A stretch of 45,749 bases of DNA from a virus. Location of the stretch: positions 1-45,749 of the IMG/VR virus record IMGVR_UViG_3300034198_022797; one strand, 5' to 3'. This document shows positions 1-45,749 of this stretch, piece after piece. A program made the position numbers and the translations under genes. The stretch's first letter is position 1. Every line of letters begins with the position of its first letter. The notes below the pieces were generated by a model. The model did not search any database and was not told the origin of the DNA. It saw nothing but the letters and a program-made list of their open reading frames with translations.

Positions 1-26
1 AAATCACTATTCATTCTATTTTCCTT

Positions 27-719
27 TTATAGTCCTGCTTGTTGCAGCATGTCTTGTAGAAATTTCACACTGTTTTGGTTTTTACTAAATTTAAGTTTCC
101 ATGTGGCAGTGGGTGCATATTGTTTTATCATGTCCAGCTGTTCAGGCGTGCAGCGAGTGAACAAGCTGTCAGCTGAACCAGCATTATACAGTATCCACGG
201 ACTGATTCTTCCACTTCTCAACCATGCAATTGCTTGGTTGGTGTTGATCTTTTTAAAAAAGTCATGCCAGGGTTCACCAGTTTCGTTACTCCACTGCTGC
301 ATGAGCAAGATGTTTCTTTCCAGTGCATCTTCAGCTGACTCTTTTTTGGTTAGATCTCGAACATATTGTTCATACACAAAATCATTGCACCATCGATCAA
401 TGGGTATGTTGGCCTTGATCACATAATCAATATATCGGTCTGGATTGATTGCATCAAGATCCACAATGTGCCTGCCAAATTTAACAAATGCAGTATAAAA
501 AGGACTGTCGATAAAATGTCGCTGACTGTGTTTTTTTACTGCGGTGCTGTGTTTTTGACTAATGGTATAAAATCGATTCCATGCTAAAAACCCAAATCTA
601 GCATGTGGTTCGTCACGCTGAAACCACCTGCGTTTTTTCTCACAACTGTGATTGATGAGATATTTTTCAGTGGTAAACGTTCTTTTACAAAATTCGCATG
701 CATAAGCTGCATCACTCAT
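27..719 (-). CDS. Hypothetical protein with an N-terminal zinc-finger-like motif
   Basis: I do not recognise the family of this 230-residue protein. The N-terminus carries two Cys two residues apart (C8, C11), followed about 12 residues later by His-x-Cys, in a context like a C2H2/C2HC zinc finger. The rest is a soluble mixed helix/strand sequence with no membrane segment. The ATG is almost contiguous with the stop of the upstream gp62-like gene (722), so the two are probably co-transcribed and perhaps translationally coupled. A DNA- or RNA-binding role is inference from the finger only. Confidence 0.6.
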   Translation of the reverse strand: MSDAAYACEFCKRTFTTEKYLINHSCEKKRRWFQRDEPHARFGFLAWNRFYTISQKHSTAVKKHSQRHFIDSPFYTAFVKFGRHIVDLDAINPDRYIDYVIKANIPIDRWCNDFVYEQYVRDLTKKESAEDALERNILLMQQWSNETGEPWHDFFKKINTNQAIAWLRSGRISPWILYNAGSADSLFTRCTPEQLDMIKQYAPTATWKLKFSKNQNSVKFLQDMLQQAGL

Positions 720-721
720 GT

Positions 722-1216
722 TTAGCTGTCAAACTCCTTGGACACTGCTTGCGCTTGTTTTTCTGTATACCCAGCATCTAGTGCCAGGATACCAATAGAG
801 ACTTTGTCATATTTACTTTTGAGCAATTGCAACTCTTGTGTGTTCATCCAGGGATTGAGTTCCAGTAACAGTTGATCAACCAGTGGTTTGTTGCTGCGTT
901 TTTTCTGTCCAGCTGCCAACCAGGGCCTTTGTTGTTTTCCGCCAATGCCGCATACACACAGCAGTCGATGCTGCAGATCTGGAAAACGACTGGTAGCCCA
1001 TAGATTGATGTTTACTATGTCATTAACAAAGACTACTGAATTTGCACATTGTGAATTTTGACTGGGCAAGCTGCTCATGTAACGCATGAGCACCAATGCT
1101 GCATATGCTTTCTTTTCTCGATCACTGAGATTGTTGTAATAGTCTTGCCGATTGTGGTCAATGGCATTGAGAGTAGCAAACAAGTCTAGATCATATGTTT
1201 TCTTTTTAGCTGCCAT
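722..1216 (-). CDS. Possible clamp-loader small subunit (gp62-like)
   Basis: This 164-residue protein resembles the small clamp-loader subunit of T4-like phages (gp62), which works with gp44 to load the gp45 clamp. The resemblance lies in its N-terminal pattern: a LFATLNAID-type helix, then NLSDREKKAYAALVLMRYMSS (about residues 29-49), like the 'hydrophobic helix - R - hydrophobic - S' block of the family. There is no P-loop, as expected for gp62. The assignment rests on pattern memory, and no gp44 or gp45 lies in the window to support it. AAGG lies 7 nt before the ATG, and a TATAAT box is 20 bp upstream. Confidence 0.45.
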   Translation of the reverse strand: MAAKKKTYDLDLFATLNAIDHNRQDYYNNLSDREKKAYAALVLMRYMSSLPSQNSQCANSVVFVNDIVNINLWATSRFPDLQHRLLCVCGIGGKQQRPWLAAGQKKRSNKPLVDQLLLELNPWMNTQELQLLKSKYDKVSIGILALDAGYTEKQAQAVSKEFDS

Positions 1217-1236
1217 GTCGTTACCTTCTAGAAGCT

Positions 1237-1265
1237 ATTATAACAATGATACATCAAAACTCCAA
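1237..1265 (-). promoter_or_regulatory. Possible sigma-70-type promoter for the gp62-like gene
   Basis: A perfect TATAAT -10 box (1242-1237 read on the minus strand) lies 17 bp from a weak -35 (TTGGAG, 1265-1260). It is about 20 bp upstream of the start codon at 1216. The -35 matches consensus at only three positions, so this could depend on a phage activator. Confidence 0.4.
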
Positions 1266-1300
1266 ATAGTTACACTATTGCTGCTCAACTACCAGCTATT

Positions 1301-1308
1301 GATAAATA
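1301..1308 (+). promoter_or_regulatory. Late promoter box (GATAAATA)
   Basis: GATAAATA matches the T4-type late consensus TATAAATA except at the first base. It lies 37 bp upstream of the ATG at 1346, which has its own AGGAG ribosome binding site 9 nt before it. It would drive the structural gene at 1346-2449. Confidence 0.55.
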
Positions 1309-1345
1309 AGTTACATTAACAGCATTCCTCTAGGAGATTAAACAC

Positions 1346-2449
1346 ATGGGTCGTCCAATAAAAAAGAATTTGATTGGCAATACCGCCACAAGCGGACAAC
1401 AAATTCAAGTCAGCGCCTGGGTCTACGGCGATAGTCAGGCCAGAAACGGTTATCTAGTGAGACAACAGGGCACCGGACACTATATTGCACATGTTGACTA
1501 CAGCGGAGATTCTTTTCAAGACACTGTGGCACTGCAAAACTCTTCACCAACTGCTGCAGGACAAGCCACAGTCACTGTTACACCATATGGTGCAAGCGGT
1601 AGTGGTGTATCAGCCAACGCCACAGTGGGCTTGTACTCAACTGTGATTGTCACTGACGGTACTGGCAGCACCAGCGCCAGTTATGCACCAGGCGAAGTAC
1701 TCACTGTGGTTGGAGGAACCAACACAGCAGTTGCAACTGTAACAGTGCACACAGTGCATGCTAGAGCAGCAGCAGTAAATGATAATGCCAATGGTTATAC
1801 CGTAGGAGATACATTTACTTTTACCAGTGGTGACTACTTGATACCCACTGTGCTCAGAGTTGCAACCACAACTGGTAATGGACAGGTTGCCACTGTTACA
1901 GTGACCACTGGCGGTAGCTATACCAATCCAACCCTGCCCACTAACCCAGTCACTCCCACCAGTGCGGTCACTGCTAACACAGGTGTAACCGGTGCAACAT
2001 TCAATATTGGTTGGGGATTGAACACAACTTCTCCAGCAGCACAGGGTGTGTTCACTGCTATTCCATCAAACCCAATCAGCTTGGTGGGCAGTGCACTTGG
2101 CACAGGTGCAACTGTTAACGGTCGTTGGACCGTTAACGGAGTGGTCATGGGAGTAAACGGAACAGGATATGATGGTGCTCCACTTGTGAGTTTTGTTGGC
2201 GGTTCACCTACTGGTTATGCACAGGCATTTTCCACTGTGTCTTCGGGTGGTGTCAGTTCAGTAACTGTGTATGCTGGCGGTAACTATGCAAGCATTCCAT
2301 CTGTGACATTTACAAAAACTGCATCAACAGAGTATGCTTACAAAATTAACGACGATACTGTTGTGACTTGGGGTGGTAATGTGTATACTTGGTATGGCAC
2401 AGGAACTACTCTAACTGCTGCATATACTGCTACTATAACCACAGCATAA
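1346..2449 (+). CDS. Virion structural protein, repetitive fibre- or decoration-like
   Basis: A 367-residue protein rich in Gly, Ser, Thr and Val with no hydrophobic membrane segment, typical of beta-rich phage fibre or decoration proteins. It starts MGRPIKKN, an opening often seen in T4-like structural proteins. Residues about 113-225 (Y-x-x-G-E-x-LTVxGG, then YTVGDTFTF, then NPVTPTS...FNIGWG) match residues about 504-615 of the giant tail sheath in this window, so the two share a module. It is alone on the plus strand inside a long minus-strand block, with its own late promoter, AGGAG ribosome binding site and terminator. The exact place in the virion is unknown. Confidence 0.7.
   Translation: MGRPIKKNLIGNTATSGQQIQVSAWVYGDSQARNGYLVRQQGTGHYIAHVDYSGDSFQDTVALQNSSPTAAGQATVTVTPYGASGSGVSANATVGLYSTVIVTDGTGSTSASYAPGEVLTVVGGTNTAVATVTVHTVHARAAAVNDNANGYTVGDTFTFTSGDYLIPTVLRVATTTGNGQVATVTVTTGGSYTNPTLPTNPVTPTSAVTANTGVTGATFNIGWGLNTTSPAAQGVFTAIPSNPISLVGSALGTGATVNGRWTVNGVVMGVNGTGYDGAPLVSFVGGSPTGYAQAFSTVSSGGVSSVTVYAGGNYASIPSVTFTKTASTEYAYKINDDTVVTWGGNVYTWYGTGTTLTAAYTATITTA
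1682..2020 (+). repeat. Protein module shared with the tail sheath gene
   Basis: This encodes residues about 113-225 of the structural protein. The same module occurs in the tail sheath gene at about 26831-27166 on the minus strand. Both copies show LTVxGG, a second (V/x)xDTxTFxxxxYLxP block, then a NPVTP...G(A/W)xxNIxWG ending. The similarity is at protein level, and I did not see long identical DNA. Confidence 0.6.
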
Positions 2450-2489
2450 AATTCTAGCTCGGCCTTAAGCAAGCCCAGCAGACTCAGGC

Positions 2490-2525
2490 AAAACCCTCTG
2501 AAAGCCCTAGTGATCAGAGGGTTTT
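2490..2525 (+). terminator. Intrinsic terminator, possibly bidirectional
   Basis: A 12-bp perfect stem (AAAACCCTCTGA / TCAGAGGGTTTT) with a 12-nt loop is followed by GTTTTTTC on the plus strand. It lies between the plus-strand structural gene (ends 2449) and the minus-strand gene ending at 2533, so it could serve both. Confidence 0.8.
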
Positions 2526-2532
2526 GTTTTTT

Positions 2533-3033
2533 CTAAAACAATTTACGGATATCAATTGATTCTGGCACTTTGCCAGCATCCTTGATGAAAAATGCACACA
2601 ACGGCGACTCTTTGTCTTCAAGTGGCACAGCAAGAAAATTTCCATTTTTCAATTTGGGAAAATACCACTTGACATCTGGCCAAATATTGATCACTTGAAA
2701 TTTAGAAAACTTGGGCATGTAGCCATTGATGGGATTGTAGGTAAACACATCGAAATCTTTGTCATTCAAATACACCAGCGGCATGATTTCTAAATCTCCG
2801 CTGTTGATATCGCCTATTATCACACTCCAGTCCAAGGGCATTTGTATATTTGTATTGCCTATTTTAATATCCACGCAGGGACTATTAAAACTTTCTAAAA
2901 AAATCAGTGGTATGAAATAATAGTCAACATCAGATTGATCACTATAGTCCAACACACAAAAACGAACATCTTCAATTTGATCCGGTATTTGATTGAGGTT
3001 ATATGGTTGGTTGTGATTGGTTAGTATACGCAT
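2533..3033 (-). CDS. Hypothetical protein
   Basis: A 166-residue acidic, aromatic-rich protein that I do not recognise. It is likely all-beta or mixed: short strands alternate with D/N/P-rich turns, and there is no signal peptide, membrane helix or metal motif. It opens MRILTNHNQPY, which gives a convincing start, although no clear Shine-Dalgarno precedes it. It follows uvsW on the minus strand after a 94-bp AT-rich gap (3034-3127) with no strong promoter. No function can be assigned. Confidence 0.6.
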   Translation of the reverse strand: MRILTNHNQPYNLNQIPDQIEDVRFCVLDYSDQSDVDYYFIPLIFLESFNSPCVDIKIGNTNIQMPLDWSVIIGDINSGDLEIMPLVYLNDKDFDVFTYNPINGYMPKFSKFQVINIWPDVKWYFPKLKNGNFLAVPLEDKESPLCAFFIKDAGKVPESIDIRKLF

Positions 3034-3127
3034 GCAAACACCGGAAGTTAAGTTGCGTATATTTAAGATAAATTATTGTAGAATTTACAAGAAAACAACA
3101 AGTTATTTTTACATTTTTAGGTCTAAT

Positions 3128-3964
3128 CTAATAGGTTACCTTGGTCATTGAATGAGGATATTCTGCTTCCTTGTAAAATTCAATCCTGGCTTTTAAGTGT
3201 TTTTGACTGTACTTGCATTTGCTGCTGACATCATATATTTCCACACGGTCTTTGTCGTTTGCTTTGCGCAAGCCTCGACCAATGCTTTGTATTGTGCGCA
3301 CAAAGCTTTTGCCCGGTTCTACCAGTACCAAGTTGAAAATTCTATTGATGCTGATGCCGGTACTGGTGGTGCCATAGCTGGCAATCAATATACCATTTTC
3401 TGCCAAGTTGATGTCGCTATAGTGTTCTTTTCTATCAGCAGTTTTCATTTCGCCTGACACAAAAGTGCTGTCGGGTATGAGTTCGTTGAGCTTTTTACCA
3501 GATGCAATACGATCCACTAGTACCAGAGTATTGCCAGTTTTGGCAATGTCCTGTATGGTTGCTGCCAACCATGCCAATCTTGTGTCGTCAGTGGTCAAGT
3601 ATTTTAATTCAGTGGCATAGTCTTTATACTTGACTGTTTCCTGTGTTTGAATGACGTTTACATGGCATTGAGCTAGATAACCTTGATCCTGCAGTTCTTT
3701 GGCTGTAAGCTGACCCACTGTGGGTCCAATGCTGGCCAATATGCTCATGCGGTCTTGTTCTTGCTTGGGCAGTGTACCAGTCAACCCCCATCTTATGGGA
3801 ATGTTAGCAAACACACCTGTAAGCAAGCCTGTGAGTACATCTGCAGCAGCTCTATGGCAGTTTGATACTACGGCGCCCTGTACAATATAATTGTGATCAT
3901 CTGCTATATGAAGATTATATACTTCAATTGGCTTTTCTATTTCTTTTTTTGATATTAGCTTCAT
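3128..3964 (-). CDS. uvsW: UvsW helicase C-terminal half preceded by split-intein C fragment
   Basis: A 278-residue fusion. Residues 1-35 are the C-terminal fragment of a split intein: block F around VYNLHIADDHNYIVQG, then block G ending VVSN with the terminal Asn. Residues 36-278 (243 aa) are the C-terminal part of the UvsW DNA helicase, beginning with the +1 Cys of CHRAA. Helicase motifs follow in order: GLTGTLP (III), VLVDR (IV), ASYGTTSTGISI (V) and QSIGRGLRK (VI). UvsW unwinds branched DNA and drives the switch from origin- to recombination-dependent replication in T4. Trans-splicing with the upstream product would rejoin DE and CH of motif II and give a protein of about 483 residues. 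The start overlaps the end of the homing endonuclease gene by 41 nt. Confidence 0.9.
   Translation of the reverse strand: MKLISKKEIEKPIEVYNLHIADDHNYIVQGAVVSNCHRAAADVLTGLLTGVFANIPIRWGLTGTLPKQEQDRMSILASIGPTVGQLTAKELQDQGYLAQCHVNVIQTQETVKYKDYATELKYLTTDDTRLAWLAATIQDIAKTGNTLVLVDRIASGKKLNELIPDSTFVSGEMKTADRKEHYSDINLAENGILIASYGTTSTGISINRIFNLVLVEPGKSFVRTIQSIGRGLRKANDKDRVEIYDVSSKCKYSQKHLKARIEFYKEAEYPHSMTKVTY
3860..3964 (-). other. Split intein, C-terminal fragment (35 aa)
   Basis: Residues 1-35 of the UvsW C-half carry the intein C domain. Block F and the final Asn are present, and the next residue is Cys (+1 nucleophile, codon 3859-3857). The penultimate residue is Ser rather than the usual His. The partner N fragment is at 4936-5223. 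Confidence 0.88.
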
Positions 3965-4898
3965 AAAATTTCTTTATTTTTGCTGCTGTAAGTTCGTCAA
4001 AACGAGTATAATCAATATCGCTTGATTGTACTAAAAACCACTCTTGATTTGCAATTAGAATAGTAAATCTATTAATTTTTGCCCAATCTGCTAGTGCTAT
4101 CATTTTTGCTTCATGTATAGCACCATTGCATAATTCTTTTGGTTTAACTTCAATTAAAATTCTATTTGTGTAATCAATAAAATCCACAATATAAATTTTA
4201 TAATTATTTAAATATTCATAAGGTATTCTGAGTTTTTCGTATTCTGCTGCGGGATTATAATATTGATACAATGCCTCCCAAGAGGATCTATATTTTTTAC
4301 TATCAAGCATACTATTCCAATGAGTATTTCTATTATTAGAATTTGGAGTAAATTCTCCCTTTAATATTTTTTCTTTCATTAATTTTGATTTGGCTTCTCT
4401 TACTTCTTGATTATGTTTTTTACCGTACATGGGATTTCCAATAGAAGTACGATCTCTACTTAGTTTTGCCAACTTACTATTAGTTTCTTTTGTTTGTCCA
4501 GTTTGCCACATACAATCTGCATACAAATTACCACCCTTAGTAGTGTATTCATTCAACATCTTACCCTTATTCCATGGTATTGTTGGTTGATTTATAATTG
4601 CTGGTAAACCTTGTTCCTTTCTTTTATGTTGACAAGAAAATCCGCCAATTTTAGAAATAATCGACTTTATTTCTTTATCAGTTATTCTACCGTCTAATAA
4701 ATTATCAATGTTTTCTCGCCAGATTGATTGATTAGAACTAAGTCTACGTAAGAATACACGTCTATTATCATATTCTAATTTTAAACCATTGCTTAATAGA
4801 ATACTTGTTCCAGACCATTCTAAAATACGAATTTTCTGTTGAGCATTTTCTAATATTTTATTAAATTTTTGTATCATTTCAGTTGATTTAATTTTCAT
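3924..4898 (-). CDS. Free-standing homing endonuclease inside the fractured uvsW gene
   Basis: A protein of about 324 residues lying between the two halves of uvsW. It has NUMOD3-like DNA-binding motifs (IPWNKGKM and NPMYGKKHNQEVREAKSK) and then a PD-(D/E)xK-type nuclease region: RSSWEALYQYY, a strand with VDFIDY (putative catalytic Asp), and ILIEVKPKE (E-x-K). The same RSSWE...D...EVKPK order appears in gp4 at 13338-13775. I chose the ATG at 4898. A longer reading from 4988 would overlap the intein-N coding sequence by about 56 nt and adds a stretch unlike the family. The gene is visibly AT-richer than its neighbours, as expected for a mobile gene. Its likely role is to cut intein-less uvsW alleles and spread the whole arrangement. 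Confidence 0.85.
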   Translation of the reverse strand: MKIKSTEMIQKFNKILENAQQKIRILEWSGTSILLSNGLKLEYDNRRVFLRRLSSNQSIWRENIDNLLDGRITDKEIKSIISKIGGFSCQHKRKEQGLPAIINQPTIPWNKGKMLNEYTTKGGNLYADCMWQTGQTKETNSKLAKLSRDRTSIGNPMYGKKHNQEVREAKSKLMKEKILKGEFTPNSNNRNTHWNSMLDSKKYRSSWEALYQYYNPAAEYEKLRIPYEYLNNYKIYIVDFIDYTNRILIEVKPKELCNGAIHEAKMIALADWAKINRFTILIANQEWFLVQSSDIDYTRFDELTAAKIKKFYEANIKKRNRKAN

Positions 4899-4932
4899 AT
4901 AAATACATCCGCTGCTGCACAATGTATTTATA

Positions 4933-5943
4933 TTAATAACCAATGATTTCATGATCTGTTGATAATTCGACGGCTCTAATCCAACCATTAGTTGTCAAAA
5001 ACTTATGGTTACCGGTTACTTTTATACGCTGACCGTTATCAAGTTCTAATTCATACATTTTTTCACTATTGGATTTTACAAGGTTTTTATGTTGTTTGAT
5101 TACAGTATCCGTTTTAAAACTTTTTGTCTCCTCAGAATAATTTATTACTTGGTCACCTGAACATATATCTTTAATTGGTTTGTAACCTGTTGGTGTAAGA
5201 ACTAACGCATCACCATCAAAACACTCATCTGCTATTACACAGATTTGATCTTGCATGAATTCTTCCAACTGACCTTCGTCTAAGGCATCTTTGCCTTTCT
5301 TGTCCAGTATGTTCAAGCTTTGCCAAGTGCATATGGTATGCTTGCAAGTGTATTCTTTTCTATCGCCAAAAATTACACCCACATCCAATCCCAAGTTCAC
5401 ATAATCTTCTTCAGTCTGCAGCACAAGGTTTTTATTAGGCACAATCACAATACTGCGACCATATGGTTCAATCATTTGACTCAGTGTTGATGTGATAATG
5501 GTCTTGCCTGCACTGGTGGGAGCAACAGCAACACCCTGCAGGTTGTTTACACAACTGTTGATCACATCCACTTGATAATCTCGCAGTTCGATAGGTTGAC
5601 CTTCAAATCTATGACCAGCAGGCCAAGTCTTATTGCTGTGATATGCAGTGTCAATGGGTGTAAGTGCAATGGAATAACTCTTGCGCTGATCTACGATGTC
5701 TAATTCATACCCAGCTTCTTGAATTATGGGCAATACCACTTCCAGTAGATTCAAGTAAGTTCTACCGCCAATGGTCATGAAACTCTTGGTACCATCCCAG
5801 CGGCCCAGCTTGTATGCAGCACTGTATCTTGCAGCAGGAATAAAATACTTCAATGCTGTAGAACATGCTTTTCTTGTGTTCAAGTCAAGACCCACCAGCT
5901 TGCAGTTTACTTCATCTTCGATTATGAGTTGGCACTGGTTCAT
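4933..5943 (-). CDS. uvsW: UvsW helicase N-terminal half fused to split-intein N fragment
   Basis: A 336-residue fusion. Residues 1-240 are the N-terminal part of UvsW: ELRDYQ (Q-motif-like, about 119-124), Walker A APTSAGKT (141-148), IVPNKNLVLQT (Ia, about 167-177), and the start of motif II, CVIADE, ending at residue 240. Residue 241 is Cys1 of an intein: CFDGDALVLTP (block A), KVTGNHKF with the TxxH signature (block B), then LSTDHEIIGY and stop. The intein N fragment is therefore 96 residues. The ATG is 15 nt after the uvsY stop, so it belongs to the uvsX-uvsY-uvsW unit. Full activity needs trans-splicing with the product at 3128-3964. Confidence 0.92.
   Translation of the reverse strand: MNQCQLIIEDEVNCKLVGLDLNTRKACSTALKYFIPAARYSAAYKLGRWDGTKSFMTIGGRTYLNLLEVVLPIIQEAGYELDIVDQRKSYSIALTPIDTAYHSNKTWPAGHRFEGQPIELRDYQVDVINSCVNNLQGVAVAPTSAGKTIITSTLSQMIEPYGRSIVIVPNKNLVLQTEEDYVNLGLDVGVIFGDRKEYTCKHTICTWQSLNILDKKGKDALDEGQLEEFMQDQICVIADECFDGDALVLTPTGYKPIKDICSGDQVINYSEETKSFKTDTVIKQHKNLVKSNSEKMYELELDNGQRIKVTGNHKFLTTNGWIRAVELSTDHEIIGY
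4936..5223 (-). other. Split intein, N-terminal fragment (96 aa)
   Basis: This encodes Cys1 through Tyr96 of the intein. Block A begins CFDGDALV, and block B contains T-G-N-H. The preceding extein residues are Asp-Glu of helicase motif II, so insertion is between E and C of DECH. No endonuclease domain is fused. A separate endonuclease gene follows after 34 bp. Confidence 0.9.
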
Positions 5944-5958
5944 TGCATGATCTCTATG

Positions 5959-6411
5959 TTAGACAGTTGCATCTTCAAGTCCACTGCATCTCAATTTGGT
6001 CACATGTCCAATTTGATAGTGTTTGATTTCCAATCCGCGCATGACAGCTAGATATCTATTTCTCACCAGTGACACTTCGTTGATTAGTTCGTATAGACTC
6101 ACTATGTCATCCTCGCCGTCGATGTATTTTTCGATGGCTCGATCACTTAGTTCCCTGTTGTATCTTTCTAGATATTTTCGATAATGTTGACTGCGCAGTT
6201 TGTCATGTTGTATGTTCAAATATTTCAAGATGGCTTCAACATCTTGCAACTGTGCAAATCTTTCAGCAGTTATACCGCTTAACTCTTGACTATTTCGTTC
6301 GATACTGCCCTTAAAATGTGTTTGTTTGATTGCAACATCTAACTCTTGATTATAATAGGTAACAGCATCGCCAAGCTGGGATAGATCTTTTACTATTCGG
6401 TTATACCACAT
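5959..6411 (-). CDS. uvsY: UvsY-like recombination mediator
   Basis: A 150-residue, largely helical, charged protein. UvsY helps load the UvsX recombinase on gp32-covered ssDNA in T4. Evidence is the length (T4 UvsY is 137 aa), the position between uvsX and uvsW, and the family's C-terminal pattern: a long helix with V-x-x-x-x-L-x-x-(M/V)-x-x-RG, then I-K-H-x-Q (here LVRNRYLAVMRGLEIKHYQ, about residues 114-132). The middle part with repeated Tyr and Arg (HYRKYLERYNREL) also fits. A small acidic protein gene ends 20 nt upstream. Confidence 0.75.
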   Translation of the reverse strand: MWYNRIVKDLSQLGDAVTYYNQELDVAIKQTHFKGSIERNSQELSGITAERFAQLQDVEAILKYLNIQHDKLRSQHYRKYLERYNRELSDRAIEKYIDGEDDIVSLYELINEVSLVRNRYLAVMRGLEIKHYQIGHVTKLRCSGLEDATV

Positions 6412-6431
6412 GATTTATCGAGACAAACTAA

Positions 6432-6671
6432 TCAAAATAATTCTTCGTCTTCGTCATTTTCTTCTTCTACATCGTCATGGCCATACAAGTGTTTGATAGC
6501 AGCATCCAGATGTGGATCTTCTCCGTGTATGCTTTGCAAATCTCTTGAATCAATTGAATAATTGTCAAGTACTATCAATAACTTATTTGCAGCATCTTCT
6601 TTTTTTGCGGTAGGCACGTATTCGCTTAACAAGTCCCAAATATCCAGTATCATGGTGGTATTAATTGTCAT
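6432..6671 (-). CDS. Small acidic conserved hypothetical protein between uvsX and uvsY
   Basis: A 79-residue protein with a helical N-terminal half (ILDIWDLLSEYVP...) and a highly acidic C-terminal tail (a run of Glu/Asp after residue 66). GGAGA lies 7 nt before the ATG, supporting the start. Small acidic proteins of this kind sit beside uvsX or uvsY in other marine T4-like phages, but I know of no function. A role in recombination is guilt by association only. Confidence 0.7.
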   Translation of the reverse strand: MTINTTMILDIWDLLSEYVPTAKKEDAANKLLIVLDNYSIDSRDLQSIHGEDPHLDAAIKHLYGHDDVEEENDEDEELF

Positions 6672-6695
6672 ATAAATTCTCCATTGTGTTAGTAT

Positions 6696-6730
6696 CTAGC
6701 ATGCAAAATATTTTACACCTTGCATGCTAG
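6696..6730 (-). terminator. Hairpin downstream of uvsX (attenuator or processing site)
   Basis: An 11-bp perfect inverted repeat (CTAGCATGCAA / TTGCATGCTAG) with a 13-nt loop lies just after the uvsX stop. No U-run follows on the minus strand, so it is more likely a leaky terminator, attenuator or RNA-stability hairpin than a full intrinsic terminator. Confidence 0.55.
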
Positions 6731-6740
6731 TTTTGCTAAT

Positions 6741-7814
6741 TTATTCCGAGTCGGCAGATAAATCAGAATCACTGGTCAAATTATTATTAGTGACGTTGGA
6801 TTCATCCCATTCACTTATGATCAAGTCAAGCAATGGTTCGTCAATCTGACTTCTAAACTTTTTATGTACTGTGCCTTTTTTATCAGTATATGTAAGCTTG
6901 TTACCGTCCTTGACCAATACACCTTTCTTTTCAAAAAGATCAATAAGTCCGCTGTATGGGTCCATTCCAGATTCCCAGGGAATTTTTATTTCAACAGCTT
7001 CAAACGGTTTGTTGTACCTGGTCTTCATGACTTTACATGCAGCACGAATACCATTCACTTCACTGGTCTTGTTACCGTCTGCATCTTCCTTGAGCTTGAG
7101 TTTGCGCATGGCAACCACAATACTACTGGCATACACAAATCCCTGTCCGCCAGAAATTACGTCATCAGGATTGAACATGTCTTGACTAGAGTAGCTGTGA
7201 TTCGTAGCAACCAATCCAATTTCATATTCACCAAACATGTTCACGCAATTTCTCACCAAGCTGGTGAGTGCTTTGGGCTTTCTACCCATATCACCCTTCA
7301 TGTTGCCGCTTTGAAACTGATCAACATCTGTTGGAGTCAGCAACATACCCAAGCTGTCTAGTACAAATAAGAATTTTGGACGGTCTTTTGCATCCAAGCT
7401 TAGGTACTGGCTTTTATAGTCTTTAACAAAGTCGCTCATGAGTTTAGCCACGTCATCGACCATGGCCATATTAACTTTGAGCAGTTTGTTTTCACTGGTG
7501 TCAACTCCCAATGCATGCAACCATGCTTCGTCAAGAGCATTTTCAGTGTCTATTAGTACTACAAAGATTCCTTGCTGTTGTGCATAACGCACAAGGTTAC
7601 CACTGCATATATAACTCTTGCCAGAACCACTTTGACCAGCAAACATGGTTACCTTGCCCAGTGGTACTCCGCGATTAAAGTCACCACTGATGGAATAATT
7701 CAGTGCATAATTTCCTGTTGAAATCCATGTTGTAGGGTCATGAAAACCCACACTCATGCCAGGAATATTTTTGGTAATGTCTTTTCTAAATTTTGAAATA
7801 TCAACCGGTTTCAT
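6741..7814 (-). CDS. uvsX: UvsX, RecA-like recombinase
   Basis: A 357-residue RecA-family strand-exchange protein, the central recombinase for phage recombination-dependent replication and repair. Walker A is GQSGSGKS (60-67). Walker B is around FLFVLDS (D153). The following TDVDQFQSGNMKGDMGRKPKAL segment and IGLVATNHSY (L2/motif region) are typical of UvsX. The C-terminus is acidic (DSDLSADSE), as in RecA proteins. AAAGGGA lies 7 nt upstream of the ATG. It is downstream of gp32, separated by a strong hairpin, and upstream of uvsY and uvsW, forming a replication-recombination unit. Confidence 0.95.
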   Translation of the reverse strand: MKPVDISKFRKDITKNIPGMSVGFHDPTTWISTGNYALNYSISGDFNRGVPLGKVTMFAGQSGSGKSYICSGNLVRYAQQQGIFVVLIDTENALDEAWLHALGVDTSENKLLKVNMAMVDDVAKLMSDFVKDYKSQYLSLDAKDRPKFLFVLDSLGMLLTPTDVDQFQSGNMKGDMGRKPKALTSLVRNCVNMFGEYEIGLVATNHSYSSQDMFNPDDVISGGQGFVYASSIVVAMRKLKLKEDADGNKTSEVNGIRAACKVMKTRYNKPFEAVEIKIPWESGMDPYSGLIDLFEKKGVLVKDGNKLTYTDKKGTVHKKFRSQIDEPLLDLIISEWDESNVTNNNLTSDSDLSADSE

Positions 7815-7831
7815 CTCAATCCCTTTGCTAC

Positions 7832-7860
7832 AACTGAAGGAGAGGTTCTCTCCTTCAGTT
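7832..7860 (-). terminator. Strong hairpin between gp32 and uvsX
   Basis: A 13-bp perfect stem (AACTGAAGGAGAG / CTCTCCTTCAGTT) with a 3-nt loop lies immediately after the gp32 stop. No U-run follows in the minus direction. It may cause partial termination or protect the 3' end of a gp32 transcript, allowing more gp32 than UvsX. Confidence 0.65.
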
Positions 7861-7883
7861 GCTATGGTTTAATATGTTTTAGA

Positions 7884-8912
7884 TTATTGATTTTGGTTTC
7901 TATTGCGAACCATGGCCAAGATTTGCTCTGGGGTCATGGTCTTGTTTGCTGTTTTAGCAGCAGGTGCTGGTTCAGCAGCAAACGGGGCGTCATCTTCAAC
8001 TGCTGCTGGCACTGGTACTGGACGAGCAGCAGCACGTGGTACAACTGGCGCTGCACGTGGTACAACTGCAGCAGGAACATCATCAACAGCAGCATTGCCA
8101 TTGTTTTCAGTCTTTAGTCCAGCTGGCTTGTAGAATTCTGCCCAACGATCAGCATCATACTGTTCGCCGTTGACACTTGCCTCAAACATTTCCATCATGG
8201 CCTTGAGATGTGCATCGTCTGGCTTCTTGGGCAGGAATGTGCTCAAGTTGAACAAACCAAAGCGATCAATTGCATCCAACTCGTCCTGATTCAGTGCACG
8301 TTCCTTCATGGCCCATGAACTGCTGGTATAGTTGGCATATTCGCCCTTTTGAGTCTTGGACAAATAAAAGTCTCGACCGTTGTCATAATCAGTCGGAGTG
8401 TGTTCAAGATCCTGACGCATCAAAATACCCTTGATGATGTCATGAATGGATTGGTTGATGATAAAACGCCTAATGGGATTTTCTGGTGGTTGATCATCCT
8501 TGTTGGGATTTTGTGTAACCAAACCTTGATATAGATAGCTTTTCTTACGATAGTAAGTACGAGCCATTTCCAGCAGATCATCCTGCTTCCACCATGGTGA
8601 AATTTCAGCAGTGATTGGGCAGCTATTGGGCTTCCACATGTTAACACATGGAACTTGAACTTCAACCCTCTTGTCTCCTGGTTGTCCTTTGATACCAGCA
8701 AACGGCAACTTGATGATCAAGCGCTCAACCCAGAAAAAGTCATTGAGTTCATCGCCGTCTGGCAAAAATCTCAGTGTAGCTGTACTTGAATTTGGATTGT
8801 TCCAGAAAGGGTAAACTGCGTTATCACCACTGGGTGCGCCACCCTTTGCACGATCTTTGCGAGCCTCTTGTTCCATAAGCTTCGCTTGTATTTCTTTTAA
8901 TGAAAGAGCCAT
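7884..8912 (-). CDS. 32: Single-stranded DNA-binding protein gp32
   Basis: A 342-residue T4 gp32-type ssDNA-binding protein that coats ssDNA during replication and recombination. The N-terminal LAST-like basic segment is followed by the OB core: YPFWNNPNSSTATLRFLPDG, then VPCVNMWKPNSCPI in the zinc-loop region, then RKKSYLYQGLV. A long low-complexity Ala/Pro/Val linker (about residues 273-322) leads to a short C-terminal helix (MTPEQILAMVRNRNQNQ). This tail is not acidic, unlike that of T4 gp32. The start codon lies about 60 nt from a late-type box, and a strong hairpin follows the gene. Confidence 0.9.
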   Translation of the reverse strand: MALSLKEIQAKLMEQEARKDRAKGGAPSGDNAVYPFWNNPNSSTATLRFLPDGDELNDFFWVERLIIKLPFAGIKGQPGDKRVEVQVPCVNMWKPNSCPITAEISPWWKQDDLLEMARTYYRKKSYLYQGLVTQNPNKDDQPPENPIRRFIINQSIHDIIKGILMRQDLEHTPTDYDNGRDFYLSKTQKGEYANYTSSSWAMKERALNQDELDAIDRFGLFNLSTFLPKKPDDAHLKAMMEMFEASVNGEQYDADRWAEFYKPAGLKTENNGNAAVDDVPAAVVPRAAPVVPRAAARPVPVPAAVEDDAPFAAEPAPAAKTANKTMTPEQILAMVRNRNQNQ

Positions 8913-8973
8913 GTTGTTTTCCTATATTATGAGCCTAGACCGCATGCTAATGTTTCATAACATGCCGACACAC

Positions 8974-8981
8974 TATTTATG
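8974..8981 (-). promoter_or_regulatory. Late promoter box (CATAAATA) upstream of gp32
   Basis: CATAAATA on the minus strand lies about 61 nt before the gp32 ATG, in a 97-bp intergenic region. It matches seven of eight bases of the T4-type late box. Confidence 0.45.
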
Positions 8982-9009
8982 CTATATATGGGATCAAACA
9001 GTCAATAAT

Positions 9010-9630
9010 TTACAGTTGCTTCAACAGATCAAAAGCAGCTTTTGGATCTGATTCATACTTGGCTCGCCACATTTGATCAACTGCAATCAAGTAGCTCATG
9101 GTATCATCATAATCATAATTGTGGATTTCTAACGCCTCTTTTGCCGCAGCAGAATCAATTTGATCTTCTTTTAAAATAAAAATAGATTCCACTGTAAACT
9201 GGTTGAGAAATGCATATAGCTCTTGTTCTTCTAATACTTTTCCTGTTTTGTCTTTGGCACGTACTTCATCTCTAGGTCTAATGATTCTATTGAATGTGGC
9301 CCAATGAACAAGAATATCTTCTCTTAGTCCCACTGCAGTTTTTATATATGACACCAATTGCTTGATGTCTGCATAATTTTCTTTGCCAATTTTTTTAGCA
9401 GTGGGTGTTTTGATATCAATTGAGTCCATGGTATCGTTGATACAAACCAGAAAGCTGTAAGAATCCAGATCTGGTCTTGATAGGTCAGTGTTTTCTTTGG
9501 TAGCAAAAAATCGATCAGCGTCAGTGGGTTCAATGGTTTTCATGCCATAGTCATCAAACATCTGAAGATAGAATCCACTACCTTTTAATATTTCAAAAAT
9601 TTTGTTACTAATGGTTGATCTGTCTCTCAT
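9010..9630 (-). CDS. Conserved hypothetical protein between large terminase and gp32
   Basis: A 206-residue soluble protein that I cannot place. It opens MRDRSTISNKIFEILKGSGFYLQMFDDYGMKTIEP, a compact alpha/beta-looking N-terminus, and ends in a helical region (EALEIHNYDYDDTMSYLIAVDQMWRAKYESDPKAAFDLLKQL). No catalytic motif is evident. It does not resemble helicase loader gp59 or gp33, which flank gp32 in T4. A consensus late promoter TATAAATA ends only 5 nt before the ATG, so it is expressed late and the message may be leaderless. A packaging or structural role is possible but unproven. Confidence 0.65.
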   Translation of the reverse strand: MRDRSTISNKIFEILKGSGFYLQMFDDYGMKTIEPTDADRFFATKENTDLSRPDLDSYSFLVCINDTMDSIDIKTPTAKKIGKENYADIKQLVSYIKTAVGLREDILVHWATFNRIIRPRDEVRAKDKTGKVLEEQELYAFLNQFTVESIFILKEDQIDSAAAKEALEIHNYDYDDTMSYLIAVDQMWRAKYESDPKAAFDLLKQL

Positions 9631-9635
9631 GTTTG

Positions 9636-9643
9636 TATTTATA
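9636..9643 (-). promoter_or_regulatory. Consensus late promoter (TATAAATA), 5 nt from start codon
   Basis: A perfect T4 late box on the minus strand. With the T4 spacing (box at -13 to -6), transcription would begin at the A of the ATG at 9630, giving an essentially leaderless mRNA. Confidence 0.6.
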
Positions 9644-9644
9644 A

Positions 9645-11231
9645 CTACAACACAATAGGCATGGGTTCATCGTAGAATCCGTCGCTATCTTCCCAGGTAT
9701 CTTTGAGTATTTCACCAAATCTATCATCCCAATTCTGCATCATTTGCATCATGCGCACACACAACAGTGTGGCCATTACTGCATCATCTGGTACACCGGT
9801 TTTGCCTTCAAAACTGTTGCCTTTGGACACAAAGAACTTGAGCTGTCGAACAAGCTCTTTGCTGTATATTTTCAATCTGTCCTGTTCAATGAGACTCTTG
9901 AGTTTGGTACATGCTTGTGCTTTGGTCCTGCCATTGGTGTTGAGTCCTTTTCTGGGTCTTGACTGACCTTTGACCCGAGGCTCATTCATGAATGTACCAA
10001 GAAAATTTTCCTCTCCAATTTCAGCAATGGTAACCAATGCAGCTTCGCCCCAACTGTTGTTTTCAATTGTGAAGTATATGTCAGGGTCAATTTTTTTTGG
10101 TGATGCCTTGACAATTTCGCCATGTATATAGTTTACAAGATTTTGCATGATGCGCACTTGTTGCGGGATTGATGTTCTGTTGTGCGACCACTCTGCCACC
10201 TGCTGTAGATCAGGCATGCTGAATATTTCAATGACACTGAAATCTTTACCAACACCTGCACTGGGATCCAGAGATATAAGATAGGTGGTGTTGGCGGTTA
10301 CATGGTCATACCACCTCACCTGACCATGAGTTTTAAACAATGGATCTCTACCTTGCAGTTTTAACAATTTGGCAGGTGCAATTAAGGTTTCATCAGCTGA
10401 TATAAACTCACATTGATATTCTCGCCTAAATCGATCAATGCCAATCTTGGCACGCTCTCGGTCTGCCCACACTTCGTCTCTACCCGGCACATCATAATAA
10501 TTTGCCATAAATGCTTTGAATCCATTGACTCCCACACCACCAGGTATACTGTTGCCATGTTCGTCAACATCCTTAATGGCACCATACCATAGCTCTGCAA
10601 ACTTGTCTTCGTCACTGTTGGGTGTAGAAGTGATAATGCATTTACCGCCAGTGGCCAATGTGGGACTCATGGCTGTCCAAAATTCTTCAGCAATTCTTGG
10701 CTTGATAAAGGCCATTTCGTCAATGTACAACAAACTAATGGACAGTCCTCGTCCACTGTCTGGAGTTGTGGTGGTGGATAGTATTCTACTGCCATTGTCA
10801 AATTCAATGCTTTGAGCATTGTATGTTTTAACACCGGCTCGTATATAGTCTGGTGTTTCTTCATATGCAAATTTCACACGCTGCATGATTTCACTGGCAG
10901 CTCTAAATTTGTTAGCAGCAATCAGCACTGTGACATCTGGGTTGAACATGGCATACCATAATAAAAATCCAGCAGCAGTTGTGGTTTTACCACTTTGACG
11001 TGGCAACATGGCAATACAGTTGGTGAATTTCCAATATACCTCAACCAGCTGTTTTTGAAAATCATATGCTTCAAACTTTATGCGTCCCCGCGTGGGGTTG
11101 GTGATGTACATGTAGTTTTCCATATAATATATGGGGTTAAGGCTACATTTGATAAACTCACGACGCTGAAATTCAGTCATGGAAGTTTTTCCAGGCTTTT
11201 TGATTATTTCATAGTCGCTGTTGGTTGGCAT
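9645..11231 (-). CDS. 17: Large terminase subunit gp17
   Basis: A 528-residue packaging ATPase/nuclease that pumps DNA into the prohead and cuts the concatemer. N-terminal ATPase: Walker A PRQSGKT (77-83), Walker B LLYIDE (about 167-172), coupling motif TSTPN (about 205). C-terminal RNase H-like nuclease: YLISLDPSAG (first Asp), a central ENNSWGEAA segment, and GVPDDAVMATLL near the end (last Asp pair). The length is close to that of other T4-like gp17 proteins. It lies downstream of gp16 and a DnaJ-zinc-domain gene on the same strand. Confidence 0.95.
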   Translation of the reverse strand: MPTNSDYEIIKKPGKTSMTEFQRREFIKCSLNPIYYMENYMYITNPTRGRIKFEAYDFQKQLVEVYWKFTNCIAMLPRQSGKTTTAAGFLLWYAMFNPDVTVLIAANKFRAASEIMQRVKFAYEETPDYIRAGVKTYNAQSIEFDNGSRILSTTTTPDSGRGLSISLLYIDEMAFIKPRIAEEFWTAMSPTLATGGKCIITSTPNSDEDKFAELWYGAIKDVDEHGNSIPGGVGVNGFKAFMANYYDVPGRDEVWADRERAKIGIDRFRREYQCEFISADETLIAPAKLLKLQGRDPLFKTHGQVRWYDHVTANTTYLISLDPSAGVGKDFSVIEIFSMPDLQQVAEWSHNRTSIPQQVRIMQNLVNYIHGEIVKASPKKIDPDIYFTIENNSWGEAALVTIAEIGEENFLGTFMNEPRVKGQSRPRKGLNTNGRTKAQACTKLKSLIEQDRLKIYSKELVRQLKFFVSKGNSFEGKTGVPDDAVMATLLCVRMMQMMQNWDDRFGEILKDTWEDSDGFYDEPMPIVL

Positions 11232-11276
11232 TACACTAGTTAGCCTTAACGAGCAAGTGTTAACTCAACAACACTG

Positions 11277-11999
11277 CTATTTTTTTAACGACTGCCTTTT
11301 GATTCTAGACAAGGGACTACGAGAACCGTTTGTTACTGGATCTTCCTCAGCCAAGGGATCCTTGTCAAATTCGTCACGCACAGTTGCTGTGAGAGGGCTT
11401 TGAGTACCAGATGAGATGTCAATGTCTTCTAGCAAGAATTTGGCATACTCACCAGTGAGATATTCCAACAGGTTTTCTTCTGCTGCATCGTCTTCCATGG
11501 TGTTGTCAACCCCTGCATGACCAAACTTTTGCTTGGGATTCAATGGAGTGTAAGATGACGCATCTTCGTATTTTTTCAATCTTGCTAGACTGTGCTCCAC
11601 AGTGTGACCATAGTCGTACATTTCGTTAAGATCATTTGATTCCATCATGCCAGTGCCATAGCACTCATTGCAAATTTCTTCATTTAGATGATCGTATCCA
11701 GTGCCGTCGCAATTGCTGCACGCAGCGGCATCGCCAGTGTTGGCAACTGCTTGATCAGCAGCATCGTGCGGGCACATGCCGGACCCACTGCAGTGAGTGC
11801 AATCACTACCAGTTGCATCACAACCGATACCATGGCATGCGCAGCATTTGTACATGGTTTGCACAGCATGGTCAGAAACTTCTATTCCGCTCAACTGCTT
11901 CAAGCGAGCCAACTCATGGCCGTCAGCTGGTTGAACAACCACATCAAGATTTGGAATGTCAGTGGTGATTGTCATGTGATAAGGTGTATTATCTGTCAT
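11277..11999 (-). CDS. Protein with a DnaJ-type cysteine-rich zinc domain, between gp16 and gp17
   Basis: A 240-residue protein with four CxxCxGxG repeats (residues 52-59, 67-74, 94-101, 110-117), the signature of the DnaJ/Hsp40 cysteine-rich domain that binds two zinc ions. There is no J domain (no HPD) and no evident DnaJ substrate-binding domain. The rest is an acidic, probably disordered sequence ending in a basic tail (RIKRQSLKK). It overlaps the upstream gene by 4 nt and precedes large terminase. A chaperone-like or nucleic-acid-binding role in packaging or head assembly is inference from position. Zinc-domain presence is clear from sequence. Confidence 0.8.
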   Translation of the reverse strand: MTDNTPYHMTITTDIPNLDVVVQPADGHELARLKQLSGIEVSDHAVQTMYKCCACHGIGCDATGSDCTHCSGSGMCPHDAADQAVANTGDAAACSNCDGTGYDHLNEEICNECYGTGMMESNDLNEMYDYGHTVEHSLARLKKYEDASSYTPLNPKQKFGHAGVDNTMEDDAAEENLLEYLTGEYAKFLLEDIDISSGTQSPLTATVRDEFDKDPLAEEDPVTNGSRSPLSRIKRQSLKK

Positions 12000-12802
12000 T
12001 TGGAAGTCCTTGGGCTATTGCGACTGCGGCGTGTTGATTTTTCAAAGTGTTCGGTTTTGGGTTGAGCAACATCTGCAAAACCACCTGAACGATTCATTAG
12101 TTCGTGATCGATGGGTAGTTTACCAGAAATTTTGCCGGCTGCTAGCGGAGCATCGGTAATGTGACTATTGAAATTTTGCATGTCTTGAACTGGTTCAAGT
12201 GTGGTGCTTTTAACAAATTCGTCCATTTGTAACCACGAAAACAATGGGTCACTGGGTTCAACACGATCACTTTTTCTAGTGCGAGCAATATCACTGAGAT
12301 ATCCTAAAAAGTTTTTATTGTATTCGTTGCCGTACATGTCGATGTCAGCTGGTTGCTCATCATCGCGATAAAGTCGGTCAGTGGACAGCCTTACAATCTT
12401 TGACAATCCTTCTGCTGCAGCTTGTGCATGTTGTTCAAGCTCCAGTTCGCGATCAGCTGACGATTGCTCAACTGGTTCTTGTTCGTTACGAACCAATACA
12501 AAATTTTCAGATACATTTAGTAAACTTTTGATTTCAGTTTGTAACACATATGGACTGATTGGAACTTGAACTTCGGCTTGTATTTTGAACACTCGACGAT
12601 TTGGTATATTGTAAAAATCCAAACCATCGTTGTCGACTTCCATGGGACGTTGTATCTCAGTTAAACCAAAGCGTTTTAGATATCGTTCAACTGCATCAAA
12701 CTGTGCATCAGATGGCGAAAAAGCAAACTTGATAGAAATTTTGCCTCGGTGCACAGACTCGTTCAAATAATTTTTTAATGTTTTGTTCACGTATGTTACC
12801 AC
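11996..12802 (-). CDS. Hypothetical protein in the terminase cluster
   Basis: A 268-residue protein that I do not recognise. The N-terminal part (about 1-110) looks like a compact alpha/beta domain: basic strand KISIKFAFSPSDAQFDAVERYLKRFGLTEI, then a strand-rich segment through VFKIQAEVQVPISPYVLQTEIKSLL. The C-terminal part is acidic then Ser/Arg-rich and probably disordered (ends RRSRNSPRTSK). It uses a GTG start 24 nt below an AATAAATA late box. A four-base overlap couples it to the DnaJ-zinc-domain gene. Likely a packaging or virion protein by context only. Confidence 0.6.
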   Translation of the reverse strand: MVTYVNKTLKNYLNESVHRGKISIKFAFSPSDAQFDAVERYLKRFGLTEIQRPMEVDNDGLDFYNIPNRRVFKIQAEVQVPISPYVLQTEIKSLLNVSENFVLVRNEQEPVEQSSADRELELEQHAQAAAEGLSKIVRLSTDRLYRDDEQPADIDMYGNEYNKNFLGYLSDIARTRKSDRVEPSDPLFSWLQMDEFVKSTTLEPVQDMQNFNSHITDAPLAAGKISGKLPIDHELMNRSGGFADVAQPKTEHFEKSTRRSRNSPRTSK

Positions 12803-12825
12803 CGCTATTGTTCAAAAGTTATGCT

Positions 12826-13341
12826 TTATTTATTATCGTTATCAATTTCACTCAATTCTTTACGAACCTGAGCCAGTAATTCATTTCGATCTATCAGTGT
12901 TGCATCACCGTCGATTGCATTATCGTGTTTGGCTGGAGATTGATTTTCCAGACGCATTTTGTCCAACTGCAACTTGAGCAGTTTAAGCTTTTTATCAACT
13001 TTGGAATTCTTGGCTTCAAGACCAATTTTGAGCATTTGACCACTGCTGGAAAATATTTCTCCCGCATGTCTTATTTCCACACTCATGCCAAGGTCTCGCA
13101 AATCTCTATGTGCTTGAATGGCAAGCTCTGCAATTTCATCCATTTCGCGATCATGCGCATCTCGACCACGAAATTGTCTAAACTGTTCGTCAATTAATTC
13201 AGCATGACTGAGAGCTTTGGTAATCACCTCTTCGGTGAGTTCATCATCGTCGATTGCTGGTACATCGTTATCAGTAACATTGTCAGCAATTGATTCCAGG
13301 TCAAAAGTTTCTTCAAGTTTGGAAAATGGTGTTGTGTTCAT
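12826..13341 (-). CDS. 16: Small terminase subunit gp16-like
   Basis: A 171-residue, mainly helical acidic protein. The small terminase recognises DNA and stimulates gp17. The central pattern fits gp16: a helix with AHRDLRDLGMSVEIRHAGEIFSSSGQMLK, then LEAKNSKVDKKLKLLKLQLDKMRLE (about residues 80-140), the oligomerising coiled-coil region of T4-like gp16. It overlaps the start side of gp4 by 4 nt and lies two genes upstream of gp17. Confidence 0.75.
   Translation of the reverse strand: MNTTPFSKLEETFDLESIADNVTDNDVPAIDDDELTEEVITKALSHAELIDEQFRQFRGRDAHDREMDEIAELAIQAHRDLRDLGMSVEIRHAGEIFSSSGQMLKIGLEAKNSKVDKKLKLLKLQLDKMRLENQSPAKHDNAIDGDATLIDRNELLAQVRKELSEIDNDNK
12827..12834 (-). promoter_or_regulatory. 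Late promoter box (AATAAATA)
   Basis: AATAAATA on the minus strand overlaps the end of the gp16-like gene and lies 24 nt before the GTG start at 12802. It could start a transcript through the DnaJ-zinc gene and gp17. Confidence 0.45.
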
Positions 13342-13775
13342 CGTTTTTTACCCTTGGTGACCCAAATGTCATCTTCGGTAATTACCCTAAAAGCTAAACC
13401 ATTCTTTTTGGCATATGTCATGGCCGCAGCCCACTTGGCAGTGTTTAGTATCAATGCTGCTTTGTCTCTGCGACTGGTTGCACTTTCAACCATTGCTTCT
13501 TTCTTGGGTTTAACTTCCACTAACTCGGCTCGTCTAGCACCGTTCTTGTCCTGATATAAAACCAAAAAATCTGGTACATATTGACTTTGTTTTCCAGTTA
13601 ATGGATTTCTATAAGGAATACGCACGCTTTCACTTGCCCACTGTATTACACTTGGATGTTGATCTAAAAAATGCATTACTCTGTACTCCCACGAACTTCT
13701 TGCAAACGGTGTTGGATTACCAATAAGCTTTTGCGGATTCTTTGGTACGAAGTACTGCTGATTGTATTTGCTCAT
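13338..13775 (-). CDS. 4: Head completion protein gp4
   Basis: A 145-residue protein matching T4 gp4 (150 aa), which finishes filled heads before tail joining. The N-terminal YFVPKNPQKLIGNP is characteristic. It is followed by ARSSWEYRVMHFLDQ, IPYRNP, a strand with VPDFLVL and LVEVKPKKE. These are the R-SSWE...PD...E-x-K order of a PD-(D/E)xK nuclease fold. The start is fixed by agreement with the T4 N-terminus, which matters because a late promoter box ends just 6 nt upstream. It overlaps gp16 by 4 nt. Confidence 0.88.
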   Translation of the reverse strand: MSKYNQQYFVPKNPQKLIGNPTPFARSSWEYRVMHFLDQHPSVIQWASESVRIPYRNPLTGKQSQYVPDFLVLYQDKNGARRAELVEVKPKKEAMVESATSRRDKAALILNTAKWAAAMTYAKKNGLAFRVITEDDIWVTKGKKR

Positions 13776-13781
13776 AAAAAT

Positions 13782-13789
13782 TATTTATG
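13782..13789 (-). promoter_or_regulatory. Late promoter box (CATAAATA), 6 nt from gp4 start
   Basis: Seven of eight bases match the late consensus. Expected initiation falls one base before the gp4 ATG, so no Shine-Dalgarno leader would be present. Confidence 0.55.
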
Positions 13790-13803
13790 AAAAATTTCTT
13801 ATA

Positions 13804-14097
13804 CTAGGTTGATAATGTTGCAACTTTTATCGATGCATTCAATACTATGTTATGTGACCAGTTGGGATCTTGATTGGTTGTCATGTACCCCATCTGATTG
13901 TGGTCGGTTTTGACCGAGTTTAGTGCTGATAGAAATGCCGGATCTAGCTGTCCATTCACATATATACTGTCGACACTTTTACCAGTCTGCCGACAATACT
14001 GCACAGCAATTGCTGCCATGGTTTGTGCCATTTCGTCGCTGGCACCGTGCTGACTAAACATTCCATATGCATAATCATAAATGTTTCCTGTTGACAT
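13804..14097 (-). CDS. Small hypothetical protein between gp4 and the tube-like protein
   Basis: A 97-residue protein that I do not recognise. Its N-terminal two thirds is helical (IYDYAYGMFSQHG...EMAQTMAAIAVQYCRQTGKSVDSIYVNGQLDPAFLSALNSVK) and the C-terminus is strand-rich (SHNIVLNASIKVATLST). The stop is 28 bp before gp4 and the start is 9 nt after the stop of the 547-residue gene, so it lies in a tail/head assembly operon. A small baseplate or neck component is possible but not supported by motif. Confidence 0.6.
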   Translation of the reverse strand: MSTGNIYDYAYGMFSQHGASDEMAQTMAAIAVQYCRQTGKSVDSIYVNGQLDPAFLSALNSVKTDHNQMGYMTTNQDPNWSHNIVLNASIKVATLST

Positions 14098-14106
14098 GGT
14101 CGATCC

Positions 14107-15750
14107 TTACGTGCGTGTAATGGGAGTTGATGTATTAGATGTTGAGTCACTAATTGACTCCCCGGGTGATATCTGATTTCCATAATTATCGAGAACTAGA
14201 GCACGGTGTGTGGTACTGCCCGATGTCACCTGAAACGAATTAAGATTTTGTATTTGTGGGTTTTCACGTGTGTCTGTTACTGGATCCTGCAAATTGGTTG
14301 GGTCGTTATCAAAGTCTTCTTGTGGATTACCAGTTTTGCCCAATCGGTCCAAGTCGTCATCACTGCCGTCAGGTAGATCTTGACCAGGTCCTTTTAGGGC
14401 TTGCTCAAAGTCTTGATCCGTATCATCGGAATCTGGTATATCGTCTATGTATGGGTCTGGCGAACTATAATCTTGTGCCTCATGTCCATAATCACTTGGT
14501 ATCTCGTAATATGCTCCGTCGCCGTATAGTGTGGTAGCAGCAGTTGCTGCAGATATCGTACCAATTTCTGCAGCTGGCTGAGTAGACGATTGCGGATAAA
14601 AAGGAGTAGAGAAAGTATTAGACAATTGACTAAAACCATAAGAAATCTGATTGGTCGACGATGCCAACTGATTGGTGGTCAGTTGCACTTGATTTAGCAA
14701 TGTTCCCACTGAGTTCACAGTGGGATGAGTAAACACTTGTTTGATGTCGCTTGATATACTGCCAAAGTTAACAGCGCCAAATGCTCCCAGCACACTGTGC
14801 GAAAACACACTGGGTGCAGCAATCACGTTGTTAATCTTTGACACCACACTGTTGAATGCTGACCCAACTCCAAACAAGTTGTTAATTGAGTTGTTTGCTA
14901 TACCAGAAAATTGCGCAGTTGGAAAATTTTTGGGTAAAAAGTTTGAAGAAGTATTTGTGCCTCGAAAAGTATTTGTGATATAGTTTTTGTCAGCTGTAGT
15001 TATTTCGCCAAGTTGAGTAGGTGGTTCAAGGTGCACATCCACTGCGAAACCAAATTGACTAGCCAAGTCAGCAGTGATGGTAGCGCCACTGGCTGCATAT
15101 TCAAGTGATTCGTAATCAACTGTCATGCTCATTTCTTCAGACCCGGGTTGTTCACTGTCAAAATTTTGCCAATCCACATTGCCTATTCTTGGATTGATAT
15201 AGTTGATCTGAGTGTATTTTCTACCAAACAGTGCATATAGTTCAAGTCGTTTGAAAAAATTAATTTGCTCACTAACTGGTCGCAAACCCCAACCGCTGCT
15301 GTCGTTGAATTTTCCAACCACACTATCGTCAAATACCGAACTATCCTTGGGACGGCTATCGCCAAAATAATATCTGAAATAATTAACCCATACCTGCAGT
15401 ATTCTATCGTCCACTGTATCGTGGAATCTTATTTGTATGGGATTGTACTTTAATCGTGTGTATGCATATCTTTTACGGTTGTACTGATTAAGCTCTTGTA
15501 CCTGCAGATCAACCTTGGGTTTGTCAATTGATTTGATCATGAAACTGATACCCTGCTCGTATTTGCCGATATCCTTTAGGTTGGGAAACAAATTCTGTGC
15601 ATCGCTGTTGACAACAAACGTTGCATAGTACATGAACTTGTATCTTGGTATACTGCGCATGCGCTGACCAGGATTGTTCGCTCCAAAAAAGTTGGTGGCC
15701 AACTGCTTGCTTCTGTAAAATGCCGGAGGATTGGTCTTGGGTATGCTCAT
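14107..15750 (-). CDS. Tube-like baseplate/tail structural protein (gp54- or gp48-like candidate)
   Basis: A 547-residue protein. The N-terminal half (about 1-260) is strand-rich and resembles the tail-tube fold: YKFMYYATFVVN, then VDLQVQELNQYNRKRYAYTRLKYNPIQIRFHDTVDD, and SMTVDYESLEYAASGA, which echoes NYESLDYSSSEA in gp19 next door. T4 has tube-related baseplate proteins gp48 and gp54, so this may be one of them with an unusually long tail. Residues from about 290 on are low-complexity Ser/Thr/Asn-rich, then strongly acidic (DDDLDRLG...), probably disordered. A GCTAAATA late box ends 5 nt before the ATG. Confidence 0.65.
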   Translation of the reverse strand: MSIPKTNPPAFYRSKQLATNFFGANNPGQRMRSIPRYKFMYYATFVVNSDAQNLFPNLKDIGKYEQGISFMIKSIDKPKVDLQVQELNQYNRKRYAYTRLKYNPIQIRFHDTVDDRILQVWVNYFRYYFGDSRPKDSSVFDDSVVGKFNDSSGWGLRPVSEQINFFKRLELYALFGRKYTQINYINPRIGNVDWQNFDSEQPGSEEMSMTVDYESLEYAASGATITADLASQFGFAVDVHLEPPTQLGEITTADKNYITNTFRGTNTSSNFLPKNFPTAQFSGIANNSINNLFGVGSAFNSVVSKINNVIAAPSVFSHSVLGAFGAVNFGSISSDIKQVFTHPTVNSVGTLLNQVQLTTNQLASSTNQISYGFSQLSNTFSTPFYPQSSTQPAAEIGTISAATAATTLYGDGAYYEIPSDYGHEAQDYSSPDPYIDDIPDSDDTDQDFEQALKGPGQDLPDGSDDDLDRLGKTGNPQEDFDNDPTNLQDPVTDTRENPQIQNLNSFQVTSGSTTHRALVLDNYGNQISPGESISDSTSNTSTPITRT

Positions 15751-15755
15751 AGAAA

Positions 15756-15763
15756 TATTTAGC
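15756..15763 (-). promoter_or_regulatory. Late promoter variant (GCTAAATA), 5 nt from start codon
   Basis: It matches the NCTAAATA form seen at several other genes here. Predicted initiation coincides with the ATG at 15750. It lies just past the gp19 terminator, so the 547-residue gene has its own promoter. Confidence 0.5.
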
Positions 15764-15780
15764 TATAAAAAAATCAAAAA

Positions 15781-15806
15781 AATAGGCTGTACTAGTACAG
15801 CCTATT
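15781..15806 (-). terminator. Intrinsic terminator after tail tube gene
   Basis: A perfect 26-bp palindrome (arms AATAGGCTGTAC / GTACAGCCTATT, centre TA) is followed on the minus strand by TTTTTGATTTTTTT. It lies 27 bp after the gp19 stop and is a strong Rho-independent terminator. Confidence 0.88.
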
Positions 15807-15832
15807 TTGTAAAAACATTTGAGTACTAGTAA

Positions 15833-16429
15833 TTATCCAACCAGTGTTCCTGTACCGGTTGCTGCCTGTCTTAATGGCATTATGGTACTGTCTTGTGTGG
15901 CATTGTCGTATCGCACCTGCATTTGAATGGTAACTGCTTCACTGCTGGAATAGTCTAGTGATTCGTAGTTAACTGACTGCAAGAAGCAACCCTCTAGATA
16001 CCAATTTTCCAACACTCCAGTGTTTCCACCATCAAGCATTTCAATCTTGGTTGTAAACTTGTAATTGATACCACTGAGCGGGCTGGTTTGATCAAAGTGG
16101 TTCATTTGCTTTTGTAGCTGAGCACCAATCAAACTGCTCACACTGTTGTTGACATCGTCGCGTACAGTCAGGTTAATGGGTTGCCATTCTGGCTTGTTGG
16201 CATAATACATCACACTGTTATAACTGTGAATGGCTGTATCATTATGGTTGATATTGGGACGATCTACTGTTTGCACCTGTCTAGTCAGTTCAAGCCCTGC
16301 ACCAACTGGTCCAAAATTCTGCATGCTGACTCTAAAACGATAACGTAACTTTGGCATCAATATGCCATTACCACTGGTACCCGGTGTCAGTGGTACACCA
16401 AATTTGCTTAATGTTGGTTGAAAAGCCAT
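15833..16429 (-). CDS. 19: Tail tube protein gp19
   Basis: A 198-residue protein, close to the T4 tube protein (163 aa), which stacks as hexamers to form the inner tail tube. Typical parts: RYRFRVSMQNFGP near the N-terminus, LTRQVQTVDRPNINHNDTAIHSYNSVMYYANKPEWQPINLTVRDD, and the C-terminal NYESLDYSSSEAVTIQMQVRYDN. A late box (GCTAAATA) lies 28 nt upstream and a strong terminator follows, so it can be expressed alone at a high level, as expected for a major virion protein. Confidence 0.93.
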   Translation of the reverse strand: MAFQPTLSKFGVPLTPGTSGNGILMPKLRYRFRVSMQNFGPVGAGLELTRQVQTVDRPNINHNDTAIHSYNSVMYYANKPEWQPINLTVRDDVNNSVSSLIGAQLQKQMNHFDQTSPLSGINYKFTTKIEMLDGGNTGVLENWYLEGCFLQSVNYESLDYSSSEAVTIQMQVRYDNATQDSTIMPLRQAATGTGTLVG

Positions 16430-16457
16430 AATACATTGTCTCCAATACTGCTAATAT

Positions 16458-16465
16458 TATTTAGC
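16458..16465 (-). promoter_or_regulatory. Late promoter variant (GCTAAATA) for gp19
   Basis: GCTAAATA on the minus strand lies 28 nt before the gp19 ATG, in a 96-bp intergenic region. Together with the downstream terminator it delimits a single-gene gp19 transcript. Confidence 0.5.
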
Positions 16466-16525
16466 ATCATTGAATGGAGACGCTTTATATACCAAGTTTA
16501 TTGATAGTTTTGCAACAAACCCTAA

Positions 16526-17386
16526 CTAGATGCTGTCCTTGTACTTGTTTTCCACAAGTGGTTTCCATTCAGATATTCGATCATATTGATGAAGTATACT
16601 ATATTTTTTACCAATACTGGTTGTAGCGTACTCGCCATCAAATACAGGCGCTGGTTCCAATAGATACGGTGTAAAATTCTTAGATGTGTCTTTACTGGTC
16701 CCTGCTTGGCACGCCCAGCCGTCTTCACTAAGTGCAAACTTGGTGATGGACTTATATGGCTCAGTGTTAAGCAGCACATTCAATGCTGCTTGGTCTGGAT
16801 TATGTACCGGATTGTTGATGCTGAGAAGATAGATGTGCAAAAATAAATCTTTCATGACAGTTACTTCACCAGCAAGTACTCCGCAGTTCCAGATGGTGTT
16901 GTTTTTCATATGGTTGTATACAGCTGGAAAACTGTTCAATAGATTTTCATTACCCCAGGGTTCGTTGCAGTATTGAATACTTTCGCTGCTAACACAGATC
17001 TTTTTATCTCCGAGATTGTGTTCTAACCATTTGGTTGGATCTTGTTGAAACACAACATCCTTGACATCGGTGGTTATTACATATCTGTATTCATCAAGAT
17101 TGGGTAACGAATTAAAAAATTCCCAAAGATGAAAAAACCTAGAAACCACAACTACAAATGCATGAGGATAATAAAAAATTTGTTTGGCATCATCTCTAGC
17201 AAATGCACGTATGTTAAATTGTTTATCAAGTAATTTTTGCACTGTGGCAAATGTGGAATTATACACTATCATGAGTTTCTCTCCGGAGAAACCAGATTGG
17301 TCCACACTGTTTGCCCAAAATTGTATTTTATCCCAGTCATAGTCGGTAAAACATCCAACTATGATATCTCGTTTTGTTTGAGTCAT
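16526..17386 (-). CDS. Glycosyltransferase-like protein in the tail cluster
   Basis: A 286-residue protein with a nucleotide-sugar transferase (GT-A-like) look: N-terminal strand IIVGCFTDYDWDKIQFW, a central YVITTDVKDVVFQQDP (DxD-like metal site, about residues 102-117), ICVSSESIQY, and NCGVLAGEV (typical of retaining transferases that bind the acceptor). It lies between the gp15-like gene and the tail tube gene, all on the minus strand. It could glycosylate a virion protein or a host surface structure. Substrate is not predictable. No membrane anchor is seen. Confidence 0.7.
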   Translation of the reverse strand: MTQTKRDIIVGCFTDYDWDKIQFWANSVDQSGFSGEKLMIVYNSTFATVQKLLDKQFNIRAFARDDAKQIFYYPHAFVVVVSRFFHLWEFFNSLPNLDEYRYVITTDVKDVVFQQDPTKWLEHNLGDKKICVSSESIQYCNEPWGNENLLNSFPAVYNHMKNNTIWNCGVLAGEVTVMKDLFLHIYLLSINNPVHNPDQAALNVLLNTEPYKSITKFALSEDGWACQAGTSKDTSKNFTPYLLEPAPVFDGEYATTSIGKKYSILHQYDRISEWKPLVENKYKDSI

Positions 17387-17452
17387 TTAATGCCATCATA
17401 ACAGTGTACACTAAATGATAGTGCACAAAAACACAATATCTGTCAATATTTG

Positions 17453-19105
17453 TTATAAGGCTATGCGCCATATACCTGGAGCAGCCGACGACGGTATAAA
17501 GCTAGACCATGCGCCATCGCTCCATTCCAGTAATCGTTGGTTGTACAGGTTGTTGACAAACTGTGTAGTGGTGGTATTGAGACGACTGTTAAAACTCACA
17601 GTCCAATGGCTGCCGTTGTATTCAATAATGTCATCGGCAACTGCATTTAATGTACCCCATAGTTGACTGGAGGTTGCCAAATTGCTCAACAATAGATATC
17701 GTTGTCCAAGAGATGCTGCACTTAGTCCTGCGCCTGGACCAACCTTGGTGGGATCAATTACTGCTGTTATTGGGGTCAATGTTGTTGCAGGCAATTTAGA
17801 AGTGTCTAAAAACCACAGCAGCTTGTTTTGATCGGTGGCGTGATATTGTATCCTACCCACCAAGTCACTTGGATTCCAAGTGAGATTAGATGAATCAGCA
17901 AGTAGTCTTATCTCGCTAGCATTTTGATCATATACGCTGTATTCTCTAACTTGTCCATATGCTTCAAACAGTCTCCACCAGGCCAGCGTACCTCCTGGAT
18001 AAGCAGCAGCTTGTATACCCAGGCCAATGGTGGGATGACCAGTTACGTCCACAAACACATTGTCGCTGCCATTATAGTTGATAAATTTCACTTGATTGAA
18101 GTCGTATAGCTCGCAAGTGAAATTGGTATTGGCCAATGCAGACTTTGCAGAATTTATAAAAGACCCGATATCATTTGAAGTTATTGCTATGTCAATACCA
18201 TTAAATGACAGCACCTGCCCTGGTGTAAACGATGGTGTTACTGCACTAAATGTCACAGTTGGCAATAGATCGGCATCAGCAGTATTACCATTTGATTGCA
18301 CAAGACTCAATTCATACTTGTTGATGCCCACTGGATTTATTTTTATTCCATAGTCACCGGGTGTGGTAACCACTCGATTTATAAATTCATAATCGGTCCA
18401 CTCAACATCAGCTTCATCTTTGCTGCCTTGAATAATGTTGGTAACAATCTCTTCGATTATGGCCTGTCTCTTGAGTTTTGCAGGTGGGTTCAGCCAAGCA
18501 TGCACTTTGAATTGCATGCTGGTGATATCTATTGCTGTGTCAGTACCAACTGGTACTGCAACACTGGACCATGTGATACTGTCCATTAGCTCAATATAAC
18601 TCAGCATGGTCCAATCCAGTGGATTATTGCTGGTTTGAAAATCTATTGCAGGATTATACAGTGTTAAAATTTGTTCTAGTAACTGTTCTTTGACGTCAAT
18701 GCTGCTGACCCAAATGGTAACTTCAAACGTGAGATTATATGGTACCGGCATGTACCTTTCCACTGTGTATCTATTGCCCATTTGATTGGTATACTTTTGT
18801 TGCTCTTCATCATAATATCTTTCATTGACTTGCACACGCTCAACCAAAGAAGGATCTTGTCTGCGTTCTGGGGACATGTTGATACTGGTAAGGTAACATG
18901 CAATAAATGGAGTAGTGGGTAGTTTGTTTTCACTGTTGCCTTTGATGATGGATGCTGCGATTCTTGATTGCTCGCCATAACGACACGGCACTCGATGCAG
19001 GGTTTCATTTGCTGTACCTGCACCAAATTTCACATAGAAGTTGCTGAATGCTCGCACAAACTGCAATCTATAGGCACGTAACTGTTCGCTATACCACCAG
19101 TCCAT
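17453..19105 (-). CDS. 15: Tail sheath stabiliser/completion protein gp15-like, with long C-terminal extension
   Basis: A 550-residue protein. The first ~240 residues follow the T4 gp15 layout: WYSEQLRAYRLQFVRAFSNFYVKFG...RVPCRYGEQSRIAASI, then PFIACYLTSINMSPERRQDPS, then PVPYNLTFEVTIWVSSIDVKEQLLEQILTLYNPAIDFQ and FKVHAWLNPPAKL. gp15 caps the tail and links it to the head. T4 gp15 is about 270 aa, so the remaining ~300 residues are extra. They include an IN-like module (FNGIDIAITSNDIGSFINSAKSALANTNF...) related to modules in the sheath, and a C-terminal EYNGSHWTVSFNSR segment. AGAGG lies 9 nt before the ATG. It is 6 nt after the lysozyme gene. Confidence 0.65.
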   Translation of the reverse strand: MDWWYSEQLRAYRLQFVRAFSNFYVKFGAGTANETLHRVPCRYGEQSRIAASIIKGNSENKLPTTPFIACYLTSINMSPERRQDPSLVERVQVNERYYDEEQQKYTNQMGNRYTVERYMPVPYNLTFEVTIWVSSIDVKEQLLEQILTLYNPAIDFQTSNNPLDWTMLSYIELMDSITWSSVAVPVGTDTAIDITSMQFKVHAWLNPPAKLKRQAIIEEIVTNIIQGSKDEADVEWTDYEFINRVVTTPGDYGIKINPVGINKYELSLVQSNGNTADADLLPTVTFSAVTPSFTPGQVLSFNGIDIAITSNDIGSFINSAKSALANTNFTCELYDFNQVKFINYNGSDNVFVDVTGHPTIGLGIQAAAYPGGTLAWWRLFEAYGQVREYSVYDQNASEIRLLADSSNLTWNPSDLVGRIQYHATDQNKLLWFLDTSKLPATTLTPITAVIDPTKVGPGAGLSAASLGQRYLLLSNLATSSQLWGTLNAVADDIIEYNGSHWTVSFNSRLNTTTTQFVNNLYNQRLLEWSDGAWSSFIPSSAAPGIWRIAL

Positions 19106-19110
19106 CGATC

Positions 19111-19743
19111 TTAACCTCTAAGAATAGATAAAAATTTAGTATAATTGCTTTCTCTTTCACTTTCACCCAGGTAGCCACCATTGATCCTGTGAGTAACTTC
19201 TCTAAAGTTTCCCTGATCAGTTAATGCTGTTAATCCATGTTTGGTCCAAAACCAGCATGCACTATCAACAGCACCCTGATAGTCTTGTAACAGATCTGGG
19301 TTGGTAAGCAATCTATCATCATGGTAGAGGTCCTGGCTGCATGTGGCATAATTGGATCGGCCAGTGATCTGCAGTATTCCTCTACCTCTGTACCGATATC
19401 CATCTCCAGAAGACTCGTCGCCATTGCCAATGCGATTTGCATAAATCTTATTGCCAATTTTTTCAGGCTGTCTAGCATAGGGCACAGCTGATTCAACTGT
19501 GGGAAACAAACGCGGAAATGTTGCATGAAGACCAGCTGAACTGTAATTTAAATTTTCGTGTAATTGTGTATAGTTATTGCTTTCGTGTGCAGTTTGTGCT
19601 AGAAACTCAGCAACTTCTTCAACAGTTACAATGTTATGACTGGGTAGAGAGTTAGACAGTGCTGCAAACCATTCTGCAGCATGTGCATTGGCAAGACATG
19701 CTGCCAATTTGTCTTGGGTGAAGTTGAAATTAAACTGTGTCAT
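19111..19743 (-). CDS. GH19-family lysozyme/endolysin
   Basis: A 210-residue glycoside hydrolase family 19 (chitinase-like) muramidase. Catalytic Glu is in FLAQTAHES (H53-E54), followed by the family's LHENLNYSS, then GDESSGDGYRYRGRGILQITGRSNY and NPDLL...AVDSACWFWTKHGL. It would cleave the peptidoglycan glycan strand. No signal peptide or membrane anchor is present, so export needs a holin or incorporation in the virion. It lies between two neck genes rather than in a holin cassette, which leaves open a structural (tail-associated) lysozyme. AAGGA lies 6 nt before the ATG. Confidence 0.85.
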   Translation of the reverse strand: MTQFNFNFTQDKLAACLANAHAAEWFAALSNSLPSHNIVTVEEVAEFLAQTAHESNNYTQLHENLNYSSAGLHATFPRLFPTVESAVPYARQPEKIGNKIYANRIGNGDESSGDGYRYRGRGILQITGRSNYATCSQDLYHDDRLLTNPDLLQDYQGAVDSACWFWTKHGLTALTDQGNFREVTHRINGGYLGESERESNYTKFLSILRG

Positions 19744-19752
19744 GTTGATTCC

Positions 19753-20868
19753 TTAAACTATGTCTGGATCTAATTTGGCTTTTACCACATTACGCAAGTT
19801 TTGCTGCTCGGGCACCTGTGTGCCGTCAGTCATGGTAGAAGTATTTTTGTTGTTAATAAAGGTGGCAAGAGTTTCATTGGCCGGTAGCCAAGGTTGTCTA
19901 TAGTTGACTTCAACTCTGGACCATTTGTTTTGCTTTCTCTGATACAGCACACTGGGCTGATAATCAGTTCGCAGGAAATAGTCGCCAATATTGGGATCAA
20001 GTGGGAAAGTTGATCCACTGTTAACAGGTTTACTGCCGTTTGGCGGTATACCGTCGCCAGCCCAGATGCTTACCGGTACATTTAAATCACCCTGCAGTAC
20101 ATAATAGTGTGCACCTTGAAAATTTCTAAAAGGTACTTCGATTTCAGCTTGTGCTACGATTGCATCATTGATGGCTATTTCTTGATTGTATGTACTCAAT
20201 AGGTCACTAAGTGTTGTAATATTGCCATTGGGGTTATTGCTGGGTATGGGGTCACCATTGACATCAGTTGCAGGCAAGTCAAGAATTTGTTTGAACTCTT
20301 GACTGTCAGGCATGGGAGAACATTTTACTCTCCATATGTGAGCATGCCATGTGGGACTGTATCCTTCTGCTGGGCGCACACCTTCGTCAACAACATAAAA
20401 CTTGGAAACTGCGTTTTCCTGCCCCATCACTAGATTATCACGCATGTGAACAATTTCTACAACATCGCCGCTCATGAGCTTGCGACCAATTTGGTCCACC
20501 ATGTTGTTGAGATGAAAGGTAATAAACACAGTGTCATTTGACAAAAACAATCCAAACTGTCTTAGGTCGAATTCTTGATCACTGACTGCATGATGCCCTT
20601 TCATGATATAAATGTCCGGATCGTATTTGCGATCACGTATTTCCATGTTGAGCACATCTTGGATCACCAACTCTGGAGTTGCTGATGTAGTTGTGGTTAT
20701 ATTGGGTTTGGTTGCATCATTGCTGTTTAACTGATCTTGTGGACCGAGATATTTGTGTATCCAAAATTCAGTGCCACCTATAGAAAATTGTTCAGCAACT
20801 TGCCGATCAATTAGTTGATAATCTTTGGTGCGTGCTGCTGCACCTTTCCACAATGTTAACTTGGGCAT
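19753..20868 (-). CDS. 14: Neck protein gp14-like
   Basis: A 371-residue protein. The region around residues 65-205 shows the gp14 order: VIQDVLNMEIRDRKYDPDIYIM, a central FGLFLSNDTVFITFHLNNMV in place of the usual FG-x-x-x-x-D-x-x-x-F-x-x strand, then GDVVEIVHMRDNLV...SKFYVVDEGVRP. gp14 forms the head-tail neck with gp13 and gp15. T4 gp14 is 256 aa, and the extra C-terminal part contains PNIGDYFLRTDYQPSVLYQRKQNKWSRVEVNYRQPW, a segment seen in marine T4-like neck proteins. Assignment is by pattern and neighbourhood (lysozyme, then gp15-like). An ACTAAATA box ends 7 nt before the ATG. Confidence 0.55.
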   Translation of the reverse strand: MPKLTLWKGAAARTKDYQLIDRQVAEQFSIGGTEFWIHKYLGPQDQLNSNDATKPNITTTTSATPELVIQDVLNMEIRDRKYDPDIYIMKGHHAVSDQEFDLRQFGLFLSNDTVFITFHLNNMVDQIGRKLMSGDVVEIVHMRDNLVMGQENAVSKFYVVDEGVRPAEGYSPTWHAHIWRVKCSPMPDSQEFKQILDLPATDVNGDPIPSNNPNGNITTLSDLLSTYNQEIAINDAIVAQAEIEVPFRNFQGAHYYVLQGDLNVPVSIWAGDGIPPNGSKPVNSGSTFPLDPNIGDYFLRTDYQPSVLYQRKQNKWSRVEVNYRQPWLPANETLATFINNKNTSTMTDGTQVPEQQNLRNVVKAKLDPDIV

Positions 20869-20875
20869 AACGTTG

Positions 20876-20883
20876 TATTTAGT
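20876..20883 (-). promoter_or_regulatory. Late promoter variant (ACTAAATA), 7 nt from start codon
   Basis: It would begin a transcript about two bases before the ATG at 20868 and so drive the gp14-lysozyme-gp15 set from an almost leaderless start. Confidence 0.5.
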
Positions 20884-20896
20884 TTGGTATTTTAGC

Positions 20897-20925
20897 TCGA
20901 CATTAAACCCATAAGCTGTTATAAT
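20897..20925 (+). promoter_or_regulatory. Sigma-70-type promoter (TCGACA-17-TATAAT)
   Basis: The -35 TCGACA (20897-20902) and perfect -10 TATAAT (20920-20925) are separated by exactly 17 bp, so initiation is expected near 20932. It drives the plus-strand gene at 20966, whose ATG has AAGGA 9 nt upstream. This is the best host-type promoter in the window. Confidence 0.7.
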
Positions 20926-20965
20926 AGTTAGTGAAAAGTTGTATGATTTTTAAGGAATGTAATCA

Positions 20966-22033
20966 ATGATAAATTCTGCGTTCAACGACAAGCATACTCG
21001 GGGCAGCGAGCCAGATTGGTATGCGATCAATCCCAGCAGCGAAAATCATGTTGAATTGTACAGAAATGCCATGACATGGACCAGATACGAGTTTGATTAT
21101 TCTGCTCTCAAAGAGCAAACAGCCGAATATTGCAAGCTCAACAACATTGACTGGGAGCGCATGTGTCATGCACCAGATTGGCAATTTTGCACTGTGGGAC
21201 AAATTGCTGCCATCATGAATTTTGGCGGACAAGTGCCTGAGCAGTCCATGACATGGTTCATGGACCAATTGGAGAACAAAATTGCACCTGCATCCAAAAA
21301 GGTTGCTGCACAAATATCCGAAGAGTTAATCAATTACGATGAGTTGGATGCTCGACAAAAAAATATTTTGCTGTATGTGGATCTATACAGCCGTATTGAT
21401 TTACTGCGCACCAAATACAACCACGATACCGAACAACTGGTGGTGCATTTGAACCGATTGATGGGAAGATATAATCCCAAAATCGGCATGATCAAAACTC
21501 TCTATCGTCATTACAAAGAACTGTTTGATGACGAAATCAAGCACATACAGCAGCCAGGGTATGCTGACTCAATTGAATCTCTAATGTGCGTGGTTAATTT
21601 TATTGCCAATCGCAGCGGCAATGCGTCAGCTGTGATAAACAGCAAAAAACTGGACAAAAAGGTCATGTTGCGGGCTAGCAAAATGACCATTAAGAATTTT
21701 GATTCACAACTGGGACTGGTTGGAATTGATCCAGGTCTAGTGGTGGGAGCCAAAATGGCACTGGCATTCAACAGCAAAACAAGAAAGCTGTCGGTGTACA
21801 TTGCCGAAGAAAACCAAACGCTTGACATCAAGGGCCAGTATATCATTAATTTTGATCAATCACGCAGCTTTGCAAAAACCATTCGCAAACCCAAAGACAC
21901 ACTGACAGCAGTCAACATGTCCAGTCAAAAGCGAGTCACGGTGGTGTTTAGCGAACACACCAAGGGTAAAAATCACGAGCTCACAGGAAAAATGGGCAAA
22001 GACGTTATCTTGATAAAAGCTTTCAAAAATTAA
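20966..22033 (+). CDS. Conserved T4-like phage protein of unknown function
   Basis: A 355-residue, mainly helical and basic protein. The C-terminal half has a recurring pattern in T4-like phages: LVGIDPGLVVGAKMALAFNSKTRKLSVYIAEE, then LDIKGQYIINFDQSRSFAKTIRKPKDTL, and a final KMGKDVILIKAFK. I know it only as a conserved hypothetical, perhaps early or DNA-associated. It is driven by a good sigma-70-type promoter, unlike its late-promoter neighbours, which argues for early expression. Divergent from gp14 and 60 bp upstream of gp13. Confidence 0.75.
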   Translation: MINSAFNDKHTRGSEPDWYAINPSSENHVELYRNAMTWTRYEFDYSALKEQTAEYCKLNNIDWERMCHAPDWQFCTVGQIAAIMNFGGQVPEQSMTWFMDQLENKIAPASKKVAAQISEELINYDELDARQKNILLYVDLYSRIDLLRTKYNHDTEQLVVHLNRLMGRYNPKIGMIKTLYRHYKELFDDEIKHIQQPGYADSIESLMCVVNFIANRSGNASAVINSKKLDKKVMLRASKMTIKNFDSQLGLVGIDPGLVVGAKMALAFNSKTRKLSVYIAEENQTLDIKGQYIINFDQSRSFAKTIRKPKDTLTAVNMSSQKRVTVVFSEHTKGKNHELTGKMGKDVILIKAFKN

Positions 22034-22061
22034 CTCAGCAGACTACATGGTCCGTTTGCTC

Positions 22062-22069
22062 GATAAATA
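22062..22069 (+). promoter_or_regulatory. Late promoter box (GATAAATA) for gp13
   Basis: Seven of eight bases match the late consensus. It lies 23 nt upstream of the gp13 ATG, with AAGGA between, a standard arrangement. Confidence 0.55.
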
Positions 22070-22092
22070 TCAGCAAAGAAGGATGTGTATGC

Positions 22093-22848
22093 ATGAGCAA
22101 TAGTGATCTAAGACAACAGATAATCGATGATGTACAACGCATGCTGGGCGGTAGCATGGTTGACATTGAGTTGGATCCCGAAGATTATACTACTGCATTA
22201 AATCTAGCATTTGATCGATATAGACAACGTGCCAGCAATGCAACCGAAGAAGCATACTTGTTTTTGAGATTGGTTTACGAGCAGTCTGAATACACACTGC
22301 CCGATGAAATAATTTCAGTTAGAGGAATTTTTAGACGAGGCATTGGCGAGACCACTGGAGGAACTCAGTTGGATCCATTTGCACTAGCATATACCAATTT
22401 GTACTTGTTGCAAGCTGGTGCTGGTGGAGGATACAGTGCTGGATTGCTCACATTCGAACTGTTCTACGATTATCTCAAGCAAGCTGGACGCATGTTTGGT
22501 CGAGATTTTAACTACACATACAATGTTGCTACCAAAAAGTTATCAATAGTGCGTAAACCCACCGGCGGCGAAGATGTGCTGTTATGGGTTTACAAAATTA
22601 GACCAGATGAAGAAATTTTAAACGACCCATTTAGCCGGCCATGGATCAGAAATTACACACTGGCATGGGCCAAACAAATGCTAGGTGAAGCATACAGCAA
22701 GTTCAATTCCGTTGTTGGACCACAGGGAGGCACAACCCTCAAAGGTGACGCTCTCAAGAACGAAGCCAAAGAAATGATGACCGAGCTGGAAAAAGAATTG
22801 GACCTATACATTGATAACAGTCAGCCCTTGGGTATAATAATAGGCTAG
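22093..22848 (+). CDS. 13: Neck protein gp13-like
   Basis: A 251-residue protein with the layout of T4-like gp13 (309 aa in T4), a connector between portal and tail. Order: helical N-terminus (DLRQQIIDDVQRMLGGSMVDIELDPEDYTTALNLAFDRYRQRAS), YLFLRLVYEQSEYTLPDEIISVRGIFRRG, a central FELFYDYLKQAGRMFGRDFNYTYNVATKKLSIVRKP, and PFSRPWIRNYTLAWAKQMLGEAYSKFNSVVGPQGGTTLKGDALKNEAKEMMTELEKEL. The last segment is characteristic. It is on the opposite strand to the other neck genes, with its own late promoter. Confidence 0.82.
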   Translation: MSNSDLRQQIIDDVQRMLGGSMVDIELDPEDYTTALNLAFDRYRQRASNATEEAYLFLRLVYEQSEYTLPDEIISVRGIFRRGIGETTGGTQLDPFALAYTNLYLLQAGAGGGYSAGLLTFELFYDYLKQAGRMFGRDFNYTYNVATKKLSIVRKPTGGEDVLLWVYKIRPDEEILNDPFSRPWIRNYTLAWAKQMLGEAYSKFNSVVGPQGGTTLKGDALKNEAKEMMTELEKELDLYIDNSQPLGIIIG

Positions 22849-22873
22849 TTGCGTTCAATTTTGTATATATTTT

Positions 22874-22893
22874 ACTAATGTTGTATCATTAGT
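22874..22893 (+). other. Small hairpin upstream of homing endonuclease gene
   Basis: A 7-bp stem (ACTAATG / CATTAGT) with a 6-nt loop lies in the 72-bp gap between gp13 and the endonuclease gene. No U-run follows. It may reduce read-through or translation of the endonuclease. Confidence 0.35.
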
Positions 22894-22920
22894 GACTGTC
22901 TCCAGATACGGCTTAACCAT

Positions 22921-24534
22921 ATGAGTGTGATATGTCAACTGTGTAATCAAGTGTTTGACAAACAAATCACCAACCGTCATCTCAAATACAAGCATAATAT
23001 AACCACTACCGAGTATAAAAATCAGTTTGGCAAGTACAGCCTCACTAGTGAAGAATACCGTGCGGCCAAAAGCCAGCAGTCAAGTGGAACAAACAATTCC
23101 ATGTATGGTAAAACTCATACCACTGATACCAAAAAAAGAATAAGCACCCGTAAAAAAGGACAACCTGCGCATAATTTAGGCAAAAAAATAACTGACGAGC
23201 AAAAACAGCTTCTCAGCAGCAAAGCCCACGAACGAGCACAAAAATACAAAGAAACTCAAACTCATCCAAGAGTTGGTAAACCTATCAAGGCCGAAACAAA
23301 AAATAAAATCAGTCAATCATTAACTGGTCGTGTCACTGCAACCATCGAGTCAAAACAAAAATCAAAAGCAACCAAGATATTAAATGGTACATACGGATTG
23401 GCTCCCATGCAGGGTAAAAAACACTCGGATGCTACCAAGCAAAAAATAAAAGCATCGCTGTTAAATTTGGCTGAAACTAGACACCACACGACTTATGAGA
23501 AAATAATAAATTTACTAAGCTCTATCAATATATCGGTAGTCCAGTTTGATCAACACAATCAATACATGTTGCTTGAGTGTCAGGCATGTAATAATCAGTT
23601 TGAATTTACCAAGCAATATACAACACCGTCAAAATTTCGAAAAGATTTATGTCCATATTGTCGACAGTCAGTTGCACACAGTGCAGCAGAATATCAAATA
23701 CTTGATTTTATCAAAAGCTTGTTACCCGAGCAAACAATATTAAGCGGTAATCGATCAAAAATTTATCCACTTGAGCTGGACATATATATACCAAATCTAA
23801 ATATAGCAGTTGAATATTGCGGATTATATTGGCATAGCGAGCTTAATGGTAAAGACTCAAAATATCACCTGCATAAATTACAAAAATGTCAAGAAAAGGG
23901 CATCAAGCTAGTCACTATTTTTGAAGACGAATGGATAAACCATTCTCATCTGGTAAAAAGTCGTCTGAAAAATTTGCTGGGAAAAACTACAAATAAAATT
24001 TCAGCAAGATCATGTACTGTAGTAACATTAGATAGTCATAGTGCTAATCAATTCTGTAAAAACAATCATATACAAGGTTCTGGACGAACCAACCATGCAC
24101 AGGGACTTGTTTATCAGCAGCAGTTGGTGGCTGTAATGACTTTTTCTAAACCATCGGTTGCCAAAGGTGCAGCCAAACATGATTTCGAGCTTAATCGTTT
24201 TTGTTGCAGTATTGACACTGTGGTTATTGGTGCAGCATCTAGACTATTCGCAGCATTGATCAAAGATTTGGATCCAACCACTGTGATATCCTATAGCGAT
24301 CTTCGGTGGAATTCAGGAAAAGTATACGAGATACTTGGATTTAATTTTGATGGTCAAATAACTCCCAACTATTGGTATATAGATTTTGCTCAATGCAAAA
24401 GAATACATCGGTATGCATTAAGAAAAAACACATCGGATGATAAAAATCTAACCGAGTGGCAAAATCGACAATTGCAAGGTTACGACCGAATATGGGACTG
24501 CGGTAATCTACGATACATCTGGACAAAAAAATAG
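22921..24534 (+). CDS. Homing endonuclease with Vsr-like nuclease domain
   Basis: A 537-residue mobile-gene endonuclease. Domains in order: an N-terminal zinc finger (CQLC...H-x4-H, about residues 5-24), several NUMOD3-like repeats (NSMYGKTHTTDTKKRIS, AHNLGKKITDEQ, RVGKPIKAETKNKIS, MQGKKHSDATKQKIK), and a second CxxC...CPYC zinc motif (about 219-246). Next is an EDxHD/Vsr-like nuclease core (LELDIYIPNLNIAVEYCGLYWHSE, then TIFEDEW), followed by a C-terminal domain shared with the gene at 41049. It is inserted between gp13 and the sheath gene, ends at a bidirectional terminator, and is AT-richer than the flanking genes. Self-spreading by cutting related phage genomes is inference from the family. 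Confidence 0.85.
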   Translation: MSVICQLCNQVFDKQITNRHLKYKHNITTTEYKNQFGKYSLTSEEYRAAKSQQSSGTNNSMYGKTHTTDTKKRISTRKKGQPAHNLGKKITDEQKQLLSSKAHERAQKYKETQTHPRVGKPIKAETKNKISQSLTGRVTATIESKQKSKATKILNGTYGLAPMQGKKHSDATKQKIKASLLNLAETRHHTTYEKIINLLSSINISVVQFDQHNQYMLLECQACNNQFEFTKQYTTPSKFRKDLCPYCRQSVAHSAAEYQILDFIKSLLPEQTILSGNRSKIYPLELDIYIPNLNIAVEYCGLYWHSELNGKDSKYHLHKLQKCQEKGIKLVTIFEDEWINHSHLVKSRLKNLLGKTTNKISARSCTVVTLDSHSANQFCKNNHIQGSGRTNHAQGLVYQQQLVAVMTFSKPSVAKGAAKHDFELNRFCCSIDTVVIGAASRLFAALIKDLDPTTVISYSDLRWNSGKVYEILGFNFDGQITPNYWYIDFAQCKRIHRYALRKNTSDDKNLTEWQNRQLQGYDRIWDCGNLRYIWTKK

Positions 24535-24558
24535 CTGGGATAGTATCCCAGCTATTTT
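24528..24558. terminator. Bidirectional intrinsic terminator between endonuclease gene and sheath gene
   Basis: A 14-bp stem (AAAATAGCTGGGAT / ATCCCAGCTATTTT) with a 3-nt loop and U-rich tails on both strands. It overlaps the stop of the plus-strand endonuclease and lies 26 bp from the sheath stop. Confidence 0.88.
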
Positions 24559-24583
24559 ATTTATATAGTAAATTACACTAGAT

Positions 24584-27500
24584 TTATACCGCTCGGTTAG
24601 ATCCTGGCAAAGGTGTACCAGTGTTGAGAATACGTAGTGGTATATAAATGAATTCGATTGCTTTTTCAGGCTTGATTGCAACATCGATCCATAATTCGTT
24701 GCGATCGATTCTATCTGGAGTATTATTGGTTTCGTCACAAACCACTGCAAAGTCATACAGTGCACGCAATCCAACCAAGCTGTTCATAAAGCTCTGGAAT
24801 GTATTGGTCACTGCATCACGTGTTTGTTTGTCATTGGGTTCAAACAAGAATGGTTTTGCTAGATTATCCAAGTTGACCACTAGATAGTTAACCAATCGTG
24901 CCACGTTAACACGATCCAGTGCACTGCTCACAGGGTTCAGTGTCTTCTGTCCATAGATCACCAATCCGCGATTTGGTATGTATGCAATTGGGTTGATGCT
25001 GTTGGTGTACAACACATCTCTCTGAGACTGATTCAATACCACTGGCACATATGTGTCATTGTTGTTGGCATCTAGATATCCAACACTGGTTGCACCAGTT
25101 ACAAGACCACGGTTAAATCCAGCTGGTGCAAACCAAGGATAAGCCACCTGATCATTGTATGCATATGTTCTCAGGGCCAACACACTGGGCGGAACAAATA
25201 TTTCTGATCCATCCAAGTTGGTGGCCAGTGCCCAGGGATAGTATAGTGATGCATATGGGCTGTGCGAAACCAATCCAGTTTCTCCGTCCATGCTTGCACC
25301 TGCTGCATTGGTTGCCCAATTTTGAATACTTGTACCATTGGCACTGAGTCTTGCTGGTGTATCACCAATGATGAATGCAGTGTTTTTCTTGTCTGTATTC
25401 ATGATAATCATGTCATCTAACAATTCTGGATATCCGGGCACTGTGAGCAAGGTAAACGATGTGGTTTCAGCTCGTGCTTCTTGCGAATTTTCAATAGCAC
25501 CCTGAAGAGCTTTTACCACTATTGCACGTTGTGCATGATATCCCATGTATGGTGTACCATCTGATCTGTTGCCGCTGGCAGTGACCCAACGATCTGTGTA
25601 TGCACCGCTGGGTAGGTATCCAGGCGTCCATACCTTGACATTGTTGGTGCTGTATCGTGTGTTGAACAGCAGTAAGCCAGCTGGGTAAAGTTCTGCATTT
25701 GGTGCATCACTGTCAACGTAGTCGCTTGTGGCCATGGCTGCAGTGGTTGGTACGCCGCTTGCAGTTCCGTCATTATTGGGTCTTGCATCAGCAAAAATTA
25801 TACCAGCTGGGCTGGAATGATCTGTATTGCTGATCAATTGCCAGGTTTTATTGCTGGCAATGTAACGATACAATTTTGGATAATTGGCTGTGTCTTTGCT
25901 GTCCAACCAAAGATCATAATCCACTAGTGGTGTAAGGTCACTGTGCACTGTTGGTGCAGTGGCACTGATTATTATTCCGTTTGGATCGGTTGCAGGATAA
26001 ACATTGCGATAGCCTTTCCATACTTGACCATTGCTAACCATTACATCAGCAACCAAGTTAGTATTATACCAGAAAGTGCCTGCTGCTGGTGGGCCCAGCG
26101 GTGCAATGTTGCTGGCAGTATATGCAAATGGGCTCCATGCAGTACCATCCCACACCAAGAACTGCTGTGCAGCTGATGCTGGTGTGGTGTCTTCCGAATT
26201 GTATCTCAGATACACACTACTAATGGATTTGGCTGCACCAAAGCCTCCATTTGCAGCAGCATCCGAAGAGTACATGGGCACACTGCCGGTATTGGGCAAG
26301 CTGTTCAACACAATCCAGTTTCCACCTTGATATTGCTTGAGCACATAATTTGCACCTCTATCACTGGGTGTGGTGTTGATCCACACACTGCCAGATGCCA
26401 GAGCAGCAACTGAACTTGGCACAGTCAAAGAAGGACTGTATCCCTGATATGTCAGTTGTCTGCCATATGTTACGCCCACATCAATGCCTGCAGAATATAG
26501 TGGAGTTCCACTGACGTCTTGCATGGTAAAGTTGGTGCCGTTTGTGTTGGTGATAAACAATTTGTTGTTAACAGTAGTGGCCACAATTGGACCGCTAGCA
26601 AATGAATTGTTAATTTCATTAATAACACCGCCTAAGGTGTTGTTTGGACTTGCTGGCACATGTATAGTTACTGGACCACCACCTGCATCAATTGTAAACA
26701 CATCACTGGTGAGATATCCTGGTGTCAAGTTAAAGGCTGCTCCGGCGGCACCTGCAGTTCCGCCAGTTACAATCACCGGATTAGTGGGATATGCTGAATA
26801 ATTGCCTGCTGTGGACACAGACACAGATGCCACGCCCCAGGTGATGTTGATCGCTGCTCCAGATCCATTGCCGCTGGTGGCGCTGGGTGTTACAGGATTT
26901 GACGGAGTTGGACCAATGTACTGACCAGCTTGTATGATGGCCATTTGAGTAATTGTTCCGCCGCTGATGGCTTGAACCACCATGATAACTGGTGTTAGAT
27001 AGTTTGCACCACTAAAGGTAAGTGTGTCATTAACTGCAAATCCTATACCACCAGTGGCTCCACTGCCAGTGGTAGCATATGCCACTGCCTGAATACTGGT
27101 TACATTGAGCACTGTGGAAGTTGCGTGTGTTCCGCCACTCACAGTCAGCAAATCATTTACTGCATATCCGCTACCGGTATTTGCCGGTACAGCTGATGTG
27201 GTTAACAAAGTAGCAGCATTAAATGTTGGATTTGATACTGTACCAGCAGCTGATCCAAAGTAAGTCTGTGTTGCCAATATACCAGCTGTTCGCAATGGAT
27301 GATGTGTTTGTGATTGATCGTCGTTGTCTTTGAGGTATACGTTGTCGCCATCAAAGTTGGTAATACGCAAATAGTTATTGCTGCCTGTGCTGTATACACT
27401 GGCCACTGCATTGGTTCCGCCACTTGAGTTCAGCTGAATATTGATTGCTGCCACCAAGGCATTCAATGAAGTTGTGGGAGGCACAAGAACTGTTACTGGT

Positions 27501-28675
27501 GCACTTGAACCAACTTTTATGGTAAAACTGTCAGTGGTGTTGAATACAGGATTTGACACACTGCCAGTGATCACGCGAGGCACAGCTTCTCTCCAACCCC
27601 AACCTGCATAACGATTGTCGCCGTATGATGTGTCAGTGCTGCCAACTCTGAACCACCAAGCTTGAGTACCAAGTGTGGTGTTGAGAGTAAGTTTTTCCCA
27701 GATTCTATTTTGTTGATTGACATCACCGGGATCTGTGTTAACTACGTCTATGGCAAAATCGCCTGGATTGCCAAATGAGGATGCTGGCAAAACTGAGTTA
27801 TATGGTTCAGCTGATTCAAATCCTAGATCAGTTAACACACTGGATGTGGTGTTCAACAAATCAATCACAGTGGAATTGCCTGCTGCCACAATGCGCAAAT
27901 TATAGATGTCGCCATATGCTGTAGAAGTTGGAGAAAATTTACCAACTCTGCTGAAGATAGTGGCAGAAATATTTTTCATGCTCAGCTTGTTGTTGCCGTT
28001 GATTTTGCTCACAATTGAAGTTAGTGAGTCGCTTGTGGTAACTGGAATCACAATACCATTGATCACCAACGAACCGTTAGCTGAAATTACTGCAGCAGTA
28101 CCGCTTGTGATAACACTTGCTGTCATTGCACTGTTGCCTTGCACCACAGTCTCAAGATTGAGACCACTGGTTATAACTTTTGGTGCATGCGATCCCCAAG
28201 CAAGTGCACTATTAACACTGCCATTGGATCTGAATATACCATATGTGCTCATGCTGGTATCAAGCCAGTATGTACCGTCAGTTACTGCACCAGCTGGTTG
28301 AACAGTTCTTGGAGCAAGCTGTGCCAAGTCAACATCGGCACGTATGACATATGCAGTGTTTGCAATGCCCAAAAACTCGTACAATGCATATAGACCATGC
28401 TCGTTAAGTTCGTTTCCGTATTGTGGTGTACCGCCAGCAGTGTAATAATTTGGATTACCAAATGTTTGAAGTACGTCGCGCTGGCTGGTTACTAGGTATA
28501 ATTTTCCTGCATTTGAAGGAACTGTACCTGTAGCCAGTGCTGTGGTGCTGCCGGGTTGAAATTTGTTAGATGCTGTTGCAATAACTACCAGTGGCACTGT
28601 ACCCGCTGTGGCGCTGGCATAAAAACTCTCATCAACTACTGAGACTGAAACGCCTGGGGAAACTAATGTAGCCAT
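24584..28675 (-). CDS. 18: Tail sheath protein gp18, about twice normal size
   Basis: A 1363-residue protein. The N-terminus (1-125: MATLVSPGVSVSVVDESF...GNELNEHGLYALYEFLGIANTAYVIRADVDL) and C-terminus (about 1040-1363: GYHAQRAIVVKALQGAI, LTVPGYPELLDDM, SLVGLRALYDFAVVCDETNNTPDRIDRNELWIDVAIKPEKAIEFIYIPLRI) are those of a contractile sheath subunit. T4 gp18 is 659 aa, and here about 900 residues are inserted between these parts. The insert holds three IN-like modules (about 204-290, 380-465, 655-735), a module shared with the gene at 1346 (504-615), and repeated tyrosine/tryptophan segments of the form 'W-(L/I)(D/N)T...Y-x-x-x-x-x-G-x-W' (about 136-160, 764-790, 868-890, 922-947). The insert probably decorates the outside of the tail. 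An ACTAAATA late box is 39 nt upstream. Confidence 0.9.
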   Translation of the reverse strand: MATLVSPGVSVSVVDESFYASATAGTVPLVVIATASNKFQPGSTTALATGTVPSNAGKLYLVTSQRDVLQTFGNPNYYTAGGTPQYGNELNEHGLYALYEFLGIANTAYVIRADVDLAQLAPRTVQPAGAVTDGTYWLDTSMSTYGIFRSNGSVNSALAWGSHAPKVITSGLNLETVVQGNSAMTASVITSGTAAVISANGSLVINGIVIPVTTSDSLTSIVSKINGNNKLSMKNISATIFSRVGKFSPTSTAYGDIYNLRIVAAGNSTVIDLLNTTSSVLTDLGFESAEPYNSVLPASSFGNPGDFAIDVVNTDPGDVNQQNRIWEKLTLNTTLGTQAWWFRVGSTDTSYGDNRYAGWGWREAVPRVITGSVSNPVFNTTDSFTIKVGSSAPVTVLVPPTTSLNALVAAINIQLNSSGGTNAVASVYSTGSNNYLRITNFDGDNVYLKDNDDQSQTHHPLRTAGILATQTYFGSAAGTVSNPTFNAATLLTTSAVPANTGSGYAVNDLLTVSGGTHATSTVLNVTSIQAVAYATTGSGATGGIGFAVNDTLTFSGANYLTPVIMVVQAISGGTITQMAIIQAGQYIGPTPSNPVTPSATSGNGSGAAINITWGVASVSVSTAGNYSAYPTNPVIVTGGTAGAAGAAFNLTPGYLTSDVFTIDAGGGPVTIHVPASPNNTLGGVINEINNSFASGPIVATTVNNKLFITNTNGTNFTMQDVSGTPLYSAGIDVGVTYGRQLTYQGYSPSLTVPSSVAALASGSVWINTTPSDRGANYVLKQYQGGNWIVLNSLPNTGSVPMYSSDAAANGGFGAAKSISSVYLRYNSEDTTPASAAQQFLVWDGTAWSPFAYTASNIAPLGPPAAGTFWYNTNLVADVMVSNGQVWKGYRNVYPATDPNGIIISATAPTVHSDLTPLVDYDLWLDSKDTANYPKLYRYIASNKTWQLISNTDHSSPAGIIFADARPNNDGTASGVPTTAAMATSDYVDSDAPNAELYPAGLLLFNTRYSTNNVKVWTPGYLPSGAYTDRWVTASGNRSDGTPYMGYHAQRAIVVKALQGAIENSQEARAETTSFTLLTVPGYPELLDDMIIMNTDKKNTAFIIGDTPARLSANGTSIQNWATNAAGASMDGETGLVSHSPYASLYYPWALATNLDGSEIFVPPSVLALRTYAYNDQVAYPWFAPAGFNRGLVTGATSVGYLDANNNDTYVPVVLNQSQRDVLYTNSINPIAYIPNRGLVIYGQKTLNPVSSALDRVNVARLVNYLVVNLDNLAKPFLFEPNDKQTRDAVTNTFQSFMNSLVGLRALYDFAVVCDETNNTPDRIDRNELWIDVAIKPEKAIEFIYIPLRILNTGTPLPGSNRAV
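26831..27166 (-). repeat. Module in sheath insert shared with the gene at 1346-2449
   Basis: Sheath residues about 504-615 repeat the module found in residues 113-225 of the plus-strand structural protein, with the same block order and similar length. It suggests domain shuffling between two virion proteins of the same phage. Confidence 0.6.
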
Positions 28676-28714
28676 ATTTTACCTCTTGTATGAATGAATA
28701 TATCTGCGTGTGTT

Positions 28715-28722
28715 TATTTAGT
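28715..28722 (-). promoter_or_regulatory. Late promoter variant (ACTAAATA) for the sheath gene
   Basis: It lies 39 nt before the sheath ATG. Together with the terminator at 24528-24558 it delimits a single-gene transcript of about 4.2 kb. Confidence 0.5.
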
Positions 28723-28808
28723 GAAATGTTGATTAAATCATTGGTTTTTCATCACAAGGTCCTTGAGGAATCTTGAAGAGTTTGACATATTTGTATTACA
28801 TTACAACT

Positions 28809-29438
28809 ATGAAGAGAATTATAATAGGTGCAGTTGGATTCATTGGCAGTGGCAAAGGCACTGTGGGCGAATACCTGGTTAACAATCACAATTTTTACAA
28901 TTTGAGTTTTGCAAAAACTCTCAAAGATGCAGTTGCAGCTATTTTTGGCTGGCCTCGCAATCTTCTAGAAGGCGACACTGCAGAAAGTAGATTGTGGAGA
29001 GAACAACCAGATGCATACTGGACCTACAAGCTGGGAAAACCCATTACACCTCGATGGGTGTTGCAATACATTGGCACTGATGTCATGCGCGATCATTTTC
29101 ATAACAATATCTGGATTGATAGTTTGGAAAAACAAATACACAACCATACTGGAAATATTGTAATCACAGATGTGAGATTTGCAAACGAAATTCAAATGAT
29201 ACAACGGTTAAATGGAGCAATAATGTGGATTAAAAAAGATCCACTACCAATTTGGTTTAGCACAGCACAACAAGCCAGTCTTGGAAACACCGAAGCAAAA
29301 GATCTCATGAACAACCATTATCGTGTGCATGAAAGCGAGTGGGCCTGGACTGGACAAAATATTCAGATAACCATCAACAACAATGGGTCTATCACAGAAT
29401 TATACAATAATGTTGAAAAGTGTATTAGCAATTTATAG
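28809..29438 (+). CDS. 1: Deoxynucleoside monophosphate kinase (T4 gp1-like)
   Basis: A 209-residue P-loop kinase that phosphorylates dNMPs for phage DNA synthesis. The P-loop GFIGSGKGT (about residues 10-18) is followed by SFAKTLKDAVAAIFGWPR, a lid-like RLWREQPDAYW, LQYIGTDVMRDHFHNNIWI, and IVITDVRFANEI (Walker B-like), the order found in T4 dNMP kinase. A reading from TTG at 28773 is possible and has a GAGGAA just before it. I prefer the ATG at 28809 because the family begins directly with the P-loop strand. It stands alone on the plus strand, convergent with the metalloprotease gene 3 bp away. Confidence 0.85.
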   Translation: MKRIIIGAVGFIGSGKGTVGEYLVNNHNFYNLSFAKTLKDAVAAIFGWPRNLLEGDTAESRLWREQPDAYWTYKLGKPITPRWVLQYIGTDVMRDHFHNNIWIDSLEKQIHNHTGNIVITDVRFANEIQMIQRLNGAIMWIKKDPLPIWFSTAQQASLGNTEAKDLMNNHYRVHESEWAWTGQNIQITINNNGSITELYNNVEKCISNL

Positions 29439-29441
29439 CAG

Positions 29442-30212
29442 TTAGAATCGACAACCGTTTTTGTATTCTGCAATACATGCGTCAATCCAGATGTACAACG
29501 GCGAACTGCTAGAGAGCAAACCCAGATAGTAATATGCAAAAGAGTCTGCCCAAAATTCAAAGCTATCAGTAGTTGAATATTGAGTAGGGAACAAACTATG
29601 ATCATTATTCATTGCATGATAATACATTGCATCCACTGCTTGATGCAAGTTCAACCCATTGGTTGACCCTCTAGCAACGCTGTTACCACACATGAATTGA
29701 AACCTATGACCTAATTCGTGTATGAGCACAAATTGATAACTTCCATTATGATATGCACCCAGGTCCACTGAAATTTGTATATAATCCCGAGGTGGGAACC
29801 AATACAGTCCTGCTGCACCATAAGTCAAGTTGTAATCAAAATCAATATTTTCATTGAGTATGTTGCCTATCCCATCAGCATCCAGCAATGTTTTAGTAGC
29901 ATAAAAATCTTTATTGAACTGAGTTCTTGCTGCATCCGATGCATACGAAGAAAATTTAATTTTAAATCCAGCAGGAGGTTGGACTGTTGGGTTGGTGTTA
30001 ATTGTTACAGTTGGCGGAAGTGGCGGTGGCTGCCAATCGGGACTGGTATATTCATCATCATAATTGTCAATCTCGTCATTTGTGATGAGACCGTCTTGAC
30101 CTCTGCGGTCAATTGACACACCTCGTTCTGCATGTGGCAACTGCTGATCTAGAAATTCGATCAATCTTGAATTGGAATTTTTATTTTTTTGTGCAGGTGG
30201 ATGTCTTTTCAT
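29442..30212 (-). CDS. Putative zinc metalloprotease (HELGH)
   Basis: A 256-residue protein with a zincin signature: LIHELGHRF (HExxH at 165-169). About 50 residues later comes FEFWADSFAYYYLG, where E219 is a likely third zinc ligand (gluzincin-like arrangement). Residues 1-80 are charged and Pro-rich, probably disordered. There is no signal peptide. The family is not certain. It could process a virion or host protein or help with entry or lysis, but nothing in the sequence decides. It converges with the dNMP kinase gene and follows a 314-residue hypothetical. Confidence 0.75.
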   Translation of the reverse strand: MKRHPPAQKNKNSNSRLIEFLDQQLPHAERGVSIDRRGQDGLITNDEIDNYDDEYTSPDWQPPPLPPTVTINTNPTVQPPAGFKIKFSSYASDAARTQFNKDFYATKTLLDADGIGNILNENIDFDYNLTYGAAGLYWFPPRDYIQISVDLGAYHNGSYQFVLIHELGHRFQFMCGNSVARGSTNGLNLHQAVDAMYYHAMNNDHSLFPTQYSTTDSFEFWADSFAYYYLGLLSSSSPLYIWIDACIAEYKNGCRF

Positions 30213-30241
30213 TTGCAGAGATCTCAGTATATAAAATTTTT

Positions 30242-31186
30242 CTATTCGTACCGGTAATTATCGCCGTATTGGCCATTTGACAATTGATAAGCCAAATTTC
30301 TAGCACGTACAGTTTGTTTGCTTTCAGAAATATACATGATAGCCATTGGTTTTAGTCGAACTGCTTCAAGTTGTATCTCCTCACTGGGATCTTCAATTAA
30401 TCGAATCATGATTGGGTCGCGTCTTACCAAACTCAACTGTCTATTTCTGTTTCTTTTCATGTTATCTGGCATAACTGAATATGCCTGTGGACATTGACGA
30501 AATGCTGTGTCTAAAATTTTCGGTGTTAATGCATGAGTATATGCAATGTGCAGTACAACACATGGATCTTTGATCACTTCATTCATGAGTTCGTCTTCAG
30601 ACAGCCTTTCGCCGCGAATCATGTCTGCACGCAAACGACTAATCACATATGGTACCTTGCTTATATCGATTTCATGTGTGTTAGCATATTTTTGAGGATC
30701 TGCCAAAATCTCGTCAATTTGCTGTTGCAAACTCATGCGAATAATAATCCTGTCATGTGTGCTAGCACTATACTCTATCAACAGTTGAGAAATTTTCTTC
30801 TTTATAGAAACCGATTCATTTAAAAGATGAGATTTAACCAATTTATCAACATGCTGAGTGTTTTTTAATTGTAGTGTTATTTGATCAAGCGTTTCTTCAA
30901 GTATATGTATTCTTTCTAGCTGACTAGGCGGGCAGCTGGAAAAACAATTTATAGAAATCTTTGATTCGTCAACAGGAGAAATATCCTGCTCGTTATCGGT
31001 GTCAACCTCATCAGACGGTGGATTGCCAATAATAAAGTTTGGTGGCGGAGGACCAGTGTGCAAATCTTTTGGCAAGTCAACTATAACACGCCTAGATGTC
31101 TTGTAAGATTTAATTTCAGTTGGCCCAGGCAGATCCCGGCCAGTTATTTGGTGGAATATTTGATTTAGCTTGCTGGTCTTAGCCAT
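30242..31186 (-). CDS. Hypothetical helical-repeat protein
   Basis: A 314-residue protein that I cannot name. The N-terminal ~110 residues are basic then Pro- and acid-rich. Residues 105-170 form a likely coiled coil (LERIHILEETLDQITLQLKNTQHVDKLVKSHLLNESVSIKKKISQLLIEY). The C-terminal part has short helical repeats of the kind 'xxVIKDPxxVLHIAY', 'RRDPIMIRLIEDPSEEIQLEAVRLKPMAIMYI', similar in look to DUF4116-like repeats. An ACTAAATA late box is 38 nt upstream, so late expression is likely. No enzymatic motif is seen. Confidence 0.6.
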   Translation of the reverse strand: MAKTSKLNQIFHQITGRDLPGPTEIKSYKTSRRVIVDLPKDLHTGPPPPNFIIGNPPSDEVDTDNEQDISPVDESKISINCFSSCPPSQLERIHILEETLDQITLQLKNTQHVDKLVKSHLLNESVSIKKKISQLLIEYSASTHDRIIIRMSLQQQIDEILADPQKYANTHEIDISKVPYVISRLRADMIRGERLSEDELMNEVIKDPCVVLHIAYTHALTPKILDTAFRQCPQAYSVMPDNMKRNRNRQLSLVRRDPIMIRLIEDPSEEIQLEAVRLKPMAIMYISESKQTVRARNLAYQLSNGQYGDNYRYE

Positions 31187-31224
31187 TGATCGATAGTACT
31201 CATGCTGCTGGTGTTTATATCATG

Positions 31225-31232
31225 TATTTAGT
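31225..31232 (-). promoter_or_regulatory. Late promoter variant (ACTAAATA)
   Basis: It lies 38 nt upstream of the ATG at 31186. Likely drives the 314-residue gene and the metalloprotease gene. Confidence 0.5.
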
Positions 31233-31268
31233 TAAGTTAATACACTTGATATCAAACATGAACAAGTG

Positions 31269-31739
31269 TTACAGCAGCTTTAACCCATCCAATGCCGACT
31301 TAAACAATATGTCACTGCGATCGCCAAGACACCATGCACAGGTTAATTCTTGCCTGGTAAACAAATCTTGACTGCCAGTGGCCTGAGGTTTAATCATGGA
31401 CATTTTTTTATTGTCCAGCAGATAAGGCGTTAATTCTCGATCAACCAAAAATGGATATGATGGATCAACAACAATTCCATAGATGCATTCTGTGTTGTGC
31501 AAGCGAGCTATGACATTTTCGATGTCGGCAACTGATGCAGACAGCACAATAGTTGTGGAAAATGCATCAGCACCTTCTATTTGACCTTCGCCGATGTAAG
31601 TTTGAAATATGGGATGCTCTGCACACTTGGTTGCCATCTGCACACCTGCATGATGCACCTGTGCCATGGCCTTTCCCGGAGTCATGCTGGGTAAATCATT
31701 GCGCACCAGTATGTATGTGTATAATTCAGCAGTCATCAT
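31269..31739 (-). CDS. Peptidyl-tRNA hydrolase, Pth2 family-like
   Basis: A protein of about 156 residues resembling Pth2, which releases peptides from stalled peptidyl-tRNA. The family order is present: YILVRNDLPSMTPGKAMAQVHHAGV (Pth2 N-terminal strand-loop-helix with the Gly-Lys and Gln-x-x-His), a strand STTIVLSAS, IYGIVVDPSYPF, and a final strand TCAWCLGDRSD. There are two adjacent ATG codons (31739 and 31736). AAAGG spacing favours the second. Pth2 is typical of archaea and eukaryotes and scattered in bacteria, so its presence in a phage is unusual. Direct proof of activity is lacking. Confidence 0.75.
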   Translation of the reverse strand: MMTAELYTYILVRNDLPSMTPGKAMAQVHHAGVQMATKCAEHPIFQTYIGEGQIEGADAFSTTIVLSASVADIENVIARLHNTECIYGIVVDPSYPFLVDRELTPYLLDNKKMSMIKPQATGSQDLFTRQELTCAWCLGDRSDILFKSALDGLKLL

Positions 31740-31793
31740 GCACCTTTTTATCTACAGAATATTTTAGCACAATACCACAAGGTTTTGCTAGTT

Positions 31794-31801
31794 TATAAAT
31801 A
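31794..31801 (+). promoter_or_regulatory. Consensus late promoter (TATAAATA), 4 nt from start codon
   Basis: A perfect late box followed after ACGG by the ATG at 31806. Predicted initiation falls at or inside the start codon, as for several other genes here. Confidence 0.55.
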
Positions 31802-31805
31802 ACGG

Positions 31806-32570
31806 ATGAAATATATTGAATTTTGTCAGACAAGTAGCATCATACTAGAGGGTGGTAATGTGTTCAAATCTCTTGCAGGAGATTTATTAACCACTAGAAT
31901 TGCACTAAAAGACATAGTGCCCACCATCAAGTGGTTAGAACGCATGGTACACCTGCCGCTGTTGAACAATACTCTGGGCAGCGTGGGTCATAAAGCCACC
32001 AGTGGTGATCTAGACATAGGTGTGGAATCCAAATACAAACAACAGTTGTATGCTGCATTAGTTGATTGGGCCGAGCAACAGGGTTTTAACAGCAGGGACT
32101 ACATTCGCAGAAGCGGTATCAGTATACATTTTAAAACTCCAATCATGGGCAATGTTGCAAACGGCTATGTGCAAACTGATTTCATGTTTGGCGACAGTGT
32201 GGATTGGTTGAAGTTTGTGATTTACAGTCCGGGAGATAGATCACAATTCACTGGCAGCGATCGAAACATTGCCTTGGCTAGCTTGGCCAAACATCACGGA
32301 TTGAAATTAAGCCAGACACAAGGGCTAGTGTCAAGGTCCACTGGCAAAGTCATCAGCATGGATCCGGATCGTGTTGCTGTCTTGCTGCTGGGACCAAATG
32401 CAACTCGAGAGGACACCCACAGTGTGGAAAACATCATACACGCACTGAAAAACAATAATCTAAGTGTGGGAGAAATAAGATCTCAGTTGGAAGACTTTGT
32501 CAACAACTTGAGTAATATACAGTTCAACCAACCGCTAGCAGACGTTGCTATAGAATTGATAACCAGTTAA
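31806..32570 (+). CDS. Nucleotidyltransferase-fold protein
   Basis: A 254-residue protein with a Pol-beta-type nucleotidyltransferase signature: LGSVGHKATSGDLDIGVE (G58-S59, then D68 and D70) and a later VQTDFMF (D125) as third carboxylate. The following FVIYSPGDRSQFTGSDRNIALASL is also found in T4-like phage relatives known to me only as conserved hypotheticals. It could add nucleotides to RNA, protein or a small molecule. The start is debatable because a perfect late promoter sits 4 nt upstream, although MKYIEFCQTS gives a good N-terminus. Confidence 0.7.
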   Translation: MKYIEFCQTSSIILEGGNVFKSLAGDLLTTRIALKDIVPTIKWLERMVHLPLLNNTLGSVGHKATSGDLDIGVESKYKQQLYAALVDWAEQQGFNSRDYIRRSGISIHFKTPIMGNVANGYVQTDFMFGDSVDWLKFVIYSPGDRSQFTGSDRNIALASLAKHHGLKLSQTQGLVSRSTGKVISMDPDRVAVLLLGPNATREDTHSVENIIHALKNNNLSVGEIRSQLEDFVNNLSNIQFNQPLADVAIELITS

Positions 32571-32625
32571 AAAGCATTAAACACTATCAAACCAACATGA
32601 TCAATCTATTTTTCTAAACAAATTC

Positions 32626-32646
32626 AAATTAGTAGTAGACTAATTT
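32626..32646. terminator. Weak hairpin between convergent genes
   Basis: An 8-bp AT-rich stem (AAATTAGT / ACTAATTT) with a 5-nt loop lies between the ends of the nucleotidyltransferase-like and WavE-like genes. Short T-tract only, so weak. Confidence 0.35.
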
Positions 32647-32655
32647 TAGTAATTG

Positions 32656-33435
32656 TTATGATCCAGGCAAGTACGGCTTGTTTATAATATCGTCAATGGT
32701 TTCGTACTGCATGCGATTGGGACCAAGGTCGTCTAATGTTGTAAAAATTGAGCCTGTGCCATTACTGCGAATCAAAAATGGTGCAAACTCTTTATCATTA
32801 ACAATGTCAAAATATCTACGCATCAGCTCATCGTGATTTTCTTCTGTGGGATTTTCGCCGTGCGTGCGCAACCAGTTTTTTGTAAATGTAATTTCTGGTG
32901 CAGATCCACCGTCTCTACTGGTCTCCAGTATACCATTGTGTAGGTTTTGCAAAGTCAGATTAAAGGTTTTTAGCAATGCTTCTGTTTTGCCCATGAACAA
33001 GTGATCTGCTGCATGGTAAGGGTAATATACCTTGGGTCCGAACACCATGCTGCCGCAAACCCACTTGGAATCATCAAGCATAAACTTGTCAACAAGTTTT
33101 TCCAAATTTGAGTAGCGCTCGTCTGTTCTATGTTTAATTGTGTATCTGGTATAACATGAGCGCAGGCCAGCTGCAGTGGTATACGAATGCAAGAATATGT
33201 TGTTGTCATTTCTTACATTTCCCACCTGTTGAGTTTGATGCACAATGTTTATATCATGCTCTTTACAAAAATCAATAAAGCCAGTATTACCAACAAGATG
33301 TTCTGTGTAGGTTGACACAATGATTTGAGTAAACAATGTTTTGTAATATGGCACTGCAGCAACAAAGTCCAGTTTGTCATTGAACAACGGTCCCTGTATC
33401 ATTAATGATACATCAGGATACTTTACTTTCTCCAT
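32656..33435 (-). CDS. WavE-like glycan/LPS biosynthesis protein
   Basis: A 259-residue protein with the features of the WavE lipopolysaccharide-synthesis family (glycosyltransferase-like): VSLMIQGPLFND at the N-terminus, IVSTYTEH, then GNVRNDNNIFLHSYTTAAGLRSC and YTIKHRTDERYSN (the R/N and KxRTD blocks, about 79-115). Probably transfers or modifies a sugar. It is the last gene of the nine-gene minus-strand operon and overlaps the upstream methyltransferase gene by 13 nt. No membrane anchor or signal peptide. Confidence 0.75.
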   Translation of the reverse strand: MEKVKYPDVSLMIQGPLFNDKLDFVAAVPYYKTLFTQIIVSTYTEHLVGNTGFIDFCKEHDINIVHQTQQVGNVRNDNNIFLHSYTTAAGLRSCYTRYTIKHRTDERYSNLEKLVDKFMLDDSKWVCGSMVFGPKVYYPYHAADHLFMGKTEALLKTFNLTLQNLHNGILETSRDGGSAPEITFTKNWLRTHGENPTEENHDELMRRYFDIVNDKEFAPFLIRSNGTGSIFTTLDDLGPNRMQYETIDDIINKPYLPGS

Positions 33436-34079
33436 GCAAATCCTATTCCATAATCATTTTCATTTACACTGCAGCAATTTTCTACTACATGCCAAGTTTT
33501 TTTATCTAGGTATTTTACAAACATTGTGGGCCCAGGATGTATCGATGTGTCATGAAAACCAACTATGCCATTTGGTGATAGAAACTTGGTATATTCCCAC
33601 TCTGTTAACACTTGGTTGATACTGTGCCAACCGTCAATGAATAAAAAGTCAATTTCGCTAACACCTTTATCATTTAAAAATTGCATAACTTCATCAAGAT
33701 TTGATGAATCAGTTCTTAAAGTATAGATATTTTTATCAACATTGTTCAAGTAACTGCTGTCATCGATATCAACTCCCAGGTACACAGTGTTAATATTTTT
33801 ATTATCAAGAAATGTACGTGTTGATGTCATTTCGGTTGGAGTGCCGTTACAATCAACACCAATTTCCAATATACATTTACATGTGTCTTTGATTTTAGAA
33901 AAATGTTCAATTATTGCATCTATGTTGCACTGGCTCATGGTTTGATCAATTCCAGTTACAGGGTTCACCACTGAGAAGGACCGATCTGGTACTTCGGGAA
34001 ATCTACCATGGTTACCATCAAGGTCATCTCGATCATCATGAAACCGAATATCTTGAACCAAGTCTTCTTGCCACTTCAT
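33423..34079 (-). CDS. Class I SAM-dependent methyltransferase-like (paralogue A)
   Basis: A 218-residue protein of the CmcI/MT24-like group. CILEIGVDCNGTPTEM is motif I, VYLGVDIDDSSY follows, and EIDFLFIDGWHSINQVLTEWEYTKFLSPNGIVGFHDTS is the conserved metal- and SAM-site segment with DGWH and HD. Much of its length is clearly similar to the gene at 39455-40162, for example TMSQCNID, TEMTSTRTFLDNK, IDGWHSINQ and DYGIGFAWR. It overlaps the FkbM gene (4 nt) and the WavE gene (13 nt). It likely methylates a sugar or a small molecule made by the operon. Confidence 0.8.
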   Translation of the reverse strand: MKWQEDLVQDIRFHDDRDDLDGNHGRFPEVPDRSFSVVNPVTGIDQTMSQCNIDAIIEHFSKIKDTCKCILEIGVDCNGTPTEMTSTRTFLDNKNINTVYLGVDIDDSSYLNNVDKNIYTLRTDSSNLDEVMQFLNDKGVSEIDFLFIDGWHSINQVLTEWEYTKFLSPNGIVGFHDTSIHPGPTMFVKYLDKKTWHVVENCCSVNENDYGIGFAWRK

Positions 34080-34879
34080 ATGATAATTCTCCGATTTGTA
34101 TATTCTTCAGTGTACCAAGCAGTGTTCACATACACCACATCAAGCTCGTAACTGTGACACAGTTTTCTCAATTCAGTGACTTCTACAAATCCCAAATTGT
34201 TCAAGTATTGATCGATATCGTTAAACAGCCCATGTCCGTGATAGTAAGGTTTTATCCCGGCTTCGGTGATGATGACCTTGGTATTGGCTAGGCAGTTTGC
34301 GCCACCTTTTAACACATCAAGCTCGGCACCTTGGACATCCATCCAGACCAAGTCCGGGCCAGATATGCCAATGCTGTTACAATAATCATCAAGCGAATAT
34401 GCATCAACTGTGATTTCTTTTTGTATCCAATGCTCGTTTAAAAAAGTGCCATTGAGTCCGTCAATTAACTTCAACTTGCTGGCAACACCATGATTATAAT
34501 TGCCCCAACTGGGAACACTGTGTTCAGTGTCTAGTGGATAAAAATTAATTTTTCCGCTAATGTCATTGACTGCAAAATCATTTATCTTGATTCTGTCTTG
34601 AAAATCTCTAGAGAGTTTAGACCAGTTGTTGTTGCACATGGTAACACATGCTGGAGATGCTTCAAATGCATGAACCACAGTGTGCGGAAATGCAGTTGCT
34701 AAACTAATTGACTCATTTAAATCTCTACTGCCGATATCAAAGCAGTGCAGGAAATTGTCAAAGTCCAGTCGGTCAGCAACTGCAGCTAGTCGTTGATGCA
34801 TTTCCCTGGCATTGTCGTCATGTGTTCTTGGCAATAGGTTTGCTAGGTATTGACCATTGTTCACTTCACAAGTCCCCAT
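34076..34879 (-). CDS. FkbM-family methyltransferase
   Basis: A 267-residue SAM-dependent methyltransferase. LHCFDIGSRDLNESI is motif I, VVHAFEASPACV is the acidic loop, and LVWMDVQGAELDVLKGGANCL is the diagnostic FkbM segment, followed by VIITEAG. Enzymes of this family often O-methylate sugars in polysaccharides or natural products. It overlaps the RuBisCO-like gene by 19 nt and the following methyltransferase by 4 nt, which indicates a single polycistronic message. Confidence 0.88.
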   Translation of the reverse strand: MGTCEVNNGQYLANLLPRTHDDNAREMHQRLAAVADRLDFDNFLHCFDIGSRDLNESISLATAFPHTVVHAFEASPACVTMCNNNWSKLSRDFQDRIKINDFAVNDISGKINFYPLDTEHSVPSWGNYNHGVASKLKLIDGLNGTFLNEHWIQKEITVDAYSLDDYCNSIGISGPDLVWMDVQGAELDVLKGGANCLANTKVIITEAGIKPYYHGHGLFNDIDQYLNNLGFVEVTELRKLCHSYELDVVYVNTAWYTEEYTNRRIII

Positions 34880-36054
34880 TTGGCAATGGCTTGTTCATAC
34901 TCTGTACCATATGTGCGGTCCACAGCTTGACGCATGGCCGTTGCACCTGCTAGAGTGCCACCTGGGTGTCCATGAACAGCTCCTCCAACGTTGGCAAGAT
35001 AGTCAATGCCTGCCAGTTCTGTGACCTTTTCAACCAGCCCAGGATGCATACCACAGCTGAGAGCAGGTACAGTATTACCTGCTCCCAATACATTGATGCA
35101 TTGCTTGATTTCTTCAGGGTTATCATTGCTGTACCCACCAACCATGCCAGTTTGTATGGTGTCCACACCCATCAGTGTTGCCAGCTGACACATCACAGGC
35201 CATGCAATACTGAACCTGTGATTTACATCGGTAAACACCTTAGCGCCACTGCTTTGATAGTGTAGGTAAATGGGAAGGTCCAGCTTGCGAATGCTGTTGT
35301 AAACACCCAGTCCACTGAACACATTGATGTGCACTCCGTTGCCTCCCAGCTCGTGCACACGCCGCACCCGATCAACTACCACATGCGGATCACAGTTGAT
35401 GGTATGGCATATGACCACTTGACGACTCTGCTTGGCCATGTAGTTGGCTATAATATCAACTCTGCGTTCCAGTGGTGCACAAACAGGATTACTCATGATT
35501 TCATCTTCTTTGATAAAATCCACTCCGCCATCTACCATTTGCTTGATCATTTCCAGCAAGGTTTCAGCACTTATGCCAATCTTGGGTTTTACAATACTTC
35601 CAAACAGCGGCTTGTTGTATTGGCCAGTAAATTGTCTAATACCGCTAAGTCCAAACTTGGGTCCAAGAAAATGCTTGCGCACACATTCTGGCAATTCAAG
35701 TTTGATCAATCTACAGCCAGTGATGATATCAATGTCCACATGGCCGCCCATGAGCTGACACAGGAGGTGACTGATGCCGTCAGTTTCCCAGTCAGTATTG
35801 GCGACTGGAAAACCAAATGCAACTTCCAATGTGCCGGTTGTATCCAATCTTTGTTCACTGTCCAGTATGATACAGCTATGATTTTCAAACAGTTCGTCGG
35901 TTTCCCATTCATTTCGTACATTGGGATTTCCAACACTTTGTCCAATTGCTAGATTCCACGCTGCATCTTTAATTGACACATTGCTGGTCAAAAGATATGT
36001 TGCAATCACATAATCTTCACTGTTGATTTCGTTACGAGTTCTATAAAACTTCAT
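34861..36054 (-). CDS. RuBisCO-like protein (RuBisCO large-subunit homologue)
   Basis: A 397-residue protein of the RuBisCO large-chain superfamily. By alignment to plant RuBisCO by eye: LFGSIVKPKIG carries K156 and K158 (K175/K177), GGVDFIKEDE gives K182, D184, E185 (carbamate K201, D203, E204), LHYQSSGA has H265 (H294) but Y266 for R295, DTIQTGMVGGY has Q301 for H327 and Y308 for K334, LSCG has S333 and G335 (S379/G381), NVGGAVHGHPGG gives G357-G358. The N123 position is Gly. Metal and carbamate ligands are kept, but R295, H327, K334 and N123 are lost, so carboxylation is unlikely. It looks like a form IV-type protein (enolase, isomerase or decarboxylase of a keto-sugar phosphate). AGAGG lies 6 nt before the ATG. 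It is flanked by a glycosyltransferase-like and an FkbM gene. Confidence 0.9.
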   Translation of the reverse strand: MKFYRTRNEINSEDYVIATYLLTSNVSIKDAAWNLAIGQSVGNPNVRNEWETDELFENHSCIILDSEQRLDTTGTLEVAFGFPVANTDWETDGISHLLCQLMGGHVDIDIITGCRLIKLELPECVRKHFLGPKFGLSGIRQFTGQYNKPLFGSIVKPKIGISAETLLEMIKQMVDGGVDFIKEDEIMSNPVCAPLERRVDIIANYMAKQSRQVVICHTINCDPHVVVDRVRRVHELGGNGVHINVFSGLGVYNSIRKLDLPIYLHYQSSGAKVFTDVNHRFSIAWPVMCQLATLMGVDTIQTGMVGGYSNDNPEEIKQCINVLGAGNTVPALSCGMHPGLVEKVTELAGIDYLANVGGAVHGHPGGTLAGATAMRQAVDRTYGTEYEQAIAKWGLVK

Positions 36055-36081
36055 CTATGCCTCTTTGTGCTGTTTCTACTG

Positions 36082-36849
36082 TCACCACTGCGGACCTCGA
36101 CAGTTGTTACCTCTCACTATTCTAACGGGTAAAGAGATCGGTTTCAAATATTCTAATGAAAAATTTCTTCTAAAGCTGTTGAATTTCATTGCTTCTGCAT
36201 TGGGTTCCCACAAACTGTATAATTCGTCATCTGATATGTTGATGGTGTTGTCAAACATGTGTGTAAAAGCTGGCAAAAATACAGGATCGAAAATAAATCC
36301 CAGATCTGGAAATTTAGCATGATGATTGCTCAGATAAAATCGTCTTGGTTCCAACAAGCCAAGTTCAGGATAGTCCCATATACAAATATCGGGTCTTGAT
36401 ATTAGCACCAAATCATATGATTGCTGATTTCGCAACATGTGCATGTCCAGCATTTTGGCCACACGTTGTACACTGTACATCTGGCTCAAGATGTTGTTAA
36501 ATGCATTGGGTGTTTCAAACCATCCTGCTTGCCATATGTGCGGCCAATCCCGAGCTTTGGCTCGATCATACATGATTTGTTCTTGTGGAAACTTTATTGG
36601 ATTGTCAAACTTTACTTCTGTAAAGCGATATTTTTCCTGTACCTTGGCCATGGCATCTGGATCACTGGGAGATGCTTCGTATGAGACATGACTGCTTTGA
36701 CTCAAGCGTGCACTGGTCTCAGGTGACCAAAAGTGACCAAATACATCAACATCTCGATATCGATTGATTATGAATTGATGATGGCTTTCAGTAGTATGCG
36801 GATTATCAATCCATCTCAATTGGCCAAACAGTAAAAGAGCAATTTTCAT
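36082..36849 (-). CDS. Glycosyltransferase-like protein of a polysaccharide-locus type
   Basis: A 255-residue protein opening MKIALLLFGQLRWIDN, a start often seen in uncharacterised proteins of bacterial surface-polysaccharide loci. A central YDLVLISRPDICIWDYPEL resembles the RxD/DxD strand of nucleotide-sugar transferases. There is no transmembrane segment. Its place immediately before the RuBisCO-like gene (27 nt gap) and after the 212-residue gene suggests a shared pathway. A TATAAATG sequence overlaps the start but is not a good late box. Confidence 0.6.
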   Translation of the reverse strand: MKIALLLFGQLRWIDNPHTTESHHQFIINRYRDVDVFGHFWSPETSARLSQSSHVSYEASPSDPDAMAKVQEKYRFTEVKFDNPIKFPQEQIMYDRAKARDWPHIWQAGWFETPNAFNNILSQMYSVQRVAKMLDMHMLRNQQSYDLVLISRPDICIWDYPELGLLEPRRFYLSNHHAKFPDLGFIFDPVFLPAFTHMFDNTINISDDELYSLWEPNAEAMKFNSFRRNFSLEYLKPISLPVRIVRGNNCRGPQW

Positions 36850-36883
36850 TTATAAACATCTCTACCCACAACATCAACCAGTA

Positions 36884-37522
36884 TCAGCTGCATTTTTGCT
36901 CAGCCTGTGCTTCTGTGATGGTACACAATTGATCAAAAGAATCGAGCTGATACTTGGTCCATTTACCGCATGGAATACCCTGGGGTGCACGATATCCCAC
37001 ACTGGTATCCAGTATAACTTCAACTGCTCGCAGTCCTTGATATGCACTGTTGGGTATTGCATAAAAATAAAATCGATCTTGCTGCTTGCTATAACAAACA
37101 GCTCGAATCAACCCAACTTTGTTTTTGACATCACTGATGGTGAAAGTGTTCATCCAGCAATCTTTACGTAGATTGTTACATCTAAAAACACTGACTGCTT
37201 TTTTGGCATCACTGTTGTCAGTGAAGTCACGACCGTGTTCTGCTATTCGACTATATTGACCGTTGCTGTTGCAGGCCAAGGCATTTTCCAATAGTGTTTC
37301 AATGTGTATAATACCTTGCTCCACTAAAGACCTAGCAAAATTAATATATTCAGTTGGTTGACCTTTGAATGCATATGGTGCAAGTAAGTCAAAAAACTTA
37401 TAGTCCTCGGCAGTGACCATCACAGTACTCATCAAACACAATCCTTCTACACATGTGTATTTGTGCGATTGTGCAAGAATAGGTTTGGCAAAATCAAAAT
37501 GATTCAGACTTACCAGCATCAC
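36884..37522 (-). CDS. Hypothetical protein in the RuBisCO-like operon
   Basis: A 212-residue protein that I do not recognise. The central block SDAKKAVSVFRCNNLRKDCWMNTFTISDVKNKVGLIRAVCYSKQQDRFYFYAIPNSAYQG (about residues 104-163) reads like alternating strands with conserved D-A-K and aromatic positions. It could be a small binding or nuclease-like fold, but this is weak. The gene overlaps the upstream nucleotidyltransferase-HAD gene by 4 nt and so is probably translated with it. Cys-rich at both ends, with no classical zinc motif. Confidence 0.6.
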   Translation of the reverse strand: MMLVSLNHFDFAKPILAQSHKYTCVEGLCLMSTVMVTAEDYKFFDLLAPYAFKGQPTEYINFARSLVEQGIIHIETLLENALACNSNGQYSRIAEHGRDFTDNSDAKKAVSVFRCNNLRKDCWMNTFTISDVKNKVGLIRAVCYSKQQDRFYFYAIPNSAYQGLRAVEVILDTSVGYRAPQGIPCGKWTKYQLDSFDQLCTITEAQAEQKCS

Positions 37523-38580
37523 GCTAAGTACAAGGTGTCTGAATCTCTAGGAATGTTTATGCTTTCGCATGCTGGATATGGATTTGATGCAGCATAGTCG
37601 TTGACAATAATGCGCTTGCTGTGAGGTAAAGACATGATGAGATGATCAAATGGTATTTGATACTTATCTAGCTCAGCAACAGTTTCTACTCTATATCGCT
37701 CAGGGCGGCTGGTGGTTAAAATTATAACTGTATTGCCCTGCTGGTATAGCTTTTGTAACTGTTGTATATTGTTCAACATGGGTTTACCCATGCCCATCAT
37801 TGGATATAGGTTTACGCCAGTATTGGTAATCAAAGTACCATCGATATCACAAAAAACTGTTTTGAACTGACTTTTGTACTCGAGCCAATTGTCAAGTGTG
37901 CCCCAGTCAACATAATGACTAACCGGTGTGCCTGTGAAATTTTGGTTGTCAAGTATCATTTGAAAAATCACATGACTGATATAGCATTCTTGACCATGTG
38001 TGTATTGGGTGCAAATGAGCTCAAAATATTTTACAAAGTCGCTGGCATTTTTAAAACCATAACCACCCACACTGAAAAAACTGCTGACCACTTTTTTCTC
38101 AATAATACCTGTAATTAGATTGTTATAATCCATGCTGATGTAACTTTTATTACTGGCATTGATTCTCTGGTGTTGTTCAAGACTGCTAAAGCACACCTGG
38201 TTATTATCAAATTCAATGTTGGCAACAAAGTAGTTGTCACTGTCTTTGACAAATATATATCCCTGTATATTCATCTGTTTAATGATTGTGTATACTGTTT
38301 CGCTTTGAGAACTGGTAGCAGTGTCCAACGAACAAAAATACACTCGGTCTAATATGCCTAGCTCATCTAGTTCTTGTTTGAGCCCACTGAGAAAACCATA
38401 CTTGGTTTCATGTTCAGACAAAAATCCAATGTATATGCAATCAAATGCTGTTAGGTCAAGACCTTCAATGCTGCTGGTCACCATGAATCTTGAAGTCTTG
38501 GGATGAGTCAACATCCATTTGGGTCTAGTGGTTGCAAACCTGGTGGATTTGCCTGCTATGGGTATTATTAAATTCTTCAT
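37519..38580 (-). CDS. Nucleotidyltransferase-HAD phosphatase fusion
   Basis: A 353-residue two-domain protein. Residues 1 to about 235 form a sugar-phosphate nucleotidyltransferase-like domain: MKNLIIPIAGKSTRFATTRPKWML (nucleotide-binding loop), VKDSDNYF (D113/D115 metal site), and DWGTLDNW near its end. Residues about 240-353 form a HAD phosphatase domain: VFCDIDGTLI (D245, D247), ILTTSRPE and IVNDYAASNPYP. A fusion of an activating and a dephosphorylating enzyme suggests making or trimming an NDP-sugar or an NDP-polyol. The N-terminus is certain from the family motif, so the 56-nt overlap with the kinase gene is real. Confidence 0.85.
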   Translation of the reverse strand: MKNLIIPIAGKSTRFATTRPKWMLTHPKTSRFMVTSSIEGLDLTAFDCIYIGFLSEHETKYGFLSGLKQELDELGILDRVYFCSLDTATSSQSETVYTIIKQMNIQGYIFVKDSDNYFVANIEFDNNQVCFSSLEQHQRINASNKSYISMDYNNLITGIIEKKVVSSFFSVGGYGFKNASDFVKYFELICTQYTHGQECYISHVIFQMILDNQNFTGTPVSHYVDWGTLDNWLEYKSQFKTVFCDIDGTLITNTGVNLYPMMGMGKPMLNNIQQLQKLYQQGNTVIILTTSRPERYRVETVAELDKYQIPFDHLIMSLPHSKRIIVNDYAASNPYPACESINIPRDSDTLYLA

Positions 38581-39433
38581 AAAGATCCAGTTTGGCTATT
38601 GCACAATCTAGAATGTCTTTCTTGTATTGATCCATTGCATAAGGTTCAATTCTCAACAATGTTAATGCATCAATCATGAAAAAACTACTAGATGTATAAA
38701 CTAAATTGTATTGCTTGCTGAGTAAATTCCAAATATAATTTATAGACTGTGCAATTTTTAACTGGTTATTATTTTTCATTCGATCATGTTCAATACTGCT
38801 GCTCCAGTGATAGTATAGATCTTGTTTGAGTTTGGAAAAATCATACAATGGAGTTTCAATATGCGAGTCTAAGAAGTCTATCAAACAGTATTGCCCAGGC
38901 TTGAACAATATGTTGCTTAATGTTAGGTCACCATGACAGAATCCAGTATTCACCAATGTCTTGGTATTGCGTTTGCGTAAAAATCTAATAAACTCTTTGT
39001 GTCTACTAGGTGGTTCAAGTGCAGCAAGTTTTCTATCCACTTGATGTGTTACATCAATCATGGTATCTTGCCAATTATGATCCAAATATTCTCTCAAGGC
39101 TTGATAAAAATCATCCAAGTCTACTCTGGTACACGTGGCAAAAAACTCAATAAACGATGCCCCAGCAATATATGGCATGTCAAAATACACACACCCTTGA
39201 TCTGTGCCAGTTCGCAATATGGGAGCAGTTGAAAATGTTAAATCAAAATTTTTGTCATAGCGCAACTGTTTGGAAATTTGTCGCAATAATCGATCATTGC
39301 CGCTAACCGCGGATGCAGATTTACGAATAGTTGATTGATCAAGTATGGTTAAATTACAGCTTGATAATCCAGTATTGATCATGGAATCAATTGTCAATGT
39401 TGATATTACTGCTTTAGCACAGTAGTATTGCAA
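38525..39433 (-). CDS. Aminoglycoside/choline-kinase-like phosphotransferase
   Basis: A protein of about 302 residues with the APH/choline kinase fold. Catalytic loop: GFCHGDLTLSNILF (HGDLTLSN, 167-174), followed by YCLIDFLDS (184-190) with the DFG-like Asp. The substrate is unknown. Relatives phosphorylate choline, ethanolamine, methylthioribose, sugars or antibiotics, and the gene lies next to a nucleotidyltransferase, as LicA-LicC-type pairs do. The start is uncertain: TTG at 39433 gives the longest frame, but ATG at 39382 (residue 18) is possible, and neither has a good Shine-Dalgarno. It follows the paralogue B methyltransferase after 21 nt. Confidence 0.8.
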   Translation of the reverse strand: MQYYCAKAVISTLTIDSMINTGLSSCNLTILDQSTIRKSASAVSGNDRLLRQISKQLRYDKNFDLTFSTAPILRTGTDQGCVYFDMPYIAGASFIEFFATCTRVDLDDFYQALREYLDHNWQDTMIDVTHQVDRKLAALEPPSRHKEFIRFLRKRNTKTLVNTGFCHGDLTLSNILFKPGQYCLIDFLDSHIETPLYDFSKLKQDLYYHWSSSIEHDRMKNNNQLKIAQSINYIWNLLSKQYNLVYTSSSFFMIDALTLLRIEPYAMDQYKKDILDCAIAKLDLYEEFNNTHSRQIHQVCNH

Positions 39434-39454
39434 TCACGCAGCACATGATTAACA

Positions 39455-40162
39455 TTATCGACGCCATGCAAATCCTATACCATAATCAATGTCGTGTATT
39501 ACACAACTATTATCAATCACATGCCATTTGCGTTGGTCTAGGTTACGGGTAAACAGGTACGGTCCAGGATGAGATGCAGTATCGTGCCAGGCCACGATAC
39601 CATTTGGTGCAAGCCAACGTGTGTATTCCCACTCAAGTAAACATTGATTGATGCTGTGCCATCCGTCAATGAAAAGAAAGTCAATACTGTCTACACCAAG
39701 TGAGCTAACAAATGACCAAATTTTTTCCACATCAGACGATGTATGTTGTATGGTAAACACATTTTTAGCAGCATTGGTTAGATAGCTTTTGTCCATGATA
39801 TCCACACCAACATACACAGTGTCCGGTAATTTGTTATCTAAAAATGTTCTTGTACTGGTCATCTCTGTGGGTGACAAGTTACAATCTACACCAATTTCTA
39901 AAATGCATCGTGCATGATCTCTTACTCGGCCAAAATGCGTTTGCAAGTTATCAATGTTGCATTGACTCATGGTCTGTGGTTGTGCAGTAAGTGGATGTCT
40001 AACCACTATACCTCTAGTGCGGTTGGGACAGTTGGGTATACTACCATCATTTTCATCTAGATCATCACGATAATCATGAAATCGAATATCCTGTGCTAGA
40101 TCTTGTTGCCATTGATAAGTTGTCTGTGTCATGTTATTGCTTGAGATTGTAGTTGTATTCAT
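39455..40162 (-). CDS. Class I SAM-dependent methyltransferase-like (paralogue B)
   Basis: A 235-residue protein clearly paralogous to the product at 33423-34079. Both share QDIRFHD-x-RDDLD, TMSQCNID, CILEIGVDCN, TEMTSTRTFLDNK, IDFLFIDGWHSINQ, EWEYT, APNGIVAWHDT (SPNGIVGFHDT in A) and DYGIGFAWR at the end. The extra N-terminal ~10 residues before MTQTTYQ may not be translated. It is the first gene of the nine-gene operon and has a CATAAATA late box 45 nt upstream. Likely O- or N-methylates the compound made by the operon. Confidence 0.8.
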   Translation of the reverse strand: MNTTTISSNNMTQTTYQWQQDLAQDIRFHDYRDDLDENDGSIPNCPNRTRGIVVRHPLTAQPQTMSQCNIDNLQTHFGRVRDHARCILEIGVDCNLSPTEMTSTRTFLDNKLPDTVYVGVDIMDKSYLTNAAKNVFTIQHTSSDVEKIWSFVSSLGVDSIDFLFIDGWHSINQCLLEWEYTRWLAPNGIVAWHDTASHPGPYLFTRNLDQRKWHVIDNSCVIHDIDYGIGFAWRR

Positions 40163-40207
40163 ATGCTCACTAATATTAATAGTGTTATGCCAGTTAAGTA
40201 TATATTT

Positions 40208-40215
40208 TATTTATG
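40208..40215 (-). promoter_or_regulatory. Late promoter box (CATAAATA) for the nine-gene operon
   Basis: It lies 45 nt before the ATG at 40162. The genes from 40162 to 32656 overlap or nearly touch, with no other late box found in their short gaps, so this single promoter probably drives all nine. Confidence 0.5.
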
Positions 40216-40260
40216 TAGAGTTTTAATAAACGTGGTCCACAGTGGAGATCAAAATGCATT

Positions 40261-40268
40261 AATAAATA
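40261..40268 (+). promoter_or_regulatory. Late promoter box (AATAAATA), 4 nt from start codon
   Basis: AATAAATA is followed after CAGA by the ATG at 40273. It makes a divergent promoter pair with the minus-strand box at 40208-40215. Confidence 0.5.
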
Positions 40269-40272
40269 CAGA

Positions 40273-40911
40273 ATGAAAAGCATTGAATTAGAATCATACA
40301 CAGGTGCGCCACTAGAACGTGGGGGCACTGCCATGCGAACAACAACTCCTGCTCCGGCACTGGTGTGGTTGGTGAATTCTCACTATTGGCCCAATCCCAT
40401 ACAGGTATTGGACTACGGTGCTGGACATGGTAGAAACGCACATTACTTGAGATCTCTAGGACTGCAAGTGTATGCATATGATCCATTCAATGGCACACAT
40501 CATGATGGTTGGATCGGTGTTTCAAAAAAATTACCAAACATGGCATTTGATGTGGCCATTACGTGTTTTGTGTTGAATGTAGTACCCAGACCAGACGAAG
40601 AAAATATATTGGAAACTGTGCAAAGCTACAGCAGCAACAGTTTTCACATCACTAGAAATCTAGACATAATGGACATGGCCATGCATGCATTGCTAAAAAA
40701 AGATCGATTGGTGTCTAAATTTTGGCAAGAAAATTTTCTAGCTAGCCTGGGCATGCCAGCAGACACTGTGCCCACTCGCGAGTTGGTTATGGATTTTTGC
40801 AAATACGGATTCCAAACCACCAAGGGTTTTCAACGCATACCCATGCTGGAAGCAGACTATGGATACTCACTTATCAAACGCAGCAGCGGTTATAAAATTT
40901 ATCAAGCATAA
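40273..40911 (+). CDS. SAM-dependent methyltransferase
   Basis: A 212-residue class I methyltransferase. VLDYGAGHGRNAHYLRSLGLQVYAYDPFNG (about residues 41-70) is motif I with the SAM-binding GxGxG-like loop and motif II Asp. FDVAITCFVLNVV is motif IV-like. It resembles small Methyltransf_11/TehB-type enzymes. It is divergent from the nine-gene operon and may belong to the same chemistry, but it has its own late box almost touching the start codon. Substrate unknown. Confidence 0.75.
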   Translation: MKSIELESYTGAPLERGGTAMRTTTPAPALVWLVNSHYWPNPIQVLDYGAGHGRNAHYLRSLGLQVYAYDPFNGTHHDGWIGVSKKLPNMAFDVAITCFVLNVVPRPDEENILETVQSYSSNSFHITRNLDIMDMAMHALLKKDRLVSKFWQENFLASLGMPADTVPTRELVMDFCKYGFQTTKGFQRIPMLEADYGYSLIKRSSGYKIYQA

Positions 40912-41020
40912 TGCTGATAAAAATGTAAATCAAGCAGATATCTTGTATTTTACTCTTGTACTAATAAGTATGATAATTGATATATTAGCATATTAATGCT
41001 TGACAAACTACAAGCACGAT

Positions 41021-41028
41021 TATAAATA
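41021..41028 (+). promoter_or_regulatory. Consensus late promoter (TATAAATA), with TTGACA upstream
   Basis: A perfect late box 20 nt before the ATG at 41049, with AAGGA between. A perfect TTGACA lies at 41000-41005, 15 bp before TATAAA, so a host-type promoter may overlap it, although the spacing is short. Confidence 0.6.
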
Positions 41029-41048
41029 TAGTATAAGGAAACTTTACT

Positions 41049-42506
41049 ATGTTTTTTGAAAAAGATGAAATTCTAAAATTAGTTAAACAATATCCAAAAC
41101 ACTATAGTATTATTATACGTAAAAATCCGATATTATTTGCATGGGTTGAAGCTAATCACAAATTAGCGAATAACACTGATTCAATTGGTGCAAAAATTTA
41201 TAGTGCTGTGTATCAAGAATCTGATGTATGTTCGGTAGGAAATGTTAAAAAATACACTAGATGGTCTACAGGCTTTTCAAACTGCGGACCAGCCGCTATA
41301 TGCAAGTGCACACAACAGCAAATTTCAGAAAACGTACAAAAAACTAAATCTGCATATAGTCAAGAAGATCATGATCGAATCAATCAAAAACGTAAAGACA
41401 CTATGAAAAGTATATATGGCGTTGAAAGTACATTTCAACGTCCAGAAATGCAACCTTTCTTGACCAGGGCAAAGGTTGATATGGATGTGTACAACAAGAT
41501 AACTGACCGAGAATGGCTAAATGAAGAGTACATTAATAAGAAGCGCACTTCAGTTGACATTGCAGATGAACTTGGTATTGATTACAGCACAGTAATATTT
41601 CACTGTAATAAGTCGGATATTGAAACCAGAAGTGGCAGTAATTATTCACTAGTGGAAAGAAAGGTCTCCGTATTTTTAGATGAGTTAGGTGTAGAACACA
41701 AAACGAATGTAACGCGGATGTTATCTGGCAAACTTGAGTTAGATATCTATGTACCAACTCATAATTTTGCAATAGAAATTAATGGTCTATATCATCATTC
41801 AACTAAACGGGTAGATGCCAAACAGGCTGTCAATAAACATATTAGCAAAACACTGCTGGCCAATGAAAAAAATATTGAGTTGTTTCATGTAACCGATTGG
41901 GAATGGGATAACAAACAAGATATCATAAAAAGCATGATTAAAACTAAGCTTGGATTTAATCAGAAAATTCATGCTAGAAAATGTACTATCAAACAAGTTA
42001 GTACTGCACAGTCTAGAGAATTTTTAGATCAATACCATTTGCAAGGTTATATTCCCAGCAAATTTTATCTAGGACTTTACTACAATAATGATTTAATCAT
42101 GATGATGACTGCTGGTAAACCAAGATTTAATAAAACCAAATATGATTTAGAAATATACCGTATGTGCTCAAAAAGCGGGATAACAGTTGTAGGTGGTGCA
42201 TCAAAACTACTTGCATATTTACGTGATCAGTACAATGTATCAAGTATTATCACATACTGCGACAGAAGTAAAAGTGTTGGCAATGGATATATGCAAATGG
42301 GTTTTAAAAAGATTGGCGCCACAGAACCAGGATATTTTTGGACAAATGGAAATCTTGTTGTATCAAGATATCAAACTCAAAAGTCTAGACTACAATCTTG
42401 GCTAAAATCCTATGATGCATCAAAGTCTCAAACAGAAAACATGATCGCTGCTGGTTATGGTAAATTTTGGGATTGCGGTAACTATATTTTTGTATATAAT
42501 ACATAA
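41049..42506 (+). CDS. Homing endonuclease with Vsr-like nuclease domain
   Basis: A 485-residue protein. The first ~130 residues are helical and basic. Residues about 155-190 resemble a helix-turn-helix (EYINKKRTSVDIADELGIDYSTVIFHCNKSDI). The nuclease core is LELDIYVPTHNFAIEINGLYHHS (EDxHD/Vsr-like, Asp and His positions) followed by LFHVTDWEWDNK. The C-terminal part (KIHARKCTIKQVSTAQSREFLDQYHLQGY..., then YGKFWDCGNYIF) matches the C-terminal domain of the gene at 22921. It has its own late promoter, lies against the gp23 terminator, and is AT-rich. Presumed mobile. Confidence 0.82.
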   Translation: MFFEKDEILKLVKQYPKHYSIIIRKNPILFAWVEANHKLANNTDSIGAKIYSAVYQESDVCSVGNVKKYTRWSTGFSNCGPAAICKCTQQQISENVQKTKSAYSQEDHDRINQKRKDTMKSIYGVESTFQRPEMQPFLTRAKVDMDVYNKITDREWLNEEYINKKRTSVDIADELGIDYSTVIFHCNKSDIETRSGSNYSLVERKVSVFLDELGVEHKTNVTRMLSGKLELDIYVPTHNFAIEINGLYHHSTKRVDAKQAVNKHISKTLLANEKNIELFHVTDWEWDNKQDIIKSMIKTKLGFNQKIHARKCTIKQVSTAQSREFLDQYHLQGYIPSKFYLGLYYNNDLIMMMTAGKPRFNKTKYDLEIYRMCSKSGITVVGGASKLLAYLRDQYNVSSIITYCDRSKSVGNGYMQMGFKKIGATEPGYFWTNGNLVVSRYQTQKSRLQSWLKSYDASKSQTENMIAAGYGKFWDCGNYIFVYNT

Positions 42507-42511
42507 AAGAA

Positions 42512-42541
42512 TTAGCACCCAGTGTTGCCACTGGGTGCTAA
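42512..42541. terminator. Intrinsic terminator between endonuclease gene and gp23
   Basis: A 13-bp stem (TTAGCACCCAGTG / CACTGGGTGCTAA) with a 4-nt loop, followed on the minus strand by TTCTTTTATG. It lies 27 bp past the gp23 stop and 6 bp past the endonuclease stop, so probably acts for both. Confidence 0.8.
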
Positions 42542-42567
42542 AGTTAAGTAGTTATTTTTATTAAATT

Positions 42568-43767
42568 TTACAGGAACTTCAAATGTGCTGTATTGATAGC
42601 GATACCAGCCACGTAGTCTGCTGCGTTACCAAGTGAACTTGAGCTGTTGCTGAGTTCCAAATAACCATATCGTGTCATAAAGGACACAACTGGTTCAAAT
42701 GTATTTGGATCAATGATAACGCCTGAGCTTGTCAGCGGAACGTATGGGGAGAAGTAAGCTGCTGCGTCAATTTCGCCAGGCCCCTTGTAACCAACGAGTA
42801 CTGCTGTATCGTCAGCTGCATACTGGTCCACATACACGCGCATGCTGTTGTTCAAAGTACCAACAAAACGGGTGTTGGTTGGTGCTTCAAATGTACCTTC
42901 AGTGGTACGAGCAAATGCTGATGTTGTAGCTGACTGTAACACTGTGAGTGCGGTTGGTGAAACCACAACCCAGTTACCTGCACCACGACGTGTGCGGGCA
43001 GCAATCAAGTTAGCAGCACGATTTACTAGTGTAGCAAGAGCAGCATGCTCGTCACCAACGAATGTTGCAGTACCGCTAACGGCTGCTTGGTCGTAGGTTA
43101 GAGTCACGCCTGCAAGTGTACGCAAGCTAACCAAGATTTCCTGGTCAATTTCTGCAGTGATTTCTTGAGCCAGTGCAGCCATGATCTCTGCTTCAATGTC
43201 AATGCCCTGCTGAGCTTGTGCATCTTGAGCAGCTTCAAAGGTCCAACGAGCTGAAAGCTTACGGGTCTTGGCTTCAACTGTTTCCTTCAAGATCTGGATG
43301 TTCAGGCGCTTGCCTGCAGTGCCTTCTAGTGAAGTCACGTTAGCACCCTTGGGTGCAGTGCTGTTGCCATTGCCGCTGTAGAAACGTGCAATGTCAAATG
43401 GGCTTAGTGCTTCAGCACCAGCCACTGTGCTTGAGGGCGAGCCAAAAGCGTCAGCGTAACGAACACGCAGTGTGTGGATCTGTCCAACTGGGCCAGTCAT
43501 GGGCTGAACGCCAATGATTTCGTTAGCAATAACAGTTGGCATCACACGACGGATTACTGGTAGAATGACCTTGTTGAGAGTAGCAATGTTACCAGCACCA
43601 GTGGCACCAGTTGTTGCACTTTCCAACAACATCATTGGATTGTTCATCATTTCTTTTCTTGTATTTTCTAGAACAGACTCCATTACCTTTTTGCGATTGC
43701 CGGTAAGACCTTCGCAAAGAGCGGTCTTGGTAGCTGCCCAATGTGTTTCAAAGAGGTTCACTTTCAT
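42568..43767 (-). CDS. 23: Major capsid protein gp23
   Basis: A 399-residue T4-like major head protein. ILPVIRRVMPTVIANEIIGVQPMTGPVGQIHTLRVRY is the conserved N-terminal arm/core region. ARWTFEAAQDAQAQQGIDIEAEIMAALAQEITAEIDQEIL and the GNWVVVSPTALTVLQS region follow. A prohead-protease site LLE|S (residues 47-50) would remove the first 49 residues, as gp21 does in T4. T4 gp23 is 521 aa, so this is a short form lacking much of the insertion domain. GGAG lies 8 nt before the ATG. It is 3 nt after the gp22 gene. Confidence 0.95.
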   Translation of the reverse strand: MKVNLFETHWAATKTALCEGLTGNRKKVMESVLENTRKEMMNNPMMLLESATTGATGAGNIATLNKVILPVIRRVMPTVIANEIIGVQPMTGPVGQIHTLRVRYADAFGSPSSTVAGAEALSPFDIARFYSGNGNSTAPKGANVTSLEGTAGKRLNIQILKETVEAKTRKLSARWTFEAAQDAQAQQGIDIEAEIMAALAQEITAEIDQEILVSLRTLAGVTLTYDQAAVSGTATFVGDEHAALATLVNRAANLIAARTRRGAGNWVVVSPTALTVLQSATTSAFARTTEGTFEAPTNTRFVGTLNNSMRVYVDQYAADDTAVLVGYKGPGEIDAAAYFSPYVPLTSSGVIIDPNTFEPVVSFMTRYGYLELSNSSSSLGNAADYVAGIAINTAHLKFL

Positions 43768-43770
43768 GAT

Positions 43771-45006
43771 TTATTTCTCCATAACTTCTTTGTTGGTTAT
43801 ACCTGCTAGATAAAGAATCTGTCCAATCTCACTGTTTTGCGCAGTTTCTGTTGGTTGTACTGTCTCTGCAAGTGTTGCTCTGTTACCAGTAATGGCAACA
43901 TTGCGTTGGGCGTTTTCCACAAGCTCCCGCTGCTTGCTTGCGACGCTGGGCGCATTGCCGTTGTTAAGAACAGTTGGCAAATATCTATTAAATGCTTCTT
44001 TAAGATTGTTATTTTTAACATCTTCAAGCATTTCTAACATAATTGCTCGCTTTTCGCGGCTTAACGGACCAGTTAACTCAGTGAGTGTTTCCAGTCTCTT
44101 TGCTCGGTCGTTAGCTTCTTGAATTAGCTTCTTAGCTGATTCGGCCAAGCGTGTTTTTTCTTGCACATGGGATTGTGCAGTTTTAAGTTGTTTGCGATTT
44201 TCTTCAAGTTGTAGCTTGAGCTTTTTGAGTTCGCTACCTTCACTGAGATAGCTGCTCATGTACTCAGCAACAAATGATTCAAAAATGCGACGTCCAAAAT
44301 TATTTTCGCGTGCACTCTTGATATCGTCGCGCCATTGTACTAATTCGTTCTTGATAACTTCGTTGAGGGTTTTATCCAACAATGCAACTGAACGATTAAT
44401 CAATTTCTGTTGACTTTCTTGTATTTTCTTTTTGCCTAGTTTGGCCAATTGCACACGCTGTTCAACGAGTGCTTTCTTATCAACTTGGAATTCAGTGATC
44501 TCTTCGCTCAGTTGCTTGAGTACAAAGCTTTCCAACTTGTTGATTCTTTCTGCCAACTTGGCATTGTTTGATTCCTTGAGCTGTTGCACTTCACGAGCCA
44601 AACGCTTGCGCTCGGTTAGAGCTGCTCTACGGTCCTTTTGAAATTCTACAATTTCTTTACGCAGTTGAGCAGTTGCAAAATCCATGAACTTTTTATTATT
44701 TTCATGTATTTGCTGCTTCATTTCAGTTTTGATCTTGACAGTTTCTTCAGCTAGTTTTGCACGTTGCTTGCTTACTGCGGTACGATCAATTTGGAATTCA
44801 TTGAGTTCTTTTTTGATGCTGTCTTGCATCAAACGATCCATTGCTTCAACCAGTACTGCTTTGTCATGGGCATAACGAGCAGCATATGTTTCTTGAAGCT
44901 GGGCTTCTGCTAATTTAATCTTGTTGTCAAAAGCTTCTTGAAGTGCTGTCTTGACTTCGGGGCCAAGTACTTCACTTTCCAGCAGCTCTTTAAGTTGATC
45001 TGTCAT
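43771..45006 (-). CDS. 22: Prohead core scaffold protein gp22
   Basis: A 411-residue, highly charged coiled-coil protein between gp21 and gp23, the position of the T4 scaffold gene. T4 gp22 is 269 aa. Four related coiled-coil segments are visible: a block with K-E-L-N-E-F-Q-x-D-R-x-A-x-x-x-Q-R-x-x-L-A (about 64-85), one with K-E-I-V-E-F-Q-K-D-R-R-A-A-L-x-E-R (about 117-140), one with E-I-T-E-F-Q-V-D-K-K-A-L-V-E-Q-R (about 170-190), and a weaker NELVQWRDDIKSAR (about 225). The scaffold shapes the prohead and is later degraded. GAGGAG precedes the ATG. Confidence 0.88.
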   Translation of the reverse strand: MTDQLKELLESEVLGPEVKTALQEAFDNKIKLAEAQLQETYAARYAHDKAVLVEAMDRLMQDSIKKELNEFQIDRTAVSKQRAKLAEETVKIKTEMKQQIHENNKKFMDFATAQLRKEIVEFQKDRRAALTERKRLAREVQQLKESNNAKLAERINKLESFVLKQLSEEITEFQVDKKALVEQRVQLAKLGKKKIQESQQKLINRSVALLDKTLNEVIKNELVQWRDDIKSARENNFGRRIFESFVAEYMSSYLSEGSELKKLKLQLEENRKQLKTAQSHVQEKTRLAESAKKLIQEANDRAKRLETLTELTGPLSREKRAIMLEMLEDVKNNNLKEAFNRYLPTVLNNGNAPSVASKQRELVENAQRNVAITGNRATLAETVQPTETAQNSEIGQILYLAGITNKEVMEK

Positions 45007-45022
45007 TGGACGTTACTCCTCA

Positions 45023-45661
45023 TTAAAGTTTCAAATTGTCGATCCAGTTGAGCAGTATGGTTTTGAGCCCATGTTGTGCATGGGGATCATGTCTCACTGT
45101 TTCAGCTAAATCTATAATTTTATGACCATATCTGCGTCCCATGATAGCTTCATAAACTGGTACTGGGTATGCATTAGGAGCAGATGGTTTGGCTACGATA
45201 TCCACGGTCAGCATGTCAAACTCGCTAACATAACCGCTGTCGTCAACATTACCAGAACCTCGTGAACTTACGCCCAGTTTGATTCCAGATTCCAACAATG
45301 TCTTGACAATGGTACCGCATGGTGTTGGTAAAATTTCCAATTTACCATAACCGTTATTACCGTCCATCCACATTTTGGTGATTTTATGACTCACACGATC
45401 CAGGTGTATTTGCAGTTCCTGTGGGTGATCGCATTCACCAAGCACTCCATTGTCCTTGCTAATTGATTCATTGAGTGCATCAACAGCTTTTCTAATTTCA
45501 GTCACAGGATAAACACGGCCGTTGTGATTTCGACGACCGCCTTCTACAAATATACCTTGCATGTACATTTTTTTCTGACCGCTGGCATCATCCTGCTCAG
45601 TTAAGACTTGAGCATTTGCTGCATCGTAGGTTAAATGTTCGACCAATATGTTGTTTTTCAT
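45023..45661 (-). CDS. 21: Prohead maturation protease gp21
   Basis: A serine protease of about 212 residues that cleaves capsid and scaffold proteins during head maturation. Family landmarks: RRNHNGRVYP, LGECDHPQE (catalytic His), RVSHKITKMW, LPTPCGTIVKTLLESGIKLGVSSRGSG (nucleophile Ser in VSSRG), and VDIVAKPSAPNAYP. A longer reading from TTG at 45682 is excluded because a consensus late promoter at 45686-45693 would start the mRNA at about 45680. The ATG at 45661 lies just downstream. gp20 (portal) is expected beyond the right end of the window. Confidence 0.93.
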   Translation of the reverse strand: MKNNILVEHLTYDAANAQVLTEQDDASGQKKMYMQGIFVEGGRRNHNGRVYPVTEIRKAVDALNESISKDNGVLGECDHPQELQIHLDRVSHKITKMWMDGNNGYGKLEILPTPCGTIVKTLLESGIKLGVSSRGSGNVDDSGYVSEFDMLTVDIVAKPSAPNAYPVPVYEAIMGRRYGHKIIDLAETVRHDPHAQHGLKTILLNWIDNLKL

Positions 45662-45685
45662 GGCATGTATTTGGCTATCCAATGA

Positions 45686-45693
45686 TATTTATA
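45686..45693 (-). promoter_or_regulatory. Consensus late promoter (TATAAATA) for gp21-gp22-gp23
   Basis: A perfect late box 24 nt before the gp21 ATG. It would drive the head operon, which ends at the terminator at 42512-42541. Confidence 0.7.
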
Positions 45694-45700
45694 TGTAATT

Positions 45701-45732
45701 TTAAAAACCGGTATAAAACGGTGGTTTTTTAA
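45701..45732 (-). terminator. Probable terminator of a gene beyond the window
   Basis: TTAAAAACC and GGTTTTTTAA arms enclose a short GC-rich interior, with T-rich sequence on both sides. It lies upstream of the gp21 promoter on the minus strand and so would end the preceding gene, probably the portal. Confidence 0.45.
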
Positions 45733-45749
45733 TGAAAAAGCACTGCAAG

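Follow-up and report, generated by a model that had tools for sequence, protein, structure and literature searches.

Why does a T4-like phage carry a gene for a RuBisCO-like protein (RLP), and what might its product do? The gene lies at 34861..36054 on the minus strand of the window, the whole 45.7-kb virus record analysed here (IMG/VR IMGVR_UViG_3300034198_022797), and encodes 397 aa from an ATG start. A sequence-only reading had described it as a full-length homologue of the RuBisCO large chain, and profile and structure searches bear this out. The protein matched Pfam RuBisCO_large (PF00016) with 121.5 bits (E 5.4e-35; cut-off 30.1), and a PDB sequence search gave 99 entries at E<=1e-3 (best 9e-39) that, among the matches listed, were all RuBisCO or RLP. 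Structure prediction and superposition, proposed as a check, yielded an AlphaFold2 model with a pLDDT of 94, for which the top Foldseek match was the type III RuBisCO 3a12 (TMq 0.90), with the methionine-salvage enolase MtnW (2oem) and the Chlorobium RLP (1tel) both at TMq 0.87; the Chlorobium protein (1tel/1ykw), a match in fold, shares 22% identity with the window RLP. With the Pfam score above cut-off and the RuBisCO fold, the protein belongs to the RuBisCO superfamily, and the concern that alignment might place it elsewhere falls away. Its relatives are under purifying selection, with dN/dS of 0.01-0.09 in seven pairs; for the two pairs nearest to the window RLP itself, saturated dS makes the ratio uninformative.

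The carrier, judged by its gene content, is a T4-like myovirus, as had been proposed. PHROG matches included UvsX, the ssDNA-binding protein, terminase, tail tube, tail sheath and the phrog_138 major head protein, helicase and neck genes were likewise found in the window, and T4-like genes flank the RLP gene on either side. A chimera of phage and bacterial DNA, which would have undone this reading, was rejected as the source: an identical protein is encoded on a second, independent and longer contig (L026, 50.9 kb), and scores of further viral contigs hold relatives, many of them with phage genes. Elsewhere in the window, a UvsW-like helicase gene (3128-5943, minus strand) is split in two around a free-standing endonuclease-like ORF (3924-4988). 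An intein N-part closes its N half (ADE/CFDGDALV...; Pfam Intein_splicing E 3e-10) and an intein C-part opens its C half (...VVSN/C followed by HRAAADVL), which by sequence is a split intein in a 'fractured gene' arrangement. Two homing/HNH endonuclease genes of one family (phrog_3339; 22921-24534 and 41049-42506) lie on the plus strand, opposite to most genes, the latter flanking the glycan island beside the head genes. A 256-aa protein (29442-30212, minus strand) has a HELGH zinc-protease motif and a weak, below-cut-off match to an ATLF metalloprotease-type domain (E 6.7e-5).

In RuBisCO, enolization and the return of the proton depend on the K201 carbamate, D203, E204 and K175, CO2 addition and the later steps on K334, E60, N123 and H294, and R295, H298 and H327 hold the second phosphate at the P2 site (spinach numbering). 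Across 90 aligned sequences of the RLP clade, K175, K177, K201, D203, E204, S379, G381 and G403 were retained without exception and G404 in 87. At six positions all 90 have another residue (Gly for E60, Asn for T65, Gly for N123, Gln for H294, Tyr for K334 and Cys for G380), and three positions vary, with Lys, Ser or Arg at R295, mainly Asp or Ala at H298, and His or Gln at H327. The key residues of the window RLP are K156, K158, K182, D184, E185, Q267, Y308, S333 and C334. The sequence-only reading had correctly recognised KPK, FIKEDE, S379 and GG...GHPGG, as well as the changes of N123 to Gly, H327 to Gln and K334 to Tyr. Its 'H294-equivalent His', however, corresponds to spinach 292, the true position 294 being Gln267, and the Tyr that it placed at R295 is actually Ser268. 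Both assignments are two positions off, since the 90-sequence alignment agrees in register with those made pairwise against 8dht and 3nwr; the clade-invariant changes at E60, T65 and G380 were absent from its list.

Since E60, T65, N123, H294 and K334 are replaced throughout the clade, CO2 fixation is very unlikely, and the loss of the P2 residues R295 and H298 makes a bisphosphate substrate unlikely. From the pattern of retained and lost residues we infer a reaction in which a monophosphate would be enolized without CO2. The protein therefore lacks the catalytic residues of bona fide RuBisCO (forms I-III) and agrees with the broad definition of form IV, i.e. a RuBisCO homologue that is without part of the carboxylase residues and keeps those of the metal site. 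In agreement, the earlier proposal of a form IV-like enzyme with an intact metal site that would not fix CO2 is supported by all 90 sequences.

A phylogeny was built with 73 rows, 44 of them from the RLP clade; forms I-III, MtnW and OiaX-type (apionate-pathway) proteins were included, and the R. rubrum-type and photosynthetic RLPs were absent. A single branch with 100/100 support set all 44 members apart from OiaX-type proteins, MtnW and forms I-III, and the split persisted without the longest branches (SH-aLRT 99). Of the placement suggested by the sequence-only reading, the form IV-like character stands; the clade is neither MtnW nor apionate-type and has its own motifs and gene neighbourhood, and of the comparisons then proposed the tree covers forms I-III, MtnW and the apionate group. 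RLPs of SAR11, Crocinitomicaceae and viruses are intermingled in the tree (100/98), a sign that viruses and cells may have exchanged the gene. One SAR11 genome (SAG-MED47, L099) carries a cellular GDPD-NTase-RLP unit at 8793-11185 of a 232-kb contig, and its RLP is nested among viral ones; judged from these sequences, genes have probably been exchanged between phages and SAR11 surface-glycan islands.

Could the protein nevertheless belong to one of the known functional classes? Every NCBIfam equivalog model scored the window RLP far under its cut-off. The case for a true CO2-fixing RuBisCO, carried as an auxiliary metabolic gene for carbon fixation, draws on the fold, the carbamate lysine and the metal ligands, on form III as the closest curated HMM, and on a soil viral rbcL co-expressed with rbcS that was reported active (PMC12615777). 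Indeed, archaeal form III RuBisCO (3a12, 8dht) resembles the RLP in fold (TMq 0.89-0.90) and in K175, K177, K201, D203, E204, S379, G381 and G403. However, the form III model reached 172 bits against a cut-off of 497, identity to the archaeal enzymes is ~25%, the six replaced positions include the carboxylase residues, and the clade forms its own branch outside forms I-III. Scans of viral contigs equivalent to that for the RLP, and like it dependent on short peptide patterns, found no relatives of form I or form III. We consider carbon fixation by this protein very improbable.

An apionate-pathway (OiaX/transcarboxylase) enzyme would decarboxylate a 3-oxo sugar acid phosphate to a ketose phosphate, a product also usable for glycans, and OiaX-type RLPs share the metal site and ~28% identity with the window RLP. 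The OiaX profile (NF042437) gave 136 bits against a cut-off of 700, and the two groups are separate clades. Moreover, the OiaX group has T65, H294, R295 and K334, which are lost here, and is without K177, which is kept here. Plasmid OiaX-type genes adjoin four-carbon acid sugar kinases and transporters, none of which was found here, where the neighbourhood looks biosynthetic rather than catabolic; nor did the pattern-limited scan detect an OiaX-type gene in viral contigs. This assignment is improbable, and a methionine-salvage role still more so. In the latter, the window's APH-type kinase and HAD phosphatase domain, both close by, would act with an MtnW (2,3-diketo-5-methylthiopentyl-1-phosphate enolase), an enzyme with a matching fold; a single-phosphate substrate and enolization chemistry, as in MtnW, are likewise predicted for the RLP. 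MtnW has Lys at position 123, where the clade has Gly, and lacks the K177 that the RLP keeps. Its models gave 129 bits (TIGR03332; cut-off 514) and 155 bits (NF007095; cut-off 409), its gene neighbours differ, and across relatives it is a nucleotidyltransferase, not a kinase and HAD domain, that accompanies the RLP. A single-protein query found no MtnW relatives in viral contigs.

The RLP itself is real and widespread. A single-sequence scan of viral contigs gave 29 loci with relatives, and an alignment scan gave 219, of which 80 were kept (56-83% identical); the search of viral metagenomes proposed earlier thus found many relatives accompanied by phage genes. The clade is carried by many marine and freshwater phages. 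Among cultured phages (INPHARED, 50,697 records, E 1e-3) no RLP was found, and PHROGs and BFVD contained no viral protein with a RuBisCO fold. Since the scans rest on short peptide patterns, rare divergent copies could escape them. A search of 84,980 species genomes of bacteria and archaea gave 23 relatives, mainly in SAR11 single-cell genomes, with others in three Legionella and in Azospirillum, Elusimicrobia, Verrucomicrobia and DPANN archaea. As the gene occurred in only 1 of 147 genomes sampled from one SAR11 order and in 4 of 22 from the genus Legionella, it is an accessory gene in cells.

The neighbours of the gene point to what it may supply. Of 92 non-redundant loci, 84 had a nucleotidyltransferase (NTase) within 11 kb of the RLP, always on the RLP's strand, 63 a mini-GDPD and 57 a cupin; the usual gene orders are NTase-cupin-RLP-(methyltransferase)-GDPD and GDPD-NTase-RLP. 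By profile, these genes lay within 2.5 kb of the RLP in 81 (NTase), 55 (cupin) and 58 (mini-GDPD) of the 92 loci, compared with 0, 0 and 3 of 102 control stretches taken 4-9 kb away; as loci chosen for their similar RLPs are not independent of one another, the contrast is descriptive. When RLPs were collapsed at 70% identity into 29 clusters, the NTase was found in 24, the cupin in 20 and the GDPD in 18. Four of the five clusters without an NTase (L069, L110, L112 and L119) are at contig ends or beside runs of N, and the fifth is the high-GC, poorly called L114. The RLP-NTase pair is retained down to 36-44% identity in Legionella, Elusimicrobia, archaea and SAR11, and two-gene RLP-NTase units occur in Legionella and Elusimicrobia. 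The Legionella unit also contains a divergent LicD transferase; LicD was not found near viral RLPs in the 92-locus set and was rejected as the general transferase.

The NTase (phrog_3980) matches profiles of sugar-1-phosphate nucleotidyltransferases, and a close PDB entry (4evw, E 3e-34) is titled merely nucleoside-diphosphate-sugar pyrophosphorylase. The mini-GDPD, of ~150 aa, retains HRG, ExD and GHD; its model (pLDDT 93.5) is nearest, weakly, to GDPDs (E 4e-3), and its matches in 299 Pseudomonadota genomes were confined to the N-terminal signature of ordinary GDPDs. Most cupin members have HxHx4E. In five loci the NTase bears an N-terminal beta-phosphoglucomutase-like HAD domain (L095:3845-5212, L086:4-1017, L190:4631-6004, L191:1797-3182 and L193:3299-4684); the window NTase differs in having another HAD domain, at its C-terminus.

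In the window, the RLP gene sits in a co-directional, minus-strand cluster between the tail-sheath and head genes. Directly upstream, after a gap of 27 bp, lies a gene for a conserved glycan-cluster protein (36082..36849; phrog_13607), glycosyltransferase-like by eye, followed by a 212-aa protein without Pfam, NCBIfam or PHROG match (36884..37522). Next are the NTase with its C-terminal HAD phosphatase-like fusion (37519..38580; phrog_3980, as for the RLP-adjacent NTase in relatives) and an APH/choline-kinase-like small-molecule kinase (38525..39433; Pfam APH E 6.4e-11, above cut-off). On the other side, an FkbM-family methyltransferase gene (34076..34879; Pfam Methyltransf_21 E 2.9e-18) overlaps the RLP stop by 19 bp and thus belongs to its operon. 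Beyond it are a Methyltransf_24-type methyltransferase (33423..34079), a frequent RLP neighbour (27 of 92 loci of relatives), and a conserved protein of family f53 (32656..33435) that has no Pfam match, is WavE-like by eye only and also occurs near the RLP in loci L039 and L041. The methyltransferases, kinase and NTase-HAD beside the RLP support a glycan pathway within the window. The NTase, the sole one there, scored 61 bits against the NTase profile, lies ~1.5 kb from the RLP and is a possible activation partner for its product. A profile search of the 45.7-kb stretch found no cupin or mini-GDPD, and the longer 50.9-kb contig of the same phage has no mini-GDPD either. In loci L002 and L039, the NTase beside the kinase family (the HAD-fused subtype) coexists with a second NTase adjoining the RLP. 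With only the HAD-fused NTase and neither cupin nor mini-GDPD, the RLP-NTase link is weaker for the window phage than for the family.

These observations leave some weight, although not much, on the reading that the RLP works in the glycan island on a pathway separate from the NTase (e.g. on an unactivated sugar or sugar acid), or is a binding or regulatory protein, which we hold to be unlikely. The position and HAD fusion of the window NTase speak for it, as do cultured T4-like cyanophages: in S-CAM9, DSL-LC03, B23 and S-SM2 the NTase family (HAD-fused in three of them) and the mini-GDPD occur in glycan islands that have no RLP, so the NTase is not always dependent on one. Glycan islands hold many unrelated genes, and neighbourhood alone does not prove one pathway. 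On the other hand, the NTase adjoins the RLP in the large majority of clusters, including the two-gene units of Legionella and Elusimicrobia, and all metal and base residues are invariant. These cyanophage lipopolysaccharide (LPS) gene clusters, whose role was left open in 2010 (PMC3037559), thus resemble the RLP loci in two gene families and differ in lacking the RLP. S-SM2 (L192, 2388-6447) has a class II aldolase in the neighbourhood of NTase and mini-GDPD, where other phages carry the RLP; on one reading of this single example, RLP and aldolase might be alternative suppliers of an activated building block.

The best explanation, to which we give a probability of about two in three, is that the RLP is a keto-sugar-monophosphate isomerase or tautomerase feeding a nucleotide-activated glycan precursor; with CO2-fixing residues lost and sugar-activating genes adjoining, it probably helps to build surface sugars. 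The enzyme would bind Mg2+ through carbamylated Lys182 (K201), Asp184 and Glu185, and its glycine-lined P1 site would take the one phosphate of a keto-sugar monophosphate. An enediolate would form and be re-protonated by Lys156 (K175), and the product would be an isomer, epimer or tautomer of the sugar phosphate. The linked NTase would couple this product to a nucleotide, and transferases of the cluster would move the activated sugar onto a host-surface or virion glycan, with cupin and mini-GDPD participating in most relatives. A role in building something, suggested earlier from the operon, agrees with this neighbourhood; overall, the sequence-only reading was confirmed in part in what it observed and supported in part in what it concluded.

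Unplaced RuBisCO homologues and viral ones have been met before. The 2007 Global Ocean Sampling (GOS) survey left 65 ocean homologues outside the known clades unplaced (PMC1821046); by description, they are like the RLP in being marine, metagenomic, outside forms I-IV and variable at N123 and H327. Three papers present viral rbcL genes as genes for carbon fixation (PMC8506154, PMC12615777, PMC12607003). One of them, on a landfill virome and published in 2025 (PMC12607003), describes a viral 'rbcL' that groups with 'RbcL-like' proteins and notes its presence in IMG/VR. Compared by description, these are viral homologues as ours are; that paper reads them as carbon fixation, and its passages on them give no gene-context or active-site analysis. 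The earlier judgement that such a phage enzyme is little or not described was nearly right, as either set may include members of this clade; with 219 viral contigs, the enzyme is no rarity. In the open-access literature, we found no report linking a viral RLP to nucleotide-sugar genes.

The roles known for RLPs lie in sulfur salvage or in the breakdown of sugar acids. With a large clade linked to nucleotide-sugar genes, the fold would have a new use in making surface glycans, mostly in phages, and because Legionella and Elusimicrobia have RLP and NTase as two-gene units, the reaction can be tested directly in vitro. For ecology, viral 'rbcL' is reported from its annotation to be carbon fixation, yet the same search that gave 219 contigs of this clade gave none of form I, form III, MtnW or OiaX type, within the limits of its patterns; a viral 'RuBisCO' gene needs checking before it is counted towards carbon fixation. 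The odds are about even for the broadest statement: that this is a RuBisCO-fold family spread mainly by aquatic viruses and common to SAR11, Legionella and archaea, that it would catalyse a new reaction towards a nucleotide-activated sugar for viral or host surface glycans, perhaps attached via a phosphodiester link, at which LicD and the GDPD-like partner hint, and that most viral RuBisCO-family genes may encode such an enzyme and not carbon fixation.
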